From Serendipita indica DSM 11827 (Eukaryota; Basidiomycota; Agaricomycetes; Sebacinales; Serendipitaceae), in assembly GCA_910890315.1 (NCBI GenBank), contig CAJVGD010000015.1, forward strand, positions 458,692-522,691: a DNA stretch of 64,000 bases, written 5' to 3'. Below, piece after piece: positions 1 through 64,000 of this stretch (position 1 is its first letter; each line of letters starts with the position of its first letter). Below the pieces are notes generated by a model. The model was not told where the DNA came from and searched no databases. It was given only the letters and a program-made list of their open reading frames with translations. The translations under genes were made by a program, and so were the position numbers.

Positions 1-1139
1 CACCAGCAGATTCCAGTGTCAATGTTTCGAGTTGGCAGGTACGGAACCTTTCAAGGATACCTGTAATGATTGGTAGCAGTTCGAGAAGACGCCGTCTCAA
101 CCCACCGCATACAGAGGGAGTGATGTTTTGAGGGGCGCCTTCAGATAGGGCAGCGTTGAAGCGTAGCCAGAGCCGCGTGACTGATGATAATTGAACCACC
201 GCAGGCGGCGGTGACGAGTAATCCTATGAACCTTCAGTAATAGAGCTCTGAAGAGCTGCCTGCATACCAGAATGGTCAAAGCTAGCGATTTGAGTCTCTC
301 CGCTTGCTCCAGTGCATCGAAAACTCGCCAATGATCGACATTCCCGCAGTGAAGGAGTTTAAGTTCGGCCAACCTGGGAACTATATTGAGGATTGATTGG
401 AGGGTAGAGTCGGAAAAACTAAGAGAATGCTACCCTGGGGTTGAGATGTCGAAGGAGACAGGTTCAGAATACTTACCCGAATTGAGAGGCTTTGTAAAGT
501 AGCTTTGTTTCTCTCTATCCAACGCAAAAGTACCCGATGTAAACCTGGGCTCAGAGTTTTGATATTGAGCTTCTCCAGTCCGAGCCCTTGGTCGAGTGAC
601 GGAACTGCTCCATGACCTGCACCTAACAGGAGCTCCGCGCTCTTGAGGTTGATTCGTTGACCCATGATTGACAACTCCTTGAGCGAGGTGCTTGACGCGA
701 GGCTAGGGAGGAGGAGGTCAATACTCGAGGATGGGTCCGGAACTGTGAATGCGAATGCACGCAGGTTGCGTAGATGTGGAAATAATGTTTCGAGTTGCTC
801 ATAGATGACGGAAGATGGCCAGCCTTCCTGCCGTGGGAATGCATGAATAGCAATGCGGCGCACAAATGGGCAGAGATCCCGGTGTTTGAGAAGTGTTTCG
901 AAGGGAGATTGCGTCTGGCGCGCCATTAGTCCATTCCAAAGGATCCCAACTGGACAAACTTACGTGTCTTAGTCGCTTGACCAAGCGTGGATGCATCTCA
1001 ATCTCCTCATAAATCAAGGCAAAACCCCTCCAAAGAACGATCTGCTGACGAGGGCAACGGAGAGCAAGTCGACGCCGACTTGAAGCTGACCGAATATCAG
1101 CGGCAAGACGTCGAAGGGCAGATTGTCCGCTGAAACCAT
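1..1139 (-). CDS. F-box/LRR-like protein, 3' end beyond window
   Basis: Likely substrate-recognition subunit of an SCF ubiquitin ligase, of the large F-box family in Agaricomycetes. I start it at the ATG at 1139. Residues about 5-35 (LPFDVLPLIFGQL, then ALVSRSFF) are the F-box. The reading continues with LIYEEIEMHPRLVKRLRH, then a 49-nt intron (963-915), then TQSPFETLLKHRDLCPFVRR, and leucine-rich segments (LFPHLRNLRAF, SLKELSIMG). A second intron is near 471-425, followed by SDSTLQSILNIVPRLAELKL. Another junction lies near 100, and LRRRLLELLPIITG continues to the window edge. Oddity: between F-box and LIYEEIE, near 1015, the frame is off by one, as if one T of a TTT were missing. This is either a real break or an indel. 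The F-box call is from motif only; the target is unknown. Confidence 0.65.
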
Positions 1140-1239
1140 CTCACTCCCTTTAACCGATATTATTGTGCAATAGTCGACTACAATTGCAGTTCGTGTTGGA
1201 CCATCGACAAGATACTGGGCATGGTCAAGGTTCAAGAGG

Positions 1240-3920
1240 AAACCGACGCTAGGGTTGATTCGTCTTCTCCACAGTAGATGTATTATTATAAACTACTGAA
1301 TCTATTCATCATTCTCAATGAGGTCGAACCCGATGTCGGGCCACCTGTTTCGTTCACCGCTTGCATTCAGCAGTCGCGACAAAACAGCTAACGATCCATT
1401 TGTCGGATTTAGGCATATTTACTCAAATTCGCTCAGTCTCTTGTATAGGAGCCTCACTTGGGTAGAAGAGATCGCTTTGACGGAACTTTCTGCCTCCTGA
1501 GCTGTGATGCCGGTCGTAACGGGCTCAAATCAACAACTGGAGGGAGATTCTGAATCATAGTGCTCGATAAATATCCTATTCTCCACCTATTTGGTCGGAA
1601 TTTCATACATTGTCATGGCAAGCCACATATATAGCTTTCGTTCTCATACATAGGTGACGTGATTGCACCCTACAAACCTCTCCTGGGTTTTCGCAACCGC
1701 TATTCTGATCTAATAGTGCTGGATGCAGATCGTCCCAGCTCCATAAACCATGTTATCTTCCGAAAAGGACAAGGACGCATGTGTGGGGAACCTCCAACAT
1801 CCGCGAACCAACTTCTCAACTCCCGGCTCGAAGGAGTGTCCTATGCTGGCCCGGATTTGCCTCAACTAGGAGGGGCGAACAACATCAATCAGGTTGACTC
1901 CTACAAAAAGCCTGCGTACAGAGGAAATTCCATGTTATTCTTTGTGCTGAAGGATGTCAGGTGGGCTTCCTACCGCGATTTCCCCTCCCAGACAGATTTA
2001 TCTTCGGCCGTTGGTGTCAGCGCACAGCGGTAAACTAGGACTTGGACATTACCTTCAGGAAATACAGAGGTACCATGATTGTGAGATGCCGAACTAGATG
2101 CTGTCAAGCTGGAGTCCTCCGCTGTGGTCGAAGCTTGGTCCACAGAGTCGTTGGCTGCTGGGCGTGAAAGCAAAGCTACCCCCCGTTTGTCCCACACAAC
2201 GAGTCTGATCAGAATACTAAAGGTCAAGAAGATCTGAACATACAGATTAGTGAGCCCATTATGCCGTTAACAAACGGTGGTGGTCGTTGATATCAATATG
2301 GGCAGTACTGACGCCTGCGGTGGCGCACCACAGTTGCACGTTGATGTCTTATATAATTTCTGCCTATCATTCTTTTACATCATCTCGAATCAAATTTGTC
2401 ATGGCACGCTTCCCTCCTCCAAACCTCGCGGGATGATCACCTCTGCTTCGCTGGTATCCCTAAAAGAAATTCTCAAGTAAATTTTCATCTGTTATGGCTC
2501 TTATGCCTCGATTTTTACCAGCCCTTGCCTCGTGGCATCATGGAGAGCTCTCTTCCCATTCGTCCATGGTTTCGATCCTGGTCACAAGCCAAGTGGCCGG
2601 GAGTAATGTCTATTTAAATTATGCGTACGTAAAAATGAGGTATTATCATCTCAGGTGAGAACCTGTGTGTTCGCCAGTAAGGACCCAGGAGGGGACCAAG
2701 CATGTTGTTCACCACCCGAATGGCTTGAAGCGGTACCTTGTCGAGCGCCAAACCATTCGACCTCTCTTCTACACGTTTAGTGTGCGAGGCTGAAACCTGA
2801 GTACGTCGGTCATGAAGCGATCACTGACCCAATTGAGATGATTCATTCCTATTACTAGATGCTCTACCTGGGCTCCAAATTTGCTCGGCCGAAAGAGCCG
2901 GCATAGCATGACGATGGTAATGTAAGAGAGAGTGCAAAATTTGATGGTTCGTGTGCCCTGAAGAGGCAGGGCTCGTCTTGAAGAGGTGGAATTATTCGGA
3001 GAGAGAGAGGAGAAAATCACACGAGGAATGTGACGCTATTTCTTGTCTCGAGACGTGGAATATCGTCTGCGCCCGAGCTCTGAGTGAACATCTGGGATAT
3101 CTTTATCGCTGCGGAGCGAGCGAAGTTTGCGGGCGTGTGCATGACACATCCAATGATTTCTTCGAAGTGACTGGCTATTCCAATATTTCAAAAGTTACAT
3201 GTATTAATTGAAATATCACGTAGTAGGCGGGGAATCTCGCCTGGAGCGGCAAATCAAGGTCTTGGGGCTAAGTTCATCGCATGTCGCAGGTTTGCTACAC
3301 GTATGATTGAGCTGCGTTGCTTCTGTCACATCGCTGATCTTATCTTCCTTTCAAACAAGACCCTTTGATTGCCCGAGTTGAGGTGGCGCCGGCCTTCCCC
3401 GACTGGATGTATTTCCGTGGCCTTGCTTGGTCGAGACTGTTCCACGTGCGCAGTCTGATAACAGATCTATCCGAGGTACTGATGCGAAGGTCGGTCGCAA
3501 ATCGGAACTCGTCCTATGACAAAAAGTCACATTCCTGACCCACCCGAGCCCGAGAATGATTCATTACCGCTCTTATTGACAATATAGTCGGCCAATAGAG
3601 CTTGTTTACGACCGTCTCACTAGTCCCGACTAATGATTCGATTCACTGTCGTATGAATGGATAATTCACCGCGATATGAACAAACAACATCATGTAAGCC
3701 ACGCAACACGCCGGGGGTATATATCGTGATAAACAGAGAGCTAAGACTTCTGATCAAAAAATGGATCCCTGCTCATGCCGCCAAATACTCTGTGACCGAA
3801 ATGTCGGGGTCAGCTATCCCCAGCTCTTGAAATCGGTTGACATACTCACCTTGTCTCATTCCAGTTGGGTTTCTCATCTTTCGCTGTCGAGCATCAGCAC
3901 TTCTGCGAGTATTGACTAAG
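1240..3920. other. gene-poor stretch, nothing assignable
   Basis: Six-frame reading shows only short open frames without family motifs. A minus-strand frame at about 1970-2250 has a hydrophobic start (LYVQIFLTFSILIRLVVW) followed by a Ser/Thr-rich tail and could be the last exon of a decayed membrane protein. A minus-strand frame at 2769-3020 is weakly leucine-rich. I cannot support a gene at either place. Confidence 0.4.
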
Positions 3921-3923
3921 CGG

Positions 3924-4127
3924 CTACTTACTCTCAGGAATAGGGCTGCTCTGCTTGTGGCCTTCACAAGGTGGTGGATTGTTGGTTGCGGGGGGAGCTT
4001 GGTCCTCGTCTGATTCCTTCATGACTTCAACCAACTTTCGTAATAGAACCGCGAGTAGAGAGGCGAGTAGTGTCGAGAAGACGAGAAGGGATAATGTGAC
4101 CCAGTGAATTTCTAAAGGTGGTTTCAT
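3924..4127 (-). CDS. possible small single-pass membrane protein (67 aa)
   Basis: ATG at 4127. Residues about 9-30 (WVTLSLLVFSTLLASLLAVLL) form one strong hydrophobic segment, followed by a basic-then-acidic stretch and a Pro/Ser-rich tail (APPATNNPPPCEGH). This looks like a type II or tail-exposed small membrane protein. A GTAAGT donor sits just before the stop, but the nearest acceptor would give a 29-nt intron, shorter than others here, so I keep the unspliced end. It has no family match I recognise and no conserved neighbour. It may be a chance frame. Confidence 0.3.
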   Translation of the reverse strand: MKPPLEIHWVTLSLLVFSTLLASLLAVLLRKLVEVMKESDEDQAPPATNNPPPCEGHKQSSPIPESK

Positions 4128-4450
4128 CCGCGACAGATTGGGATTTAGCGGCGTCCCGGTCTTATATGATCAACCCTCTGGTCGTTCAGAACACGCATTT
4201 CAAGGCCTCACGAGGTTCTGCAGATCACGAGTGGTTAATCATTGTATGTAGCATGCACATGCCTTGCAGTATGCGGTTAGACCCCGTCTCCGAGCCGTGC
4301 GTTTGTGTCCATTGCCTGCAACCTACGGTGTATAGCCCGGATACTTGCGCCCTTAACCCATACGAGCGTGTAATAGCCTTGTACGCCTGCTGACCTCTCC
4401 TTTTGGGAGAAAACCAGCAATACAGAGCGAACGGAGACTGAACGGTTGCG

Positions 4451-4946
4451 TCATTTGCCCTTGCCCTGAGGTTGACCGTTGGCATTAGAATTGGAACCAT
4501 TCAGTGCGGCGATGCCCCCACCTTTTTTTCCCCACCCCCCACTCCTGTCGCGATACGGAATCCTGTGATCTCCTCTAGAATAGCGGCCTCGGGAGGCGCA
4601 AAATTCGCTGGATTCTTGTCCTTGCGCATCCCATGCGCTTACCAAACGTCGGCCGGCCTCTTCGAAAGCTTGAGAATGGGACAACCTCCACAGTCCAGAC
4701 CAATGCTCTTCTCCTGGTCCATGCCTGAGAGTGATTGCTTGGGCAAACGACTACAAAGGCGGTCCACAACGCACCGTTTACGCGAAGGGCATCGAGCGTT
4801 CGATTGGATCTGGTGCGGTGTATGCAAATTGCTTCCACGCGGTTTTGTGGCTTGCGTGGTGTGTCAAAGACTAGAGTTTGCGCACCGAGTTGATCGATGA
4901 TCGTTGCGCCGCAAAAGCCACTTGGCCTTGTCCCTCGGCTTGCCAC
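4451..4946 (-). CDS. uncharacterised protein with Gly/Arg-rich C-terminus
   Basis: Overlapping minus-strand frames suggest a small spliced gene starting at the ATG at 4946 (MASRGTRPSGFCGATIIDQ). A middle stretch reads MDQEKSIGLDCGGCPILK. A GTAAGC donor follows near 4640. The last frame ends with a low-complexity RYSRGD...RDRSGGWGKKGGG tail and stop at 4451. Such RG/GG tails are common in RNA-binding proteins, but no RNA-binding domain is visible. The exon joins are not resolved, so the protein sequence is uncertain. Confidence 0.3.
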
Positions 4947-5639
4947 TCTATTTTTGTTTTATTTGTCGTCTTTTGTTTGTTTGATGCGCGACTGACATGC
5001 GGCGGCCGAGTGCTGGTCAAACGGTTAAGCTTCTAGTCGAACGAGGCAGCAGATCCCCAGGGTCGCTGTCTCATCATGTCCGCTCCGTCCTTTTCTCTTC
5101 CCCACGTCTCGCCTTTTCTCTCCTTGGACCCTCTCTCGGATAGACTTGTTGCTCATTTTCCGTCCCAGCCGTGAATAATCTCCGACGGTAAGCTCGACTC
5201 TGCGCACGCGACCTGTTGGCTCTAAGCGCTGATGGTTTGGTCTTTCTCGACGGATGTTGTCCCATGTTGTCCATCGCCGTTTTGGACGTTATTACTACTC
5301 TTTCAACGGTCATGATACTCTCCTCGACTCTATCTAGGTCGAGTTGCGCTCGCCATCCCATTTGTTTCGGAAAACGGCCAACATTCGACGGGCACGTTTC
5401 GGCTACATTACGCCCGACCAAACGTATGTCCTGTTCATATCTTGTTTGCAATATTGTCCTCATTTCCTGCGTCGGCTCCATCAGCGCAGTCTCTAGAGCT
5501 GGACATCCAATCCCCCCGCTCTCCGTTCGGCGACGGAAGTTATTCGACATCCGCGACCCTATAGACGCGTCAAGTCGTGTTTGGTCTCGTCTTCCTCATA
5601 CCACTTTGTACGTTTTCCAGCGACTCTCCTCGCGTTCTA

Positions 5640-5670
5640 TGCTCAACCCCCTCCCCCCCCCCTTGCAGTC
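5640..5670 (+). promoter_or_regulatory. poly-C/pyrimidine tract with 3' splice site in 5' leader
   Basis: A long C-tract ends in TTGCAG at about 5668, about 70 nt before the ATG of the next gene. It has the form of a 3' splice site, so a 5'-UTR intron is likely. The preceding 5080-5640 is pyrimidine-rich, as expected for a fungal promoter and leader, and has no supported gene. Confidence 0.4.
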
Positions 5671-5736
5671 GTGTTTCCTCGCAAATAGATCTCGACTTTG
5701 CATAGACTACCGCTCTCAACGCAACCACCAAGCATA

Positions 5737-8700
5737 ATGCAGCTTCAGCTCATACCCTTTCCGCCCCATCCGGCAATCCTCTTCGCCTTTACCCTCCCGG
5801 CTCTCCCTCCTACGCTCCCCTTTCCTCCTGCGTATGCCGGTCAGCTACAGCTCCTGCTTCACACCGACCTAGACCCACCGCCGTCTCCCTATGCGCTCGA
5901 CAAGGCCGTCTGGGCGGTCCACTTGATCGAAATCGTCACGTTTGATCTCCCCAAACGCAAAGTGCACGTTAAGATGGTTGACGACTCGGTCATCGAATGG
6001 GAGATGAGAGGCGAAGAGCCATGGCTAAAGCGCGTCCAGGAAAATGTGGAAAAGAGCACCAAAGAAGCGGAGCGTGAGCGCAACGAAGAGCTCAATGCCG
6101 CTGCAGCTTCGTCTGTTGCCAACCCCTATCTTCCGCTCACCAACCCGCCACTTTGTCCTCCCGAACTCGAGCGAGAAGTCACGAGCAATAGTCGAAGCCA
6201 CCGCCGGTCCAAATCGCTCTTCAACTCGCTCCTCTCCGCGCTCAGCATCGGGTCATACACTCCCTCTGGAACGCAACCGTATCGGATTGGTGGAGGTGTT
6301 GGTGGCAGCGGACGCAAGGACCGATTTGAAACGTCCGCCGAGCACCTAGCGTCGACCATTCGAGCCTTTTCGATTTCGTCGCTCTCCACTTCAGAATTTA
6401 CGTATCCACCCAGAGCACAACTGCGACAAGTCTCGAGTCCAGCCAGCCGCATCCTCCGACGCAATGCGCGGAGCGCCCTCGTCGATTGTTTCCGTCGTTG
6501 GGTCGTCCCCACCGTTCGTGACCGCCTCCGTTGGGGTGCGTTTATCCCCTATGATGAAGACTTGGAGACGGGACTCGACGAGACGAAATGGGGGAAAATG
6601 TCAAAGGCAACCAATGCCTATGCCGATTGGGCATGTCGGAGCAAGATTCGGCGATGCGAGTCTACCCTTAAGGATGCACTTGCACTCGTTGCGTCGCCGA
6701 CGGAAGAGTCTGGTATGCGACACGAGGTCATCTCCGACAAGGACTCTCGTCGGTCGAGCGCGTCGAGTACATTGGCCTCTGCCATTTCTGCATCCAGCCG
6801 TGCAAGCTCTTCTCATCACGAACAACCATCCCCAGACGGCGAGTTTGACGAGTTTCCGGAATCTATCCTCGCCGCCACGCTAAAGACACCACGCCCGGCC
6901 GCGCTCAACAACTTGACGGGTCCGTATACTCCCATTTCTGGACGCCATGTCTCGGCATTGCAGTCGATCATCACCAAGTTTAAGACGTTGCACGACATGC
7001 TGGGTGCCGACGCGCGGGGTATGGCAGAGGGCCACAACCTGGCCCTTCGCGCTCTCGAAGAACGAGGCCGTCGAAGAGGCTGGAGCTCCATGGAGAGTGG
7101 TGGTATTCGCAAGTCTCGACTTTGGTACGTGGTGTCTATTCCATGGAATTGTACATTTGGGGCTAAACGAGGCGGAAACAGCATCAGCAACGCCGAGTAT
7201 GGGTCTGGTTCGTCCGCCTGGGAGCTTTCGATTCCAGTCGTGCGCAGTGCGCTCGGAGAGATTTCGAGCACCTGGGAGGACTGGCAAATGGAGTGGGAGA
7301 TGGAACGCGAGTTTGAGCACGACGAGATTGAAGACTTCAACGTCGACGACTTTCCCGACGTCGTTTCCGAATTCGAAACGGGTCCATTCCGATCAGACAT
7401 CGAGTTGAACGGCCATGGTCGCAACCCCAGCTTGACGGCCACGGAGATTGACCTCAACGACGCCGAATGCCATTCCGAGTTTTCAGATTCTTCGGATGAA
7501 GGGGAGTTATCGACTGTCAACGAGACGTCGCCCACATCGCCAAGCGACTTTGCGACTCTGCAGCAACTCTCATCCTCTGATCCCAATCTCGAGCTTACCT
7601 CTGCCTCTATCGTCAAGGCTCATCGTGGGAGAAGGTCAGGCGTGCAAGCACGACTGGGGACGTACGAGGATGTACGCGACGAGATGCCGCCCAGCCCTCC
7701 TCTCGTCGCATTGAGTCCACCACCTGCGCGTCTACGGACAGGCAAGGAGAATGCAGAAGGAACCTCGACGACAGAGCCCCGCGCAAACGGTATGGTTCCC
7801 TCGTGTTGATACTCTTGGATGGGTTTTCTGACTCGACGTAGCCAGCGCCAGCCGTCCTCCAAGAGGACTAAAGCCGCTCAAGATGCAGCCGCTTGCCAAC
7901 CGTGCTACATCTCATCGTCGCGAGGGAGCAACATCCGAGCATGCCCAGGGCAATTTTGCTCAGACCCGTGTCGGTGACGTCCAGTCGGGCGTGTTTGACG
8001 AGTGGGAAGAGGACACAGAGGCAGGCGACGTGTTTGGACCGATTAATCACCCCTCCTTGGAGCCACGCCGTTTCCTTGGCTCACTGCGGGATGCGTTAGA
8101 GTCGAGGATCAACGATGACGGCGGCGTGTCCGTTTTGGAACAAGTCGGTGCCTCTTCCGAGGTTGCATCTGGTCACGTATACCCTCCTGGATTGCATGGT
8201 GATTACCCATGGGGTGCTCACCCACCTTCGCCGACTCGAAAGGTTCTCGCTGTCAGCCCACGCCGTCGGGATTTCGCCGAGCTGGCTGTGGACGATGCTC
8301 GAGAGGCACTCGTAATGGACAAGTTGCCTAGTGCGCGCAGCCCGCGGTTGAAGCCGCACCTCACTCTGTCCCTATCCGCCATCAGCAAGCCACTCTCTGC
8401 ACCAATGACAGACTCTCATTTGGGCCAAGCACACGTACCGGTGACTATCATACAAGAGGCGCGACCAGCACCGCTTTCAGCACCCGCTCACGTGTCGTCG
8501 TTTGAAGACAAGGTGCAAGAAGAACCGCGCACGTTGGAGGGACCGCCGAAGGAGGATGCACCTGCGCTGTTATTAGATACACCCACGGTCGAACACCCTA
8601 CGAGCACGTACCCTTACACGTGGGACATTAGCGTCGTTCCTCGGGGTATGGTCGTCGTTGGGCGGGTTGGCGTCGCCGAAGACGATGCTGCATCGACGAT

Positions 8701-9361
8701 GACGACGACGACGACGACGACAAGCGAAAAGAGCTCGAGTAGCGGGAAACTGGCAAAGCAACCCAGTAAACTGCGCAAGCCGAATCCGAATGCAAAGCCC
8801 ATTCTTTGCGTGACGCCTCCACCTCCAGTGCCCCCGCTGCCGTCCAAAGAGGAACAAGCACGTCTTGTGCGATCAAAGAGTTGGAAGGGTCTCTTATCGA
8901 GGAGCGAAAAGGATACGTTGCAGGTCTCGTCCGAGGGCAAGCTCGTCAAACGCCGACGTCGTTCGGCTGAGCCTCTGGCGTCGTCGACTCCGAAAAAGAC
9001 CAAAGAGGCCAGTGAACAACGTTCGCTCATGTCGTCGACGTCGTCAGAAAGTCTTGATTCGGTCGATTCTGATGATTTGGGCGAGGTTGTCGTCTCGACG
9101 GAAACGTATCACATCCCCGACGCGTGGTTTACCATCTCCGAGCCCAAAGTAGTAACACGAAAGTCGTGTACGAGCGTCAACCTTTCTGCGCCAGAACCGG
9201 AGCGGAGACCTACGCGGACAAAGAGTATGGGGACGTTGAACCGGCCACCGTCGTTTATCGAAATTGACCCGGCAATGGCACCTGCTATTCCTCCACCTCC
9301 TCGTCCTGCAAAGAGTTTGAAGCGGAGTCGGAGTGTCGGGCACATGGTCGCAGAGTCGTAG
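5737..9361 (+). CDS. large Ser-rich, mostly disordered protein (about 1,180 aa)
   Basis: Start at ATG 5737 (MQLQLIPFPPHP). The N-terminal ~110 residues are hydrophobic/Pro-rich and look folded (QLQLLLHTDLDPPPSPYALD, VWAVHLIEIVTFDL). The rest is rich in Ser, Pro, Arg and acidic runs, with helical islands (LVDCFRRWVVPTVRDRLRWG; SALQSIITKFKTLHDMLGAD). A conventional intron joins the two large exons: donor at about 7792, acceptor TAG at about 7843, giving RANA-SASRPPRGLKPLKM. A second, 57-nt intron is likely at 7125-7181; it is a multiple of three, so its retention keeps the frame. A Thr tract from a triplet repeat lies near 8700. The C-terminus is basic and Pro-rich (PPPPRPAKSLKRSRSVGH) and stops at 9361. 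Length, low complexity and many SP/RRxS sites suggest a phosphorylated scaffold or regulator. I do not recognise the family. Confidence 0.75.
7125..7181 (+). other. probable 57-nt in-frame intron
   Basis: The stretch has a GTACGT donor, a GGCTAAAC branch-like site and AACAG acceptor. It contains no stop codon and is divisible by three, so spliced and unspliced mRNAs are both translatable. Spliced product reads SRLCISNAEYG; unspliced adds 19 residues. Confidence 0.5.
8694..8722 (+). repeat. (ACG)n trinucleotide repeat coding for Thr
   Basis: About eight ACG/GAC units in frame give a run of threonines inside the Ser-rich protein. Length polymorphism between strains would be expected. Confidence 0.7.
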
Positions 9362-10351
9362 ACGGAAAAGCGTCTAGTGCCCCTTGTATTCATACGTCTA
9401 GTCTAACCCCCTTTTCTTTTCGCACTGGTCAAAAGTAATTCTCGTTTTGTGGCCCCTGATTTGGTGGCCATTTTCACTCGTTTGTCCCCTCAAGTCGACG
9501 CGGAAGTCGGAACGGTTGCGCTTGAAGCGTGTATGATAGACGGATCGTGTCCTGTTGAATATAGTAGGATGAATTGGATATATATGGTGCGCGATGAGCT
9601 CAGAATGACGACGGGTGTGGCCACTTGATCGACGGGGATGGTTCTCGATTTCGAACGTGGGATGAAAACAAGACTAGTTGTCTAGGAATAGTCGGTAGAA
9701 AAACCTGTCGGGTTCGCTCGCTTATGGACCCCGCCTCGTCAGACTAGAGGCCGGTGCGGTGGTTGCTTGTTAACAGGCTGGAAGCGAAAAAGACGGTCTC
9801 TATCGAAAGTGTAGGAATTTATTTTAGAGTTTTGACAGAGGGAGCCACAGGTCTCGCTAGGATCATGCACTCCAAAGGCCGATTAACAGCGAAGGGGCTC
9901 AGTGGCGGAAATTGCGCACGCCGGACGAGTTTCGAGCCAAGCCAAACTGCGCAAAAAGAAAAAACGGTCGTGATCAGACCCGTGATTGAGAAAAAGAGGA
10001 GCGGCCGGCGAGGAATGAATGCCACTCCCGGGTCACGATGGACAGGCGATTGGACACTGAAACGCCGGGAGAAGAGCCAGGTGATCATTTCCAGAACAGG
10101 AGACCGGCGAGAAAACAAACGTTGCTGTGAAGCGCTCTTGGGCGTGATCATCCACACGGACGGATAATGGCTTGCATCATTTTACTCATAACGTAAGGGA
10201 GAGCCCCCCCTCCCGGTCTCCGAATGTCGTGACCTGCCTCTGCTAGCCGAGCTGCTCGACTTTGTTTTGTGCTTTAAAACCAGCAGCTGACAGTGGCGCA
10301 TCCTCTCCAGTCCTCTTTCCACTTTTTTCTCCAACGACTATTAGCTTCAAA
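9362..10351. other. intergenic, 3' and 5' flanks only
   Basis: Open frames here, on both strands at about 9754-10167, have no domain-like pattern and overlap each other as mirror frames. The last 100 bp before 10352 are pyrimidine-rich (CTCTCCAGTCCTC..CCACTTTTTTCTCC) and form the probable promoter/leader of the Par32-like gene. Confidence 0.5.
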
Positions 10352-11292
10352 ATGTCCAACGAACGCTCCACTTCCCGCGGTCGTGAGGCTGTCACCTATG
10401 TAAGCAACCCTGATGACTGATGCTGGGTGGCACTTTTGGGCTCACGCGTCGTCAACTCGCAGACCTATGGCCGTGGTGGCGCAGGAAACAAAGTTCGATC
10501 TCCTTCTCGAGACCCTTCTGGACAACCTGGTGTAGCCCCAGACGACTATTCGGCCACCCGTGGACGTGAACTTCCTCCAACGACAAATGTAGAGGTGCGC
10601 AACTCCTTCTAAAAGACGGACAAACGAATGCTCATCAGTCACAGGGAAAGATTATCACTTACGGACGAGGAGGCGCTGCCAATCATCGCTCCCTCTCGCG
10701 CGATGCTCTTGTCGAGTCACGCAATGCCCTCAAGGAAGAGGCAAAATATGTGCGCGAACATGTGACAAATGACGTTCCAGTATGTACATCTCCCTCTATT
10801 CAACACAACCTCTCGCTAACCCACTCCTCAGGTCTCTCATGGCCGAGGTGGCGCTGGCAATATTTCCAACTCGCGCTCCCGTTCCCGCTCACGAGACCCA
10901 ACGGCTGCCGTCGGAAACCCAGCTACCGTCGGTGTCTTGCATGGCAAGGGCGGTTATGGCAATGTGAGCCATCCCGACGGCACAGACTCGACCCTCGAGC
11001 GTCTTGCAGAGGAAGAGGAGCAGAAGCGTATTGGTGCCGAACGCCATGAAAGAGAGGAAAAGGAGGGTCAAGTGTGAGTGTTTCCCCCTTTTTGCTTCTT
11101 TGGAGGACGACGCTAATGATCCCTTGTAGTCACTCGACTGGACGAGGCGGCTTTGCCAATTTCTTCCATCGCACGAGCACAGACGGCAACTCTACGCGCG
11201 ACAAATCCCGTGACGCCTCCAAGACGCGCAAGTCTGGCGAGTTCCTTTCGACTGGACGGGGAGGTGCAGCGAACATTGTCCACCGCGACTAG
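10352..11292 (+). CDS. Par32/DUF3602-family protein with GRGG repeats
   Basis: Five exons from ATG 10352 to stop 11292. Six copies of a [S/T]-x-G-[R/K]-GG-x-[G/A]-N motif are visible: TYGRGGAGN, TYGRGGAAN, SHGRGGAGN, LHGKGGYGN, STGRGGFAN and STGRGGAAN. They are spaced through a Ser/Arg-rich, otherwise unstructured protein of about 220 residues. This repeat defines the fungal DUF3602 family. Its yeast member Par32 is a phosphoprotein that inhibits ammonium permeases downstream of TORC1/Npr1; that role is known for yeast and only inferred here. Exon 1 ends VTY and the next begins TYGRGG after an intron of about 60 nt. A short acidic/basic helix (LERLAEEEEQKRIGAERHER) precedes the last exon. The family call is firm; the cellular target in this fungus is not known. 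Confidence 0.85.
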
Positions 11293-11551
11293 GCATTAAC
11301 CCCTATAAGAATGGTACTGGGATATGAAAACGAAGAATGGTCACGATGGCCTCGCTATTATTCAAAGTCTCCACGCTCCCATATCCGTATAACTCGCTCT
11401 AGTCTCAACACTCGTCTGCCGAACACTTCCTGTAGCTTACATGGAATACAATAACTTGTACCTTGTCTACGTGACGCCTGTAAACTGAGGAAGCGTAGCC
11501 TGGGTAAAGCTCCGAGTCGATGAAACTGTCTAGTAGTATACATTCTATTTG

Positions 11552-13073
11552 CTATGCGCTAGGGTGAGAGAGCGTCCGACAATCCTCGAGACAGCTCGAA
11601 GTAGGTAGGCTTATCGAATATGGAACATGGCCCGGCGTATCTGCCAGAGCGACCCCTTGTGCGACGTGGAGTACCGAGAGAGTGATCGACTCTTCCATTT
11701 CAACCCGGTTGGGGGGAAGCTGTATTGTTCCACCAAATCCATCCCAAGCAATCGTTGTGTATCCCGTTGCTCGACTGGATGCGACGATGGACTGGCGGAG
11801 CGAAAGAAAGAAGCGGCTGACAACGATACTCCTCAGCGCCATATTGCAAGAGTCTGAAAAGGATTTGAGACTCCATGGACAGAGAAGCCACTGAAAAATG
11901 TCAACGCTCTACGAATGTGCACACGAGAGGACCGTACCACGAGAGAACCCCATAGGCGAAGGAGAATTGCAACCTTGAAGAGAGCTTTAGCATTATTCCC
12001 TCCCCTCTAAGCAGGAACATTCTCACAGCAAAGTACGTCACACCGTCTCGATACAGACGGTCGAGGACAGGCAAGGCGACGCTATTGCCTTCTGAGAGGA
12101 GTATTGGTCTGGAGCGAAGAGCGTGCTTAATAAGAAGAGCAGTGGCGACAACCTCACACGGAAGCTACTTTCCTTTGAGCGCAGGCCTCGAGCGTGGAAA
12201 TCAACATACAGCACAGAGAAAGGTGGAGGCGACCATGAGGGTCGTATTCGGTGGCGGCGTCTGGGTAACACCGCAACCATGATCTAGAGCACCGACACGA
12301 GCTATTGACTGTGAGCAAGAAAATAAAACAACAGGACCAGCAACGTACGAAGGAGTAGATAAAAGGCTATACAGGTCATGGGGATTTGAAAGAGGACATA
12401 GCCAGTAAACACCCAGATAACAAGCAACCGTGACCTTTTGCTCCCTTGGTACAAAGCGCACACCCGCATGCAGTGCAGGGCTACATAGTATGGCATGGGC
12501 TGGTTGATCTGACCATGCGAGCAATACGCACCGGTGGAGGATACTGAGACAACTACTCGACATATTACAGCTCCCAAGGTAAAGTATCGACATCTGGAGA
12601 CACTTAGAGACGAACTAGTCGATGAGAAATCCTTACGCCTAGGGAATACATAGTCAGCCAGAGGACAGGTCGAAAAGGGAAGTCAATGATACCAATTTGG
12701 AAATGTCCCCATCAACGGGTTTTGCCCTGGTTGACTCAGATGGGATCAAACCTCAAAGCTCTAAGAACGTACGAAATAGGCCCAGTGGCAGGCCAATTGC
12801 GGGTAGATATCGCGTCTATAAGCATTATGGCTGCCAAGATGTGCGACTTTGACCAATTACTGACGATGACAAAGATGGTGCGAACTATCCAACCCCCACC
12901 AATCTTCCAGAAGAATAGTCGCTGGACGAATGAGCAACGTTCATCCGACAGCATGTGACACTGACCTCTTCATCAACTGTGAGTAGGTAATCATAATAGT
13001 ACGCCACGGCTCCAGCCACCGACACGTATTGAACGATGCGTGATGCCATCGCCGTCGCTATTGCGGAGCTCAT
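11552..13073 (-). CDS. DUF6533 multi-pass membrane protein, copy A1
   Basis: First copy of the array. ATG at 13073. The N-terminal exon reads SRIVQYVSVAGAVAYYYD then YLLTVDEEV, the DUF6533 signature: an aromatic-rich first membrane helix ending in D-x-x-L-T-x-x-x-E-V. Later exons, right to left: a helix exon with CMRVCALY then VIWVFTGYVLFQIPMT (about 12.3-12.5 kb); CEVVATALLIKHALRS...ALPVLDRLYRDGVTYF (about 12.02-12.16 kb); and a last exon with WLLCPWSLKSFSD and VVSRFFLSLRQSIVASS. It stops at 11552 after a soluble tail. I count about seven hydrophobic segments, as in other DUF6533 proteins. Ligand and function are unknown. It belongs with A2 and A3, which share the tail word GGTIQLPP. Confidence 0.8.
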
Positions 13074-13803
13074 CACAAAGTAAACAGTCCACCTCCTTGC
13101 GGGTGACGGAATTGGCGAGGTTCAAGGTGCAACGAGCATCTGCATAGACTTGTCGCGTAACCTGTTCCACGCTCAAAGGTTGTAATCACAGCTCCGAGTA
13201 CCTCGGCTGGCGCGGAGCGCCGTTCGTAATTTGAGTGGGCGGGTGGATGGGCCAAATAGTCCATTCTATCACTTAATTCAGTAACTTGCCTATCCGACGG
13301 AGGGTCTAATTGCGATCAAGATGCTTACGACGCAGCATTGGCTGCATTGAGAATATAATAATACGCCGCTGACCTCGGACGTACATTGCTATTCTAATAG
13401 AACAGCGCATTTGCAGGTGCTCGGTGTGACTTGATGGCGCAAGACAGGTCATGGTCGTGGCATGGTCACATCAAAATTAGCGATATCGAATCAAGAGTAT
13501 GGTTCGCGTCACCAGGGAGGCTGCACGAGCGTTCCAACCTCAAAGATGTGCAAATATGACCGCTCCCATGGACGTCAGCCTGCTCTAATCCCAGCTAACT
13601 TGTTCATTAAAGCTACTTCCGAACACAATAGAGGCCAAGCATCCAGTCTATCCGAGTCCGAGATTGCTACAGGGAGCTCTATAGTGCCTTGGTTTACCTC
13701 CAGCTTTGCCGCGTAAGCTCGGTGGGCATTCAGATTATTGCGGATCGTTGCGTAAAGCTCATCTATAGCTCGTTTCAATAGTACATGAAAGCGTGTATAA
13801 TGT

Positions 13804-15296
13804 CTAGTCTGGGTCAGAGTGTGTACGGCAGAGCTCTAGGCCACTCGGATTGTCTCCGACAGGGCTATCCACCTCGGTCTGCTTGCGATAGATTGTAGAC
13901 AGCCGTATCGAGTCACCGTTCATAGAACGCTGTGGTGGGAGCTGTATAGTCCCGCCGAGCCCGTCAATGGCAATGGTTGTGTGCTGGGCGATCCGACTCG
14001 ACGCCACGATCGACTTGCGGAGAGAGAGGAAGAACCGACTGGATACGGTGCTCCTCAGCGCCATATTACAAGAGTCCGAAAAGAATTTAAGACTCCAAGG
14101 GCAGACAAACCACTTAAGCCCGCTGAGTCACTCGCAAAGACAGGGACGATAAGATCTTACCACTAGGCAACCCCATAGGCGGAGTAAAAATGCAATCTCG
14201 ACGAAATGATCAGCTGCATTAATCTTTTTACCCGGTAATACTTACAACAAAGTATGCTACACCATCACGGTATAATCGGTCAAGGACCGGCAGCGCGGCG
14301 CTATTGCCCTCCGAAACGAGCATCTGCCGGCATTTGAGGGCGTGTTTGACGGTAAGAACAATCACCAGAGTCTCGCATGGAAGCTATCTCGACTTGAGTG
14401 TGGATCTTTGGCCTTGAATCGACGTACGGCGCAAAGGAAGGTCGAGGCGACCATGTGCGCAGTACCGAATGGACGCCTACTAATGATATCGCAGCCATGG
14501 TACAGAGACCTCACATGGGCTAGAATTACGCTGAGCGCGCATAATTTTATGTAAAGGGAACTTACGCAGGAGCAAATGGAAAGCGACGCAAGACATTGCG
14601 ACTTGAAAGAGGACATATCCAGTAAAGACGGCAATCAGTACTCGTCTCACCTTTCTCCTCTCACGATACAAGGTGTACACCCGAAGACAGTACATGCCTT
14701 TACTTCGGTGAGCTAGGCGAATTGACCAAGTTGACCAATACGCACCGGTGGATGATATAGATACAATTACTCGACAGACAGCGTTGCCGAGGGTGATATA
14801 ACGACACCTAGAGGGCGTTCATACGTGAAAAAAGACAATGGAGTTCATACGTCTGAAAGGGCGTCAGTACGCGAAAAACAAGTCGCGAGGAAAGCGCGTA
14901 CTGGGTCTGATAAATGTCCCACGAATGGTTTGTCCCTTTTTCAGCGAATAAGTAAGCTATAACCTCGGATCGTGTATTCGTAGGCTTACGAAGTAGACCG
15001 AGCGGCAAGCCAATAGCTGGCAGATATCGCGTCTACAAGCCATTACTTGCGAAACTAGCAGCTTTGCGAATGTACTCACAAGGATAAAGACTATACGGAC
15101 GATCCAGCTGCCTCCAATTCGCCAGAAAAGTTGTCGCTAAAGGGACGACATAGTGAGCTAGTGTGGTCCACTTCCGCTTTATGCCCACCTCAGCGTCAAT
15201 GGTGAGTATAAAATCATAATAATATACCACTGCTCCAGAGACGGAGACGTATTGGGTGACGCGCGAGGCCATTGCCGTCGCCATTGCAGCGCTCAT
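13804..15296 (-). CDS. DUF6533 multi-pass membrane protein, copy A2
   Basis: ATG at 15296 gives MSAAMATAMASRVTQYVSVS then GAVVYYYDFILTIDAEV (DUF6533). Following exons: CLRVYTLYRERRKVRR then VLIAVFTGYVLFQVAMS (about 14.56-14.69 kb); PCETLVIVLTVKHALKCRQ...ALPVLDRLYRDGVAYF (about 14.26-14.42 kb); and the last exon SSRFFLSLRKSIVASS ending in a tail with GGTIQLPP, stop at 13804. All exons needed for a complete copy are open. It is closest to A1, with the same exon order and the same Lys-His helix in the fifth segment. The 5' flank is about 630 bp to the end of A3. Confidence 0.8.
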
Positions 15297-15928
15297 ATTA
15301 ATGCGCCCACAGGTGAACAAGCCCAAGCGAGGACTTTATCTAGGAGCTCACGCGACTGATAAAAGACTGAAGAGGTGGAGTCCAAGCCGTGGCTACGGCT
15401 GACTATACCCCGTTTAGGCATAGGCCATACCCATCAGAGACTCAATGTCGTAATGTTGATTCCTGTGCGCTTCGACTGGCGGTTGATATTCGTTCTCAGA
15501 AGCTGCCAGGAGAAGAATTAGCCCCTCCGAATATTGATTTTGTTGACCTTGACGGAGAGTTGAACGGTCAGGGTCTAAACTTTTCTGTATTCGAAGCTGG
15601 GTCTATATGCCGCAAACCCTGGCAAGAATACTTCTCGGTGACAGTAATCGACTCCGGTGTGTTATATGGCGCGGGGCGTAGCGCGGCTGTTCGGGTGGTA
15701 ACTGCCATCCCACAAGGTCGCACGCTTTCCAATCGAGACTAGGTCCCATCGAGTGAGTGAGCTGTCCTTGCGGACCTGTGATGGAATCGGCCGGCGAATT
15801 CAAGAGACAACTGACAGAGAAGCCCAAATCCCAACAAATTGATGCGCTATCTCATGCTCAATCAGAAATGAATACTCTGTGATAGACAGGACTAAGAGTT
15901 TCGCCACAAAAGAGTGGGATCAAGCCAA

Positions 15929-17384
15929 TTAGAACTGGTATTTACTCGTAGGAGGGATATCTTTCTTCTTGCTGCTTACAGTCGAGAGCTGCATTGCCTG
16001 ACCCAGATCCTCGCTCTCCGCAGGCGGGAGCTCTATGGTTCCACCGAGACCATCAACGGCGATGGTTGTTGTGTATGGAGCTATACGAACGGAATCGGCG
16101 ATTGACTTGCGGAGAGAAAGGAAAAAACGGCTGGCGACTATACTCCTCAGCGCCAGGCTACAAGAATCTGCGAAAGGTGCGAGGCTGCTTGGACAGAGAA
16201 ACCACTAAAAACGGTAAGCCACAGATCGGAAGTATAGGCGACAGGAGATATACCACAAAGCAACCTGATATGCGGAGCAGAAATGCGACCTGCATGGGAG
16301 TTTGAACGAGGAATTTTCGCACGAACAGATACCTACGCCAAAGTACACGATACCGTCTTTGTAGAGTCGTTTGAGGATGGGCAACGCGGCGCTGTCAGCC
16401 CTCGGAGGGGAGACTCTGTCTAGACAAGACTGCGTGCCTGACAGTCAGAACGATGACTATTGTCTCGCACGGAATCTATTTCACATCAGTGCACCATTCG
16501 AGCGTGGAATCGACGTACTGCACAGAGATAGCTGGACGCGACGACGAAGGAGGTATAAGATGGGGGTGCGCGGTTGATGATACAAGCACGGTTGACCGGG
16601 CCAATGCGGGCTTAACAGGCGTAAGTCCAGGAGGCTCTCATAGGGAGAATACTGACGCAGGAGCAGAGAAAGTGCGATGGAGGAGAGTACAAACTGGAAG
16701 GCGAGATAGGCGCCAAAACCTGCCATAAGGAGCCGCTGGGGCCCCTTCTTCTGTCGACATAGGGTATGTACTCTGAGGCAAAACATGGCTATCATTCTGT
16801 GAGTACAGGCTCTCAAATAGTAGGAGCGATGCGCACCGGTAGATGCTATGGACACCAATAACCGACATAGAATGTTTCCAAGTAAAACACCACGACATCT
16901 ATATAGACTTAGATATGGATGGATTCAAGGGAAGATCCTACGTCTAAAAATAGTTGGTCAGGATTCAATCAAATTTGAGAAGGCGAACCAGGTTTGAGTT
17001 AAGCTCAATGAACGGATTGAGACCTATGATTGGGGCGGAAATGAGACTCATTCGAGCAATGAGATTTGTCGGCTCACTAAGTAGACCGAGTGGCAGCCCA
17101 GCGAGAGGCGTATATCGTACCTGGTGAAGCCGTACTTAGTCAATGGTAGAGACCTTGGAAAATCACTGACAGCGATAAAGATTGTCCGGACGATCCAACT
17201 ACCCCCAATTTTCCAAAACAGTCGCCACTACAGAAAACAAACTAAGATTAGGACTTGATTCGCATTCTTTACTGACCTCGTCCTCCAAAGTAAGCGTGTA
17301 ATCGTAGCAGTATGTGACAGCTGCGGCTACAGAAGTGTATTGGATGACGCGCGAGCTCATCCTCAGCGTTATTGCGAGTTCCAT
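15929..17384 (-). pseudogene. DUF6533 membrane protein, copy A3, with a frameshift
   Basis: ATG at 17384: MELAITLRMSSRVIQYTS followed by VAAAVTYCYDYTLTLEDEV (DUF6533). The helix exon reads MFCLRVHTLCRQKKG then LMAGFGAYLAFQFVLSS (about 16.65-16.8 kb). The next exon (about 16.34-16.48 kb) starts PCETIVIVLTVRHAV but runs into an in-frame TGA near 16396, where A1 and A2 read SEGNS; one extra base restores the match (ALPILKRLYKDGIVYF). The last exon (WFLCPSSLAPFADS, IVASRFFLSLRKSIADS, then GGTIELPP) is intact with stop at 15929. Only this one lesion is visible, so it is either a young pseudogene or carries an assembly indel. Confidence 0.7.
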
Positions 17385-18023
17385 TATGCTAAGAGGAGGG
17401 AGTTAGAGTAAATAATGAGTGCCGTCCGGAGCCCACGGCGGCGCGAGGGATAGATGACGAGGGGCGAGGTGAGGACCAAGAGAGCTGAACGCTGTCTTGA
17501 AGGTTACATGCCCGTCAGCGGTCAGAACGCAGACTTGGTCATATGTGGAAAGGTGCGAGCACAACGCTTTAGAGGCCGCAATGTCGCATGATGCGGTATG
17601 GGCCCGAGCTGATCGCATGATAGACGGAGCGGCCGCATGAATTTGCTTTTCTTTTGATCCGATTACTAGGATCTTCCTGTCTCGCAGATGAGCCCGTTTG
17701 AATATTACGGTATGTTGTCGATCTATTCCCTTACGTCTCTAGGTTGCTGGACCCTGCTGCGGTCAGCGGTGATGACCGGAGTCGTAAACGACCGTCTATT
17801 GCGATAATATCTATCAACATCCATTCCCTGTCTCGATTATTCCACCTGCGCTTGCAACGCGAACCCAACTAGTTCTGGTTAGGTCTAAACTCGTCGCACG
17901 TCAGAACTTGGAGTTGGCCTCGCCGAATCAGGAGTCACCTATGTAGGTTTCTTCCATATGAGATACAAAAAAAGACTAGAAAGTTATACACGGTCCGGGT
18001 AGATACAGGGCCGGTCATACTGT
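17385..18023. other. intergenic between A and B copies
   Basis: No gene recognised. Near 17878 is a GGTTAGGTCTAAACTCGTCG block that recurs near 24161 and 37017, each time 100-210 bp beyond the 3' end of a B-type copy. It is therefore 3' flank carried along in the duplications. Confidence 0.4.
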
Positions 18024-19438
18024 TCATCTAGTCCGCGAGCTCATGTCTTTCGAACTTGTTGGGCCCATATCAGAGAGTCTGATATCCTCAGATGCCCGCG
18101 AATCAGGATCGCGCGTCCTTGCAAGCGCTACGCTATACGTATCCACAAACTGAGAGCCCTCCAAGGCAGTGGAATGGCGGGTTTCAACGGGTGGTCTGAA
18201 CACCAATTCCCGTAGGCCAAGGAAGAACCTAGTTGAGATCACACTGTTCAGACTATAGATCAGAAGGTCGGAAACAAATTTGAAATCCGAGGGTAATGTG
18301 AGCCACTGGAGATAGTGTCAACGGTGGTCTAAAATGACAAGTTTTTTCATTGGACTCACCACGATGGCACCAAAAAGGCGCAATCCAAAGGCGAGCTGAT
18401 CTCGGACATTAGCTACGTCCCCCATCGAATGAACATATCACACCAAAAAATAGATGGCGCCATCTTGATACATGCGTCGTAGAATTGGCATGGCGGCGGA
18501 TTCGTGGTGTAATAAACGTTTCTGCTTTGCTCCTCTTGCATGCAGGTAGGTCGCGACCAGAATTACTACCTCGCAGGGGATCTTGCGAGAATTAAGACGG
18601 AGTGGTATATTTACAAACGGACGTACCATGGATAAGTAGGATCCTATGACCATCTTGTATTGGTCTTTTGGTGGCGGGCCTATTAATACGCAAGTGGTCC
18701 TCCCAAATCTTACGAGAGCTACAGGATCTTCAGTACAGGTAGATATTTTGAATACTCTTACTCATGATGCTCGAGGTAGCTAAGGCTCCCATTACGACCT
18801 GGACAGCGACGCTCAGATAAAATGACGATAAGATCAGGGCTTTCGCCTTCCATTCTTCGCGATATAATGTGTATATACGAAGACAGAATATTCCTGTAAA
18901 AGCTATAACTTGATCTTTTAGCGAACAGGAAACCCACCCGTTGAAGATGCCGACATAGTGATCTGAGCCGTAACATTAATCACTTTAGACGCGCGACAGC
19001 TATGGATCTGTCACATTAGCTCGCACGAATAGGGATTTCACATACATCTATTGAGAGATTAGACCGAAAACGTGAGTAGGAGAAGGCGAACCTGATCCGA
19101 AAGATGTAACCTAAACGGGTTCAATTCAATAAGGCCGATGGAGAGCCCGAGGATGGGGGCGTATCGAGTCTATTCGGCGTATGAGTCTCTCAACCACAAA
19201 TTGGTCGGATGTCGCACAAAAAGAAAGAGATATCTCCCAACTGGTGCACTCCGTGTCGTCCAAAAAAACTGAATCTAGATAGAAGTTGGTGATTAGACGA
19301 GTGAATTGACTAGTAGACTCAAGTACGAACCTCTGCGGCCAACGTGAGTGCGAAGTCGTACAGATACACGGCTGCTCCGGCTATGGAGACATATTGGATG
19401 ATCAGCAGCCTTTCCACGCGAGTTGCTATTGATTCCAT
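18024..19438 (-). CDS. DUF6533 multi-pass membrane protein, copy B1
   Basis: ATG at 19438: MESIATRVERLLIIQYVSIA then GAAVYLYDFALTLAAEV (DUF6533). The next exon ends in a loop and helix reading TRYAPILGLSIGLIELNPF. Further exons: CLRIYTLYREEWKAKALILS then SFYLSVAVQVVMGALATSS (about 18.77-18.89 kb); VIGSYLSMV and, after an intron, KIPCEVVILVATYLHARGAK...MPILRRMYQDGAIYFLV (about 18.43-18.65 kb); and ISTRFFLGLRELV with a soluble tail containing FVDTYSVALARTRDPDS, stop at 18024. It defines subfamily B: the words KxLFLF-TRYSP, PPPK, LRRMYQDGAIYFLV and STRFFLGLR recur in B2, B3 and B5. It lacks the clear upstream palindrome of the other B copies. Confidence 0.8.
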
Positions 19439-20049
19439 GTCGCCAATGCTTGAACTCGCCTCGCTGGTCGTCCGGAGACGGAGAGGTCAAAGCTGAGGGC
19501 CAGAGCGGCCGTCTGGCGTCACGCCTCAGAGTTGCCTCGAGACCACCGAACACGCTGGCGCCGAGAAATGTCCGGAGAGTGGAGCCCTCGACAGGCACTG
19601 GGAGAACAGGGACACGATGAGACAAGTGACCAGCGTTCAGGGAGGAATTCGGACGGTGTGAGGAGTCGAGTGAAAACTCTTCTGGCTCAATCATCCATCT
19701 CCAGGGCGGTAAACGAGTCATTTATCGCGCAAATTCTAGGCAGATATCCACTCGAGCACGTCGTCGCAGGCGTCGGGGATGCTTCGCCACCTGGGAACAT
19801 GTTGCAACTTTTCCCTAAATTCATGTTGCTCATAGGTACATAGTATATCGTAACCAATAGGGGTCTAGTAGAACAAACGAGTGAGGCTATCGATGCGAAG
19901 CCCTAAGAGAAAGCCGGAGGGTGCTTCCAAGGGCGTAAAAGGTAGTCGGTAAAGTCTATGCGGTAACGCTTGTAGATTGCATTATAGGCTACAAAATTGA
20001 GCAGAGAAGTTACACACAGTTCGGGTGGACACAGGGATGGTCATATTGT

Positions 20050-21463
20050 TCATGTAGTCAGCGAACAGCCACCTTCCGGGCCTCTTGGCGTTATGAAAGA
20101 GAGTCCTATACCGTCTCGTATACTAGGATCGGGGTTGCGCGTCATTGCGACCGGTAAGCTGTACGTATCGACAAAGAGCGAGCCCTCCAAGGTAGTGGGG
20201 CACTGCGTTTGAACAGTGGGTCTATGTACCAGTTGCCGTAGTCCGAGGAAGAATCTAGTCGAAACCACACTGCTCAGACTATAGATGAGAAAGTCGGAAA
20301 CAAACTTGAGCTCTGCAGGGCACGCGAGCCACTGGATGTAAAGTTAGCATTGAGAAGCAATATGAAAAGATGTTGATCAGACATACCACGATAGAGCCAC
20401 CAAGGCGCGTTCCAAAGGCGATCTGGTCCCAAACGTGAGCTGGCTTCTCCACCCAATGAACCCACTGTACCAGAAGATAGATGGCACCATCTTGATACAT
20501 ACGTCGTAGAACCGGTAAAGCAGCGGATTCACGACTCAAGAAGTGCTTTTGCTTTGCCTCTATTGCATGCAGATACGTCGCGACGAGAATCACGGTCTCG
20601 CACGGGAGCTTGCGAGTCATAAGAAGAGGTTTTATATTGGCGAGAGAGCGTACCACAGATAAAAAGCATCCCGCGACCAGTATGTGTAAGCCTTTTGGTG
20701 GCGGTCGAGCAAATGCGCAAATGGTCCCGCGAAACTCTATGATGGCTACAAATCTGTCAGTAAAAGTAGAGTGTTCCGAGTTTCCGTACTTATGAAACTC
20801 GAAATAGCAACGAATCCGAGTGCGACCTGGACGGCGACGGCCAGATAGAACCACGCTAGCATTAGAGCCTTCATCTTCCATTTTTCCCTGTATAGAGTGC
20901 ATATACGCATGCAAAACATTCCTGTAACGGTTAAAATTACTTTCCTGAATGAGCGAGCAGCCCACCTGTCGAAGAGGCTGATATAGCAATCTGAGCCACG
21001 ATTGTGATTACTCTGGAGACCCGACATCTATATGGCTGTCATAACGACTCGGATGCCAGGATTTACACGTACGTCTATGGAGAGATTAGACCGAAAGCAC
21101 GAACATGGGATAACGGACCTGATCGGACAGATGGGCAACGAACGGATTTAAATCAAGAAGACCGGCTGAGAATCCGAGGAGAGGAGAGTACCGAGTCTAT
21201 TATACCTATCAGTTTCAACCACGGGTTAGTGATACAACGCACAAAGAGGAAGAGGTGTCTTCCAACCCATCCAATCCTTGCCCTCCAAAAGAACTGTATC
21301 TAGATTCAGGTTGTTGATTAGAATGTATAACCCGCTAGCGGACTAAAGCACGAACCTCCGCACCAAACGTGAGCGCCAAGTCGTATAAGTATACGACCGC
21401 GCCAGCTATGGAGACATATTGGACAATTGTCATGATCTCCAGACGCGTGGTCATGGATTCCAT
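20050..21463 (-). CDS. DUF6533 multi-pass membrane protein, copy B2
   Basis: ATG at 21463: MESMTTRLEIMTIVQYVSIA then GAVVYLYDLALTFGAEV. Next exons: FFWRARIGWVGRHLFLF, an intron with a GTGCGT donor, then TRYSPLLGFSAGLLDLNPF; GMFCMRICTLYREKWKMK then FYLAVAVQVALGFVAISSF (about 20.8-20.9 kb); FRGTICAFARPPPKGLHILV; KLPCETVILVATYLHAIEAK...LPVLRRMYQDGAIYLLV; and the last exon WLACPAELKFVSDFLIYS and VVSTRFFLGLRQLV, tail FVDTYSLPVAMTRNPDPS, stop at 20050. A single frame (20279-20989) reads through several introns but mixes coding frames and should not be taken as the protein. A palindromic site lies 168-189 bp upstream of the ATG. Confidence 0.82.
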
Positions 21464-21630
21464 CTTGAGAAACTGTTGGAAACAGGTTCGCTGGTCGATC
21501 AGAGGTGGAGAGGTCTGAGCGTTGTAGCTTATATTGTTCTGGCGAAATTACGAGAGCTATTTATAGGAATCTTCAATTATAGCTGCCGTCTGATCCGTAC
21601 TGCGCGCCAGGGGGCCCCAACCTCTCTCAA

Positions 21631-21652
21631 ACACCGACGCCGTCGGCGTCTA
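21631..21652. promoter_or_regulatory. palindromic upstream element of copy B2
   Basis: The sequence ACACCGACGCCGTCGGCGTC contains GACGCC-N3-GGCGTC and CCGACG-N-CGTCGG. It sits about 170 bp before the B2 start, after a CCTCTCTCAA word also present at the other copies. It is a candidate binding site for a dimeric transcription factor. Confidence 0.5.
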
Positions 21653-22033
21653 GTCTCTCCCAGTTCTAGCGCGGATGGTGACAACAGAGAACCAATGACA
21701 GAAGTGTCCACTATCTGATCCAGAAGGCTCGCTGGACTCGGCAAAGTCTCAAAAAGCCGCGTTGAGCCGTTCCCAGTCACGGACTCTGACATCTAGCTCT
21801 ACCGTCCACTCACAAGTGATTAGAAACTGAATTACGGTTTAAGTTATCGAGCACATGTCCATTTCACGGACAGCTATCCAGCCGACGCGGTCGTCGTAGG
21901 CTGCAAGGATGCATCACCACCTGAGTGTGTCTGCACAACTGACTAGATTCCGATAATATTTAGTTATTGGTGCATAATTTACCCGAACCGATATGACGCT
22001 ACCAGTATAGCAATATGGAGCAAACGAGCGAGG

Positions 22034-23450
22034 TCATTCGTGGGGATAGTCCGCATATGTCTCTCTCAAACGCTTTCCATGGGGTTTGAGTCTCGATAGA
22101 CGAGGTAGAATATGACGCGACCTTTTCGGCAGAGTGAAGGTGTCGGCCGTTGGCATGGACAACGACCCAGGCAGCGCGGCATTGGCACGCGAGATGGACC
22201 CGCGAAGCCTTAAGAAGAATCTGGAGGACAGGATGCTCGTGAGCGCGTAAATGCCATAGTCGGCAGAGGGCTTGAGGATGGCTGGCGCCTCAAGCCACTG
22301 TAAGAGTGGTCACCAATCCTGAAGAGAGTTCTGACAGATGCACCTACGACTATTGCGCCACACATCCTCAGGCTGACGGCAAGCTAGCCAATGTTAACCC
22401 GGCTATATGCAAGGGCGAGAGTGGTGCTTACTCTAAAGCATGCGGTTCCATCTCGATAAAGTCGTGTGAGGATGGGTAACGTGGCTGAGGCTCCGTCTAG
22501 TAAGTGAAGTCTCTTCGCGCAAACCGAGTGGGCGAGGGTTGCAAGTAGAATAACCATCTCGCATGGCAACTAAAGCTTGTAAGATAAGAAAAAGGGGGCG
22601 AGTATGCATACCATAGATAGGTACGAGCCTGCGACAATCTCGTGCAGGTGCCTTATGTCCCCAGTCGTGCCACAACGCCCATTTATGGAACAAGTGAGGG
22701 CTGTCTTGCGATAAACAGTAGAAAAGACACCGTGAACACTTACGAATGAGGAGTCGTAGCGCCATAATTCCCGACGGCTATAGCACTGAAGAAGCCGAAA
22801 GCAGTGATGAATAGAACAACTCGTCGCTCTCTGTGATAGAGCATGCAAATTCTGAGACCAAATATTGCTAGTAAAATGTTAGGCGTCGCGAATGAAGCCC
22901 CACATGAACGGACCTGTTGTTGACAGGGAAAGCATGAATTGCAGAACAGTAGTGGCGGACCTTGCCAGTTTACATCTACACAAAGGTAAGAAAAGGGAGA
23001 ATACGGTGCTCACTGTACTCACACCTATCGGAGAGTCAGCGATGTCATCGCATACGACGGAATCTGCAAACATTACTGGAGATAGGGGACGCAAACGAAT
23101 CAACGAGTAGGAGGGGTAAACCGACTGTGGGCAAATATCGCGTCTGGTTGTCTAAATGAGTGCACTCTTCCAGCCGAGGTTGCACGCACGAAGAAGAACA
23201 CGCGCTTTCCAACCCATCCACTCGAAGGAGTCCATATCAAGCCAACCTACTCACAGAGTGTCATCCTTGTCAACGCGATGACATTCGATAGAATTACCTC
23301 TGACGGAAGAGTGAGGGCGTAGTCGTACATAAACACAGTTGTGCCAGAAATAGCGGCATATTGGGCAATTCTTTCGTGTGATAGGACGCACCCATGGCCG
23401 CTTGACCTTCGGTGGTGAGGGAGGGGCCAACGATAGTTCCCGTTCCGCAT
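22034..23450 (-). CDS. DUF6533 multi-pass membrane protein, copy C1
   Basis: The N-terminal exon reads LSHERIAQYAAISGTTVF then MYDYALTLPSEV (DUF6533). The start is uncertain: C2 and C3 begin MES... just before this, but here that codon is absent, so I use the in-frame ATG at 23450; ATG 23582 is also in frame. Later exons: LRICMLYHRERRVVLF then ITAFGFFSAIAVGNYG (about 22.74-22.85 kb); EIVAGSYLSMV; MPCEMVILLATLAHSVCAKR...LPILTRLYRDGTACF (about 22.43-22.57 kb); and a last exon WLEAPAILKPSADYGIYALT then ILSSRFFLRLRGSISR, tail to stop 22034. Subfamily C is marked by ADYxxYALTSI in the last exon and LTRLYRDG. Confidence 0.72.
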
Positions 23451-23582
23451 GGTCGTCGGTTCATGCTCACTGTTCATTCGCGAGAAGCTATGTGCACTAG
23501 AGTCGTCTTCAACCGTGACATGCGCCGTATATGAAATGCGAATAGTCCGGGTCCGCGCTTTGGATGCCGGACTAGTCCTCAT

Positions 23583-24367
23583 TATGCAGTGTAACCTACT
23601 ACTCTAGATTTGCAGCTGGGGTCGACTCTAGCCTGCTCAAGCATCGACTGCTGTGCCCACTTGGTCGTGCGGGGCACTGTAATCGCGAGTTCCGTATGGA
23701 TATGTTCATATCCGGTGGTTGTTGTCGGTCCTGAGATCCTATATATTGGTAAGATTGCCGTGTATGGATTGACATTCGGCATAGTCGGGTTCAAGGTTGG
23801 TACCCTTGGGATTGAGGCGAAAAGAGATGCTGACGGCCGATTGTATAGACCCTGTTGTATGTTACTTCTACTAAGCATCAGTCTAGTCTGTTAAATCTGT
23901 GCGGAAGAGCCTCCAGGAATTCATGAAGCTCAGGCGAGTTCATTTCCCATTGGAAAGGAGATGGACTTCATATTTATTGTGGGGGCTCACGTACGGAGGT
24001 GCATTTGGGAGAATTGTGGATTGCTGGAGCGTACTATGGATGAACGGTGATATCTGGAATGGGAGACTGCCATTCTCGGAGTGACTTTAGCCAAAAACTA
24101 TGCAGATCTATCCTTTATCTTAAGTAGTCCACATGAACTTTGGTTGCCAACTTGATCTAATTATGGTTAGGACCAAACTCGTGCACTCGCGTTGTTCTTT
24201 CACGGGGCTCTAAGCCGGCCAATGCGAATAAATAGTATCCAGCGCAAGATTATTTCGTAAAATGCAAGAAAACGAAAGGGAAGTAGTACAGGGTTTGAGT
24301 TGGCACAGGCTTGGACGTAATACTGTTCATCTGCTCCGCGATCAGGCGCCTTTCGAGCACCTTGGCT
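23583..24367. other. intergenic between C1 and B3
   Basis: Short open frames on both strands only. Near 24161 lies the recurring GGTTAGGACCAAACTCGTG block found beyond the 3' ends of B-type copies. Confidence 0.4.
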
Positions 24368-25735
24368 CTATGAAAGAGCGTTTGATAATTTGGATGCACC
24401 GGAATCAACATTGCGCGTCCTTGCCATGGGATAGCTATACGTGTCGACAAACAGCGAGCCCTCTAAGGAGGTGGTATGGTGCGCTTGAACGGTGGGTGCG
24501 GGTACCAATTGCCGTAGTCCCAAGAAGAACCTAGTCGAGATGACACTGCTTAAACTGTACATGAGAGGGTCGGAGACAAACTTGAGGCCAGAAGGGCACG
24601 CGAGCCACTGCGCATAATTAGCAGTGACCTCGAATAACGAAATTCTAATTGGACCCACCACGGTGGCAGCGGCAAAGCGCATTACGAAGGCAAGCTGGTT
24701 CCAAAGGTTAGCCGAATCCTACCTCTGGATCAACCCACCATACCAAGAAATAAATGGCACCGTCTTGATACATCCGTTGTAGAATTGGCAAGGCGACTGA
24801 CTGGTGGCTCAAAAAATGTTTTTGCTTCGCTTCCCTCGCATGCAAGTAGGTCGCGACTATAATCACGATCTCGCAGGGGAGCTCAAGAACCTTAGGACAG
24901 AGTTATAGAGCTGTAAAGTGAGCTCACCGCTGACAAAATGCATATTGCGACCATGGTGGGTAGGTTTTTGGGTGGCGGACGCGAGAATGTACAAGTAGTT
25001 CCGTAGAATCCTACGAGGGCTACAGGATTTCAGCACAAGTGGGAGTTGACAAATTTCATACCTTTGATGCTCGAAATTGCAATACCACCGGTTACGACCT
25101 GGAACGCGACACTTGAATAAAAGCACGAGAGGATCAATGCCTTTGTCTTCTTTTTCTCGCGATACAGTGTGCATATACGAAGACAAAACATTCCTGTAAA
25201 GGTTATAATTGCCTCTTTAGATGGGAAGTGGCCGACCTGTTGAAGAGGCTGACATGGCGATCTGAGTAATGACAGTGGTTACTCTGGAGACCTGACACCT
25301 ATAGAGCTGCCACAATTGTGCGCGCATACAGGAAATTCACATACGTCTGTCGAGAGATCAGACCGGGAGGCTGAGCGTGAGATAGCGAACCTTATCAGAC
25401 AATTGTGCACTGAACGGGTTCAATTCGAGGAGAGCGACGGAAAGCCCAAGGATGGGAGAGTAACGATTCTGGTCCACCTGTGAATCTCAGCGACGGATTA
25501 TTCAGACGACGCACAAAAAAGAAGACGTATTGTCCGACTCGTCCACTCCTTGTCGTCCAAACAAGCTCGGTCTAGATTGGAGTGGGGAATTAGTTTGTTG
25601 CATTGGCCATCAAATTAAATTACCAACCTCCGCCCCGAACGTGAGCACCAAATCGTATAAATACACGATTGTGCTGGCGATGGAGACATATTGGACGATA
25701 AGCATGTCTTCCAACTTCCTCGTCATCGATTCCAT
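24368..25735 (-). CDS. DUF6533 multi-pass membrane protein, copy B3
   Basis: ATG at 25735: MESMTRKLEDMLIVQYVSIA then STIVYLYDLVLTFGAEV. Other exons: CLRICTLYREKKKTKAL then CFYSSVAFQVVTGGIAISS (about 25.06-25.18 kb); ALVGFYGTTCTFSRPPPKNL; PCEIVIIVATYLHAREAKQK...LPILQRMYQDGAIYFLV (about 24.74-24.88 kb); and the last exon WLACPSGLKFVSDPLMYSLS then VISTRFFLGLRQLVP with tail FVDTYSYPMARTRN, stop at 24368. All exons are open. The upstream palindrome at 25902-25920 is the most perfect in the array. Confidence 0.82.
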
Positions 25736-25901
25736 CTCGAGACACCGTTGGACCAACGGTTATTCGCTCAGAGACGGAGGGATCCAAGCTTATGCTGTCG
25801 CTTATGTATTGAGATGATGAGAGCTGCAATAGGGGATTTGTCTATAGGTGCCGTCTGATTGGGTTGTTACTTCTCACACTAGCGAGTCCGTTCCCTCATG
25901 A

Positions 25902-25920
25902 ACACCGACGGTGTCGGTGT
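25902..25920. promoter_or_regulatory. palindromic upstream element of copy B3
   Basis: ACACCGAC-GGT-GTCGGTGT is a perfect 8-bp inverted repeat with a 3-bp centre, 167 bp upstream of the B3 ATG and preceded by CCGTTCCCTCA. It has the same position and core as at B2, the B4 pseudogene and B5. Confidence 0.6.
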
Positions 25921-26149
25921 CCAGCAAAGCCCACGGTCGAGGCCTCATATGAGGCCCTAGGAGAACGATCCTGGCGACATAGATCGCCTATATCCTGATT
26001 CGGAATCTGTGCCCGATCAGAAAATGTGTCAAAATGGAGGCTGTTGCAATGCTCCAGTCTAGACGTTCACCCCCGTTGACCATCTGCTACCTAACTAGTC
26101 GCAAAGCCGGTACATAGGTGATATCTCGTGTGGATGTTGATCTCTGCGT

Positions 26150-26754
26150 GCAGTTATCACTCGGCGCGGTCGTCGTCGGCATCAAGAGACTATCAGCTGG
26201 AGCATAACGCTGAAGAAATGGAAAGCAGTGGTAACTAAGATACTACGTCGCTATCTGTGTTAACTTGAGCGCATTCTGAGACTGCGTATTGCTCGCTCGG
26301 GCGCGATGTCAATGCTCTACAGAGATTCGACGCCTGTAGAGTTGTCATAAATGTGCGCATATCCGGAGATTCCGCGTACATTTAACGAACAGTCAGAATA
26401 AAGGCTCGGATGCGGGATAGCGAACCTGAGTGGATAAATGAGCGGCGGATAGATTCAATTCTAGAAAGCCGATAGGAACGCCAAAGACAGGAGAGTATCG
26501 CGTCTTTCTCTCTGGTCAGCTTCAATGGACGAGACGACGCACGAAGAGGAAAAGCCATTTCCCGATGCGTCCACTGTTTGCAGCGCAAATGAATTCCGTC
26601 TGGGTTTCAATTGGTTATTTGGTGAGTTATCCGCTAGAGCACAAACCTCCGCACCCAACGTGAACACCAAGCCGTACAAATAAACGACTGCGCCAGCTAT
26701 GGAGGCATAGTGGACAGTCATCGCATCTTTACGACGCACTATTACTGACTCCAT
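26150..26754 (-). pseudogene. chimeric truncated DUF6533 pseudogene, B4/C
   Basis: ATG at 26754 gives a good B-type start (ESVIVRRKDAMTVHYASIAG then AVVYLYGLVFTLGAEV; note D to G in the usual LYD). The second exon is present (GKWLFLF, then TRYSPVFGVPIGFLELN). At about 26290 the sequence switches to a C-type helix exon (matching VLFITAFGFFSA in C1 as LVTTAFHFFSV). In that part two stop codons lie where C1 reads YHRER. No PCE exon or RFFLGLR exon follows before the next copy. It is therefore a fusion of two subfamilies that has lost its 3' half, yet keeps the upstream palindrome. Confidence 0.7.
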
Positions 26755-26901
26755 CTCCAAAAAACGTCGGAACCAAGTTTGCTAGTCTTTCGGAGGCGGA
26801 AGAATCAAAGCTAAGTATTGCAATATCGCCATTCCAAAAGGTGGCAAGAATTATCATAGGTCGGTCCTAGCTTCGCGCGCCACAGGGCTCCGTTCCCTCA
26901 A

Positions 26902-26923
26902 AGACACCCACACCGTCGGCGTC
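26902..26923. promoter_or_regulatory. palindrome-like upstream element of the B4 pseudogene
   Basis: GACACCCACACCGTCGGCGTC, after CCGTTCCCTCAAA, about 150 bp upstream of the start. It is degenerate on the left arm but clearly the same element as at B2, B3 and B5. Confidence 0.45.
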
Positions 26924-27274
26924 CAACAAATAGATGTGGTCGAGCCCTGGAACGAGGAAAATAGACCCAAGGCCAGACCTATCCTTCCTTTATTGACTCG
27001 GCTTTCCTCGCCTCTATCGAGACAAGTCGTTCAAGAAACTTATTCGGAGTGACGCTTCATCTCCGAAGTAGTAATGGAGCCGAGACGTCCCTTGTTACAA
27101 GCGGATAAAGATCTCCCCAGAATAGCAGTGACTTACCATATCTGTATATATGGGCGTAGGTGTCACGAATGCATCGCCGTCCCAGTGGCGAACGTTGGCC
27201 AGGTTTCGGTGATAGAGATATGATAATGCCAAATAGTGACCACGCATATTAGTATACAAAGGAAATGAACGGAA

Positions 27275-28664
27275 TCATGATTGTGATAGCTCAACGTCTA
27301 GTTTCTCCAAGGGTCTGGCAGTTGGCTTGTGTATTGATTGTCCCAGATTGCGATTCGATATTTGGGATAGGGCAAAGGTCTCAGCAGTAGTTGTGGTGGT
27401 GGCGAATAGTCCGGAACTAGTGCTTCTGCTTCTCGAGATAGACTCGCGAAGGCCTAGGAAAAATCTGTATGAGAAGATACTTGTAAAAGCGTAGACGCAA
27501 TAGTCTGCAGATAGCTTGAGGTTCGCGGGCGCAACAAGCCACTGGAAGAGCAATTAGGAGCCACGAAGGAGATCTAGGGTCAAAACTCACAACAAGTGCG
27601 CCGCATAACCTCAGAGCGAGGGCGAGCTGCGAAAATTAGGCTTCTAATGCGAATATAATGTTAGGTTACTGACACCAAAATACAGTACTCCATCACGATA
27701 GAGTCGTGTGAGTATAGGCAGCGTGGAGGATGCATTACCGAGGAGCTGAAGTCTCCTTGCCCATATAGAATGGCCGATTGTTGCGGCCAGAATGACCGTC
27801 TCGCATGGCATCTAATGCTTGTGAGATGTGAGAAACCATGAAATTATCCGCACCATTGATAAATACGAGCCTGCGATAATCTTGTCGACGTTCCGAGGTG
27901 TTTCGCCCGTCAGAGCGCAGTGGCCATCAATGGACCCAGTAAGAGCTGGTAACGCAGTGAGTAGGAACACGTGAATCCCCCCGGCTACATACGTATCAGA
28001 ATTCTCATCGCCAGAATCCCAGCGATTATCTGCCCTACGGCACTGACGAAATAGAAAATGGTCATGAATACGATAATCCATCGCGTCTTCTGGTAGAGAG
28101 TACACATTCTGAGGTAGAATATAGCTGATTGGAAATCAGAAAATGGTGAATAGGATGACTCGAGAGCGTACCTGTCGTCGAGAGGGAGAGTGTAAATTCT
28201 AGAGTGACTCCGGTGGCTCTTATGGCCCTACACCTTGGAAATGATGAGAAATGATGACTACAGCGCGCGTCGTACTCACCCCTGTTGTCAAGTCAGGCGG
28301 CTATGCATGCATTAGTTAATTTCCACACTCTACTGGAGCTGACGGATGCGAATAGGTCTACAAGTAGAAAAGGCAACCCCACTATGGGCGAATATCGTGT
28401 CTGATGTCTTTGATGAGCTCACGCTTCCAATCCCCGTCGTACGCACATAGAAGAAAACAAACTTTCCGAGCCATCCACCCCAACGAGTCCATATAAGGCT
28501 GATCTGGATTCAGAGTTGAGGCTGACTGGCCGCGTGTCCGTTGACCGAATACCCACCTCGAGCGGAAGTGTGAGGATGTAGTCATAAATGAACACGCTAG
28601 TCGCGGAGACGGCCGTATACTTTACGATTCGTTCGTACGACAGAAAGAGGACGAATGACTCCAT
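27275..28664 (-). CDS. DUF6533 multi-pass membrane protein, copy C2
   Basis: ATG at 28664: MESFVLFLSYERIVKYTAVS then ATSVFIYDYILTLPLEV. Next: GWMARKVCFLLCAYDG and, after splicing, RHDIRPIVGLPFLLVDLF. Then LRMCTLYQKTRWIIVFMT then IFYFVSAVGQIIAGILAM (about 28.0-28.1 kb); DKIIAGSYLSMV; MPCETVILAATIGHSIWARR...LPILTRLYRDGVLYF (about 27.69-27.81 kb); and the last exon WLVAPANLKLSADYCVYAFT then IFSYRFFLGLRESISR with a Thr-rich tail, stop at 27275. All exons are open. Confidence 0.8.
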
Positions 28665-29281
28665 GAACGCTTCAGCGGTCCCGAGGACGACAGGGCCAAC
28701 TATGCTGGTTATATAAGTGAACGTGCGGTGTTGGCCGAGATGCACGGGGCACGTTACCTAAAGTAAAAGCCTATTTTGACAGTCGGCATCGGCCGCAGCC
28801 TCCAAGTCGCCGACCAGTCTATTCAAGCGCCACAAACGGAGGACAAAACTATCATCCGATGGGTTTATTGAGATCCCTTTCCGTCCCCTCGAAATTAATG
28901 ATGATCACAGACTCCGCGGATCAGGTTGTGGATTATTCTGATCGAACCCTTTGCGCGTTTCAGTTGGTTGGGTCCAAGATTTGGACCCGGCCACATTTAG
29001 AACTTTGTCTCGACAGCCTCAGACCCAAGTTTCGTTGAGGCTCATCGGGTTAGGAACTACTTTATCCTCCAGGCGCGAGCAAACAGGCCTCCGAACCCAA
29101 CAGCCGGCTTCATTTGGGACTTTCAGAATGATCCATGTCGGCGCCGTCATGGATATCGTAGAGGTATCGATCAGCCATACTTTTTCGGTGACAAGGGACT
29201 ACCGAGGCGTGTACTAGATGGATGGCTGTATGTACATATGAAATACAATAGCACAAGAGCATTGGAAAGCCCCCTCAAGTG

Positions 29282-30653
29282 TCACCGTTTTATTTCTGGT
29301 TCGTGGCTACGTTCTCTGATTGTATTCCGTATCAAGGGAGGAGATAGATTCGGATTCGCGAGTGCAGAGACGTCTGCGGTAGCCATAGTAAATGGTCCAG
29401 AACGAATAATTCGACCTCTTGAGATGGATTCGCGAAGCTCTAGGAAAAACCTGTATGAAATGATGCTAGTCAGGGCGTAGACGATATAGTCGGCGGAGAA
29501 TTTGAGGTTATCCGGAGCCGCAAGCCACTTGACAAATAGGTTTTCAGTGAACAAGGATCCTCCTTTGGCACCCAGACATACCATCAGTGCGCTACAGAGC
29601 CTAAGAACGAGGGCAAGCTGGCGACAATCAGTCTTCAGAGGTGCAGGGGGGATCGATTGCTTACTACAAAGTAAGCCATTCCGTCACGATAAAGTCGCGT
29701 CAAGATAGCCAAAGAAGTAGAACCCCCTTCTAGTTGATGGAGGGCTCTAGTCCGATTTGAATGGACCAAGGTGGCGATCAGGATAATCACCTCGCATGGT
29801 ATCTAACGGTCTTTAGTTAGAGTTAGGTCGTAGAAGATTCCCACCATCGATAGGTATGTGCCCGCAACAAGTCTATGCAACATATGCGGTATCGTTTCCG
29901 CTAGGTAGGTGCAGTATCCATCAGCGGAGCCGGTGATGGCTACTGTGATATGAGCAAGGTAGAGTAGATGTCTGGTGATACGCACGAGCGATGATTGCAA
30001 ATGTCATAGCCCCGAGGATCGTCTGCAATGCAGCACTGACGAAATATGAAACAGCGATGAATGAAGTAATTCATCGTTCCTCATGATAAAGAGTGCATAT
30101 TCTGAGGCAGAAAATGCCTGGATTGGCATGAGAGAGTAATACACAAGTGTACCACGAAAACGAACCTGTCGTTGAGAGGGAGAGGGTAAGCCCGAAGAAG
30201 ATGCCACCGACTCTTATAAGCTTGCACCTACAAGATAGTGAGCGTTTATGACCAAGACTCTACTGTACTCACCCCTGTTACGACGTGAGTAGAACGGCCA
30301 GGTTTCGCAGTGGCGACGCACATTGCTCGACATTTTGGATCCGAATTGATCAAAGAGTATGATAGGAAAACCGATGATGGGAGAGTATCGAGTCTGATTA
30401 CTTGAATGAGCCGTCGCTCAGTGCCAACGTCGTACGCACGTAGAAGAAGACAAGTTTCCCGAGCCAACCACCCCATTTGGTCCACGTAAGAGTAATCTAC
30501 TCGATGTTGATTGGCCTCGGTTGGCGAGATTCGCGTCAAATGACCAACCTCAGAGGGTAGGGTAAGGGCATAATCGTATAAAAACACAGTGGTAGCAGCG
30601 AAAGCCGTATAATCCAGGCATCTCTCGTACCAGAGCGTCTCGAGTGATTCCAT
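29282..30653 (-). CDS. DUF6533 multi-pass membrane protein, copy C3
   Basis: ATG at 30653: MESLETLWYERCLDYTAFAA then TTVFLYDYALTLPSEV. Next GWLARETCLLLRAYDVG and a helix after RLDTLP or its spliced equivalent. Then CLRICTLYHEERWITSFIAV then SYFVSAALQTILGAM (about 30.0-30.1 kb); HRLVAGTYLSMVG; IPCEVIILIATLVHSNRTRA...LAILTRLYRDGMAYFVV (about 29.66-29.8 kb); and last exon WLAAPDNLKFSADYIVYALT then IISYRFFLELRESISR, stop at 29282. Closest to C2 in exon words. Confidence 0.8.
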
Positions 30654-30701
30654 GAAGATCCGAGACTCGCGAGCGAGCACGGCGGGCACGGGCGGGGCCA
30701 A

Positions 30702-31608
30702 TGAGTGAGACGATTAGAACCTTGCACGAATTTGCGGATCATTTTTTTGCTATTTTGACATTGTACCTTTTTTGATGGGCGTTGGACATGGAGATTTGCA
30801 TTGGCGCTCCGTCGTCCGCTGCTGATTGAGGGCTCGCAATCGACCGCTGCGCTACGGGAATGCCAGCGTTGCGAACTCGCAGAGAGCGGGTATTAAACTA
30901 GCCATTGTCCGCCGTCCTCATTTCGGGTGGCTGTTTAAGATTGGACCCGACCGCCACCATCCTTGGACAAGCTACTCTGACCTAATCATTACCACACCCG
31001 AGTTATTCCCTAAAGGTTTTGGGCCATCAATCCCCCTTGAAGACGTAATCTTGGAGGCGCTAAGTCGCGTTCGCCCCGGCACGTCAATATCCCTAGGTAA
31101 GCTTGAATGGTCGGGACAACCCAAGTTTACAATCTGCCGAGATCTCCGTCCGAAGAGATGAAGATTTGCATGTAGAATGAATCGCGTCCCTAGCACATGG
31201 TCAGCCACACCTTGGTGTCGCTCGGAGGCAACCGAATCAATTACTGCGGCTGGAAGTGATCAGTCCGAGCTCCCGAAATGCACGGTCAATTCGTGAGGCT
31301 AGACCTTGCTCTAGGCTCAGCCCCTACCGATCATGTCGGGAACACCTAGCGTGCTCGGAGAGCCACTGCTCGCAGAAGACCTCTTGATAGGTCTCGTCTC
31401 GTCAACACCTAGGACTCTTTTCAATTACGACATTGTATCAAGTTAGGCTACTCCGCCGAGTGGACAACATCCGATGGCCGCGGGAAGCCTAAATACTAAC
31501 AGACAAAAGGCTTTAATGAGTCTTATAGGCGTAGTTTCACGAATACATCCCAACCCCCATCAAACCCTCACCCTTACTGTCTTACGCTCTCCGAGCATCC
31601 TTGCTTTT
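30702..31608. other. intergenic at the head-to-head C3/C4 junction
   Basis: Upstream regions of C3 (-) and C4 (+) face each other here. A plus-strand open frame at 30826-31161 has no recognisable pattern. No palindrome like that of the B copies is seen. Confidence 0.4.
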
Positions 31609-33010
31609 ATGACCTCCCCTCTCATATTAGCCCTCAATGTCCAAATGAACAAATACATGGCCGTAGCCGGCACAGCCGTGTATGTGTATGATTCCCTGCT
31701 TACATCCTCATCAGAAGTAGGTTGGTGCTTTCATGGACGCGTCTTGCTAAGCTGGGCCGAAAGGTTGATCTCATGTGGACGAGTTGGAGTGGCAAAACTG
31801 CGAAAACCATCTACTTTTACGTGGGTATAACGTCTGATTGTCCGTCCAATTGGCTGATCCATGCCCAGACAAAGTACGTTCCGATGGTTGGACTCCCAAT
31901 TCACTTCGTCGCTAATTTCAAAGCTGAATTATCGCCAATAGTGCGTCCTAGTCATACAGTGATGTGCAGCCATAATCATCTCGGCAGACGTTAGCCGCCG
32001 TACTTCTCACGACGTGTCTCCCTAACCAGCTGAGCGCAGATGCAAATCTGCAATCGTCATTGGTCTTGCCCTTGCAGTTACCTTGCGCCTAACATCGACC
32101 GGTTCGTCATCTGTGCATTAATCAACCGTGCCGAACTTGCAATCTAGCCATTTTCGTAATGCGCATCTGCACGATATACTGCGAGCGGCGGCGCATTGTC
32201 GTGCTCGTTGTCGGAGCATTCGCCGCTTGTACGATATTACAATTCGGCTTAGCAGCAAGCGGCTTATCGATGGTGTACGGTCAGTCCATTTGATATCTCC
32301 AAGTGTCCCATCTTACACAAACATTACCTCATCACCATACAGCTGGAGCTACCTCAAATGCTGGAAAGTGCACGTTCGCCCCACTACAGCCTCGGAAATT
32401 CCAGCAGGTTGTCGCAAGCTCATATCTTTCACTAGTATGCCTATCACTCTCGCTCTCCTACTGTTGTCAATAAAGAGTAGATGCCGTGCGATACAGTCAT
32501 CCTGGTAGCCACGTTAATCCATGCCGTCAACTCGCGGCATCTCCATGCTCTAGGCGGAGGTTCGGCGGCATTACCCGTACTCACCCGGGTATATCATGAT
32601 GGCATGGCCCACTACGCGGTGCGTATATGTTCTTGCTATCTCGTCCATCTCACCTCGAATAGGTTACACTCGCCCTGAGACTTTGGGGAGCATTCTCGGT
32701 GCGTCTATCCTGATCAAATAACCTTTTATTAACACATATGTAGGTGATTATTCCTCCCACTCCTTATAGACTCGCACCCGAGGTGTTTGTCTTGGCCTTT
32801 ACCAGCATTGTGGCATCGCGGTTCTTCCTTGGACTTCGGAAATCCATCTCGCAAATGTCAAGGCAGGCCCTTGGACTTTCAGAGACCGGTATAGATACCT
32901 TTCTCCTGTCCCGAGTTCCTCCCAGCCGCTCGCTAGCGTGGACTACGACTACGTCGACAGCGGATGTCGCACCCACACCTCGGTCACAACCCAGGGTCGG
33001 TTCACCGTAG
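31609..33010 (+). CDS. DUF6533 multi-pass membrane protein, copy C4, inverted
   Basis: The only plus-strand copy. ATG at 31609: MTSPLILALNVQMNKYMAVA then GTAVYVYDSLLTSSSEV. Then MWTSWSGKTAKTIYFYV and, after an intron ending in CAG, TKYVPMVGLPIHF. Then VMRICTIYCERRRIVVLVV then GAFAACTILQFGLAASGLS (32.15-32.28 kb); MPCDTVILVATLIHAVNSRH...LPVLTRVYHDGMAHYAV (32.48-32.63 kb); and the last exon YRLAPEVFVLAFTSIVASRF then FLGLRKSISQMSRQAL, stop at 33010. It ends about 210 bp before SFM1 on the same strand. It belongs to the C group by the APE/ADY and LTRVYHDG words. Confidence 0.8.
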
Positions 33011-33221
33011 GATACACCCAATCCACTTTCGTGTAGTACAACTTAGTTACTCTCTTTCCGCTCAGGATTTGGAGACCATTCCACTACGATGTATCATCAT
33101 TCTCCCTCTGATCTTTGAGCATGACTTGACCCCTAATTACTGCTCAACATGCCGGGACAGATGAGCCACTGCAAACTTTGAACCCGCTCACGATCACCCA
33201 CCGAGACGATTGCCATTGAAA

Positions 33222-34243
33222 ATGCCAAAACAGTTTACATTTGTTATAGGTATGATGTATGTGATCTCTAAATCACCATTATCAACCTCGACGTATACTC
33301 AGAGCACATGGAGGAGGACGAGGGACACTCACTGCCCAAATGGGTCCTTCTCGAGTACAAGCACATGCTCAGTCTCGCTGGGCAAGGGAATAAAGTCTGC
33401 TTTACGCACCTCTCTCAATCATCATGCGCCGCGATCCAAAAAGGATTTGAATCTGTAGCCAATTCAGGTAAGGTTCGTATGTGGTCGAGCATATGTCATT
33501 CTAATCCGTGTATATCTCGCTAGTTGGGACGCAAAAGTCGTCAGAAGCCACATTCGAGGCGACGAGCATTCCATCCTCGAATACATGAAGCTACAAGGTG
33601 TCCCGATGAACAGAGTTTGCCTTCTGGATCCGAGAGGAAGCAAAGAGTTATCACCAGAAGACGGTAGCGAGTTTGAGTGGTTCCTTTTCGGGGTAGGTGT
33701 TTGCGAACCCTCGCTCCTTTCCCTGATGGTTAGACAGGGTATCCTTGGCATGTCGGGTTCCATGATCCGCAAGTGCTTCGTCTGATACTTGTTAGGCGAT
33801 GATCCACCTCGGGATCGCACAGGAGAGCTCCGTGCCCTCGGGTTCGCTGGACGGCGACTGGGTCCAATCCAGATGACAACAGATACAGCTCTTGGCGTCA
33901 CCAAAATGATAGTTCAGGATCAAAGTATGTTTCTCCTTCTTCTGGTGCCCTTCCTTCGTATCTCATCTGGTGGCCGTTAGTGACAATGGAGACAATTCCG
34001 TTTGTGGTCGGTCACACTTCCAGCAATGTGGAGCAAATCCGTTAATCCGACGTACAGGATCACCCTACAATCAAATTCTCAAAGACAGAGAGCGTCGAGA
34101 TGCCATTTAGTGGGTAGCTTCTGTCGCTGTCTTGCAGGCGTTGACACTATTCAGGGTATATTATAAAGGAAGGAGAGCCACTACTACCTGGAGGTATGAA
34201 GCAACACCTTTACGATGATTTGAACAGAGGATTCAACGATTAG
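33222..34243 (+). CDS. SFM1: SFM1-type SPOUT protein arginine methyltransferase
   Basis: Family: Sfm1/DUF431, a SPOUT-fold, SAM-dependent enzyme; yeast Sfm1 methylates an arginine of ribosomal protein Rps3. Eight exons spell the family words: MPKQFTFVI-EHMEED, LPKWVLLEYKHML, CLLDPRGSKELSPEDG, FEWFLFG-GILG-DDPPRDRT, ELRALGFAGRRLGPIQMTTD, IPFVDHPTIKFSK, TESVEMPF-RYIIKEGEPLLP, stop at 34243. The knot region (LLDPR, GGILGDDPPRDRT, QMTTDTA) is complete. Exon 1 (33222-33249) joins at 33303 through a split GAG codon. The join after VANSG is ambiguous: the best GTAAGG donor (33468) is out of frame by one, while GTGGTC at 33481 keeps the frame. A 10-nt exon (33738-33747) is followed by a GC-AG intron (33748-33795). 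It is the only housekeeping-type gene between the array copies; its 3' end is duplicated at 37.4 kb. Confidence 0.88.
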
Positions 34244-34329
34244 GGTCGGGAAACTGACTCTATCGTCGAAATAGAGAAAGCAAAAGAATGGTGAATAGGG
34301 TTCTGTACTTTATTGTACCTCACTACCTC

Positions 34330-34800
34330 AATCCACCTCTTCTATTCTCAGACCATCCTCCACCACCCCAGTCGCGACCTCATCATTGAGAAATCGACGT
34401 TCTCGCTCCCTAATGCGATACGAACTTGTGCCCGGACTGAGTACAACGGATAGGAATTCCATAGGAACAAGCAGACCAGCTCTACGAGTGCCGGTAGGTT
34501 CTCACGCACTTCCCGACCGCGAAGAATGCTACCCTCTTCGTCTTTGTAAGGCATGAGCCCACATATGGCCAAAAATTCTCGGAAAAGGTCTGGAGAGATC
34601 GAGATAACGACTGTTCCAAATAACCAGGCGGCAGAATGCTTCTATGGCAAACAGGCTTTTAGGAGCCTATCCACGTCTCCCGCAGTTCTCTGTTGTGCTT
34701 GGGACAGAGTGTAGATCTGACATCATCAGCGAGAGCAGTTTGAACGCGTCTGTAGAGCGCGCTGATGATGATCGTTGGAGCCATCGAACGGCCATTGGTC
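34330..34800 (-). pseudogene. duplicated 3' fragment of the DUF6604 gene
   Basis: Minus-strand words CGLMPYKDEEGS, REVRENLPALVELVCLFLW and YSVRAQVRIALGSENVD match CGLMPYEDEDSA, WEVRENLPAFAALVLLFLW and CSVWAQVLIAVANENVD at the C-terminus of the DUF6604 gene at 37.7-38.2 kb. The match extends in nucleotides over about 450 bp, and frameshifts break it. It sits tail-to-tail with intact SFM1, just as the SFM1 fragment sits tail-to-tail with the intact DUF6604 gene. Confidence 0.8.
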
Positions 34801-34849
34801 ACGCTAATAGTGGGATCTGGGTTTATTTCTTCTATATAAGGTACAATTC

Positions 34850-36306
34850 TCAGTGGCAATCAAACTGAGTCATAATACCGCCTAACACATGCTCGGCGTC
34901 TTTGGGTAAGCAGGCGTCTTTCGAGCCTCTTGGTGGCATGACAGAGAGATTGACGCCTTCAGACAAATGCGGATGGGTATTGCGCGACTTCGCAATGGGT
35001 AAGCTGTACGTATCGACGAACAGTGAGCCTTCTGGGGTTGGATGGTGAGTTTGAACAATTGGTCTCGGTACCAGCCGCCGCAGTCCAAGGAAGAATCTAG
35101 TTGAGACTACGCTGCTCAGACTATATATTAGAAGGTCGGAGACAAATTTGAGGTCGGGAGGGAACGCGAGCCACTATGTAAACAGTTAGCGGCGAGATCA
35201 AAGGACAAAACGTTTGCCAGACTCACTATAATCGCGCCACCAAGACGCATTCCAAAGGCAAGCTAGTGTCAAAGTTAGTTTGCCTGTTCCTCCGCTCAGT
35301 ATGACCGTACCAAGAAGTAGATTGCGCCATCTTGGTACATACGTCGTAGAATTAGCAACGCGGCGGATTCGTGATTCAAAAAATGCTTCCGCTTTGCCTC
35401 GGTTGCATGCAGGTAGGTCGCGACCAGAATCAGAATTTCGAATGGCAGCTCGCGGATCTTAAGATGAAGCTGTCTAGTTTCAAAATAGGCTTACCACGGA
35501 CAGAAAGTATCCTGCGACCATTCGATGCAACTCCTTTGGTGGCGGTCCTGTAAACGCGCAGACGGTCTCACGGAATCCCATGAGAGCTGCAGGATTATTA
35601 GTACAATGTGGAATTTTGCGCTTGTCGTACTTATGGCACTTGAAATGGCAATGGCTCCAGTTACGACTTGGATGATGACACTCAGATAGAAGAACGCTAG
35701 GATCAGAGCTTTCGTCTTCCATTTTTCCCGATATAATGTGCATACACGAAGACAGAACATCCCTGTAAATGTTGTTATTGTCCGTTTAGACGAGTCACCA
35801 GCGCACCTGTTGAAGAGGCTGACATTGCTATCTGAGCAATAATGGTGATCACTCTGGAGGCCTGACACCTACAGAGCTGTCACATTAACTCACATGTGTA
35901 GGGAACTTCACGTACGTCTATTGAGAGATCAGACCGAGGAGGTGAGCACGAGAAAGCGAACCTGATCGGACAGACGGGCAGTAAACGGGTTCAATTCAAT
36001 GAGTCCGAGGGAAAGCCCAATGACGGGAGAGTATCGAGTCTATTGTACGTGTCACTTTCGACCACAAGCCAGTTAGACGACGCACAAACAGGAACAGATA
36101 CCTTCCGATGCGTCCACTCCTTTTCATCCAAAGAAACTGCGTCTAGATTCAAAGCGGTGTTTGGACTAGTCAGTTGAGTAGTACGGTAATGCACGGACCT
36201 CTGCACCAAACGTGAGCGCGAAGTCGTACGAATACACGACCGCGCTAGCGATCGATACGTATTGGACAATTTTTATATTTTCCAGATGCGTCGTCAGCAG
36301 TTCCAT
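34850..36306 (-). CDS. DUF6533 multi-pass membrane protein, copy B5
   Basis: ATG at 36306: MELLTTHLENIKIVQYVSIA then SAVVYSYDFALTFGAEV. Then KYLFLF, a 46-nt-class intron (GTGCGT donor, TCTAAC branch), and TRYSPVIGLSLGLIELNPF. Then RVITIIAQIAMSASSTG; GMFCLRVCTLYREKWKTK then AFFYLSVIIQVVTGAIAISS (about 35.6-35.76 kb); ALMGFRETVCAFTGPPPKEL; PFEILILVATYLHATEAKRK...LLILRRMYQDGAIYFLV (about 35.3-35.45 kb); and the last exon TRFFLGLRRLVPRPIVQ with FVDTYSLPIAKSRN and a tail to stop 34850. It is the best-conserved B copy. It lies alone between the two copies of the SFM1/DUF6604 junction. Confidence 0.82.
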
Positions 36307-36470
36307 CTCGACACCGCTGGGACCAGGTTTGCTGGTTATCCAGAGACGGATGGGTCTAAGCTCGGTTATGTTGCTCTGACGAAATGACAAGATCCCGTAA
36401 AGAGCCATGATTGTAGCTGCCATCCAATTGGTCTATTTCTTTTCACGCCAGGGCCAAGTACCCTAAAATA

Positions 36471-36487
36471 AGCCGACAGTGTCGGCT
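36471..36487. promoter_or_regulatory. palindromic upstream element of copy B5
   Basis: AGCCGAC-AGT-GTCGGCT, a 7-bp inverted repeat with a 3-bp centre, 165 bp before the B5 start. It follows a GCCAGGGCCAAGTACCCTA word comparable with those before the B2, B3 and B4 elements. Confidence 0.55.
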
Positions 36488-36499
36488 GTCGCTCACCAA

Positions 36500-37129
36500 C
36501 AATGATGTCAGTTCTGGACGGCTCCTAATGCAAGGACGAGGAGAAAGGGACTCACTCGAATGACAGAGTTACTCAGGTAGAACGGGAACTGACTCAAATG
36601 GGTTCGGTTTGTGATATCCGAGTGAAAAATCCATAGGGCTCGACCATCTATACCCCAAGCAGTGATAACGCCGGGGCACGGGATATGCATCGAACAGATT
36701 CAAAGCTCCGTATATCGACATCAACTCGGAGCCGCCGTCGTGGCGCCAAGATCTGTCCAATCCGTTACGCTTAGGCAAAAAACCCTCCATAACAGGAGCG
36801 GATCCAACTTCTACACAAGTTTTCCCCTATAAAAATGTGATCAATGTCGGTCTGAAGGTGCGTTTTGTAGATTACTGGCCCGTGCTAGGAAGCAACAGTG
36901 AAAAATAAAGTCGAAGATGGCCGTTTATGGCGCTCGAGTTTACTCACAAATATACATAGTCATTTCATTTCTTGATAAATCCACCCGGGTCGGGGCCGTG
37001 AACTTGGTTCAGTCGTAGTTAGGCCCAGACTCGCGGGATTTGTCGCCGAACTGCAAGTCAGGCGCTGCTGGACTGTAGTAAATCCATGCTGACAGATGCA
37101 AATATTTCTATTATAAGATATAAAAGACC
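36500..37129. other. B5 upstream region
   Basis: No gene recognised. Around 36712 lies ACATCAACTCGGAGCCGCCG followed by TCGTGG, matching a block about 400 bp upstream of other B copies. The GTTAGGCCCAGACTCGCG block near 37017 belongs to the 3' flank of the remnant that follows. Confidence 0.4.
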
Positions 37130-37335
37130 GAGTGGAGAATAGTACACGGGCCGGGTGGATATGAAGTCAGCCATAGTGTCTATCTAATCCGAGTGCAGAC
37201 ATCCTTCGAGCTTTTTGATACACGACTGACAGTATAGTACCATCAGACACCCTCGGATTGCGATTGCACGTTATTGCCGTGGGTAGGCTATAAGTATCAA
37301 CGGACAACGAGCCCTCCAGGGTGGCCATTGATAGA
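37130..37335 (-). pseudogene. remnant of a B-type DUF6533 last exon (psiB6)
   Basis: The minus strand reads TLEGSLSVDTYSLPTAITCN and RNPRVSDG, matching the tail of B2 (TLEGSLFVDTYSLPVAMTRN, RNPDPSIRDG). The rest of the gene is missing to the right, where sequence passes within about 60 bp into a duplicated SFM1 end. It is a broken copy at the duplication junction. Confidence 0.65.
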
Positions 37336-37389
37336 TCTTGTAAGACCTAATAGAGTGGTTCCCTCATAATGACCGATGAACGAATACAT

Positions 37390-37612
37390 AGCCTCCGGAT
37401 TCAGTGGAAGGAGTATTATTTCAGATCCAAGATCATCCTACAATCAAGCTCTCGAAGACGGATTGTCGAGATGCCATTTCGTGAGTAATTTCTTTCCTTA
37501 CATCTGCAACCATTGAGTCCGTCGAGGATACAATGTAAAGATGAAGGACCACATCTTCCTGCCGGCATGAAGCAATAGCTCCACGACGACCTGAACGGAG
37601 GGTTTGACAATT
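37390..37612 (+). pseudogene. duplicated 3' fragment of SFM1
   Basis: The text GATCCAAGATCATCCTACAA (about 37418), GTCGAGATGCCATTTCGTGA and CTTCCTGCCGGCATGAAGCA match the last two SFM1 exons at 34.06-34.24 kb. The frame is broken near the ESVEMPF site and again in the final exon, but the terminal GACAATTAG stop is kept. Expression as a methyltransferase is excluded. Confidence 0.8.
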
Positions 37613-37696
37613 AGCATCAGGAAACCGACTCTACTATGATACTCAGGTAAATTAGTAATGGAGAGGCGCCACTTTGCCTCCTTGTGGCCCGCTACC

Positions 37697-40596
37697 TCAG
37701 TCTATCTCTTCTACGCGTGCGCCGTCCTTGACCGTTTCAACCGCAACATCGTCATCGAGGAGCGCCATATCGGTATCAACGTTCTCATTTGCTACCGCGA
37801 TGAGGACTTGCGCCCAGACCGAGCACAATGGGTGATAGTTCCATAAGAATAAGAGAACGAGCGCCGCAAACGCCGGCAGGTTCTCTCGAACCTCCCAGCG
37901 AGGAAAAGTGGCACTGTCCTCGTCTTCGTAGGGCATGAGCCCACAGCTGGCCAGAAATTCTCGGAGAAGATCAGGAGGGATCGAGATGACGACTCTTTCG
38001 ATAACTCGCTGGCAGAATGCTTCCATGGCGAAGAGGTTTTTGGAGAGCTTATCCATGTCCTCCCGTAGCCTGTTCTCCATTGCGTTTGAGACAGCTCGCA
38101 GATCTGCTCCTCGCAGGTCTCGAGTAAGCGGTGAGAGCAGTTTGAACGCGTCTGTGTCTAAATGCATCCCACGTTCGACCAATCTGCTAGCTAGCACCTC
38201 CTTGGATATCCCCTCGAGATTGCGACCTGTGCCTAACTTTGGCCTCTTGAGCGCGAGTGCAGGACCCAGCGCGTCAGGTTTGGCCATCTGAGAGCCGGAA
38301 CATGCGTTTGATGAACGGGAGGACCATTTCTCCCGCTTGAAGAATTGTCCGGTCCGTTTCCTTCGAAAACTCGCGCACCGGGAGACCCATCCGGAGGCGC
38401 CATCTGTTATAGAAGAATTCGGCGTTCGAATCCGCTTGTGACGTGGTTGGGCGATTTCCATTGAATACGTCCGAGCCATGTATATGGAGAAAACCCTCCA
38501 TCTGAGGCCATGCCGGGATATCGAGCTGAGTTTCGCGCATCGCATTATAGCTAGGTACTGTAAGAATGGATATCCTCAACGAGGTGATGGACATACACAT
38601 GCGCGACAGCAATAAACATTCCACCTTCGTTGTACGCTAGATTCGTCAATAGGTAATAGGCCTCATCGAGAGTTTGTGGATACGTACTTCGGGCCCCATA
38701 TCGTAGCGATTCTGTTAGTAGGTGCGTAGCTCTTGAGCCCCATGTCCACGGACTAAGGCAAATATCCGCTTTTGGCGATGTAAGGGCAACGGCAGTCTTG
38801 CTGAATTCGAACGAGACGTCTTGCGCAATACGGATTCCAACGAGGCGGCCAAAATCTCCCATGCCTTCTTGCCAGACGCCGCGTGAAGCCAGCGATTTGG
38901 AAGCGTGAGTTCGCCTTTCTGATATTGCTGGGATGTCGTCGTCGATGGGAGAAAGTACCATGGTCGGAGTCAGTGCAAAAGAGGTGACGTGCTTCTTGAG
39001 TGTTTGGCACGATAGCCAGCTCATATATTTGTAAATCTTCTTCCCGAGCAACGCAACGCTCTCTTGATATGGAAAGTCGATGTTGAGGGTAATGGCGGAT
39101 ATGTCTAGGTAGAGTTGGGAGGCGAATAGGAGACATGGTTTGACGTGACTATGCACAACAATAGTCGAGTTAACCTGCTGCGGCTCGTCCGAATTGTTGA
39201 AGCATTCTTCTTCCGACTCCGTCAGTTGTCGCAATCGAGGAATCGATGGAGTTGGGGCTCTGACGCCAGAGCGAGCCAGTTGGGTAAGCGTACTATGGAT
39301 GATCAGAGCTTGTATAATGACAAGCGAGCATATTCACCTCTCACCAGCAGACAGCAGGGGATCATCAAATGCGTGGCTGGTTACCCTTTCCATAAACTGT
39401 GACCAATGGTGCCTCCGAACAAGCCGCATGGCTGATTCGTCAAGAGGTTTCTCTCCCCATGTTTGAAAAGGCGGAGCGATTCGCCGTGCTTGAGAAACAG
39501 TCATTGTTGTGCATGGTGTAGCCGAGTTCTCGGCAGCTGCCTCGGCGAGAACTTGGTGATATGGTTCCATGAAATGCAAGGTCCAGTCCTCGCTCGCTCG
39601 CACCATGTCTTCAAACGCATCCAAAGACGCCTGAAGCTCCTTGGCGTCCATAGAACTCATAAAAGAGGGGTTAAGCATCTCTCCCACCATCTTGATCTCC
39701 AAGCTCTCTGCCATCTTTACTGCAACGTCCGTCGCAGTCGCAGCGACGACGAGTCCCTTGAGTGTTGGAGATGCGGCCCATTCTGACCATAGGCGACGTA
39801 CATGCGCACGGAGCATATTCAGATCGTCAAGGAAACAGAATCGAGTAAACCATTCATCCGAATCGTCGCCACCAAGATTTATGTTGGCGTACTTGTCCGC
39901 ATATCGCTTCCGGGATTGCTTGGCGGTAGCCGACGAACGGCGACGTCGACCTTTGGACGGTTTTGTATCGCTAGACGAGGATTGTTGCGACGACCAGCTA
40001 GGTTGCTCATCTACGTCCGACTCAAATTCTTCTTCTGCTTCCGAACAGGTCGAATGCAGCTCGAAGAATCGGTTTGGCGATACGGAGGGCGGGTTGCTTG
40101 CTGCGCAATTGGTATCGGCCATGCGCTGCATCTTCTTTACTTGGTCCTCTCGGATCTTTATCTGTTCATCTAGCCACGTCTCTCCTCCGAGGGTGTCGAA
40201 GATTCGCTCGAGGATGCCGATAAAGTGAGCATGGCTCTTGTTCGAAGCCAGATCCGAGTCGGAGCGACAAGAGTAGTAGACGTGGGCCTCTGAACGGCGC
40301 TGGATTATCTTGTAGAGGCAGTCGAGGATTGACCTTGGGACCTTGGTGAGTCCATGGTTTGGCGACGAGACGATGGCTTTCGCAAAGCCTTCGAGGTCTG
40401 CGACAGTTGTTTTAAGAGGCTTTTTAGGCGGTCTCGATGAAGACGTGTCGGGATGCTTGCTGGGGCCTCGTCGTGCGGTATTGATGGTCTCGTACGTGGA
40501 CAGCAACCACGTTGTAAAGGTATTTGAGAGATGTTTATAGCGTTGGTACGACGACTTGTACGTCGTAGAGTTTGCGATGCCATCTGGTGCTTGCAT
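37697..40596 (-). CDS. DUF6604-domain protein
   Basis: ATG at 40596. The N-terminus (STTYKSSYQRYKHLSNTFTT then WLLSTYETINTARRG) is the start of the fungal DUF6604 domain, which continues through VADLEGFAKAIVSS, a Ser/acidic linker (residues about 190-230) and a basic RRRRSSATAKQSRKRY patch. Exon 1 ends near 39350. The next exon reads TLTQLARSGVRAPTPSIPRL and LRQLTESEEECFNNSDEPQQ (39.3-38.6 kb). Later exons hold LPFIKRMFRL-SDGQT, then LDTDAFKLLSPLTRDLRG and MDKLSKNLFAMEAFCQRVIE; the C-terminus ENLPAFAALVLLFLW is hydrophobic, and the stop is at 37697. About 900-950 residues. Function unknown; no enzyme motif seen. Its 3' end is duplicated at 34.3-34.8 kb. Confidence 0.75.
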
Positions 40597-40862
40597 GCTG
40601 GGTTGAAGAGAAAGGCGGCGGCGCGGTCGGGTTTAAAGTAGAAGTCGATAGCGCCGACCATCCAGGCTCCTCCGGTAAGACGATTCTGGAACGTTCACCT
40701 TCGATACCACGTCGATCCATGCCGACGGATGATTCACGTGCGGCCCAAATGGCGTAGCGGGTTTCAAGGGCACGACCCACTAAGCGCTAGAGTCACCAGA
40801 TCGGGTCTGTGATAAGATTGAGTGATACTATGTTCTACAGCTCGAACTTTTCTATAATGAAC

Positions 40863-41545
40863 TCAGAGGAGGATACAATCCCTCTTCTTTACCCGCCTTT
40901 TGGATCCGAGCGAGGCGCGAGCTGCCTCATTCAAGATGTCGAGTGTGCCCTTGTCCATTTTAGACGAGCATTCGGCATACTTGAAAGCGCCAATAACTCG
41001 AGCAAACGCCTCGCCTTCCTCAAATGTGGTGAGTTTGAGACCTGCCTTATAGAGCTCCTCCATCCTCACTCGGTCCGTTCTCAAGTCAGTGCGGCACCCG
41101 ACGACGAGGAATGCTGGGTATACGTCGTCGCAAAAATGCAATACCTCTGGCAACCATTTCTCTCAGGCTCCTCAAACTGTCCGGTTGATCCACTGAGAAG
41201 CACAAGACCAAGACGTCTGTCGAAGGATAACTGAGTGGTCGCAATCGCTCGTACTCGGAAGCCACAGGGCAATCCCAGGTGGCAATCTCAAACTCTTTCC
41301 CGTCGACAGTTACGTCGGCGACGAGAGTTTCATGGACGACAGGAGCGAAACTCTGAGGGGTATCAATGAAAGTTGAAGAGTACGCCGCTGACTCACGTAT
41401 AGATACGTTCCACGGTGAATATGATAGATGAGTGCAGTTTTCCCTGAATAAAAAGACGTCGTTATGAATGGCTAACTCCTAGAAAGCACTCACCGACTCC
41501 ACGATCGCCCACAAAGACGGCCTTTTTACGGATTCGTTGTGACAT
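40863..41545 (-). CDS. Rho-family-like small GTPase with altered switch II
   Basis: ATG at 41545. Three exons: SQRIRKKAVFVGDRGVG-KT (P-loop GxxGxGKT), ALIYHIHRGTY (helix 1), then SFAPVVHETLVADVTVDGKE (switch I and strand 2, Rho-like VADV). Switch II reads TWDCPVASEYERLRPLSYPS where Rho proteins have WDTAGQEDYDRLRPLSYP, so the DTAGQ stretch with the catalytic Gln is replaced by DCPVA. LVLCFSVDQPDSL, KWLPEVLHFC, VVGCRTDLR and YAECSSK follow the Rho plan. The end is CILL, a CAAX box predicting geranylgeranylation. Oddity: near 41155 the frame slips by one between SLRSL and KWLPEV. If that slip is an assembly indel, this is a GTPase-deficient Rho-like switch; otherwise a pseudogene. Confidence 0.72.
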
Positions 41546-42555
41546 TTTCTTCAGTCGGATACAAGACGCGACGTCCAAGCTTGATCTCCACCATTGACCG
41601 CTGAGGACGGTGGACCCGCGCTGCCGCCTTCATGTGAACCCTAAAATGGTTTATGGGTAAGGCTGTACATCAGCTATGATTCAAATTTGGACGCCGCCAC
41701 TGTCCGAGTCACTGCAAACTCGCCAGGCTGAACTCGAGAGCTCTTTATGATCCGAGATTCGGGGTGAAAACAATATACAAAGTCAGAAGTGTCGATTTAT
41801 TGATCCTTTGACTGTTTGGCCTCGGTCTTGGCACCCATTCGCCATCAAAGCTCACAATTCGAAGCCTGGGTTGGGTTCATTTCGGAAACAAACGTCTATA
41901 TACGGCAAAAGGCCACCAGTTCACCTGCGTGTCGTTAATTCAACACCATGCAGGGCGCTGAGCATCATAACGTCCATAGAAGATGGGCGGCTTGCGACAT
42001 ATCGTATTCATCCCTTAGATTTGTCAACCTTGTATCGTCAGGTTTGCCCACCGTCAACGGATCACAGAGTTCCGACAACGATGCGAGAAGACAAAGCCAC
42101 CGGCCGGCCCGCCGCGACGGGTTCCACGAACCGTTCAAGAATCACGACTATCTCATGTGATAGTTCACGACACGGGTCTCAGAACTAACATGTGGGATCC
42201 ACCAAGAGACAACGGCTGGTAGGTGGTCAATCCTCATCTCGTTCGCACTCCTAGCAGACTCACTACCCGAGTGTCTCAAGGTCTTACGTGTTGAGTATCA
42301 GATATGCCCACCACCGGAACTTGATGAACTCGCGGCGTGATGGATTCCGAACGCGAACAGTTACAGACGGCTTCCGGAAAGGATTCCTCGCGCGCACCTC
42401 GGATCCCCAAGCACCCTGCATCACCCCGCGCGCGGGGACCGGCACCGTTGAATGGCTGCGCTCCATGCACCGCTTGGAGGCAATATAAGACGTAGAACGT
42501 ACCCCGCAATCGCTCGTACCCTCCCTTGCGTTTAATCCTATTCCAAACCGCATCC
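41546..42555. other. intergenic, divergent promoters
   Basis: It separates the minus-strand Rho-like gene from the plus-strand pectin methylesterase, so promoters of both lie here. Short frames show no family pattern. Confidence 0.4.
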
Positions 42556-43929
42556 ATGTGGCTCCCGGGCATCGTTATTTTACTCACTATAGGCCTCTTG
42601 CAGGCACTCGGGGTCGTTGCGATCCCTACTGGTGCGATCACGGTCGGATCTGGCGGCAAGTATTCGACACTGGCTGCAGCACTCAAAGACACGAGCAGGT
42701 AGCTATCTCCCTGTCCCCAAAGGATATGCACTAACTACCAAAGCAACGTCTACTACATCTACGCCGGAACCTATACCGGCCAAGTTGCCATTAGCCGCGC
42801 CAATGTGGCCATCTACGGCGAGACGACATCCTCGGGTACCTATACAGGAAACAAGGTCACGCTTACCGCTGCCGTTCCTGCCTCTTCTGCAGGCAGCAAC
42901 GACGCGAGCGGCACCGTTCGCGTACTCGCCTCGGGCGTCAAGCTTTACAACTTGAACATTGCGAATACGTATGGAAAGGTAGGATCCTCTTGCGAATGGC
43001 ATTAGTCTCGTCTCACGTATCCAAAAGCCCGTCTCTCAGTCTCAGGCAATTGCTTGAGTGTCCAAGCCGGCAACTTTGGATGCTATGGATGTAAAATCAC
43101 AGTGCGTTTCGAATAATGGGGATTTTCTTCTTAATATATAAGCAGGGCACGCAAGACACGCTTCTCGCCAATGTGGTGAGTGCTAGCCATCGTCAATCCT
43201 CCCTCTACTCATGATTTTCAGGGAACTCAAATCTATGCAAAATCTTACATTTCCGGTTACGTTGACTTTGTGAGTATTCGGTATCCGGTCGACCTGTCTA
43301 ATACATTATAGATCTTTGGCCAAACCGCATCGATCTGGGTCGCAAAGACAGTTATTGAAACAGTGAGCTCATTCTTCGCTCATATTCTCTTCTGATTTGG
43401 TCACCTAGACGGGCTCCGGATATATCACCGCATCCGGGAGAAGTTCAGCGGATTCAAACTATTATGTCTTTGATCAGTGCACCATCCAAGGTTTACCTAC
43501 GCCGCCCTGCACGTGTCTAGAGGCTCAACTTTACCAGGGTCTGGTTCATCCTATCTCGGTCGTCCGTGGCGCAACTACGCCCGTGTCATCGTCCAGAACA
43601 GGTAATCTCCTATTTCAACTTTATAATAGGTTCTCAATGGGTTCTTCGTTTTTTATTTAGCTCTATCGGAAGTAATGTTCGCAAGGAGGGCTGGTCTGTG
43701 TGGAGCAGCTCGGATCCTCGGACTGACCATGTCACCTTTGGAGAATACAACAACAGCGGGTGAGTTTACCATCTCTGCCTATTTTTCGTAACACTCACCA
43801 TACCTTGCTAGATCTGGTGCATGGAGCTCCTCCCGCCCAAGCTTCGCGACAAAACTCTCAAGCGGCGTTTCAATCTCAACCGTCCTTGGCTCTGGATACA
43901 CCAGTTGGGTTGATACATCATACCTCTAG
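42556..43929 (+). CDS. secreted pectin methylesterase (CE8)
   Basis: ATG at 42556; signal peptide MWLPGIVILLTIGLLQALGV then VAIPT. About ten short exons. The CE8 beta-helix is marked by GKYSTLAAALKD, YYIYAGTYTGQVAI, FGCYGCKITGTQDTLLANV (oxyanion Gln), SGYVDFIFGQTASIW (two catalytic Asp between GTQDT and DFIFG), and YLGRPWRNYARVIVQNS (substrate-binding Arg/Trp). The end is GYTSWVDTSYL, stop 43929. The enzyme removes methyl esters from pectin, so pectate lyases can cut it; a plant cell-wall role fits. Oddity: the QAIAL site near 43050 reads CAGGCAATTGCTTGAG, with a stop just after QAIA; one more T would give QAIALS. So the gene has a single frameshift or a sequence error in a catalytic region. 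Confidence 0.85.
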
Positions 43930-44427
43930 GCTACACACTTGTATCTAGATTGAATTTTCCACCTTAGATGTCCTCGGATACACAGAAGCTCTAGTCTCAA
44001 TGACAAGGTCCGAGGACGACTGAGGGCGGGGTTGTATATAAAAGCCATAGAACGGCCATCACCCATACTCAGGAGGGTATATTAAAGGGTTTCTTCGATT
44101 AGTCCATGGTATTATTCCTACCCACTGAACGTCGAGCATCAGACTTTTCATCCTATTCTTTCAGTTTGGGTCTACAAAACACCACCCTTGACCTATCGTG
44201 GGTCCATTTACTGCAATTGAATATATAATACTCAACATAGGACGCCTTCTAGGTCAGAAGGGTGTATCGTGGTTAGCTAGGCACCGCGAAAGGCAAGCAA
44301 GCGAGGAGAAGGTCATTGATTCGACGGCTTCTTCCGATTCGCTATTGATGGGCTTCATATTGGCGAAGTTTGCCGCGGCATTGAAGGTTTTTGCAGAAGG
44401 TTTGTGGACCACGTTATTTATTCATTG
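43930..44427. other. intergenic
   Basis: A plus-strand frame at 44198-44431 (NIGRLLGQKGVSWLARHRER) shows no known family and is short. No other feature seen. Confidence 0.35.
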
Positions 44428-44865
44428 TTAGATATACACAGCGGGTATGACAATCGCGTACTTGAACTCAGAATTCGGGATATGGCAAATCCCTGGGACA
44501 GAGCGCATATATAAAGGGCTTCGAGACAACGTGCACGATAGCGCTGTCAACTCGGTGACTTGAATGACCGGTTGCATGACAGAAGGAGCTCTGATGGAAG
44601 CATTCTTGGCCTCGGGAACGTCGAGAACCCGTTTGCGTAGCCCTAGGAAGTACCCCTGGGTACCAGGGGCACGTCTACCTCCATGGGTAGTGCCTTCCCC
44701 CACTTGAACTTTCGCCTCGTTTGTGAATACGTGGCGGGTTATCCAAAGGAATACGACTAGGATTTGGCAGATTGGATGCTGGCGTAGGTACTTCCACTCG
44801 ACTGGAACTTGAGTAGAGTAAGGGCGAGTATTGACCTTGCAATGGTTGTTGTTTCCTGTGGCCAT
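44428..44865 (-). CDS. hypothetical protein (about 145 aa)
   Basis: An open frame from ATG 44865 to 44428, without introns. It has one hydrophobic stretch (PICQILVVFLWITRHVF) and the words GYFLGLRKRVLD, which only faintly recall the RFFLGLR exon of the DUF6533 copies. No family assigned; it could be a fragment or a chance frame. Confidence 0.3.
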   Translation of the reverse strand: MATGNNNHCKVNTRPYSTQVPVEWKYLRQHPICQILVVFLWITRHVFTNEAKVQVGEGTTHGGRRAPGTQGYFLGLRKRVLDVPEAKNASIRAPSVMQPVIQVTELTALSCTLSRSPLYMRSVPGICHIPNSEFKYAIVIPAVYI

Positions 44866-45084
44866 ATTCACGATAGACAGTGTTGACGCCCGCCTTTATC
44901 GTTTTATCCATTGTGGCTGATCCTCCTCTGTCATAGGTTTGAGGTCCTTGCGAATTACGAGATCATAGATGTCATGCATACAAAGGTATGCTTTAATCTT
45001 TCAAGACTATACTGGGTAATTGTCTATCGAGAGGACGGGAACGTTAGAGAGTTCCTTTGAGGTTGACATCCTTTGTGATTATGT

Positions 45085-45200
45085 GCGCGAGGCGATAAAC
45101 TGGTCTATATAGTTTCTTATAGCAACCAGTGGCTCATAACCTGTTGATACTAGGGCGCGTGAGGCGAGAGGAAAGACCAGTAAGGTCCAGCCATACCGTC
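45085..45200 (-). repeat. dispersed repeat, copy 1 (inverted relative to copy 2)
   Basis: On the minus strand it reads GGACCTTACTGGTCTTTCC, CTCGCCTCACGCGCCCTAG, then TATCAACAGG. The same order occurs on the plus strand at 48.83-48.96 kb. About 110 bp match. It has no coding potential and looks like a miniature element or a piece of a transposon end. Confidence 0.6.
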
Positions 45201-45433
45201 ACGCGTCCACAAATAGTCTAGATACAAAGGGAACTATCGTGATTGGCTGAGTCTAACTAATAGGTGCTAAGAGTCAAAGGGAAACCTTCGACACTTGGAG
45301 CGCTTGTGAGTGATAGGATGTTGGATATTTCACCACACCGAACATGGATGTAACAGCAACTCAGAATCGCGCTACAGGATGGCAATGAGAGGATACGTAT
45401 TCGCAGAGCACTTCCTCGTTTCGTTGTACATGG

Positions 45434-46674
45434 TCAATACAATGAACCGCTCCGTCTTGCACGCTGGCTCGTACATGGCTGGATGAATGTTTCATCCCCC
45501 TGCTTTGAAGTCATCGAGATCGTATGTCGCTGCAGTGTACCTGAAACATAACCAGCACCAAAGAGAATAGGGCAATCGTCAAACGCACCGTGTAAACTTA
45601 AACTCTCTTGAGAGCACATATCCAAAAACTTGCTGGGGACCTCTTTGTCGATGACCAAGTTTTCGAGGAAGAGCTCATATCGCGTCTTGGTCTTGTACCG
45701 ATGGGGCACGCGTCGTGGGATGCGATGCGTCCATATCCACAGGGTCCGCCCATTTCTGCATAAGGAGCAAAATATTGCTATCACCGTCTTCGAGAATATC
45801 CGGACTGAAACCACCGACGCCGAATCGATCCTGACCATGTCGTCCCGCAACACCGCCTCCTCGAGACGGACCAAGCAGTGCTATTTCTGCATCTCCACCT
45901 TGACTGAAGCCGTCTTCCTCACCTTACCGACTGTGTTTACTCATAGCACTATTGGCAAATCCATAGCACCACCTCCAATCACAGGCGTATTGCTCACTGG
46001 ACCCTTTTCCTCCCAACGCGGGAGGCACCGCAGCCGATGGGGTTGTAGACGTTGATTGCCCAGGCAGAGGCACAGTAGATCTGGGTTGATGGTCGAATAT
46101 GGTTGTTCATCCTGGTTCCTAGCACGCCCAACTCGTTTGCGCCGCTAAACGGCGAGGCGCAGTATTGTACCGCCCACCACAACCTCCATGACCAGGCTTC
46201 GATGAGAAAAAGGTGGCTATGTCGTTTTATGGACTCGGATGTGACTTCCTGATGTGAGAATGGGTTTGGACGGCTGCCTCGAGAGGACTTGGCCGGTGGA
46301 TGTGAACAAGCTGTTGGGATTGTTGTATGTCGGTTAGCGATGCAATTCTCCACATGGACCGTTGTAGCCTAGTCCAACAATACGCATCAGCTCGCCTTAA
46401 TCCTACAAGCTAGACCACTACAAATTCCCAGATGCCAGCTGGGCGAAACCAACAGAAACGAGATGCACATGCCCGAGTTCGATCCATATAGAGCGCCTCC
46501 ATCGCCATCCAGTGTGTAGCTGCCCTGTGAATACGCTGCCTGATTGTTGAAAGCGGGGTTGCGCGGTGGTCGCAGCGGAGGCGGAGGAGAAACCCAAATT
46601 ATTCTGGTGATTCGCATCCCGCGGTGAACCATACTGGTCCTAACGCGGCCGGTAGTGATCTCGCTGACGGTCAA
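45434..46674 (-). CDS. hypothetical open frames, possible decayed gene
   Basis: Three minus-strand open frames follow one another (46674-46387, 46353-45994, 45874-45434). Protein-like stretches are PPPPLRPPRNPAFNN in the first and RYELFLENLVIDKEVPSKF with CSQESLSLHGAFDDC in the third. I cannot join them with good splice sites and do not recognise a family. They lie between the two inverted repeat copies. Confidence 0.25.
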
Positions 46675-47009
46675 ACGGGTTTTCCATCAGTGGCCATGGC
46701 TTCTGGAATCACAGAAGACGGGAATGAGATCGTTCCGACAAAGAATTATCGTCTAGACGAGATAATACGCGTATATTCTCCGTGCCGTGGAGAATAGACC
46801 GACGCGGTCGGGGCCAGGGTGTGCATTCGGATGGGTGGCAGAGGAACGGAGACAGCGAGCGTGCGCGACGTCGCCAGCATGTCCCTCGAACAGCCAGTGC
46901 TCGTAAACAACTAGAACTCGCTCAGTGTTTGCATCCACAGTCGCCGGATTCTGGGCGATACTGGCAACTGTGCAAGGGACAATCGCCTCATCTGGACTCG
47001 ACCTCTACA

Positions 47010-48763
47010 ATGCGGTTCAAATTATTTAGCAAATCCAAGAAATCTCACGTAAATCAAGCAGATTCGCCCAGATCTTCAGCTTCCTCTCTTCAGGAAGGTC
47101 CTTCCCGCAAGGGAGACCAACTGATTGATACAGCAAACGTGTTCCTTGAGTTTACGGCGATATAGCAGAAACATGGGATGTACTCAGTCCCCTCAAAGCG
47201 GCTTGTAAAGCAACCCAGACGATTATCGGCGTCGTTCAAGTGAGTTATCGAGACTGGCACAACCATCTGGTCTGATGAGGACGGCATCAGGGCATAAAGA
47301 ACAACCAAGAAGATTGGTCGGAGATTATACAGCGTCTCCAAGACTATCTTTCGGCTATCGAGGAACAAATCACCCTGCTCAAACGCGAGAATACTAGTAG
47401 GCCGCTCGACGAGGCATTTTGTCGACCACTCGCCCGTTATGTCAAGTAAGTAATCAAGATTCACTCAAGTCCATCGTATTGATCGTTGTAGACATCTCGA
47501 GGATCTCATAAGAGGATCGTTGACCGCACGGAACGACAAAGAAGCAAATCACTCGGAGGTTTCGCAGAAATCAGTACCATCAAGATTGACGCCGGGGACA
47601 TCCAAAGATTCAATCGAGATATCGAGGCTCAGCACAGGCAGTTTATGGTATGAGCGCCATCATCGATATTCATCAACTTAATTTATGAAGGATGCATTGA
47701 ATGTCTATACTGCAAACCGCGTTCAAGTCATTCAGCACGACACCAAAACCATCAAGGAAACCATGTTGACAGAAGGTATGCTGGATCATTTGTATCCGAA
47801 GAACTCGCTAACCTAACGCCCATCGGAAGCCGACTATAATACTATACTCCAGATGCCAATGGTTGCTTCTGCTGCTTCTTCTGTTCACAATGCTTGTCTC
47901 AAGGGAACCCGCCAGGCTGTCCTACAGGAAATCGGGCATTGGGCCAGAGAGGAGACATCAGAAACGCCCACTTTCTGGCTCTGTGACATAGCTGGCTCTG
48001 GTAAATCAACCGTCGCAATGTCGGCTATAGAACATTGGAACGCGGAAGGGATCCTAGGTGGCACCTTCTTCTTCTCCATGTCGAACAGCGAATCATCCAC
48101 TACCGACAAGCTTTGTTCCACCATTGCCAGAGACTTGGCTCAACACCTTCCCGAGCTCGGTTCATATATCGCCAAAGCCTGGAAGCAAAACCCTTCGATC
48201 CAGCGAAGCTCGTTCAATGAACAGTTCCGACACTCATCAGTAGCCCACTCCAGTATCAACAAAAGCGAGTGATTCTCGTCGTAGACGCCATGGACGAGTG
48301 CAAGTCTCGACAACAGCGACAAGAACTTGTAGAGACTCTCGCTGCTGCGGCTCGGGAGAGCAAGAATTTTCAAATAATCATCACCAGTAGCCCAGACCAT
48401 GTCATCGAAAAGGTGTCACAACCTCTTTCGATCAAATTCAAGTTGACAGACCGCCTCCACGATACGATCCATCACGATAATATCGATGATATTGCGACTG
48501 ATGTCCATCAATCACTCGACGGACTGCTGACCCATGATGAGAGGCGGCGACTGGTCAACAAGGCCAATGGGCTGTTCATTTGGGCGAGCACTGCATGCCG
48601 AATGCTGGATGATGAATCTTCTCCAGTCAAACTCAAGGTTGTATACGATCGGCTAATGTCAATTGATCAACCTGGAGCGATCGATGGCGTATACGACCTG
48701 GTCCTGGAGCGCATTGACGAAAGGTTCAAGCTGATTGTCGAAGGTTCACCCTTTGACTCTTAG
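47010..48763 (+). pseudogene. NACHT STAND protein, truncated (NLR-like, copy 1)
   Basis: ATG at 47010. The N-terminal helical domain has WDVLSPLKAACKATQTIIG and RLQDYLSAIEEQITLLKRE. NACHT: Walker A FWLCDIAGSGKSTVAMSAIE (about 47.97 kb), GGTFFFSMS, then Walker B VILVVDAMDECKS (about 48.28 kb), and ANGLFIWASTACRM, DGVYDLVLERIDERF. Two frame slips are visible: near 47150 (LEFTAI stops while IAETWDVL continues in another frame) and near 48230, before SSPLQYQQKRVILVV. The gene ends at 48763 in the middle of the post-NACHT helical region. There is no WD40 or other sensor, and a dispersed repeat starts about 60 bp later. Its neighbour downstream is the intact form. Confidence 0.75.
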
Positions 48764-48824
48764 CGCTCACTAAATAGACTTAGCCAATAGTAATAGCTCA
48801 TGTCGTAACTCAATGTATTCAGGG

Positions 48825-48965
48825 ACGCGGGATGACACAGCCAGACCTTACTGGTCTTGCCTCTCACCTCACGCGTCCTAGGTTTGTTACACCATATATA
48901 CTGGTCTTGCCTCTCACCTCACGCGTCCTAGTATCAACAGGGTGCCCAGCCCTGACTGGGCAGCT
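48825..48965 (+). repeat. dispersed repeat, copy 2, with internal duplication
   Basis: It holds CTGGTCTTGCCTCTCACCTC and ACGCGTCCTAG twice, at 48851-48881 and 48901-48931, a 50-bp step. After the second copy comes TATCAACAGGGTGCCCAGCC. Copy 1 at 45.1 kb is the reverse complement without the internal duplication. Confidence 0.65.
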
Positions 48966-49205
48966 GAACACCAGTTTCTCATTCCGGTTTTATCCCGGGA
49001 CGCTCCCAGGCCTCATTTGACCATCCGAGCATTGTAGCCGTGTTAACCGGCCACCGAGACGAGTGAGATGCAAATCTAGAGATGGCGGCGATGGCCGAGA
49101 TGCCTATACGCCCACGTTCAAACCCCGAGGCCGACCGCCAGGATAGCGCTTTGGGGCAAACAATCGCGAGCAACGTGGTAACCCCCAGCTTTGAGCATAT
49201 CCACG

Positions 49206-52200
49206 ATGCATCGCCGAAAAGCCAAAGGAAATCAGAATCCGACTCCTTCGAATTCATCTAGAGCGAATACGCCTTCTCAAGGACCAGACATTGCTTATCA
49301 GCGAACACGGGACACCCTCATCGAGGCCATCAAGCTTGTCAAGGCGGGGACCGAGGCTACTTCGTTTCTGGGCCCCCTCAAAGCAGTTTGCGAGACTTCT
49401 CTTCAAATCCTTGAGACAACCAGGGTACGACACGCTTAGCGTCGCTGGCAAGTTCCGATCTGATTATGCCGTAGACTGTAAATGAGAACACCAAAGGGCT
49501 CAAAATACTCAGAGATAGCCTTGAAACACACATATCCATCTTGGATGAACGATATCGGCAGGCTGTCGAGGATGAAAATATGGAGCAAATCCCCGACGCG
49601 CTCAAGGATTTCAACAACGCATCGAGAGATTACATTGCGTACGCCCCAATGTCGAAGCTCTGAATGTTTGGCTGATTTGGTGTAGCACTCTAAGAGGCAT
49701 ACTCGCCCAAATGGACGAGTTAAGGCACAGTAGAGACCAAGGCGTGAAAGGATTTTTCAGAAAGATCGCGGATGCCAGGATTGACACAGGAAATATTGCA
49801 GACTACAAACAGGAAATCTTACAAGCCACGCGCGTATTCGGGGTATGAATATCATTTGAAGCCAACTGCGTATTGATCTATTCGCAATAGGATAAGACCA
49901 ACTCCTGTCAAATTCAGCTGCAAGCGGAAGGTTTGCTCAATTCACGTCACCATCCAACTCGTATTGATTCCCTACAGTGTGGAAAGTAACCCAACTTGGA
50001 CCCGAAAAACCTCGTCCGATGGGAACTCAGCACAAGACGTGCCTACCGGGCACACGCGTACAAATTCTGGAGGAAATTCGACAATGGAGTCTGGACCCCA
50101 ACGCGGACAAGCGCATCTTTTGGCTCTGCGACATTGGCGGGTCTGGAAAGTCTACAGTCACGTTGACGATGTGCAAGGAATGGGATAATACCGAAGATGT
50201 TCTGGTTGGTCGGTTCTTCTTTTCGAAGAATGCTCGACAGACATCGGAGACGGATGATTTCTGCTCTGTCATCGCGGAAGATATCGGTGCGCGAAACAAA
50301 ATAATTTTAAAGCAAATAAAGATGATCAAAGAGGAAGATCCTCACCTTCTCATACGAGAACTGCGCTATCAGTTCACCAAACTCATCGAAGAACCATTGC
50401 AACTTGCAGAGACGGATATTGTCCTCGTGATCGACGCAATGGATGAGTGCAAGAAGGATATGAGGGGAGATTTGATCAACCTACTGGTTGAGAAGCTTTC
50501 ATCGATGCCTAAACTCAAACTCTTTATCACAAGCCGGCCCGAGTCAGACATTATCGCGATACTCCAGGATAAAGCAATCGTACGCGGAATGCATTTCAAA
50601 ATGCATGGTAAAGAGCAGCAATCCAACTTGGATGACATTCGGGCCTACGTGGACGTACATCTTGACAAACTGCTTACCGCGCCTCAGCGCCAGCAGATTG
50701 TGGAACGCTCGAACGGACTTTTTATTTGGATCACGACAGCACATCTAGAGCTACGAGGGGCTCATGGTCCGGACGCACTTGGTGCGGCTCTCAGGTCCCT
50801 CTTGACGCGAGGCAAGGGTGGGGATATTAACCAGGTTTATACAAGCATCCTTCGTCGGCTACGACGAGAGACGTCCAGTGGCACTATACACAAGATTATG
50901 GGCACTCTCCTAACCTTGTTCGAACCAGTGTCGACAGAGGCTCTTGGGGAGATGACTGGGATCGCAGACTCAGAGCTAGAGCCGATATTAGAGTCGATGC
51001 AGAGTGTATTTCGGGTGGATACTGTGGTAGAGTTTCTGCATCCAACGTTCCAAGAATACCTTCTTGGTCCACACAATGTGGATATGCCATTCAACTCGAC
51101 AGCAATGCAATCAGGCTTGGCCGTATCTATCCTCAAAGTGCTTCAGGAGGATCTGAAGGAGGACATTTGCGGCATTTCCCTGCCAAACAAACCTTATCCA
51201 AAGAATGCGGACATTGTGGATCTGGATAAACGTCTAGAACAATTATGGGCTAGGTCTCCGGCACTACCTTACGCAGCAAAGTACTGGGGCTATCATGTGT
51301 CCATCGTTGTAACGGAGAAACATGTGGTCCAGCTGCTGCGAAGATTTTTAGAAAGTCAAATTTTGTGCCTCGTGGAGCTGTTAAGCTTGATGGGACACAT
51401 ACATCTTATTCGGAATTTCGAAGAGATTCGGCGAAGTTGTGAATACCAAAGGTTGGGTAATGACGAAGTCGAGGTGAGCGAGTGCCACATATGATATGTG
51501 TATTGACCGTGGTAACAATAGGTATGCCGTGATACCGTTAGACTTATACAGAGGCATCAAAAGACACTAGAGAAGAATGCCTTGGATATCTACCTGTCAG
51601 CGCTACTATTCCTCCCTCGAAAGTCACGACTGTGGACAATGTACAAGAGCAAGTTTTCAGATGGACTACCAAACATCATTGGAGGACCGTCAGAGGACTG
51701 GCCTTCACACCAAAGTTTGATAGGACATACCGGCTCTGTCCGGTGTCTGGCCTTCTCGCCGGACGGGCACCGTCTTGCGTCTGGAGGTGGATCTGGGGAT
51801 GGCACTATACGACTATGGGATGGGACCACTGGTGCGAGCCTTGTGACGCTCGAGGGTCATGCCGGTTATGTCTCATGTCTGGCCTTCTCGCCAGACGGGC
51901 TCCGCCTTGCATCTGGAGGTGGATCTGGGGATGGCCCTGTACTACTATGGGATGGGAACACCGGTGCGAACCTTGCGACGCCCGAGGGACATACCGGTTA
52001 TGTCTCATGTCTGGCCTTCTCGCCGGACGGGCTCCGTCTTGCATCTGGAGTTGGGGATGGCACTGTACGACTATGGGATGGGACCACTGGTGCAAAACTT
52101 GCAACACTCATGGAACATACTGGTTCTGTCTGGTGTCTGAGCTTCTCGCCAGACAGGCACCGTCTTGCGTCTGGAGCTGGGGATGGCACTGTTCGACTAT

Positions 52201-53762
52201 GGGATGGGACCACCGGTGCAAGCCTTGCGACGCTCATGGGACATACCGGTGATGTCCGGTGTCTGGCCTTCTCGCCGGACGGGCTCCGCCTTGCGTCTGG
52301 AGGTGGAGTTGGGGATGGAACTGTATGCCTATGGGATGGGACCACTGGTGCGAGCCTTGCGATGCTCGAGGGACATGCCGGTTCTGTCTCATGTCTGGCC
52401 TTCTCGCCGGACAGTCTCCGTCTTGCTTCTGGAGATGGGAATGGCATTTTACAACTATGGGATGGGGCCACCGGTGCAAGCCTTGCGACGCTCATGGGAC
52501 ATACCGGTTCTGTCTTGTGTCTGGCCTTCTCGCCGGACGGGCTCCGTCTTGCATCTGGAGGTGGAACTTGGGATGGCACTGTACGACTATGGGATGGGAC
52601 CACCGGTGCGATCCTTGCGACGCTCATGGGACACACCGGCAATGTCCAGTGTCTGGCCTTCTCGCCGGACGGGCTTCGTCTTGCATCTGGAGGGGGAGTT
52701 GGGGATCGTACTGTACGACTATGGGATGGGACCCCTGGTGCGAGCCTTGCAACGCTCATGGGACATACCGGTTCTGTCTCATGTCTGGCCTTCTCACCGG
52801 ACGGGCTCCGTCTTGCATCTGGAGGTGGATATTTGGATCGCACTGTACGGATATGGGATGGGACCACCACTGCAAGCCTTGCGACGTGTAAGGGACATAC
52901 CGGCTCTGTCCGGTGTCTGGCCTTCTCGCCGGACGGGCTCCGTCTTGCATCTGGAGGTGGATCTGGGGATAGCACTGTACGACTATGGGATGGGACCACC
53001 GGTGCTAGCCTTGTGACGCTCGAGGGTCATGCCGGTGATGTCTCATGTCTGGCCTTCTCGCCGGATGGGCTCCGTCTTGCATCTGGAGGTGGATCTGGGG
53101 ATGGCACTGTACGACTATGGGATGGGACCACCGGTGCGATCCTTGTGACACTCATGGGACATACCGACTCTGTCTTGTGTCTGGCCTTCTCGCCGGACGG
53201 GCTCCGTCTTGCATCTGGAAGTGGATCTAGGGATGGCACTGTACGACTATGGGATGGGACCACCGGTGCGATCCTTGTGACACTCATGGGACATACCGAC
53301 AATCTCCGGTGTCTGGCCTTCTCGCCGGATGGGCTCCGTCTTGCATCTGGAGGTGGATCTGGGGATGGCACTGTAGAACTCTGGGATCTTACAATTAATT
53401 CCAGGTTGGGACCTCCTTACATGCTCAATTTGCCTTGCTCCCATCTCTCCTTCTCCCAGGATGGACACTCCTTACATCTGGATAATGGAACGGCACTCAA
53501 TGTCTCCCAAGATCGGCTTCAGCCACACTCATCTCCATGTCTGACTGTCAAGTCCAGCCTCAAGCATTCCACAGTAACTTTTGACTATGCCAGTCAGGAG
53601 CTGTGGTCTGTTTGTTGTCCATACCGTAGATATAGGATCCCTGATGAGTTTCGGGTGCATAGTTCCACTAAATACCAAGATAAAATTGCCCTGGCTGTGG
53701 GGCATGGAAAGGTCATGGTCATTGATTTCGCAAAATTTTCGGATCCATGTGCCCATTTTTAA
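49206..53762 (+). CDS. NACHT-WD40 STAND protein (NLR-like, copy 2)
   Basis: Fungal NLR-like signal-transducing ATPase, about 1,430 residues. ATG 49206. N-terminal helical domain (residues about 25-180: FLGPLKAVCETSLQILETTR, LRDSLETHISILDERYRQ), resembling four-helix MLKL/RPW8-like bundles of basidiomycete STAND proteins; this is an inference. NACHT: Walker A FWLCDIGGSGKSTVTL, GRFFFSKN, Walker B IVLVIDAMDECKKD, sensor-like LFITSRPESDI, then SNGLFIWITTAHLE. A winged-helix-like part ends FLHPTFQEYLLGP. C-terminus: 13 WD40 repeats, then a degenerate tail. Introns: after LETTR, after SRDYIA, after RVFG, after QAE, and 51474-51521. In this class, ligand binding by the repeats drives NACHT oligomerisation and exposure of the N-terminal effector, often cell death in incompatibility or defence. 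The gene appears complete. Confidence 0.88.
51714..53404 (+). repeat. 13 near-identical WD40-coding repeats
   Basis: Units of about 126 or 132 bp (42 or 44 codons) with consensus GHTGxVxCLAFSPDGLRLAS and GGGxxDGTVRLWDGTTGA. DNA identity between units is high, including silent sites. Differences concentrate at the two x positions around the first Val (S/Y/D/N and R/S/W/L/Q) and at the two residues before D in the loop. One unit starts with PEGH, one with CKGH. Long antisense open frames here are by-products of the repeat. Confidence 0.9.
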
Positions 53763-54051
53763 CCACACTGTACTATCCCCCCTTCTCTCCCCCAGAGTGA
53801 AAACAGATGCCTTAAATACATGTTAATTAGTAATCTCGGAATATTTTCGAATAATTTTAAGGATACTAGTTAAAGGGCTGACTAATCTCTGCGGTTTTGC
53901 TTACAAAATGGCAGCTTGCACACAATTACAATAATAACTCATCTGTACACCATTTGTCTAGACATAGGAATATGAAAACAAGGAGTTGGGCTTAACCACA
54001 ATGTACTGGGACATGACACCTCGTTGACCACAGGAGAAAAGCCACAGCTGC
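53763..54051. other. 3' flank of the STAND gene
   Basis: AT-rich, no open frame of note. It probably contains the polyadenylation region. Confidence 0.4.
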
Positions 54052-54340
54052 TGTAACGCCCTCGAGCCTCGCGCCCTGTGGCACAGGCGCGGCTGGGACT
54101 TTCTGGAATAACCAGTTAGTCTCTTACACTCTCACTAGTCTCTTACACTCTCTAAGCGGCGCAGCAGCTCCGCTCTGTCTCATCTCCTTCTCGTATTTTC
54201 CATCCCCATCCCTCCGCGTTTCGTCTGGCGCTCTCGCGCATATATAAACCCCCATAATCTACCTATCCTGTACATAGCGAACTACGAGAGTCTGAATTCT
54301 AGCCGTTTCCTCATTCCCACAAGTTCGACGCCCGTCAGCG
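54052..54340 (+). mobile_element. LTR-like sequence (possible solo or partial LTR)
   Basis: It starts TGTAACGCCC, carries a 19-bp tandem duplication (TAGTCTCTTACACTCTC twice, 54117-54153), a CT-rich stretch and a TATA box TATATAAA at 54241-54248, and ends in pyrimidine-rich DNA. The order U3-TATA-leader and the TGTAAC start suit a Ty3/gypsy LTR. No matching second copy is in the window, so this remains tentative. It abuts the broken end of the transposase. Confidence 0.35.
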
Positions 54341-55156
54341 TCTCAGTTTCCCGCTCGCCCCCATTTCCTTCTTCCAGTCGCACGTAACACCTTTACGCCT
54401 CAAGCAACGATCACCCATTTCAGTATCCTGGGCGAAATAATATTTTGACAGGCGCTTGCCCTTGAAGATAACCATTGGAGTTATGGACGAGCCATCTGCA
54501 CACACACATTCGATGACAGTGGCCATCTCACGGCTTGTATTACCAATGACCCGTGTGGTCTTCTGGCTTCGACCAACAAGTGCCTTGGACTGTCCATAAT
54601 CGCCAAATTGTATGCCCTTCTCATCAGCATTGTATATATTTGATGCTGAAATCTTGCTACCTTGCACTTCGGCAATCAATTTCAGAAAGAAATCACAGAC
54701 AATGTTTGGATTGAGGGCCTTTGCACGTGAATGATCGATGGCTTTTGTCCATGTGGACTTGAGCCTCTGAGAATGTCGATCCTTGAACCTTTCCACCCAG
54801 TGTTTCCACACATCCTGCCCGCAGATGGCCATCGCTATTGCTCGGACTGAATGGGCATTGAGAGGCATCCCTTTGCCACCCCAGAAGATAATCCACTCTA
54901 CTAGCGCGTTTTCTTCATCTCTATTGAGTAGTTGCCTCTCTTCATTGGCTTCCTGGCGTGTTTTTCGTCCATTCCATCGATGCTGCAGGGTGGTGCGGGA
55001 TACCCCATAGCGCAGAGCCACATTATGAATGGTGAACAATGTCCCATTGGCCCTACATTGCTTCATAAATGCCATTGCAGCCTCGAGACGTCGAGCCTTG
55101 AGGCGAGACTCCTCGTGGCGGGAGAGAGTGGGGCAAGTTTGAGATTTGGGAGCCAT
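54335..55156 (-). pseudogene. pogo/Fot1-like (Tc1-mariner) transposase, 3' truncated
   Basis: ATG 55156. Residues about 15-70 are a Psq/CENP-B-type helix-turn-helix (FTIHNVALRYGVSRTTLQHR), followed by a second DNA-binding helix region (LNRDEENALVEWIIFWGGKG, VWKHWVERFKDRHSQRLKS). The DDE core begins with SNIYNADEKGIQFGDYG (first catalytic Asp in NADE) and GSSITPMVIFKGKRLSKYYF. After YYFAQDTEMG the family pattern is lost, and the second and third acidic residues are missing. The last ten codons come from LTR-like DNA. A full element of this type would be about 450-550 aa; this one is 273. It is inactive as a transposase. Confidence 0.8.
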
Positions 55157-56343
55157 AGCTAAACCAGTATGCGGGATAGTTCCAGCTTGAACCTATCGCC
55201 TTTTATCTACTTTCTCATCATAGCATCTATCTTTGTTGACATGGACTGCTGGTATGTCATGCTACTACCACGCGGGACCACAACAAGAGAGTAGTGCCTC
55301 TTTGACGATCATTAGCAACTGACACACAAAGTAAGCATGTAAAGTGCCCTTTAGACTATTGAAGCAATTCAGAAATGCTTATTTTGTGCCACAATATCGT
55401 GACATGGCATGGTAAGGCTCAGTCAGCACCGCCTTGCATTGTTTGCCCAGTACAGCTTGTCAACAGCCTATGAAATACATAGAATGCCGTCAAACATGTT
55501 AAAGATAACTAGTATTCTGCTTTTATGTCCTGCTCATAGGTTTAGATACCCTGTACTGCTGTACAGATTCAATGTTTACGATGACCGTTGTAAAGTGAGC
55601 TAATATTTAGACGCCTACGGATTGAGGGCGTCTTAAACTGGTGCATAGATATAGAAAATAACATATAGTATCTATATTTCACGTGGTATAACTACAAACT
55701 AAGAAGTGCGGCTGGAATCGGCCTTCGGCTCGGTAGCCGGGATTGCTCGCTGTCTGGGGTCCGACAGTAATGGCAAAATTTGAACACAGCAAGCGCCAGA
55801 GATGCGATGTTCCATATCCACATCATCACTAATCCAATCCTATTGTTAAGTCCAGCTTCCTTCGTTAATGATGCGATTGTGTCATGATGCGGGTTGACAG
55901 GTGACTATAATAACCGGTAGCGATGTGCGCAGGCATCGTTCAGGCGTTCGCGGACTTCGTCTGAGGGGTGGACTGTCGGAACTCTTAACGAGGGATAACA
56001 GTCAAGGGGTCGTTTCTCAAGTGGAGGAACGTGCATCTATTAATCTAACTGGTCGTTACTCAAGCAGAGTAACAGTCTAGTATCTAAGTCTGAGTAGCTT
56101 CTCGTGCATCGAGAAGAGTGCAAGTGGTCTGAGTGCGTAGCAGGTAGTAATTGTGATAGTAAAAGCGAGTGTCCATTAACTAGCAAAGTTACACAAAGCT
56201 AATATATGGTCCAGATGAGTCATAGGTTAGGCATAGGTGCATAAGATGAGTCAAGGACTAGTCAGCGGGACAATCAATCAAACTTTAATAGCCTAATATT
56301 ATATATTACATCAATTAGGCTGTAGATGAGAAAGGCGCCGACT
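55157..56343. other. no gene recognised
   Basis: AT-richer DNA with only short frames; one at 55409-55603 (+) is hydrophilic without pattern. A GGAATCGGCCTTCGGCTCGG run near 55714 can fold as a short hairpin. Confidence 0.35.
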
Positions 56344-57593
56344 CTAGTCATTCTGGCTACGAGTCATACCATAACATACCCCCCCTTGGCTAGAGACGGC
56401 ATCTTGAACAGGATTGCGATTGTGGAGATGAACCTTTGACATGGCCTCCATAATGGCTATGACTCTGTCATCTGAGTCAAGTTGGTACTCCATATTATAT
56501 GTTGTAATTAAGGGGAGTAAGTCTGGCCATTCAAGCACACGTGGATCATGTTGGAAACTGTCACATGCAATGACGATCAATTGGTCGGTCTGTGAGATGG
56601 GGACGTGGATTGAAGGGATGGATGAGTTGTCGTCATTCTGTTGATTATGGCCAAGTACTGATTCTTGTATGTTGGTGGTAATAGTAGAACAGTAATTGAT
56701 CCATTGATAATCAAAGTCCCGAAGGGGGTAACTGAGTTGATGGTCGATACCAGCAAAGAATTCCTGCTCCAGTTCATGTACATACACGACATAAGGGTGA
56801 TATCTTTGGGCAGTATTTACTGGTAATAAGACATATTGAAAGCGAAAGGTTCGACGGCGGGAATGAACAGAAAAACTGCAGTGGTGAAGACGGCCCATGT
56901 ATAGAGTCGTCCAAGGGTGTCCATGTAATGATTGATGACTCCCTTGAATGCTCCTTCCGTTTGAGCAAGTCTAATGGCGGCGTTGGCTTCGATCCGCATG
57001 GGGAATGCTGGTGAGGGGAACAGGAAGAGGTGCCAAATGTCTTTTGGCAGTGGAAAGATATAGTCGGAGGGAATTAATGAATGTTTGTAAAGCTTGTGTG
57101 TGAGGGGATCAAATGCCATTGCAAAGCTCCTGTTATCAGATACAAACTGCAGAGCCTTAGGCGAACTTAGTCTCTGAATAAATGTATCTTTAGATAAGCT
57201 GGGATATACTCTTTTGGCTTGAGGGTCAAGCTCATGAGGTGAACCATAAGGTCTTGAGAAGGACCTGAGGCGTGTTAGAATGTCAGACTCTTCAGCTTCT
57301 TCAATCTTGATGGCTGTAGAGTCATATTCCTCTTCATATTCGTCCTCATCTTCATACAAGGTATTGTCAAACTTGATCCTGAAAGGAGAGGCGTGAGGAG
57401 GCTCATTAGAATCCTGAATAAATTCATCTAGGTCAGATGCATATTGATCCCAACGCCTAGTGCGTTCAGGATCACTAAGAGGCTCATAAGAGCGACCAGA
57501 ATGCATTGAGGAACTTCCTAGATTAATTCTGTTGTGATTCTCTGAGCGATTCTCCTTTCCCCAAGTGGGCCTCCGTGCTCGGATAGAGCTCAT
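56344..57593 (-). CDS. unrecognised gene beside the chromovirus, two overlapping frames
   Basis: ATG 57593. Frame 1 (258 codons) begins SSIRARRPTWGKENRSENHN, has an acidic segment (EDEDEYEEEYDSTAIKIEEA) and a folded-looking part (FAMAFDPLTHKLYKHSLIPS, WHLFLFPSPAFPMR, AAIRLAQTEGAFKGVINHYM). It ends at 56817. A second frame overlaps from 56898 to 56344 with good protein composition (YHPYVVYVHELEQEFFAGID, IVIACDSFQHDPRVLEWPDL). I could not find a GT-AG pair that joins them in phase, so the gene has a frameshift or an intron I missed. It has its own TATA box, so it is not just part of the retroelement transcript. Family unknown. Confidence 0.5.
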
Positions 57594-57866
57594 ATTTCGA
57601 TATATTGATCCAAGTATTTAATAAGGAATTTACACAAGTATATTACTTGGGAAAATTCGTGTGCACACAGTGCTATCAGTAAGAAGACTATCTTAAGTAC
57701 TCACTATGAAGATTCTGATCGCTAGGTAAGTTCAAACTATCTAGTTGGCGTACTAGTAGTCTCAGTCTGGCTGCTGAGTGTGAACTTAGGTAGAGATACT
57801 AATGATCTGACACAGGGAATAATTCTAAAATAAATCTTGTTCGTACTAGACATGTTTCTACAGGCC

Positions 57867-57877
57867 TTATATACCCA
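57867..57877 (-). promoter_or_regulatory. TATA box upstream of the unrecognised gene
   Basis: On the minus strand the sequence GGTATATAAGG lies about 275 bp upstream of the ATG at 57593, with three palindromic sites just beyond it. Confidence 0.5.
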
Positions 57878-57897
57878 TTCAAAGTGGCAGTGAGACT

Positions 57898-57965
57898 GTG
57901 CCCACAGTTACACAGTGTACTGTGCACACAGTTCGCAGTACCTTGTCTAGACTGTGCCCACAGCT
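57898..57965. promoter_or_regulatory. three CTGTGCMCACAG palindromic sites
   Basis: CTGTGCCCACAG at 57898-57909, CTGTGCACACAG at 57922-57933 and CTGTGCCCACAG at 57954-57965. All are near-palindromes, 21-90 bp upstream of the TATA box. They look like a clustered binding site. Confidence 0.5.
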
Positions 57966-58217
57966 GGAGCATTGTGAGCCCAGTTACATTACTAAGCTTG
58001 ACATGAGATGAGATCGAAGGATGACAAGTGTATTTGGGCATGGGTATGACTAGGGCTGCCGCAGCACAATTCTTACCTAGTCATTTTGAGGAGGCTGTCA
58101 AATTCTATGAAAATTGGGATAAGGGGACGGTGGAACTGGAGGCGAGTCTAAATAATATTCATGAATCATACTTGTGTATCAGCTCCATCTGGCTTGCTCG
58201 ACTTCTCTTGCAAGCAC

Positions 58218-58448
58218 TTATGAGAGGAACTCGGCAAATCCAACCACTGTACAAGGAAGAGAAACATTGTGGTGGAGTCGGTAGTTCCATCCTCCTGGCG
58301 GTGGTACTAGACGTACTTCTGGTGGTACAGAGTGTGTATCGACCTCAAGATTATAGTCGACAGGGTGAGCATGATTGAGAACTAGTGAAGATTGATAGAA
58401 GTGACCAGATGAGCGGAGCGAGGATTGCATATTGGGGAAAATATCCAT
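58218..58448 (-). CDS. possible small protein with its own TATA box (76 aa)
   Basis: ATG 58448 in a strong context (CAACCATGG), 40-50 bp after ATATTTATACC on the minus strand (58488-58498). The product begins MDIFPNMQSSLRSSGHFYQ and has a Pro-rich middle (VPPEVRLVPPPGGWN). It lies in the 3' part of the retroelement. It may be the start of another element's gag-like frame; no homology recognised. Confidence 0.3.
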   Translation of the reverse strand: MDIFPNMQSSLRSSGHFYQSSLVLNHAHPVDYNLEVDTHSVPPEVRLVPPPGGWNYRLHHNVSLPCTVVGFAEFLS

Positions 58449-58640
58449 GGTTGATTATTGGTGGTGTATCGTAGTGAGTTTATGGGGTATAAATATGGTC
58501 AACCGAAAGATTGTCAGTTGGTGATGGTCCAGTCAGGTGACATGGGCTCTTCTGACTGGGTTACAATGCAGAGGAGGTTGTGTTTGTGATCGGCATGTCC
58601 GTGGCTGATGGATGGGTGCGGGCAAGGGAGTTTCCGGTTA

Positions 58641-61600
58641 TCATATGACCACTCCATCTACAACTCTGTTATAGATTAAATCAGGATTAGTACGTAGTCT
58701 AGCCCACCATTCTTCCAATACTTCGGGAGCGTTGCGGATGCCTCATGCTGTGACTGGATCGCCAGTAATGCTGTGATCCTTCCATCGACAATAGTAGAGG
58801 TCTTTGCGTCTTCCCCGGGCTGCAGGTGCTGTCCTTTGAGTGACAATCTCCAGTAGTTCTTCTTCCTGAAGTTCCTTGAATCCGGCTCGTGCTGGATGAG
58901 GCAAGTCTTCTATTTCCATTGCTTCGACTGCAGGGCGATATGGTTCAAGGTGCGCAATGCTTATTACATTGTGGATGCCATATGAATGTGGTAGTTTGAT
59001 GCAATAAGCCACCGCACTAACCTTTTCTTGAATCTCAAAAGGTCCATCATAGCAAGCAGTGAATTTGGTTCCCAGACCCTTTACGAATTCAGAAAGTCTG
59101 AGTGTATGAGGATTAATGAGGACAAGGTTGCCGACGTTGAAGGATACATTCAGATGCGACTTGTTATAGCTAAGCTCATATACAAGTTGAGCAAGTTGAA
59201 GACTGTCTCATGCAGCAGCCCGGGCACCTTCAAAGGTCTCAACGAATTCTTTGGCATTGCCATTGTTGAGCTCTGAGACCATTGGGTGTGGCACATCTTC
59301 TCCATTCTCCCCAACCAGGTAGGATACAGGCCGTCGTGGGTGATATCCGAAGACGAGCCAAGCGGGCGAATACTTAGTAGCTGTGTGAGGCGTTGTATTG
59401 TAAGAAAAAGCCAATTGAGGGAGCAGTTGTGACCAATTATCTTGTGACTCGTTAACGTATCCACGTATACTAATTTCCAGGAACTGATTCAATATCTCCA
59501 TCTGACCATCTGCCTGAGGGTGATATGCTGCTGTGAGAGAGTGCTTCGTTCCCATTTGCTGACAGACTTCTTTCCAGAATGTGTGTTGCCATCGAGCATC
59601 ATGGTCGGAGATGATTTGTAGAGGGAGGCCTACAAACAATACAATATGATTGAAAAACAGATGCGCAGTAGCTACTTTGTCTATTGTCTTCTTGCAGGGT
59701 ATAAAAAATCCATATTTGGTTAGTTTACAAACTGCAACAAAGACAGAGTCATAGCCTCTGCTTGGTGGCAAATCCATGATGAAGTCCATTGTGATGGTGT
59801 CGAAGGGTCGGAAGGGAGCATTGATTGGGTTCAATAGCCCATATGGTGCGTGCCTATAGGGCTTAATCTTCTGACAGGTGTCACAGGTGGCCGCCGGCCT
59901 TTTAGTGTCGGTACTCATGCCTGGCCAGTAAAACTGTTGTGAATGTCGAGCGTACATGCATTCAAAGCCCAGATGAGCTCCTTCCGTGACCGTGAAGTGA
60001 GCTTCGCTGAGAATGTCCTGTCAAAGAGAGGAGGGGACGCAAATACAGCAATGTAATGAACCGTCATTGAATAGGATGAAACCAGTCGGTTCTAGCGTGT
60101 ATTGAGTGTATGACGGCTTGAACTGTCTCACAGTTGACTCTGCCCCATTCTGGAGCACTGAGTGGACCTGGGAGAAGTGCGGGTCTGTATTGTATGCATC
60201 AATGAAACGTTGTTTCTCATCCTCCTTGATGCCGATCAGAAGCGTGCTTGGACCTATGATCGCGTGATATGCAACAGCGGCGCAATTTCCATTCTGAGCC
60301 ACTACTTCTAAGTCACCAACTTGGTCGTTGCTGCAGATAAGGTCCGATGCCAATTTCATTGTGGTTGCATTTATTCCTGACACGTGTGCTTCAAAATCAT
60401 CATTTAGACTTAGTGAGGGGTCAGAGTCATCTCTTGGCACCTCGTAGAACAGTATGCGCCGATGGAGGCGGGATAGGGGATCAACATTTGAATGCACGCG
60501 GCCAGCTTGATGTACAATATGCAGGTTTGGATACGCGGAGAACGTCAGTCCCCAGGTCATGAGTCAACGGTTGAGGTTTTGGTACGTTTTGCTCCATGTC
60601 AGCACGCTATGATTGGTGATTGCCACAATTAACTCTCCTTCAAGTAAGGCTTGAAACTTGACAAGGCCGTCTTGTAATCCCAGGGCTTCCTTCTCAGTTG
60701 GTGAGTAATTCTTCTCAGCTGACTTGAGCAGTCTCGACCAGTATGCAATTACCCTTTCAATGTAGAAAACAGTCTCTTCAAACACGTGAGCCCATTCTGT
60801 TGTCACTGGTAGCGTTTCAATGCCAGCTGGAACAGTTGCAACTAAGGGTGGCAGGGGCTGGCCATGGTCAAAGTATAATTTGAGACGTTCATAGAGTCTT
60901 GTACCTTTCAAGTCTTTTACTCTGACGCCTTGGACCTGCTGCAGAACTGCGCCAATGCCGAAATCACAAGCGTCTGTATAAAGCCGATAACCTTTACCAG
61001 GTTGTGCATAGGCCATGATGGGTGCACTCCTCAAGGCAGTCTTACAGAGCTCAAATGCTTGTTATTCAACCTCTCTCCAGTGCCAAGGGATTGTCTTCTT
61101 GAACAGCCTGAAGAGCGGTTTGGATATCCATGTATAGTAAGGAATATAATTGGCGAAGTAGTTGACCATACCCATGAATATCTGTAGCTCGTGGACCTTG
61201 GTCGGTGGTTTGAGAGTGCATATTGCATCAACTTTCTCTCAGTGCGTAGATATCCCAAGTCTTGATACTTTCTGGCCTAAAAGCAACAGAGATTGGTAAC
61301 CTAGGCGGCATTTCAGAAGGGACAGTGTGAGTCCGGCTGCTTCAATTGCCTTAAGAACAAGGTTGACATGATGAACGTGGTCCTCAAACGTCTTCGAATA
61401 ACAAACAATGTCATCTATATATACTAGGACAAATATCCACAGGTATTCAGATAGCATGTTGTTCATTACTCTTTGAAAGTATGAGGGACCGTTTTGAAGG
61501 CCAAAGGGCATGTGCACAAACTTGTGTAGGCCTCGGTGAGTCCTGAAAGCCGTTTGTTCACGATGTTCTGGTATGATCTCGAGCTGAGTGAATCCAGATA

Positions 61601-62738
61601 GCGCATCGAAGCTTGATAGCCACTGGGCGCCCGACAGAGCCTGGAGGATGTCTGACTGCTTGGGCAGTGGGTATTCATCAGCTTTGGTCATGTCATTTAG
61701 CTGCCTGTAGTCGACACATAGGCGCAATTTCCCTTTCTGGAAGACGATGATTACCGGGGCACCCCAGGGACTCTTTGATGCTTGAATAACGCCGGCTGCA
61801 AACCACGCGTCAAGTTTCTTGTCGATTATTTCACACTTGAGTGGTGATCCTGAGTAAGGTGGCTGGGAGACTGGTTTGGTATCTGGCTTGAGGTTGATCT
61901 CTACTTTCACAGGGTAATGACCAAGGCGATCGTCGAGACCAAATGCGTGGTGATGCTCAAGGACTAACTTCTTCAAAGCCAGGCGTTGAGAGCTAGAGAG
62001 CGAAGGATTGAAGTCGACGGCAGCCAGGAGCTCTTGTTGTGGAATCACATCTGGATCAGGTGTCTCTGATGTCTTAGGACCTCCTTCAATGTCAGGTACT
62101 TTGTTGGCATGCTTGAGTTCGATTGGCTTGAACAGAGGCTCTGGTTGCTGGAAGTGACAGATGGCAGTCATTGTCCAGTTTGACATTGACTTGACTCTTT
62201 CACAAATCTTCGATAGAACATGGTTTCTCTTGTCCAACCAACGCCTCGGGTCCTTCAGCTTGCCAAGAGGCTCGCCTTGTTGCAGGTGGACTACACGGTC
62301 GGAGTGGTTCTGCACTGGCACTACCTCAATGTCTCTTGTAAGTAAGATATCACTCAATCCAAGTGGCAGTGTCGTTCGACTCTGAGTGTAGATATAGCCT
62401 TTGTTCATCCCTTCTCGCCATGGAATACAAATGCGGATGCGCTTGATGCAATTCGGTGGTACAGAAACCTTTTCTGCGACAAGAATAAGTCCATTCTTTA
62501 CAAACTTGTTCATCTGAATCTTTGAACGTTGAGCTTTACAGCGAGTCCGTATTGCCTTACGGTCGTGACTCTCGACTGCTCTGGCAGCAAGTGCTTTAAC
62601 TTCGTTGCGCATCTCATCTGAAATAACAAAATCATCACACTTAACAGAGTACTCGTCAACAATCGTCAAGGTTGTTCCATCGTCGCATCTGAGTATTGAT
62701 ATACGATACTGATCAGCGAAGTTGTTCGCAAGAATGAA
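58641..62738 (-). pseudogene. Ty3/gypsy chromovirus pol (RT-RNase H-integrase-chromodomain)
   Basis: One frame runs from about 62738 to 58641 (about 1,340 codons). Order: linker; RT with PPYSGSPLKCEIIDKKLDAW, APVIIVFQKGKLRLCVDYRQ, FDALSGFTQL, HMPFGLQNGPSYFQ and the catalytic LVYIDDIVCYSK (about 61.4 kb); RNase H with YRLYTDACDFGIGAVLQQ and KNYSPTEKEALGLQDGL; spacer; integrase with CDTCQKIKPYRHAPYG, FDTITMDFIMDLPPS, IISDHDARWQHTFW and HPQADGQMEILNQFLE (D, D, E present); chromodomain-like end RRKDLYYCRWKDHSITGDP and NAPEVLEEWW. Six in-frame nonsense codons break it: TGA at 61239, 60564, 60021, 59208 and 58743, TAA at 61062. No frameshift inside pol. It is a decayed copy that cannot transpose on its own. 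Confidence 0.88.
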
Positions 62739-63246
62739 GGGTGTTCATCTCAGTAACTATGTACTCTTCGACTAAGAGACTAACGACGGTCTTGTCTGTT
62801 TGGATGAACAGGTGAGTCTGAATGTACATGTCAATTTCGGCATCATCTCGTACTTGTCTTATTTTCACTTCTAGCCCTTTATGCATGCATGGCTTTGGGT
62901 TCATTGAGTGATAGTACTGAGAGGAAATCAGAGTGATCTTGGCACCAGAGTCGGCAATAACTTGCACCGCCTCTGCTTCCAGTTGACCTATCCGGGCAGT
63001 GATTGTCGTTGGCTTAGCACTTAGGAAGGACGTGCCGGGAGGACAAGCCATGAACTCAGGAATTTTAATTATGGGTGGATTATTGGCAATAGCTGCAAAA
63101 GCTTGAGAACTGGCTTCGCTAGGTGGATTAGGAGAGGAATCATAGTCCGGAGATGATATAGAGGCAATAAATAGACTAGAAGCGTCCTTTGGTGGGTCCG
63201 TATCCTCGAATTTCTCAACACTCTCTATATCACTATTTTCGTTCAC
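62713..63246 (-). pseudogene. chromovirus gag-pol linker and retropepsin
   Basis: The frame holds an acidic linker and an aspartic protease: VQVIADSGAKITLISSQYY has the DSG active site, followed by YIQTHLFIQTDKTVV. It should run on into pol as PFILANNFADQYRIS, but the frame slips by one at about 62738, in a run of C (ATGAACACCCTTC). A complete element would have the protease and pol in one polyprotein. Confidence 0.75.
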
Positions 63247-63317
63247 AGGTTCTAGAGTTACCGTTGGCTCAGAGAGTCAAACGGGCTCGGTTATAACCTC
63301 ATCTTGTGACGAAGAGA

Positions 63318-64000
63318 CTAAAAACCCGAAGCTTCAGCATTGCCTTCTGCTTCACTGTCGCTTTCGGATTCAGCATATGTGGCCTCGTACTCGATTTGGG
63401 CAGCCACATAGTCGGGATCGGTGGATGCTAGCATGGCTCCGGCGCGACGAGGTGTGTTCTTGGACCATTTACAGTCGTTATCCGAGTGCTTACCCGATCC
63501 ACAATGATAACAAGGTCGTGCACCCACTGACTCAGGTGTTTTCTTGACATGGTCGAGTCGTCCGGAGGGTGAGTTGGCTTAGGTAGCTTAGGATGTGAGC
63601 CTACAGTCATAGCATGGCTCTCACCCCGCTGGGCTGACTCGTGATCACGTTGCGAGCCAAAGGTGCGGGTGTTCTCTAACACACAAAGTCGTTTCTCAAG
63701 GTCATCTACTTTAGGGTCTATAGATGACGATGAGCGAAGTGTATCTTCATGGTATTGAATAAGAGCCTGCAGCTCTTCTGGGTCTCGAATTCTTAAGGTG
63801 TCGATAATCTGAGCCCAATACTTTGGAGCGCCGTTCATAATTTCCATAATCAGCTGCGCATCCGGCATCTCGTGTGTCAGAAGGAGAGCTTCAAGTTTGC
63901 GGCAAACATAGTTGGTTGGCGTCTCACACTCGTGAGCTTGGTCACAGTACTTCCATTGCGGTGACTTTCGTGCGGGTTCGGGTTTCAGGAGTTCAGGTTT
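63318..64000 (-). pseudogene. chromovirus gag, partial, runs off the window
   Basis: The capsid part reads DAQLIMEIMNGAPKYWAQII and LQALIQYHEDTLR, then a coiled/charged stretch (DDLEKRLCVLENTRTF). The nucleocapsid zinc knuckle CYHCGSGKHSDNDC (C-x2-C-x4-H-x4-C) lies in another frame at about 63.5 kb, so one frameshift lies near 63550. The acidic tail stops at 63318. The N-terminus and the 5' LTR are beyond 64000. Confidence 0.75.

Follow-up and report, generated by a model that had tools for sequence, protein, structure and literature searches.

A palindrome shared upstream of one subfamily of tandem DUF6533 genes in Serendipita indica, a putative site for a dimeric regulator

In the promoters of tandem paralogues, footprinting finds short conserved islands at a fixed distance from the start amid diverged upstream DNA; the likeness to such boxes generally that we describe here is drawn from one 64-kb window alone (the whole stretch of DNA analysed, to which all coordinates refer). 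Fungal Zn2Cys6 factors are described as binding CGG triplets arranged as inverted, direct or everted repeats (PMC12719309). The sites of Leu3/LeuB, an everted Zn2Cys6 system (CCGN4CGG), are described as conserved in fungal upstream regions, where promoter comparison revealed them (PMC6221358); like the sites reported below they have two outward CGG triplets, but ours have a spacing of N7 and a fixed inner AC/GT, giving CCGAC-N3-GTCGG. The sites of AcuK/AcuM (CCGN7CCG) share the triplet spacing of seven, and the example quoted for acuF begins with CCGAC, as does our core; they are, however, direct repeats, described for gluconeogenesis genes of Aspergillus species and T. marneffei (PMC12719309), and we rejected an identity with them because the present sites are everted (CCG-N7-CGG). 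The genes concerned carry DUF6533, described as a basidiomycete-specific membrane-protein domain, and the same domain is found in SNB1 (Snowball) of Agaricomycetes, a predicted seven-helix plasma-membrane protein needed for fruiting-body patterning (PMC10949477). Unlike SNB1, the DUF6533 genes considered here form a tandem array.

Four related copies of this mushroom-type membrane-protein gene (B2, B3, B4 and B5) have a common palindrome about 175 bases before the start. The inferred first coding exons of B2 (DUF6533), B3 and B5 lie on the minus strand at 21353–21463, 25625–25735 and 36196–36306, respectively. B4 is a truncated 5' remnant of a B-type gene (26398–26754, minus strand), recognised by BLASTN homology to B2 that is strong to ~350 bp and weak to 363 bp of the region searched. 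With their exons joined, B1, B2, B3 and B5 all matched DUF6533 (4/4, E up to 0.01), B2 scoring 32.3 bits against PF20151, whose curated cut-off is 24.1. Single exons stayed below that cut-off and gave matches in four of seven queries, two of the three non-matching ones (B1 and B3) being out of frame.

Before B2 the palindrome core, CCGACGCCGTCGG, occupies 21634–21646 (centre 21640; no strand is assigned to this or to the other palindromes). The longest copy, ACACCGACGGTGTCGGTGT, stands before B3 (25902–25920, 8-bp arms, loop of 3, core at 25905–25917), AGCCGACAGTGTCGGCT is found before B5 (36471–36487, core at 36473–36485), and CCCACACCGTCGG before the truncated B4 (26907–26919). The core CCGAC-N3-GTCGG is perfect at B2, B3 and B5, whose sites contain the CCG-N7-CGG arrangement, and has one mismatch at B4; read in sense, it is CCGAC-RSY-GTCGG. 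An earlier note on this DNA had reported palindromes before these four copies, and they are indeed present where it placed them. It had also put them at a nearly constant 150–170 bp upstream: the constancy holds, while the sites are slightly farther out. Measured from inferred ATGs at 21463 (B2), 25735 (B3), 26754 (B4) and 36306 (B5), the sense 13-mer starts at -183, -182, -165 and -179, and the core centres lie at -177, -176, -159 and -173. This near-constant position is seen in four of the five B copies, the core being absent from B1.

In the 420 bp scanned upstream of B1, A1–A3 and C1–C3, even the best match to the core had at least two mismatches, although where the A and C copies start is uncertain, most of all for C1. 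Since the six examined exon segments of B1 are open and share 72% identity with the other B copies, the palindrome is not indispensable. A1 has a palindrome of similar outline with two changes, CCGAGGTACTCGG, at -133; because no BLASTN match at E up to 1 was listed between its upstream region and any B copy, we treat it as probable chance. When the regions upstream of B2–B5 were compared by BLASTN with the window, the palindrome with its flanks was found only before other B copies, and neither it nor the distal and proximal blocks described below gave a match before A- or C-type copies.

The number of cores exceeds chance. The window contains four perfect ones, whereas 100 dinucleotide-shuffled versions gave 0.07 on average and in no case as many as four; the 65 CCGAC and 81 GTCGG words present predict 0.08 pairs at the core spacing. 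At spacing 8 there are four pairs of these words, and no other spacing within 60 bp has more than two. With up to one mismatch there are 9 cores (null mean 1.5, maximum 4 in 20 runs), and with up to two there are 49 (null mean 25.25, maximum 35 in 20 runs). A single ancestral site presumably gave rise by duplication to three of the four perfect cores, which are therefore not independent. The excess is clear only for the fuller CCGAC-N3-GTCGG and not for the bare triplets: CCG-N7-CGG occurs 20 times, against ~16 by base-count arithmetic, which is no clear enrichment. With six copies, GACGG-N3-CCGTC outnumbers every other loop-3 repeat with 5-bp arms in the window; it was rejected as a rival motif because all six lie at 51762–53196, inside a WD40-repeat ORF.

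A possible ATG at 47010, itself upstream of NPHP3_N/NACHT ORFs, follows 205 bp after the centre of the fourth perfect core, CCGACGCGGTCGG (46799–46811). As this core precedes no DUF6533 copy, the word is not restricted to that family, and we rejected strict specificity (one of the four perfect cores lies elsewhere). It is very doubtful, in our estimation, that CCGAC-N3-GTCGG is the site of an undescribed basidiomycete dimeric regulator whose regulon joins the tandem DUF6533 genes with the neighbouring NACHT/WD40 NOD-like receptor genes. If true, such a regulon would provide a common switch for cell-surface and intracellular sensing; the ORF with the possible start at 47010 had no Pfam family match, which leaves its connection to the NACHT ORFs presumptive. 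One-mismatch cores also occur within ORFs at 8257 and 39213, in the distal region of B2 at 21882, and at 31327, where a possible start of copy D follows 147 bp later.

The core is also an island of conservation. In the alignment of B2, B3 and B5, 10 of its 13 columns are invariant, compared with 0/7, 11/79 and 6/27 in adjoining segments. When B4 is included, no other 13-column window in the 600 bp upstream scores as high as the core (9/13; maximum of 6 in 60 shuffled alignments). At 20 columns the palindrome region reaches ~10, not above the best of 60 shuffled alignments, and the top four-copy window lies not at the palindrome but at -58 (11). Gene-proximal segments are fairly conserved (18/40 at -144 to -110 and 30/64 at -64 to -1). 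Fourfold coding sites of B2, B3 and B5 are identical three ways at 24/55; by our own arithmetic, a 10/10 block has at this rate a probability of ~3e-4 at a given place, which makes conservation alone moderate evidence.

A repeat that arose by chance in the ancestral B promoter might have been duplicated with its upstream DNA and have persisted by descent, without selection. The four B sites do occupy homologous positions in tandem duplicates, and the exon segments examined in B1 are still open although the site is gone; moreover, pairwise identity at fourfold sites among B2, B3 and B5 is still 55–62%, so that the copies are not saturated. We nevertheless think this passive course unlikely, given that conservation falls off sharply in the DNA adjoining the core and that other strong repeats of B3 failed to persist. 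B3 has three inverted repeats with 8-bp arms, and only the palindrome is still well paired in the other copies (7/8 in each of B2 and B5). The repeat at -25 has 10 and 11 of 16 letters identical, yet pairs at just 2/8 (B2) and 3/8 (B5), and that at -221 at 0/8 in B2 and 3/8 in B5. The remnant B4 has one mismatch in a core arm, as if selection had ceased there, one change being little proof.

The earlier note had further argued that the arms differ between copies and remain complementary, a compensatory change taken to indicate selection on the symmetry. We rejected this argument in the form given. The B2 palindrome on which it drew, GACGCC-GTC-GGCGTC (21636–21650, no strand), is 3 bp off the homologous register: its GACGCC/GGCGTC arms are centred on 21643, whereas the site homologous to those of B3 and B5 is centred on 21640. 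Taken as a repeat with 7-bp arms, the shifted palindrome has 4/7 pairs intact in B3 and 1/7 in B5. In the homologous register B2, B3 and B5 have the same letters in all five core pairs, so the core arms are invariant, and covariation outside the core does not go beyond permutation. For these outer pairs, in 500 shuffles of the 3–4 sequences, the covariation score was reached by 67 and the percentage paired by 70, and a permutation of Watson-Crick-only covariation gave P = 0.26 with four copies and 0.15 with three. A named nine-pair structure, derived from the same sequences on which it was scored, has 91.7% of cells paired, and 22–50% when slid by 1–3 columns. There is a contrary lean between B3 and B5, whose arm letters agree at 11/16 and yet pair at 7/8; two pairs have different letters in both arms but remain complementary, with a possible one-base insertion in B5 on that flank, and the numbers are small.

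Other boxes accompany the palindrome. A GACGAC-rich distal box near -440, CTTGCAGCCTACGACGACCG in B2 (21888–21907; sense -444 to -425), recurs at 26167–26186 (B3), 36732–36750 (B5) and 19758–19777 in B1, which retains it without the palindrome (all minus strand). It ties with the palindrome at 13 columns (10/13) and is ahead at 20 (15/20). A proximal box, also on the minus strand, is ATCAGACGGCAGCTATA in B2 (21578–21594; -131 to -115) and ATCAGACGGCACCTATA in B3 (25843–25859; -124 to -108), and from -134 this region has 13/20 columns invariant in B2, B3 and B5. In sense, the word AGGG begins 21 bases after the core start in B3 (25893–25896), B4 (26895–26898) and B5 (36461–36464; all minus strand), while B2 has no AGGG, only AGAGG.

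These neighbours raise the question of whether the unit is a longer asymmetric element (core, AGGG and surroundings), bound by several factors or by a non-symmetric one, its perfect symmetry being partly fortuitous. Such an element would fit the fixed AGGG spacing in B3, B4 and B5, the BLASTN matches that cross the palindrome and the neighbouring word (49 bp for B2–B4, 42 bp for B3–B4), and the innermost and outer pairs, which are not reliably symmetric. We hold it to be distinctly unlikely: the invariant columns of the 13-mer in B2, B3 and B5 are the ten symmetric arm positions, and the separate perfect core at 46799 occurs without the B-type block.

The palindrome is an inverted repeat, with arms of 8 bp in B3, and could in principle form a hairpin in the transcript (a regulatory structure of the 5' UTR) or be a cruciform or the scar of a mobile element. 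In B2, however, a TATA-like sequence, CTATAAATAG (21557–21566, minus strand), read directly, lies ~70 bp gene-ward, so that the palindrome is probably upstream of transcription, and its restriction, with flanks, to B copies within the window also speaks against structures of this kind, which we judge most improbable.

Searches of the open-licence PMC literature with the literal strings CCGACNNNGTCGG, CCGAC-N3-GTCGG, CCG-N7-CGG, CCGN7CGG and CGACNNNGTCG returned no paper, and among the literature matches listed there was no named basidiomycete factor with a CCGAC-N3-GTCGG site. Relatives were found neither in viral contigs (protein scans and DNA pattern) nor in prokaryote genome contigs.

Our results suggest that the palindrome is probably one site of a multi-box promoter of the B subfamily, inherited by tandem duplication and kept under selection, and a putative site for a dimeric factor. 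Tandem duplication would have passed the promoter, with the palindrome as one element, to the B-type DUF6533 genes, and selection would have retained the palindrome in it. The CCGAC-RSY-GTCGG core would be the candidate site of a homodimeric transcription factor, ~70 bp upstream of the core promoter; together with the AGGG at fixed distance, the box near -131 and the distal box near -440, it may confer shared regulation on the B copies. Zn2Cys6 zinc-cluster factors would be the first candidate class, since CCG-N7-CGG amounts to an everted CGG repeat, and the site is possibly Zn2Cys6-like. The idea of an operator, already put forward in the earlier note, thus draws on the chance controls, the conservation island and the persistence of symmetry relative to two other B3 repeats, and no longer on compensatory change. 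As a candidate site distinguishing one subfamily within a tandem array, the palindrome would help to tell which copies are co-regulated, with B1, where the site is lost, and B4, where it is damaged, as natural comparisons.

The DUF6533-like genes of the window form a tandem array, with most members on the minus strand. Using first-exon peptides as TBLASTN queries, we found twelve matching places in the window (A1-A3, B1-B5, C1-C3 and the plus-strand copy D), of which C2, C3 and D were the weakest (E about 0.003-0.007). At least three sub-types of first exon (A, B and C, plus D) are interleaved in this single array between 12000 and 37300, and a further fragment lies at 37252. The joined exon segments of B1, B2, B3 and B5 all matched PF20151 (4/4, E up to 0.01), those of B2 with 32.3 bits against a cut-off of 24.1; C3 and D, as single exons, matched it below the cut-off in a scan of B-type copies, C3 and D. 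DUF6533 is described in a passage of PMC10949477 as basidiomycete-specific and present in integral membrane proteins, which makes a mushroom-type fungus a very probable source of the DNA. Gene starts are those suggested by open frames and by homology of the first exons rather than by transcript evidence; for the A and C copies, and C1 most of all, they are uncertain. B4 is a remnant, with nucleotide homology to B2 that is strong over approximately the first 350 bp and continues as a weak piece to 363.

Upstream of B2 (21634-21646), B3 (25905-25917) and B5 (36473-36485) stands a perfect palindromic core, CCGAC-N3-GTCGG, which B4 carries with one mismatch (26907-26919). Read in the sense direction, the 13-mer begins at -183 in B2, -182 in B3, -165 in B4 and -179 in B5, counted from the inferred ATGs. 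A sense-strand AGGG word begins 21 bases after this start in B3, B4 and B5; B2 has only AGAGG. The window contains four perfect cores, compared with a mean of 0.07 in dinucleotide shuffles, none of which reached four in 100 trials, and nine cores with at most one mismatch, compared with 1.5 expected under a first-order Markov null (maximum 4, 20 runs). From the counts of CCGAC (65) and GTCGG (81), 0.08 pairs are predicted at the core spacing; the actual number is four, and at every other spacing up to 60 bp the pair occurs at most twice. Generic inverted repeats (6-bp arms, loop of 3) are not clearly in excess, at 23 against 18.0 expected with 4/30 shuffles as high, and the excess therefore belongs to the core word itself. 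These chance tests take no account of kinship, and three of the four perfect sites are presumably descendants of one ancestor.

When the upstream regions of B2, B3 and B5 (600 bp each) were aligned with MAFFT, 10 of the 13 core columns were invariant, and these are the ten positions of the arms. Neighbouring segments had 0/7 (-190 to -184), 11/79 (-260 to -191) and 6/27 (-170 to -145) invariant columns, and intermediate values were found at -144 to -110 (18/40), -64 to -1 (30/64) and -454 to -415 (22/49); among fourfold-degenerate coding sites of these genes, 24/55 were identical. With B4 included, the core was the top 13-column window (9/13; maximum of 6 in 60 shuffled alignments), and at 20 columns a stretch at -58 ranked first (11). 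The core is not the only conserved block. A GACGAC-rich distal box near -440 (21888-21907 in B2, 26167-26186 in B3, 36732-36750 in B5) ties with it at 13 columns in the three-copy alignment (-444 to -425; 10/13, null maximum 7). In 20-column windows it comes first with 15/20 (null maximum 10), and the palindrome region reaches only about 10/20. This box, absent from the earlier note, is shared by B1 and B2 in BLASTN and lies at about -330 in B1 (19758-19777). BLASTN also matched a proximal piece, ATCAGACGGCAGCTATA (B2 -131 to -115), in B3, in a region where 13/20 columns are invariant from -134, and a further stretch common to B promoters at about -56 to -34. Against the regions upstream of A1-A3, C1-C3, D and 47010, no match to the conserved blocks was listed (BLASTN, E up to 1); the matches that were listed between B1 and A3 (B1 -626 to -569) and, over 13 bases, between B4 and C1 (B4 -660 to -648) fall outside them.

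In B1 (ATG at 19438), six exon segments are open and share 72% identity with B2, with B3 and with B5, which are 75-77% identical among themselves. It shows a degraded stretch at the aligned palindrome position, and in the 420 bp upstream that we scanned its best core matches had three mismatches. The fourth perfect core, CCGACGCGGTCGG (46799-46811), has its centre 205 bp upstream of a possible ATG (47010), which lies in an ORF that matched no Pfam family. Further on, ORFs at 47853 and 49977 match NPHP3_N, the latter also passing the NACHT cut-off, and we infer that they and the 47010 start belong to one gene. Taken together, B1 and this fourth site show that not every B gene has the core word and that it also occurs away from DUF6533 copies. 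The 46799-46811 core shares a 12-mer with a one-mismatch site at 21882, in the distal region of B2. In A1, a symmetric CCGAG-GTA-CTCGG (13194-13206, -133) has a core-like outline, with no demonstrable homology to the core. Downstream of the NACHT-type ORFs lies a WD40-repeat ORF (51582-53762) whose DNA repeats are mostly 132 bp apart; such an arrangement resembles fungal NOD-like receptors. From 54335 to 63868 we noted ORFs that look Gypsy-like (retrotransposon) on visual inspection of the ORF list, and one ORF with a weak match to HTH_Tnp_Tc5 that falls short of the cut-off.

The earlier note had proposed compensatory change from the arms GACGCC/GGCGTC (B2), ACACCGAC/GTCGGTGT (B3) and AGCCGAC/GTCGGCT (B5), a reading that depended on a shifted register in B2: those arms are centred at 21643, the site homologous to B3 and B5 at 21640. 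Traced through the alignment, that B2 repeat still forms 4/7 pairs in B3 and 1/7 pairs in B5. With the B2 site centred at 21640, all three copies have the same core arms. At the innermost pair all four G/A x C/T combinations occur among B2-B5, so this pair shows no covariation. Permutations were likewise unsupportive: across nine pairs, Watson-Crick pairing held in 30/36 cells with four copies (P 0.26) and 24/27 with three (P 0.15), and with G-U allowed the observed values were reached by 67/500 shuffles for covariation score, 70/500 for percentage paired, 98/500 for pairs changed on both sides and 53/500 for further pair types. Symmetry itself fares better. Extended to 8-bp arms in B3, the palindrome keeps 7/8 pairs in both B2 and B5; two control inverted repeats with 8-bp arms upstream of B3 (25744-25760 and 25941-25956) are unconserved in B2 or B5, the one at -25 keeping 2/8 and 3/8 pairs, respectively, and the one at -221 keeping 0/8 and 3/8. 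This difference from the controls favours selection on the symmetry of the palindrome. The core is conserved, then, and its symmetry probably maintained; compensatory change is unproven.

A TATA-like CTATAAATAG, read from the sequence, lies about 70 bp gene-ward of the B2 palindrome, which would place the palindrome where activating or repressing sites are common upstream of fungal genes. Its perfect dyad symmetry and constant spacing point to a homodimeric factor, for which the zinc-cluster (Zn2Cys6) class may serve as a lead, CCG-N7-CGG fitting its everted sites. Zn2Cys6 proteins are known to recognise CGG repeats of inverted, direct and everted type, according to a section of PMC12719309, which gives CCGN7CCG for AcuK/AcuM, unlike the CCG-N7-CGG found here; Leu3/LeuB sites also differ, being CCGN4CGG in an excerpt of PMC6221358. 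Since CCGN7CGG alone, with 20 occurrences in the window, is not clearly in excess, the putative factor would also have to read the inner AC/GT. To judge from its sequence, the palindrome is a real, conserved promoter element of an ordinary kind; the earlier note's argument from compensatory change is not upheld, the anatomy of the palindrome is corrected, and the set of neighbouring boxes is wider.
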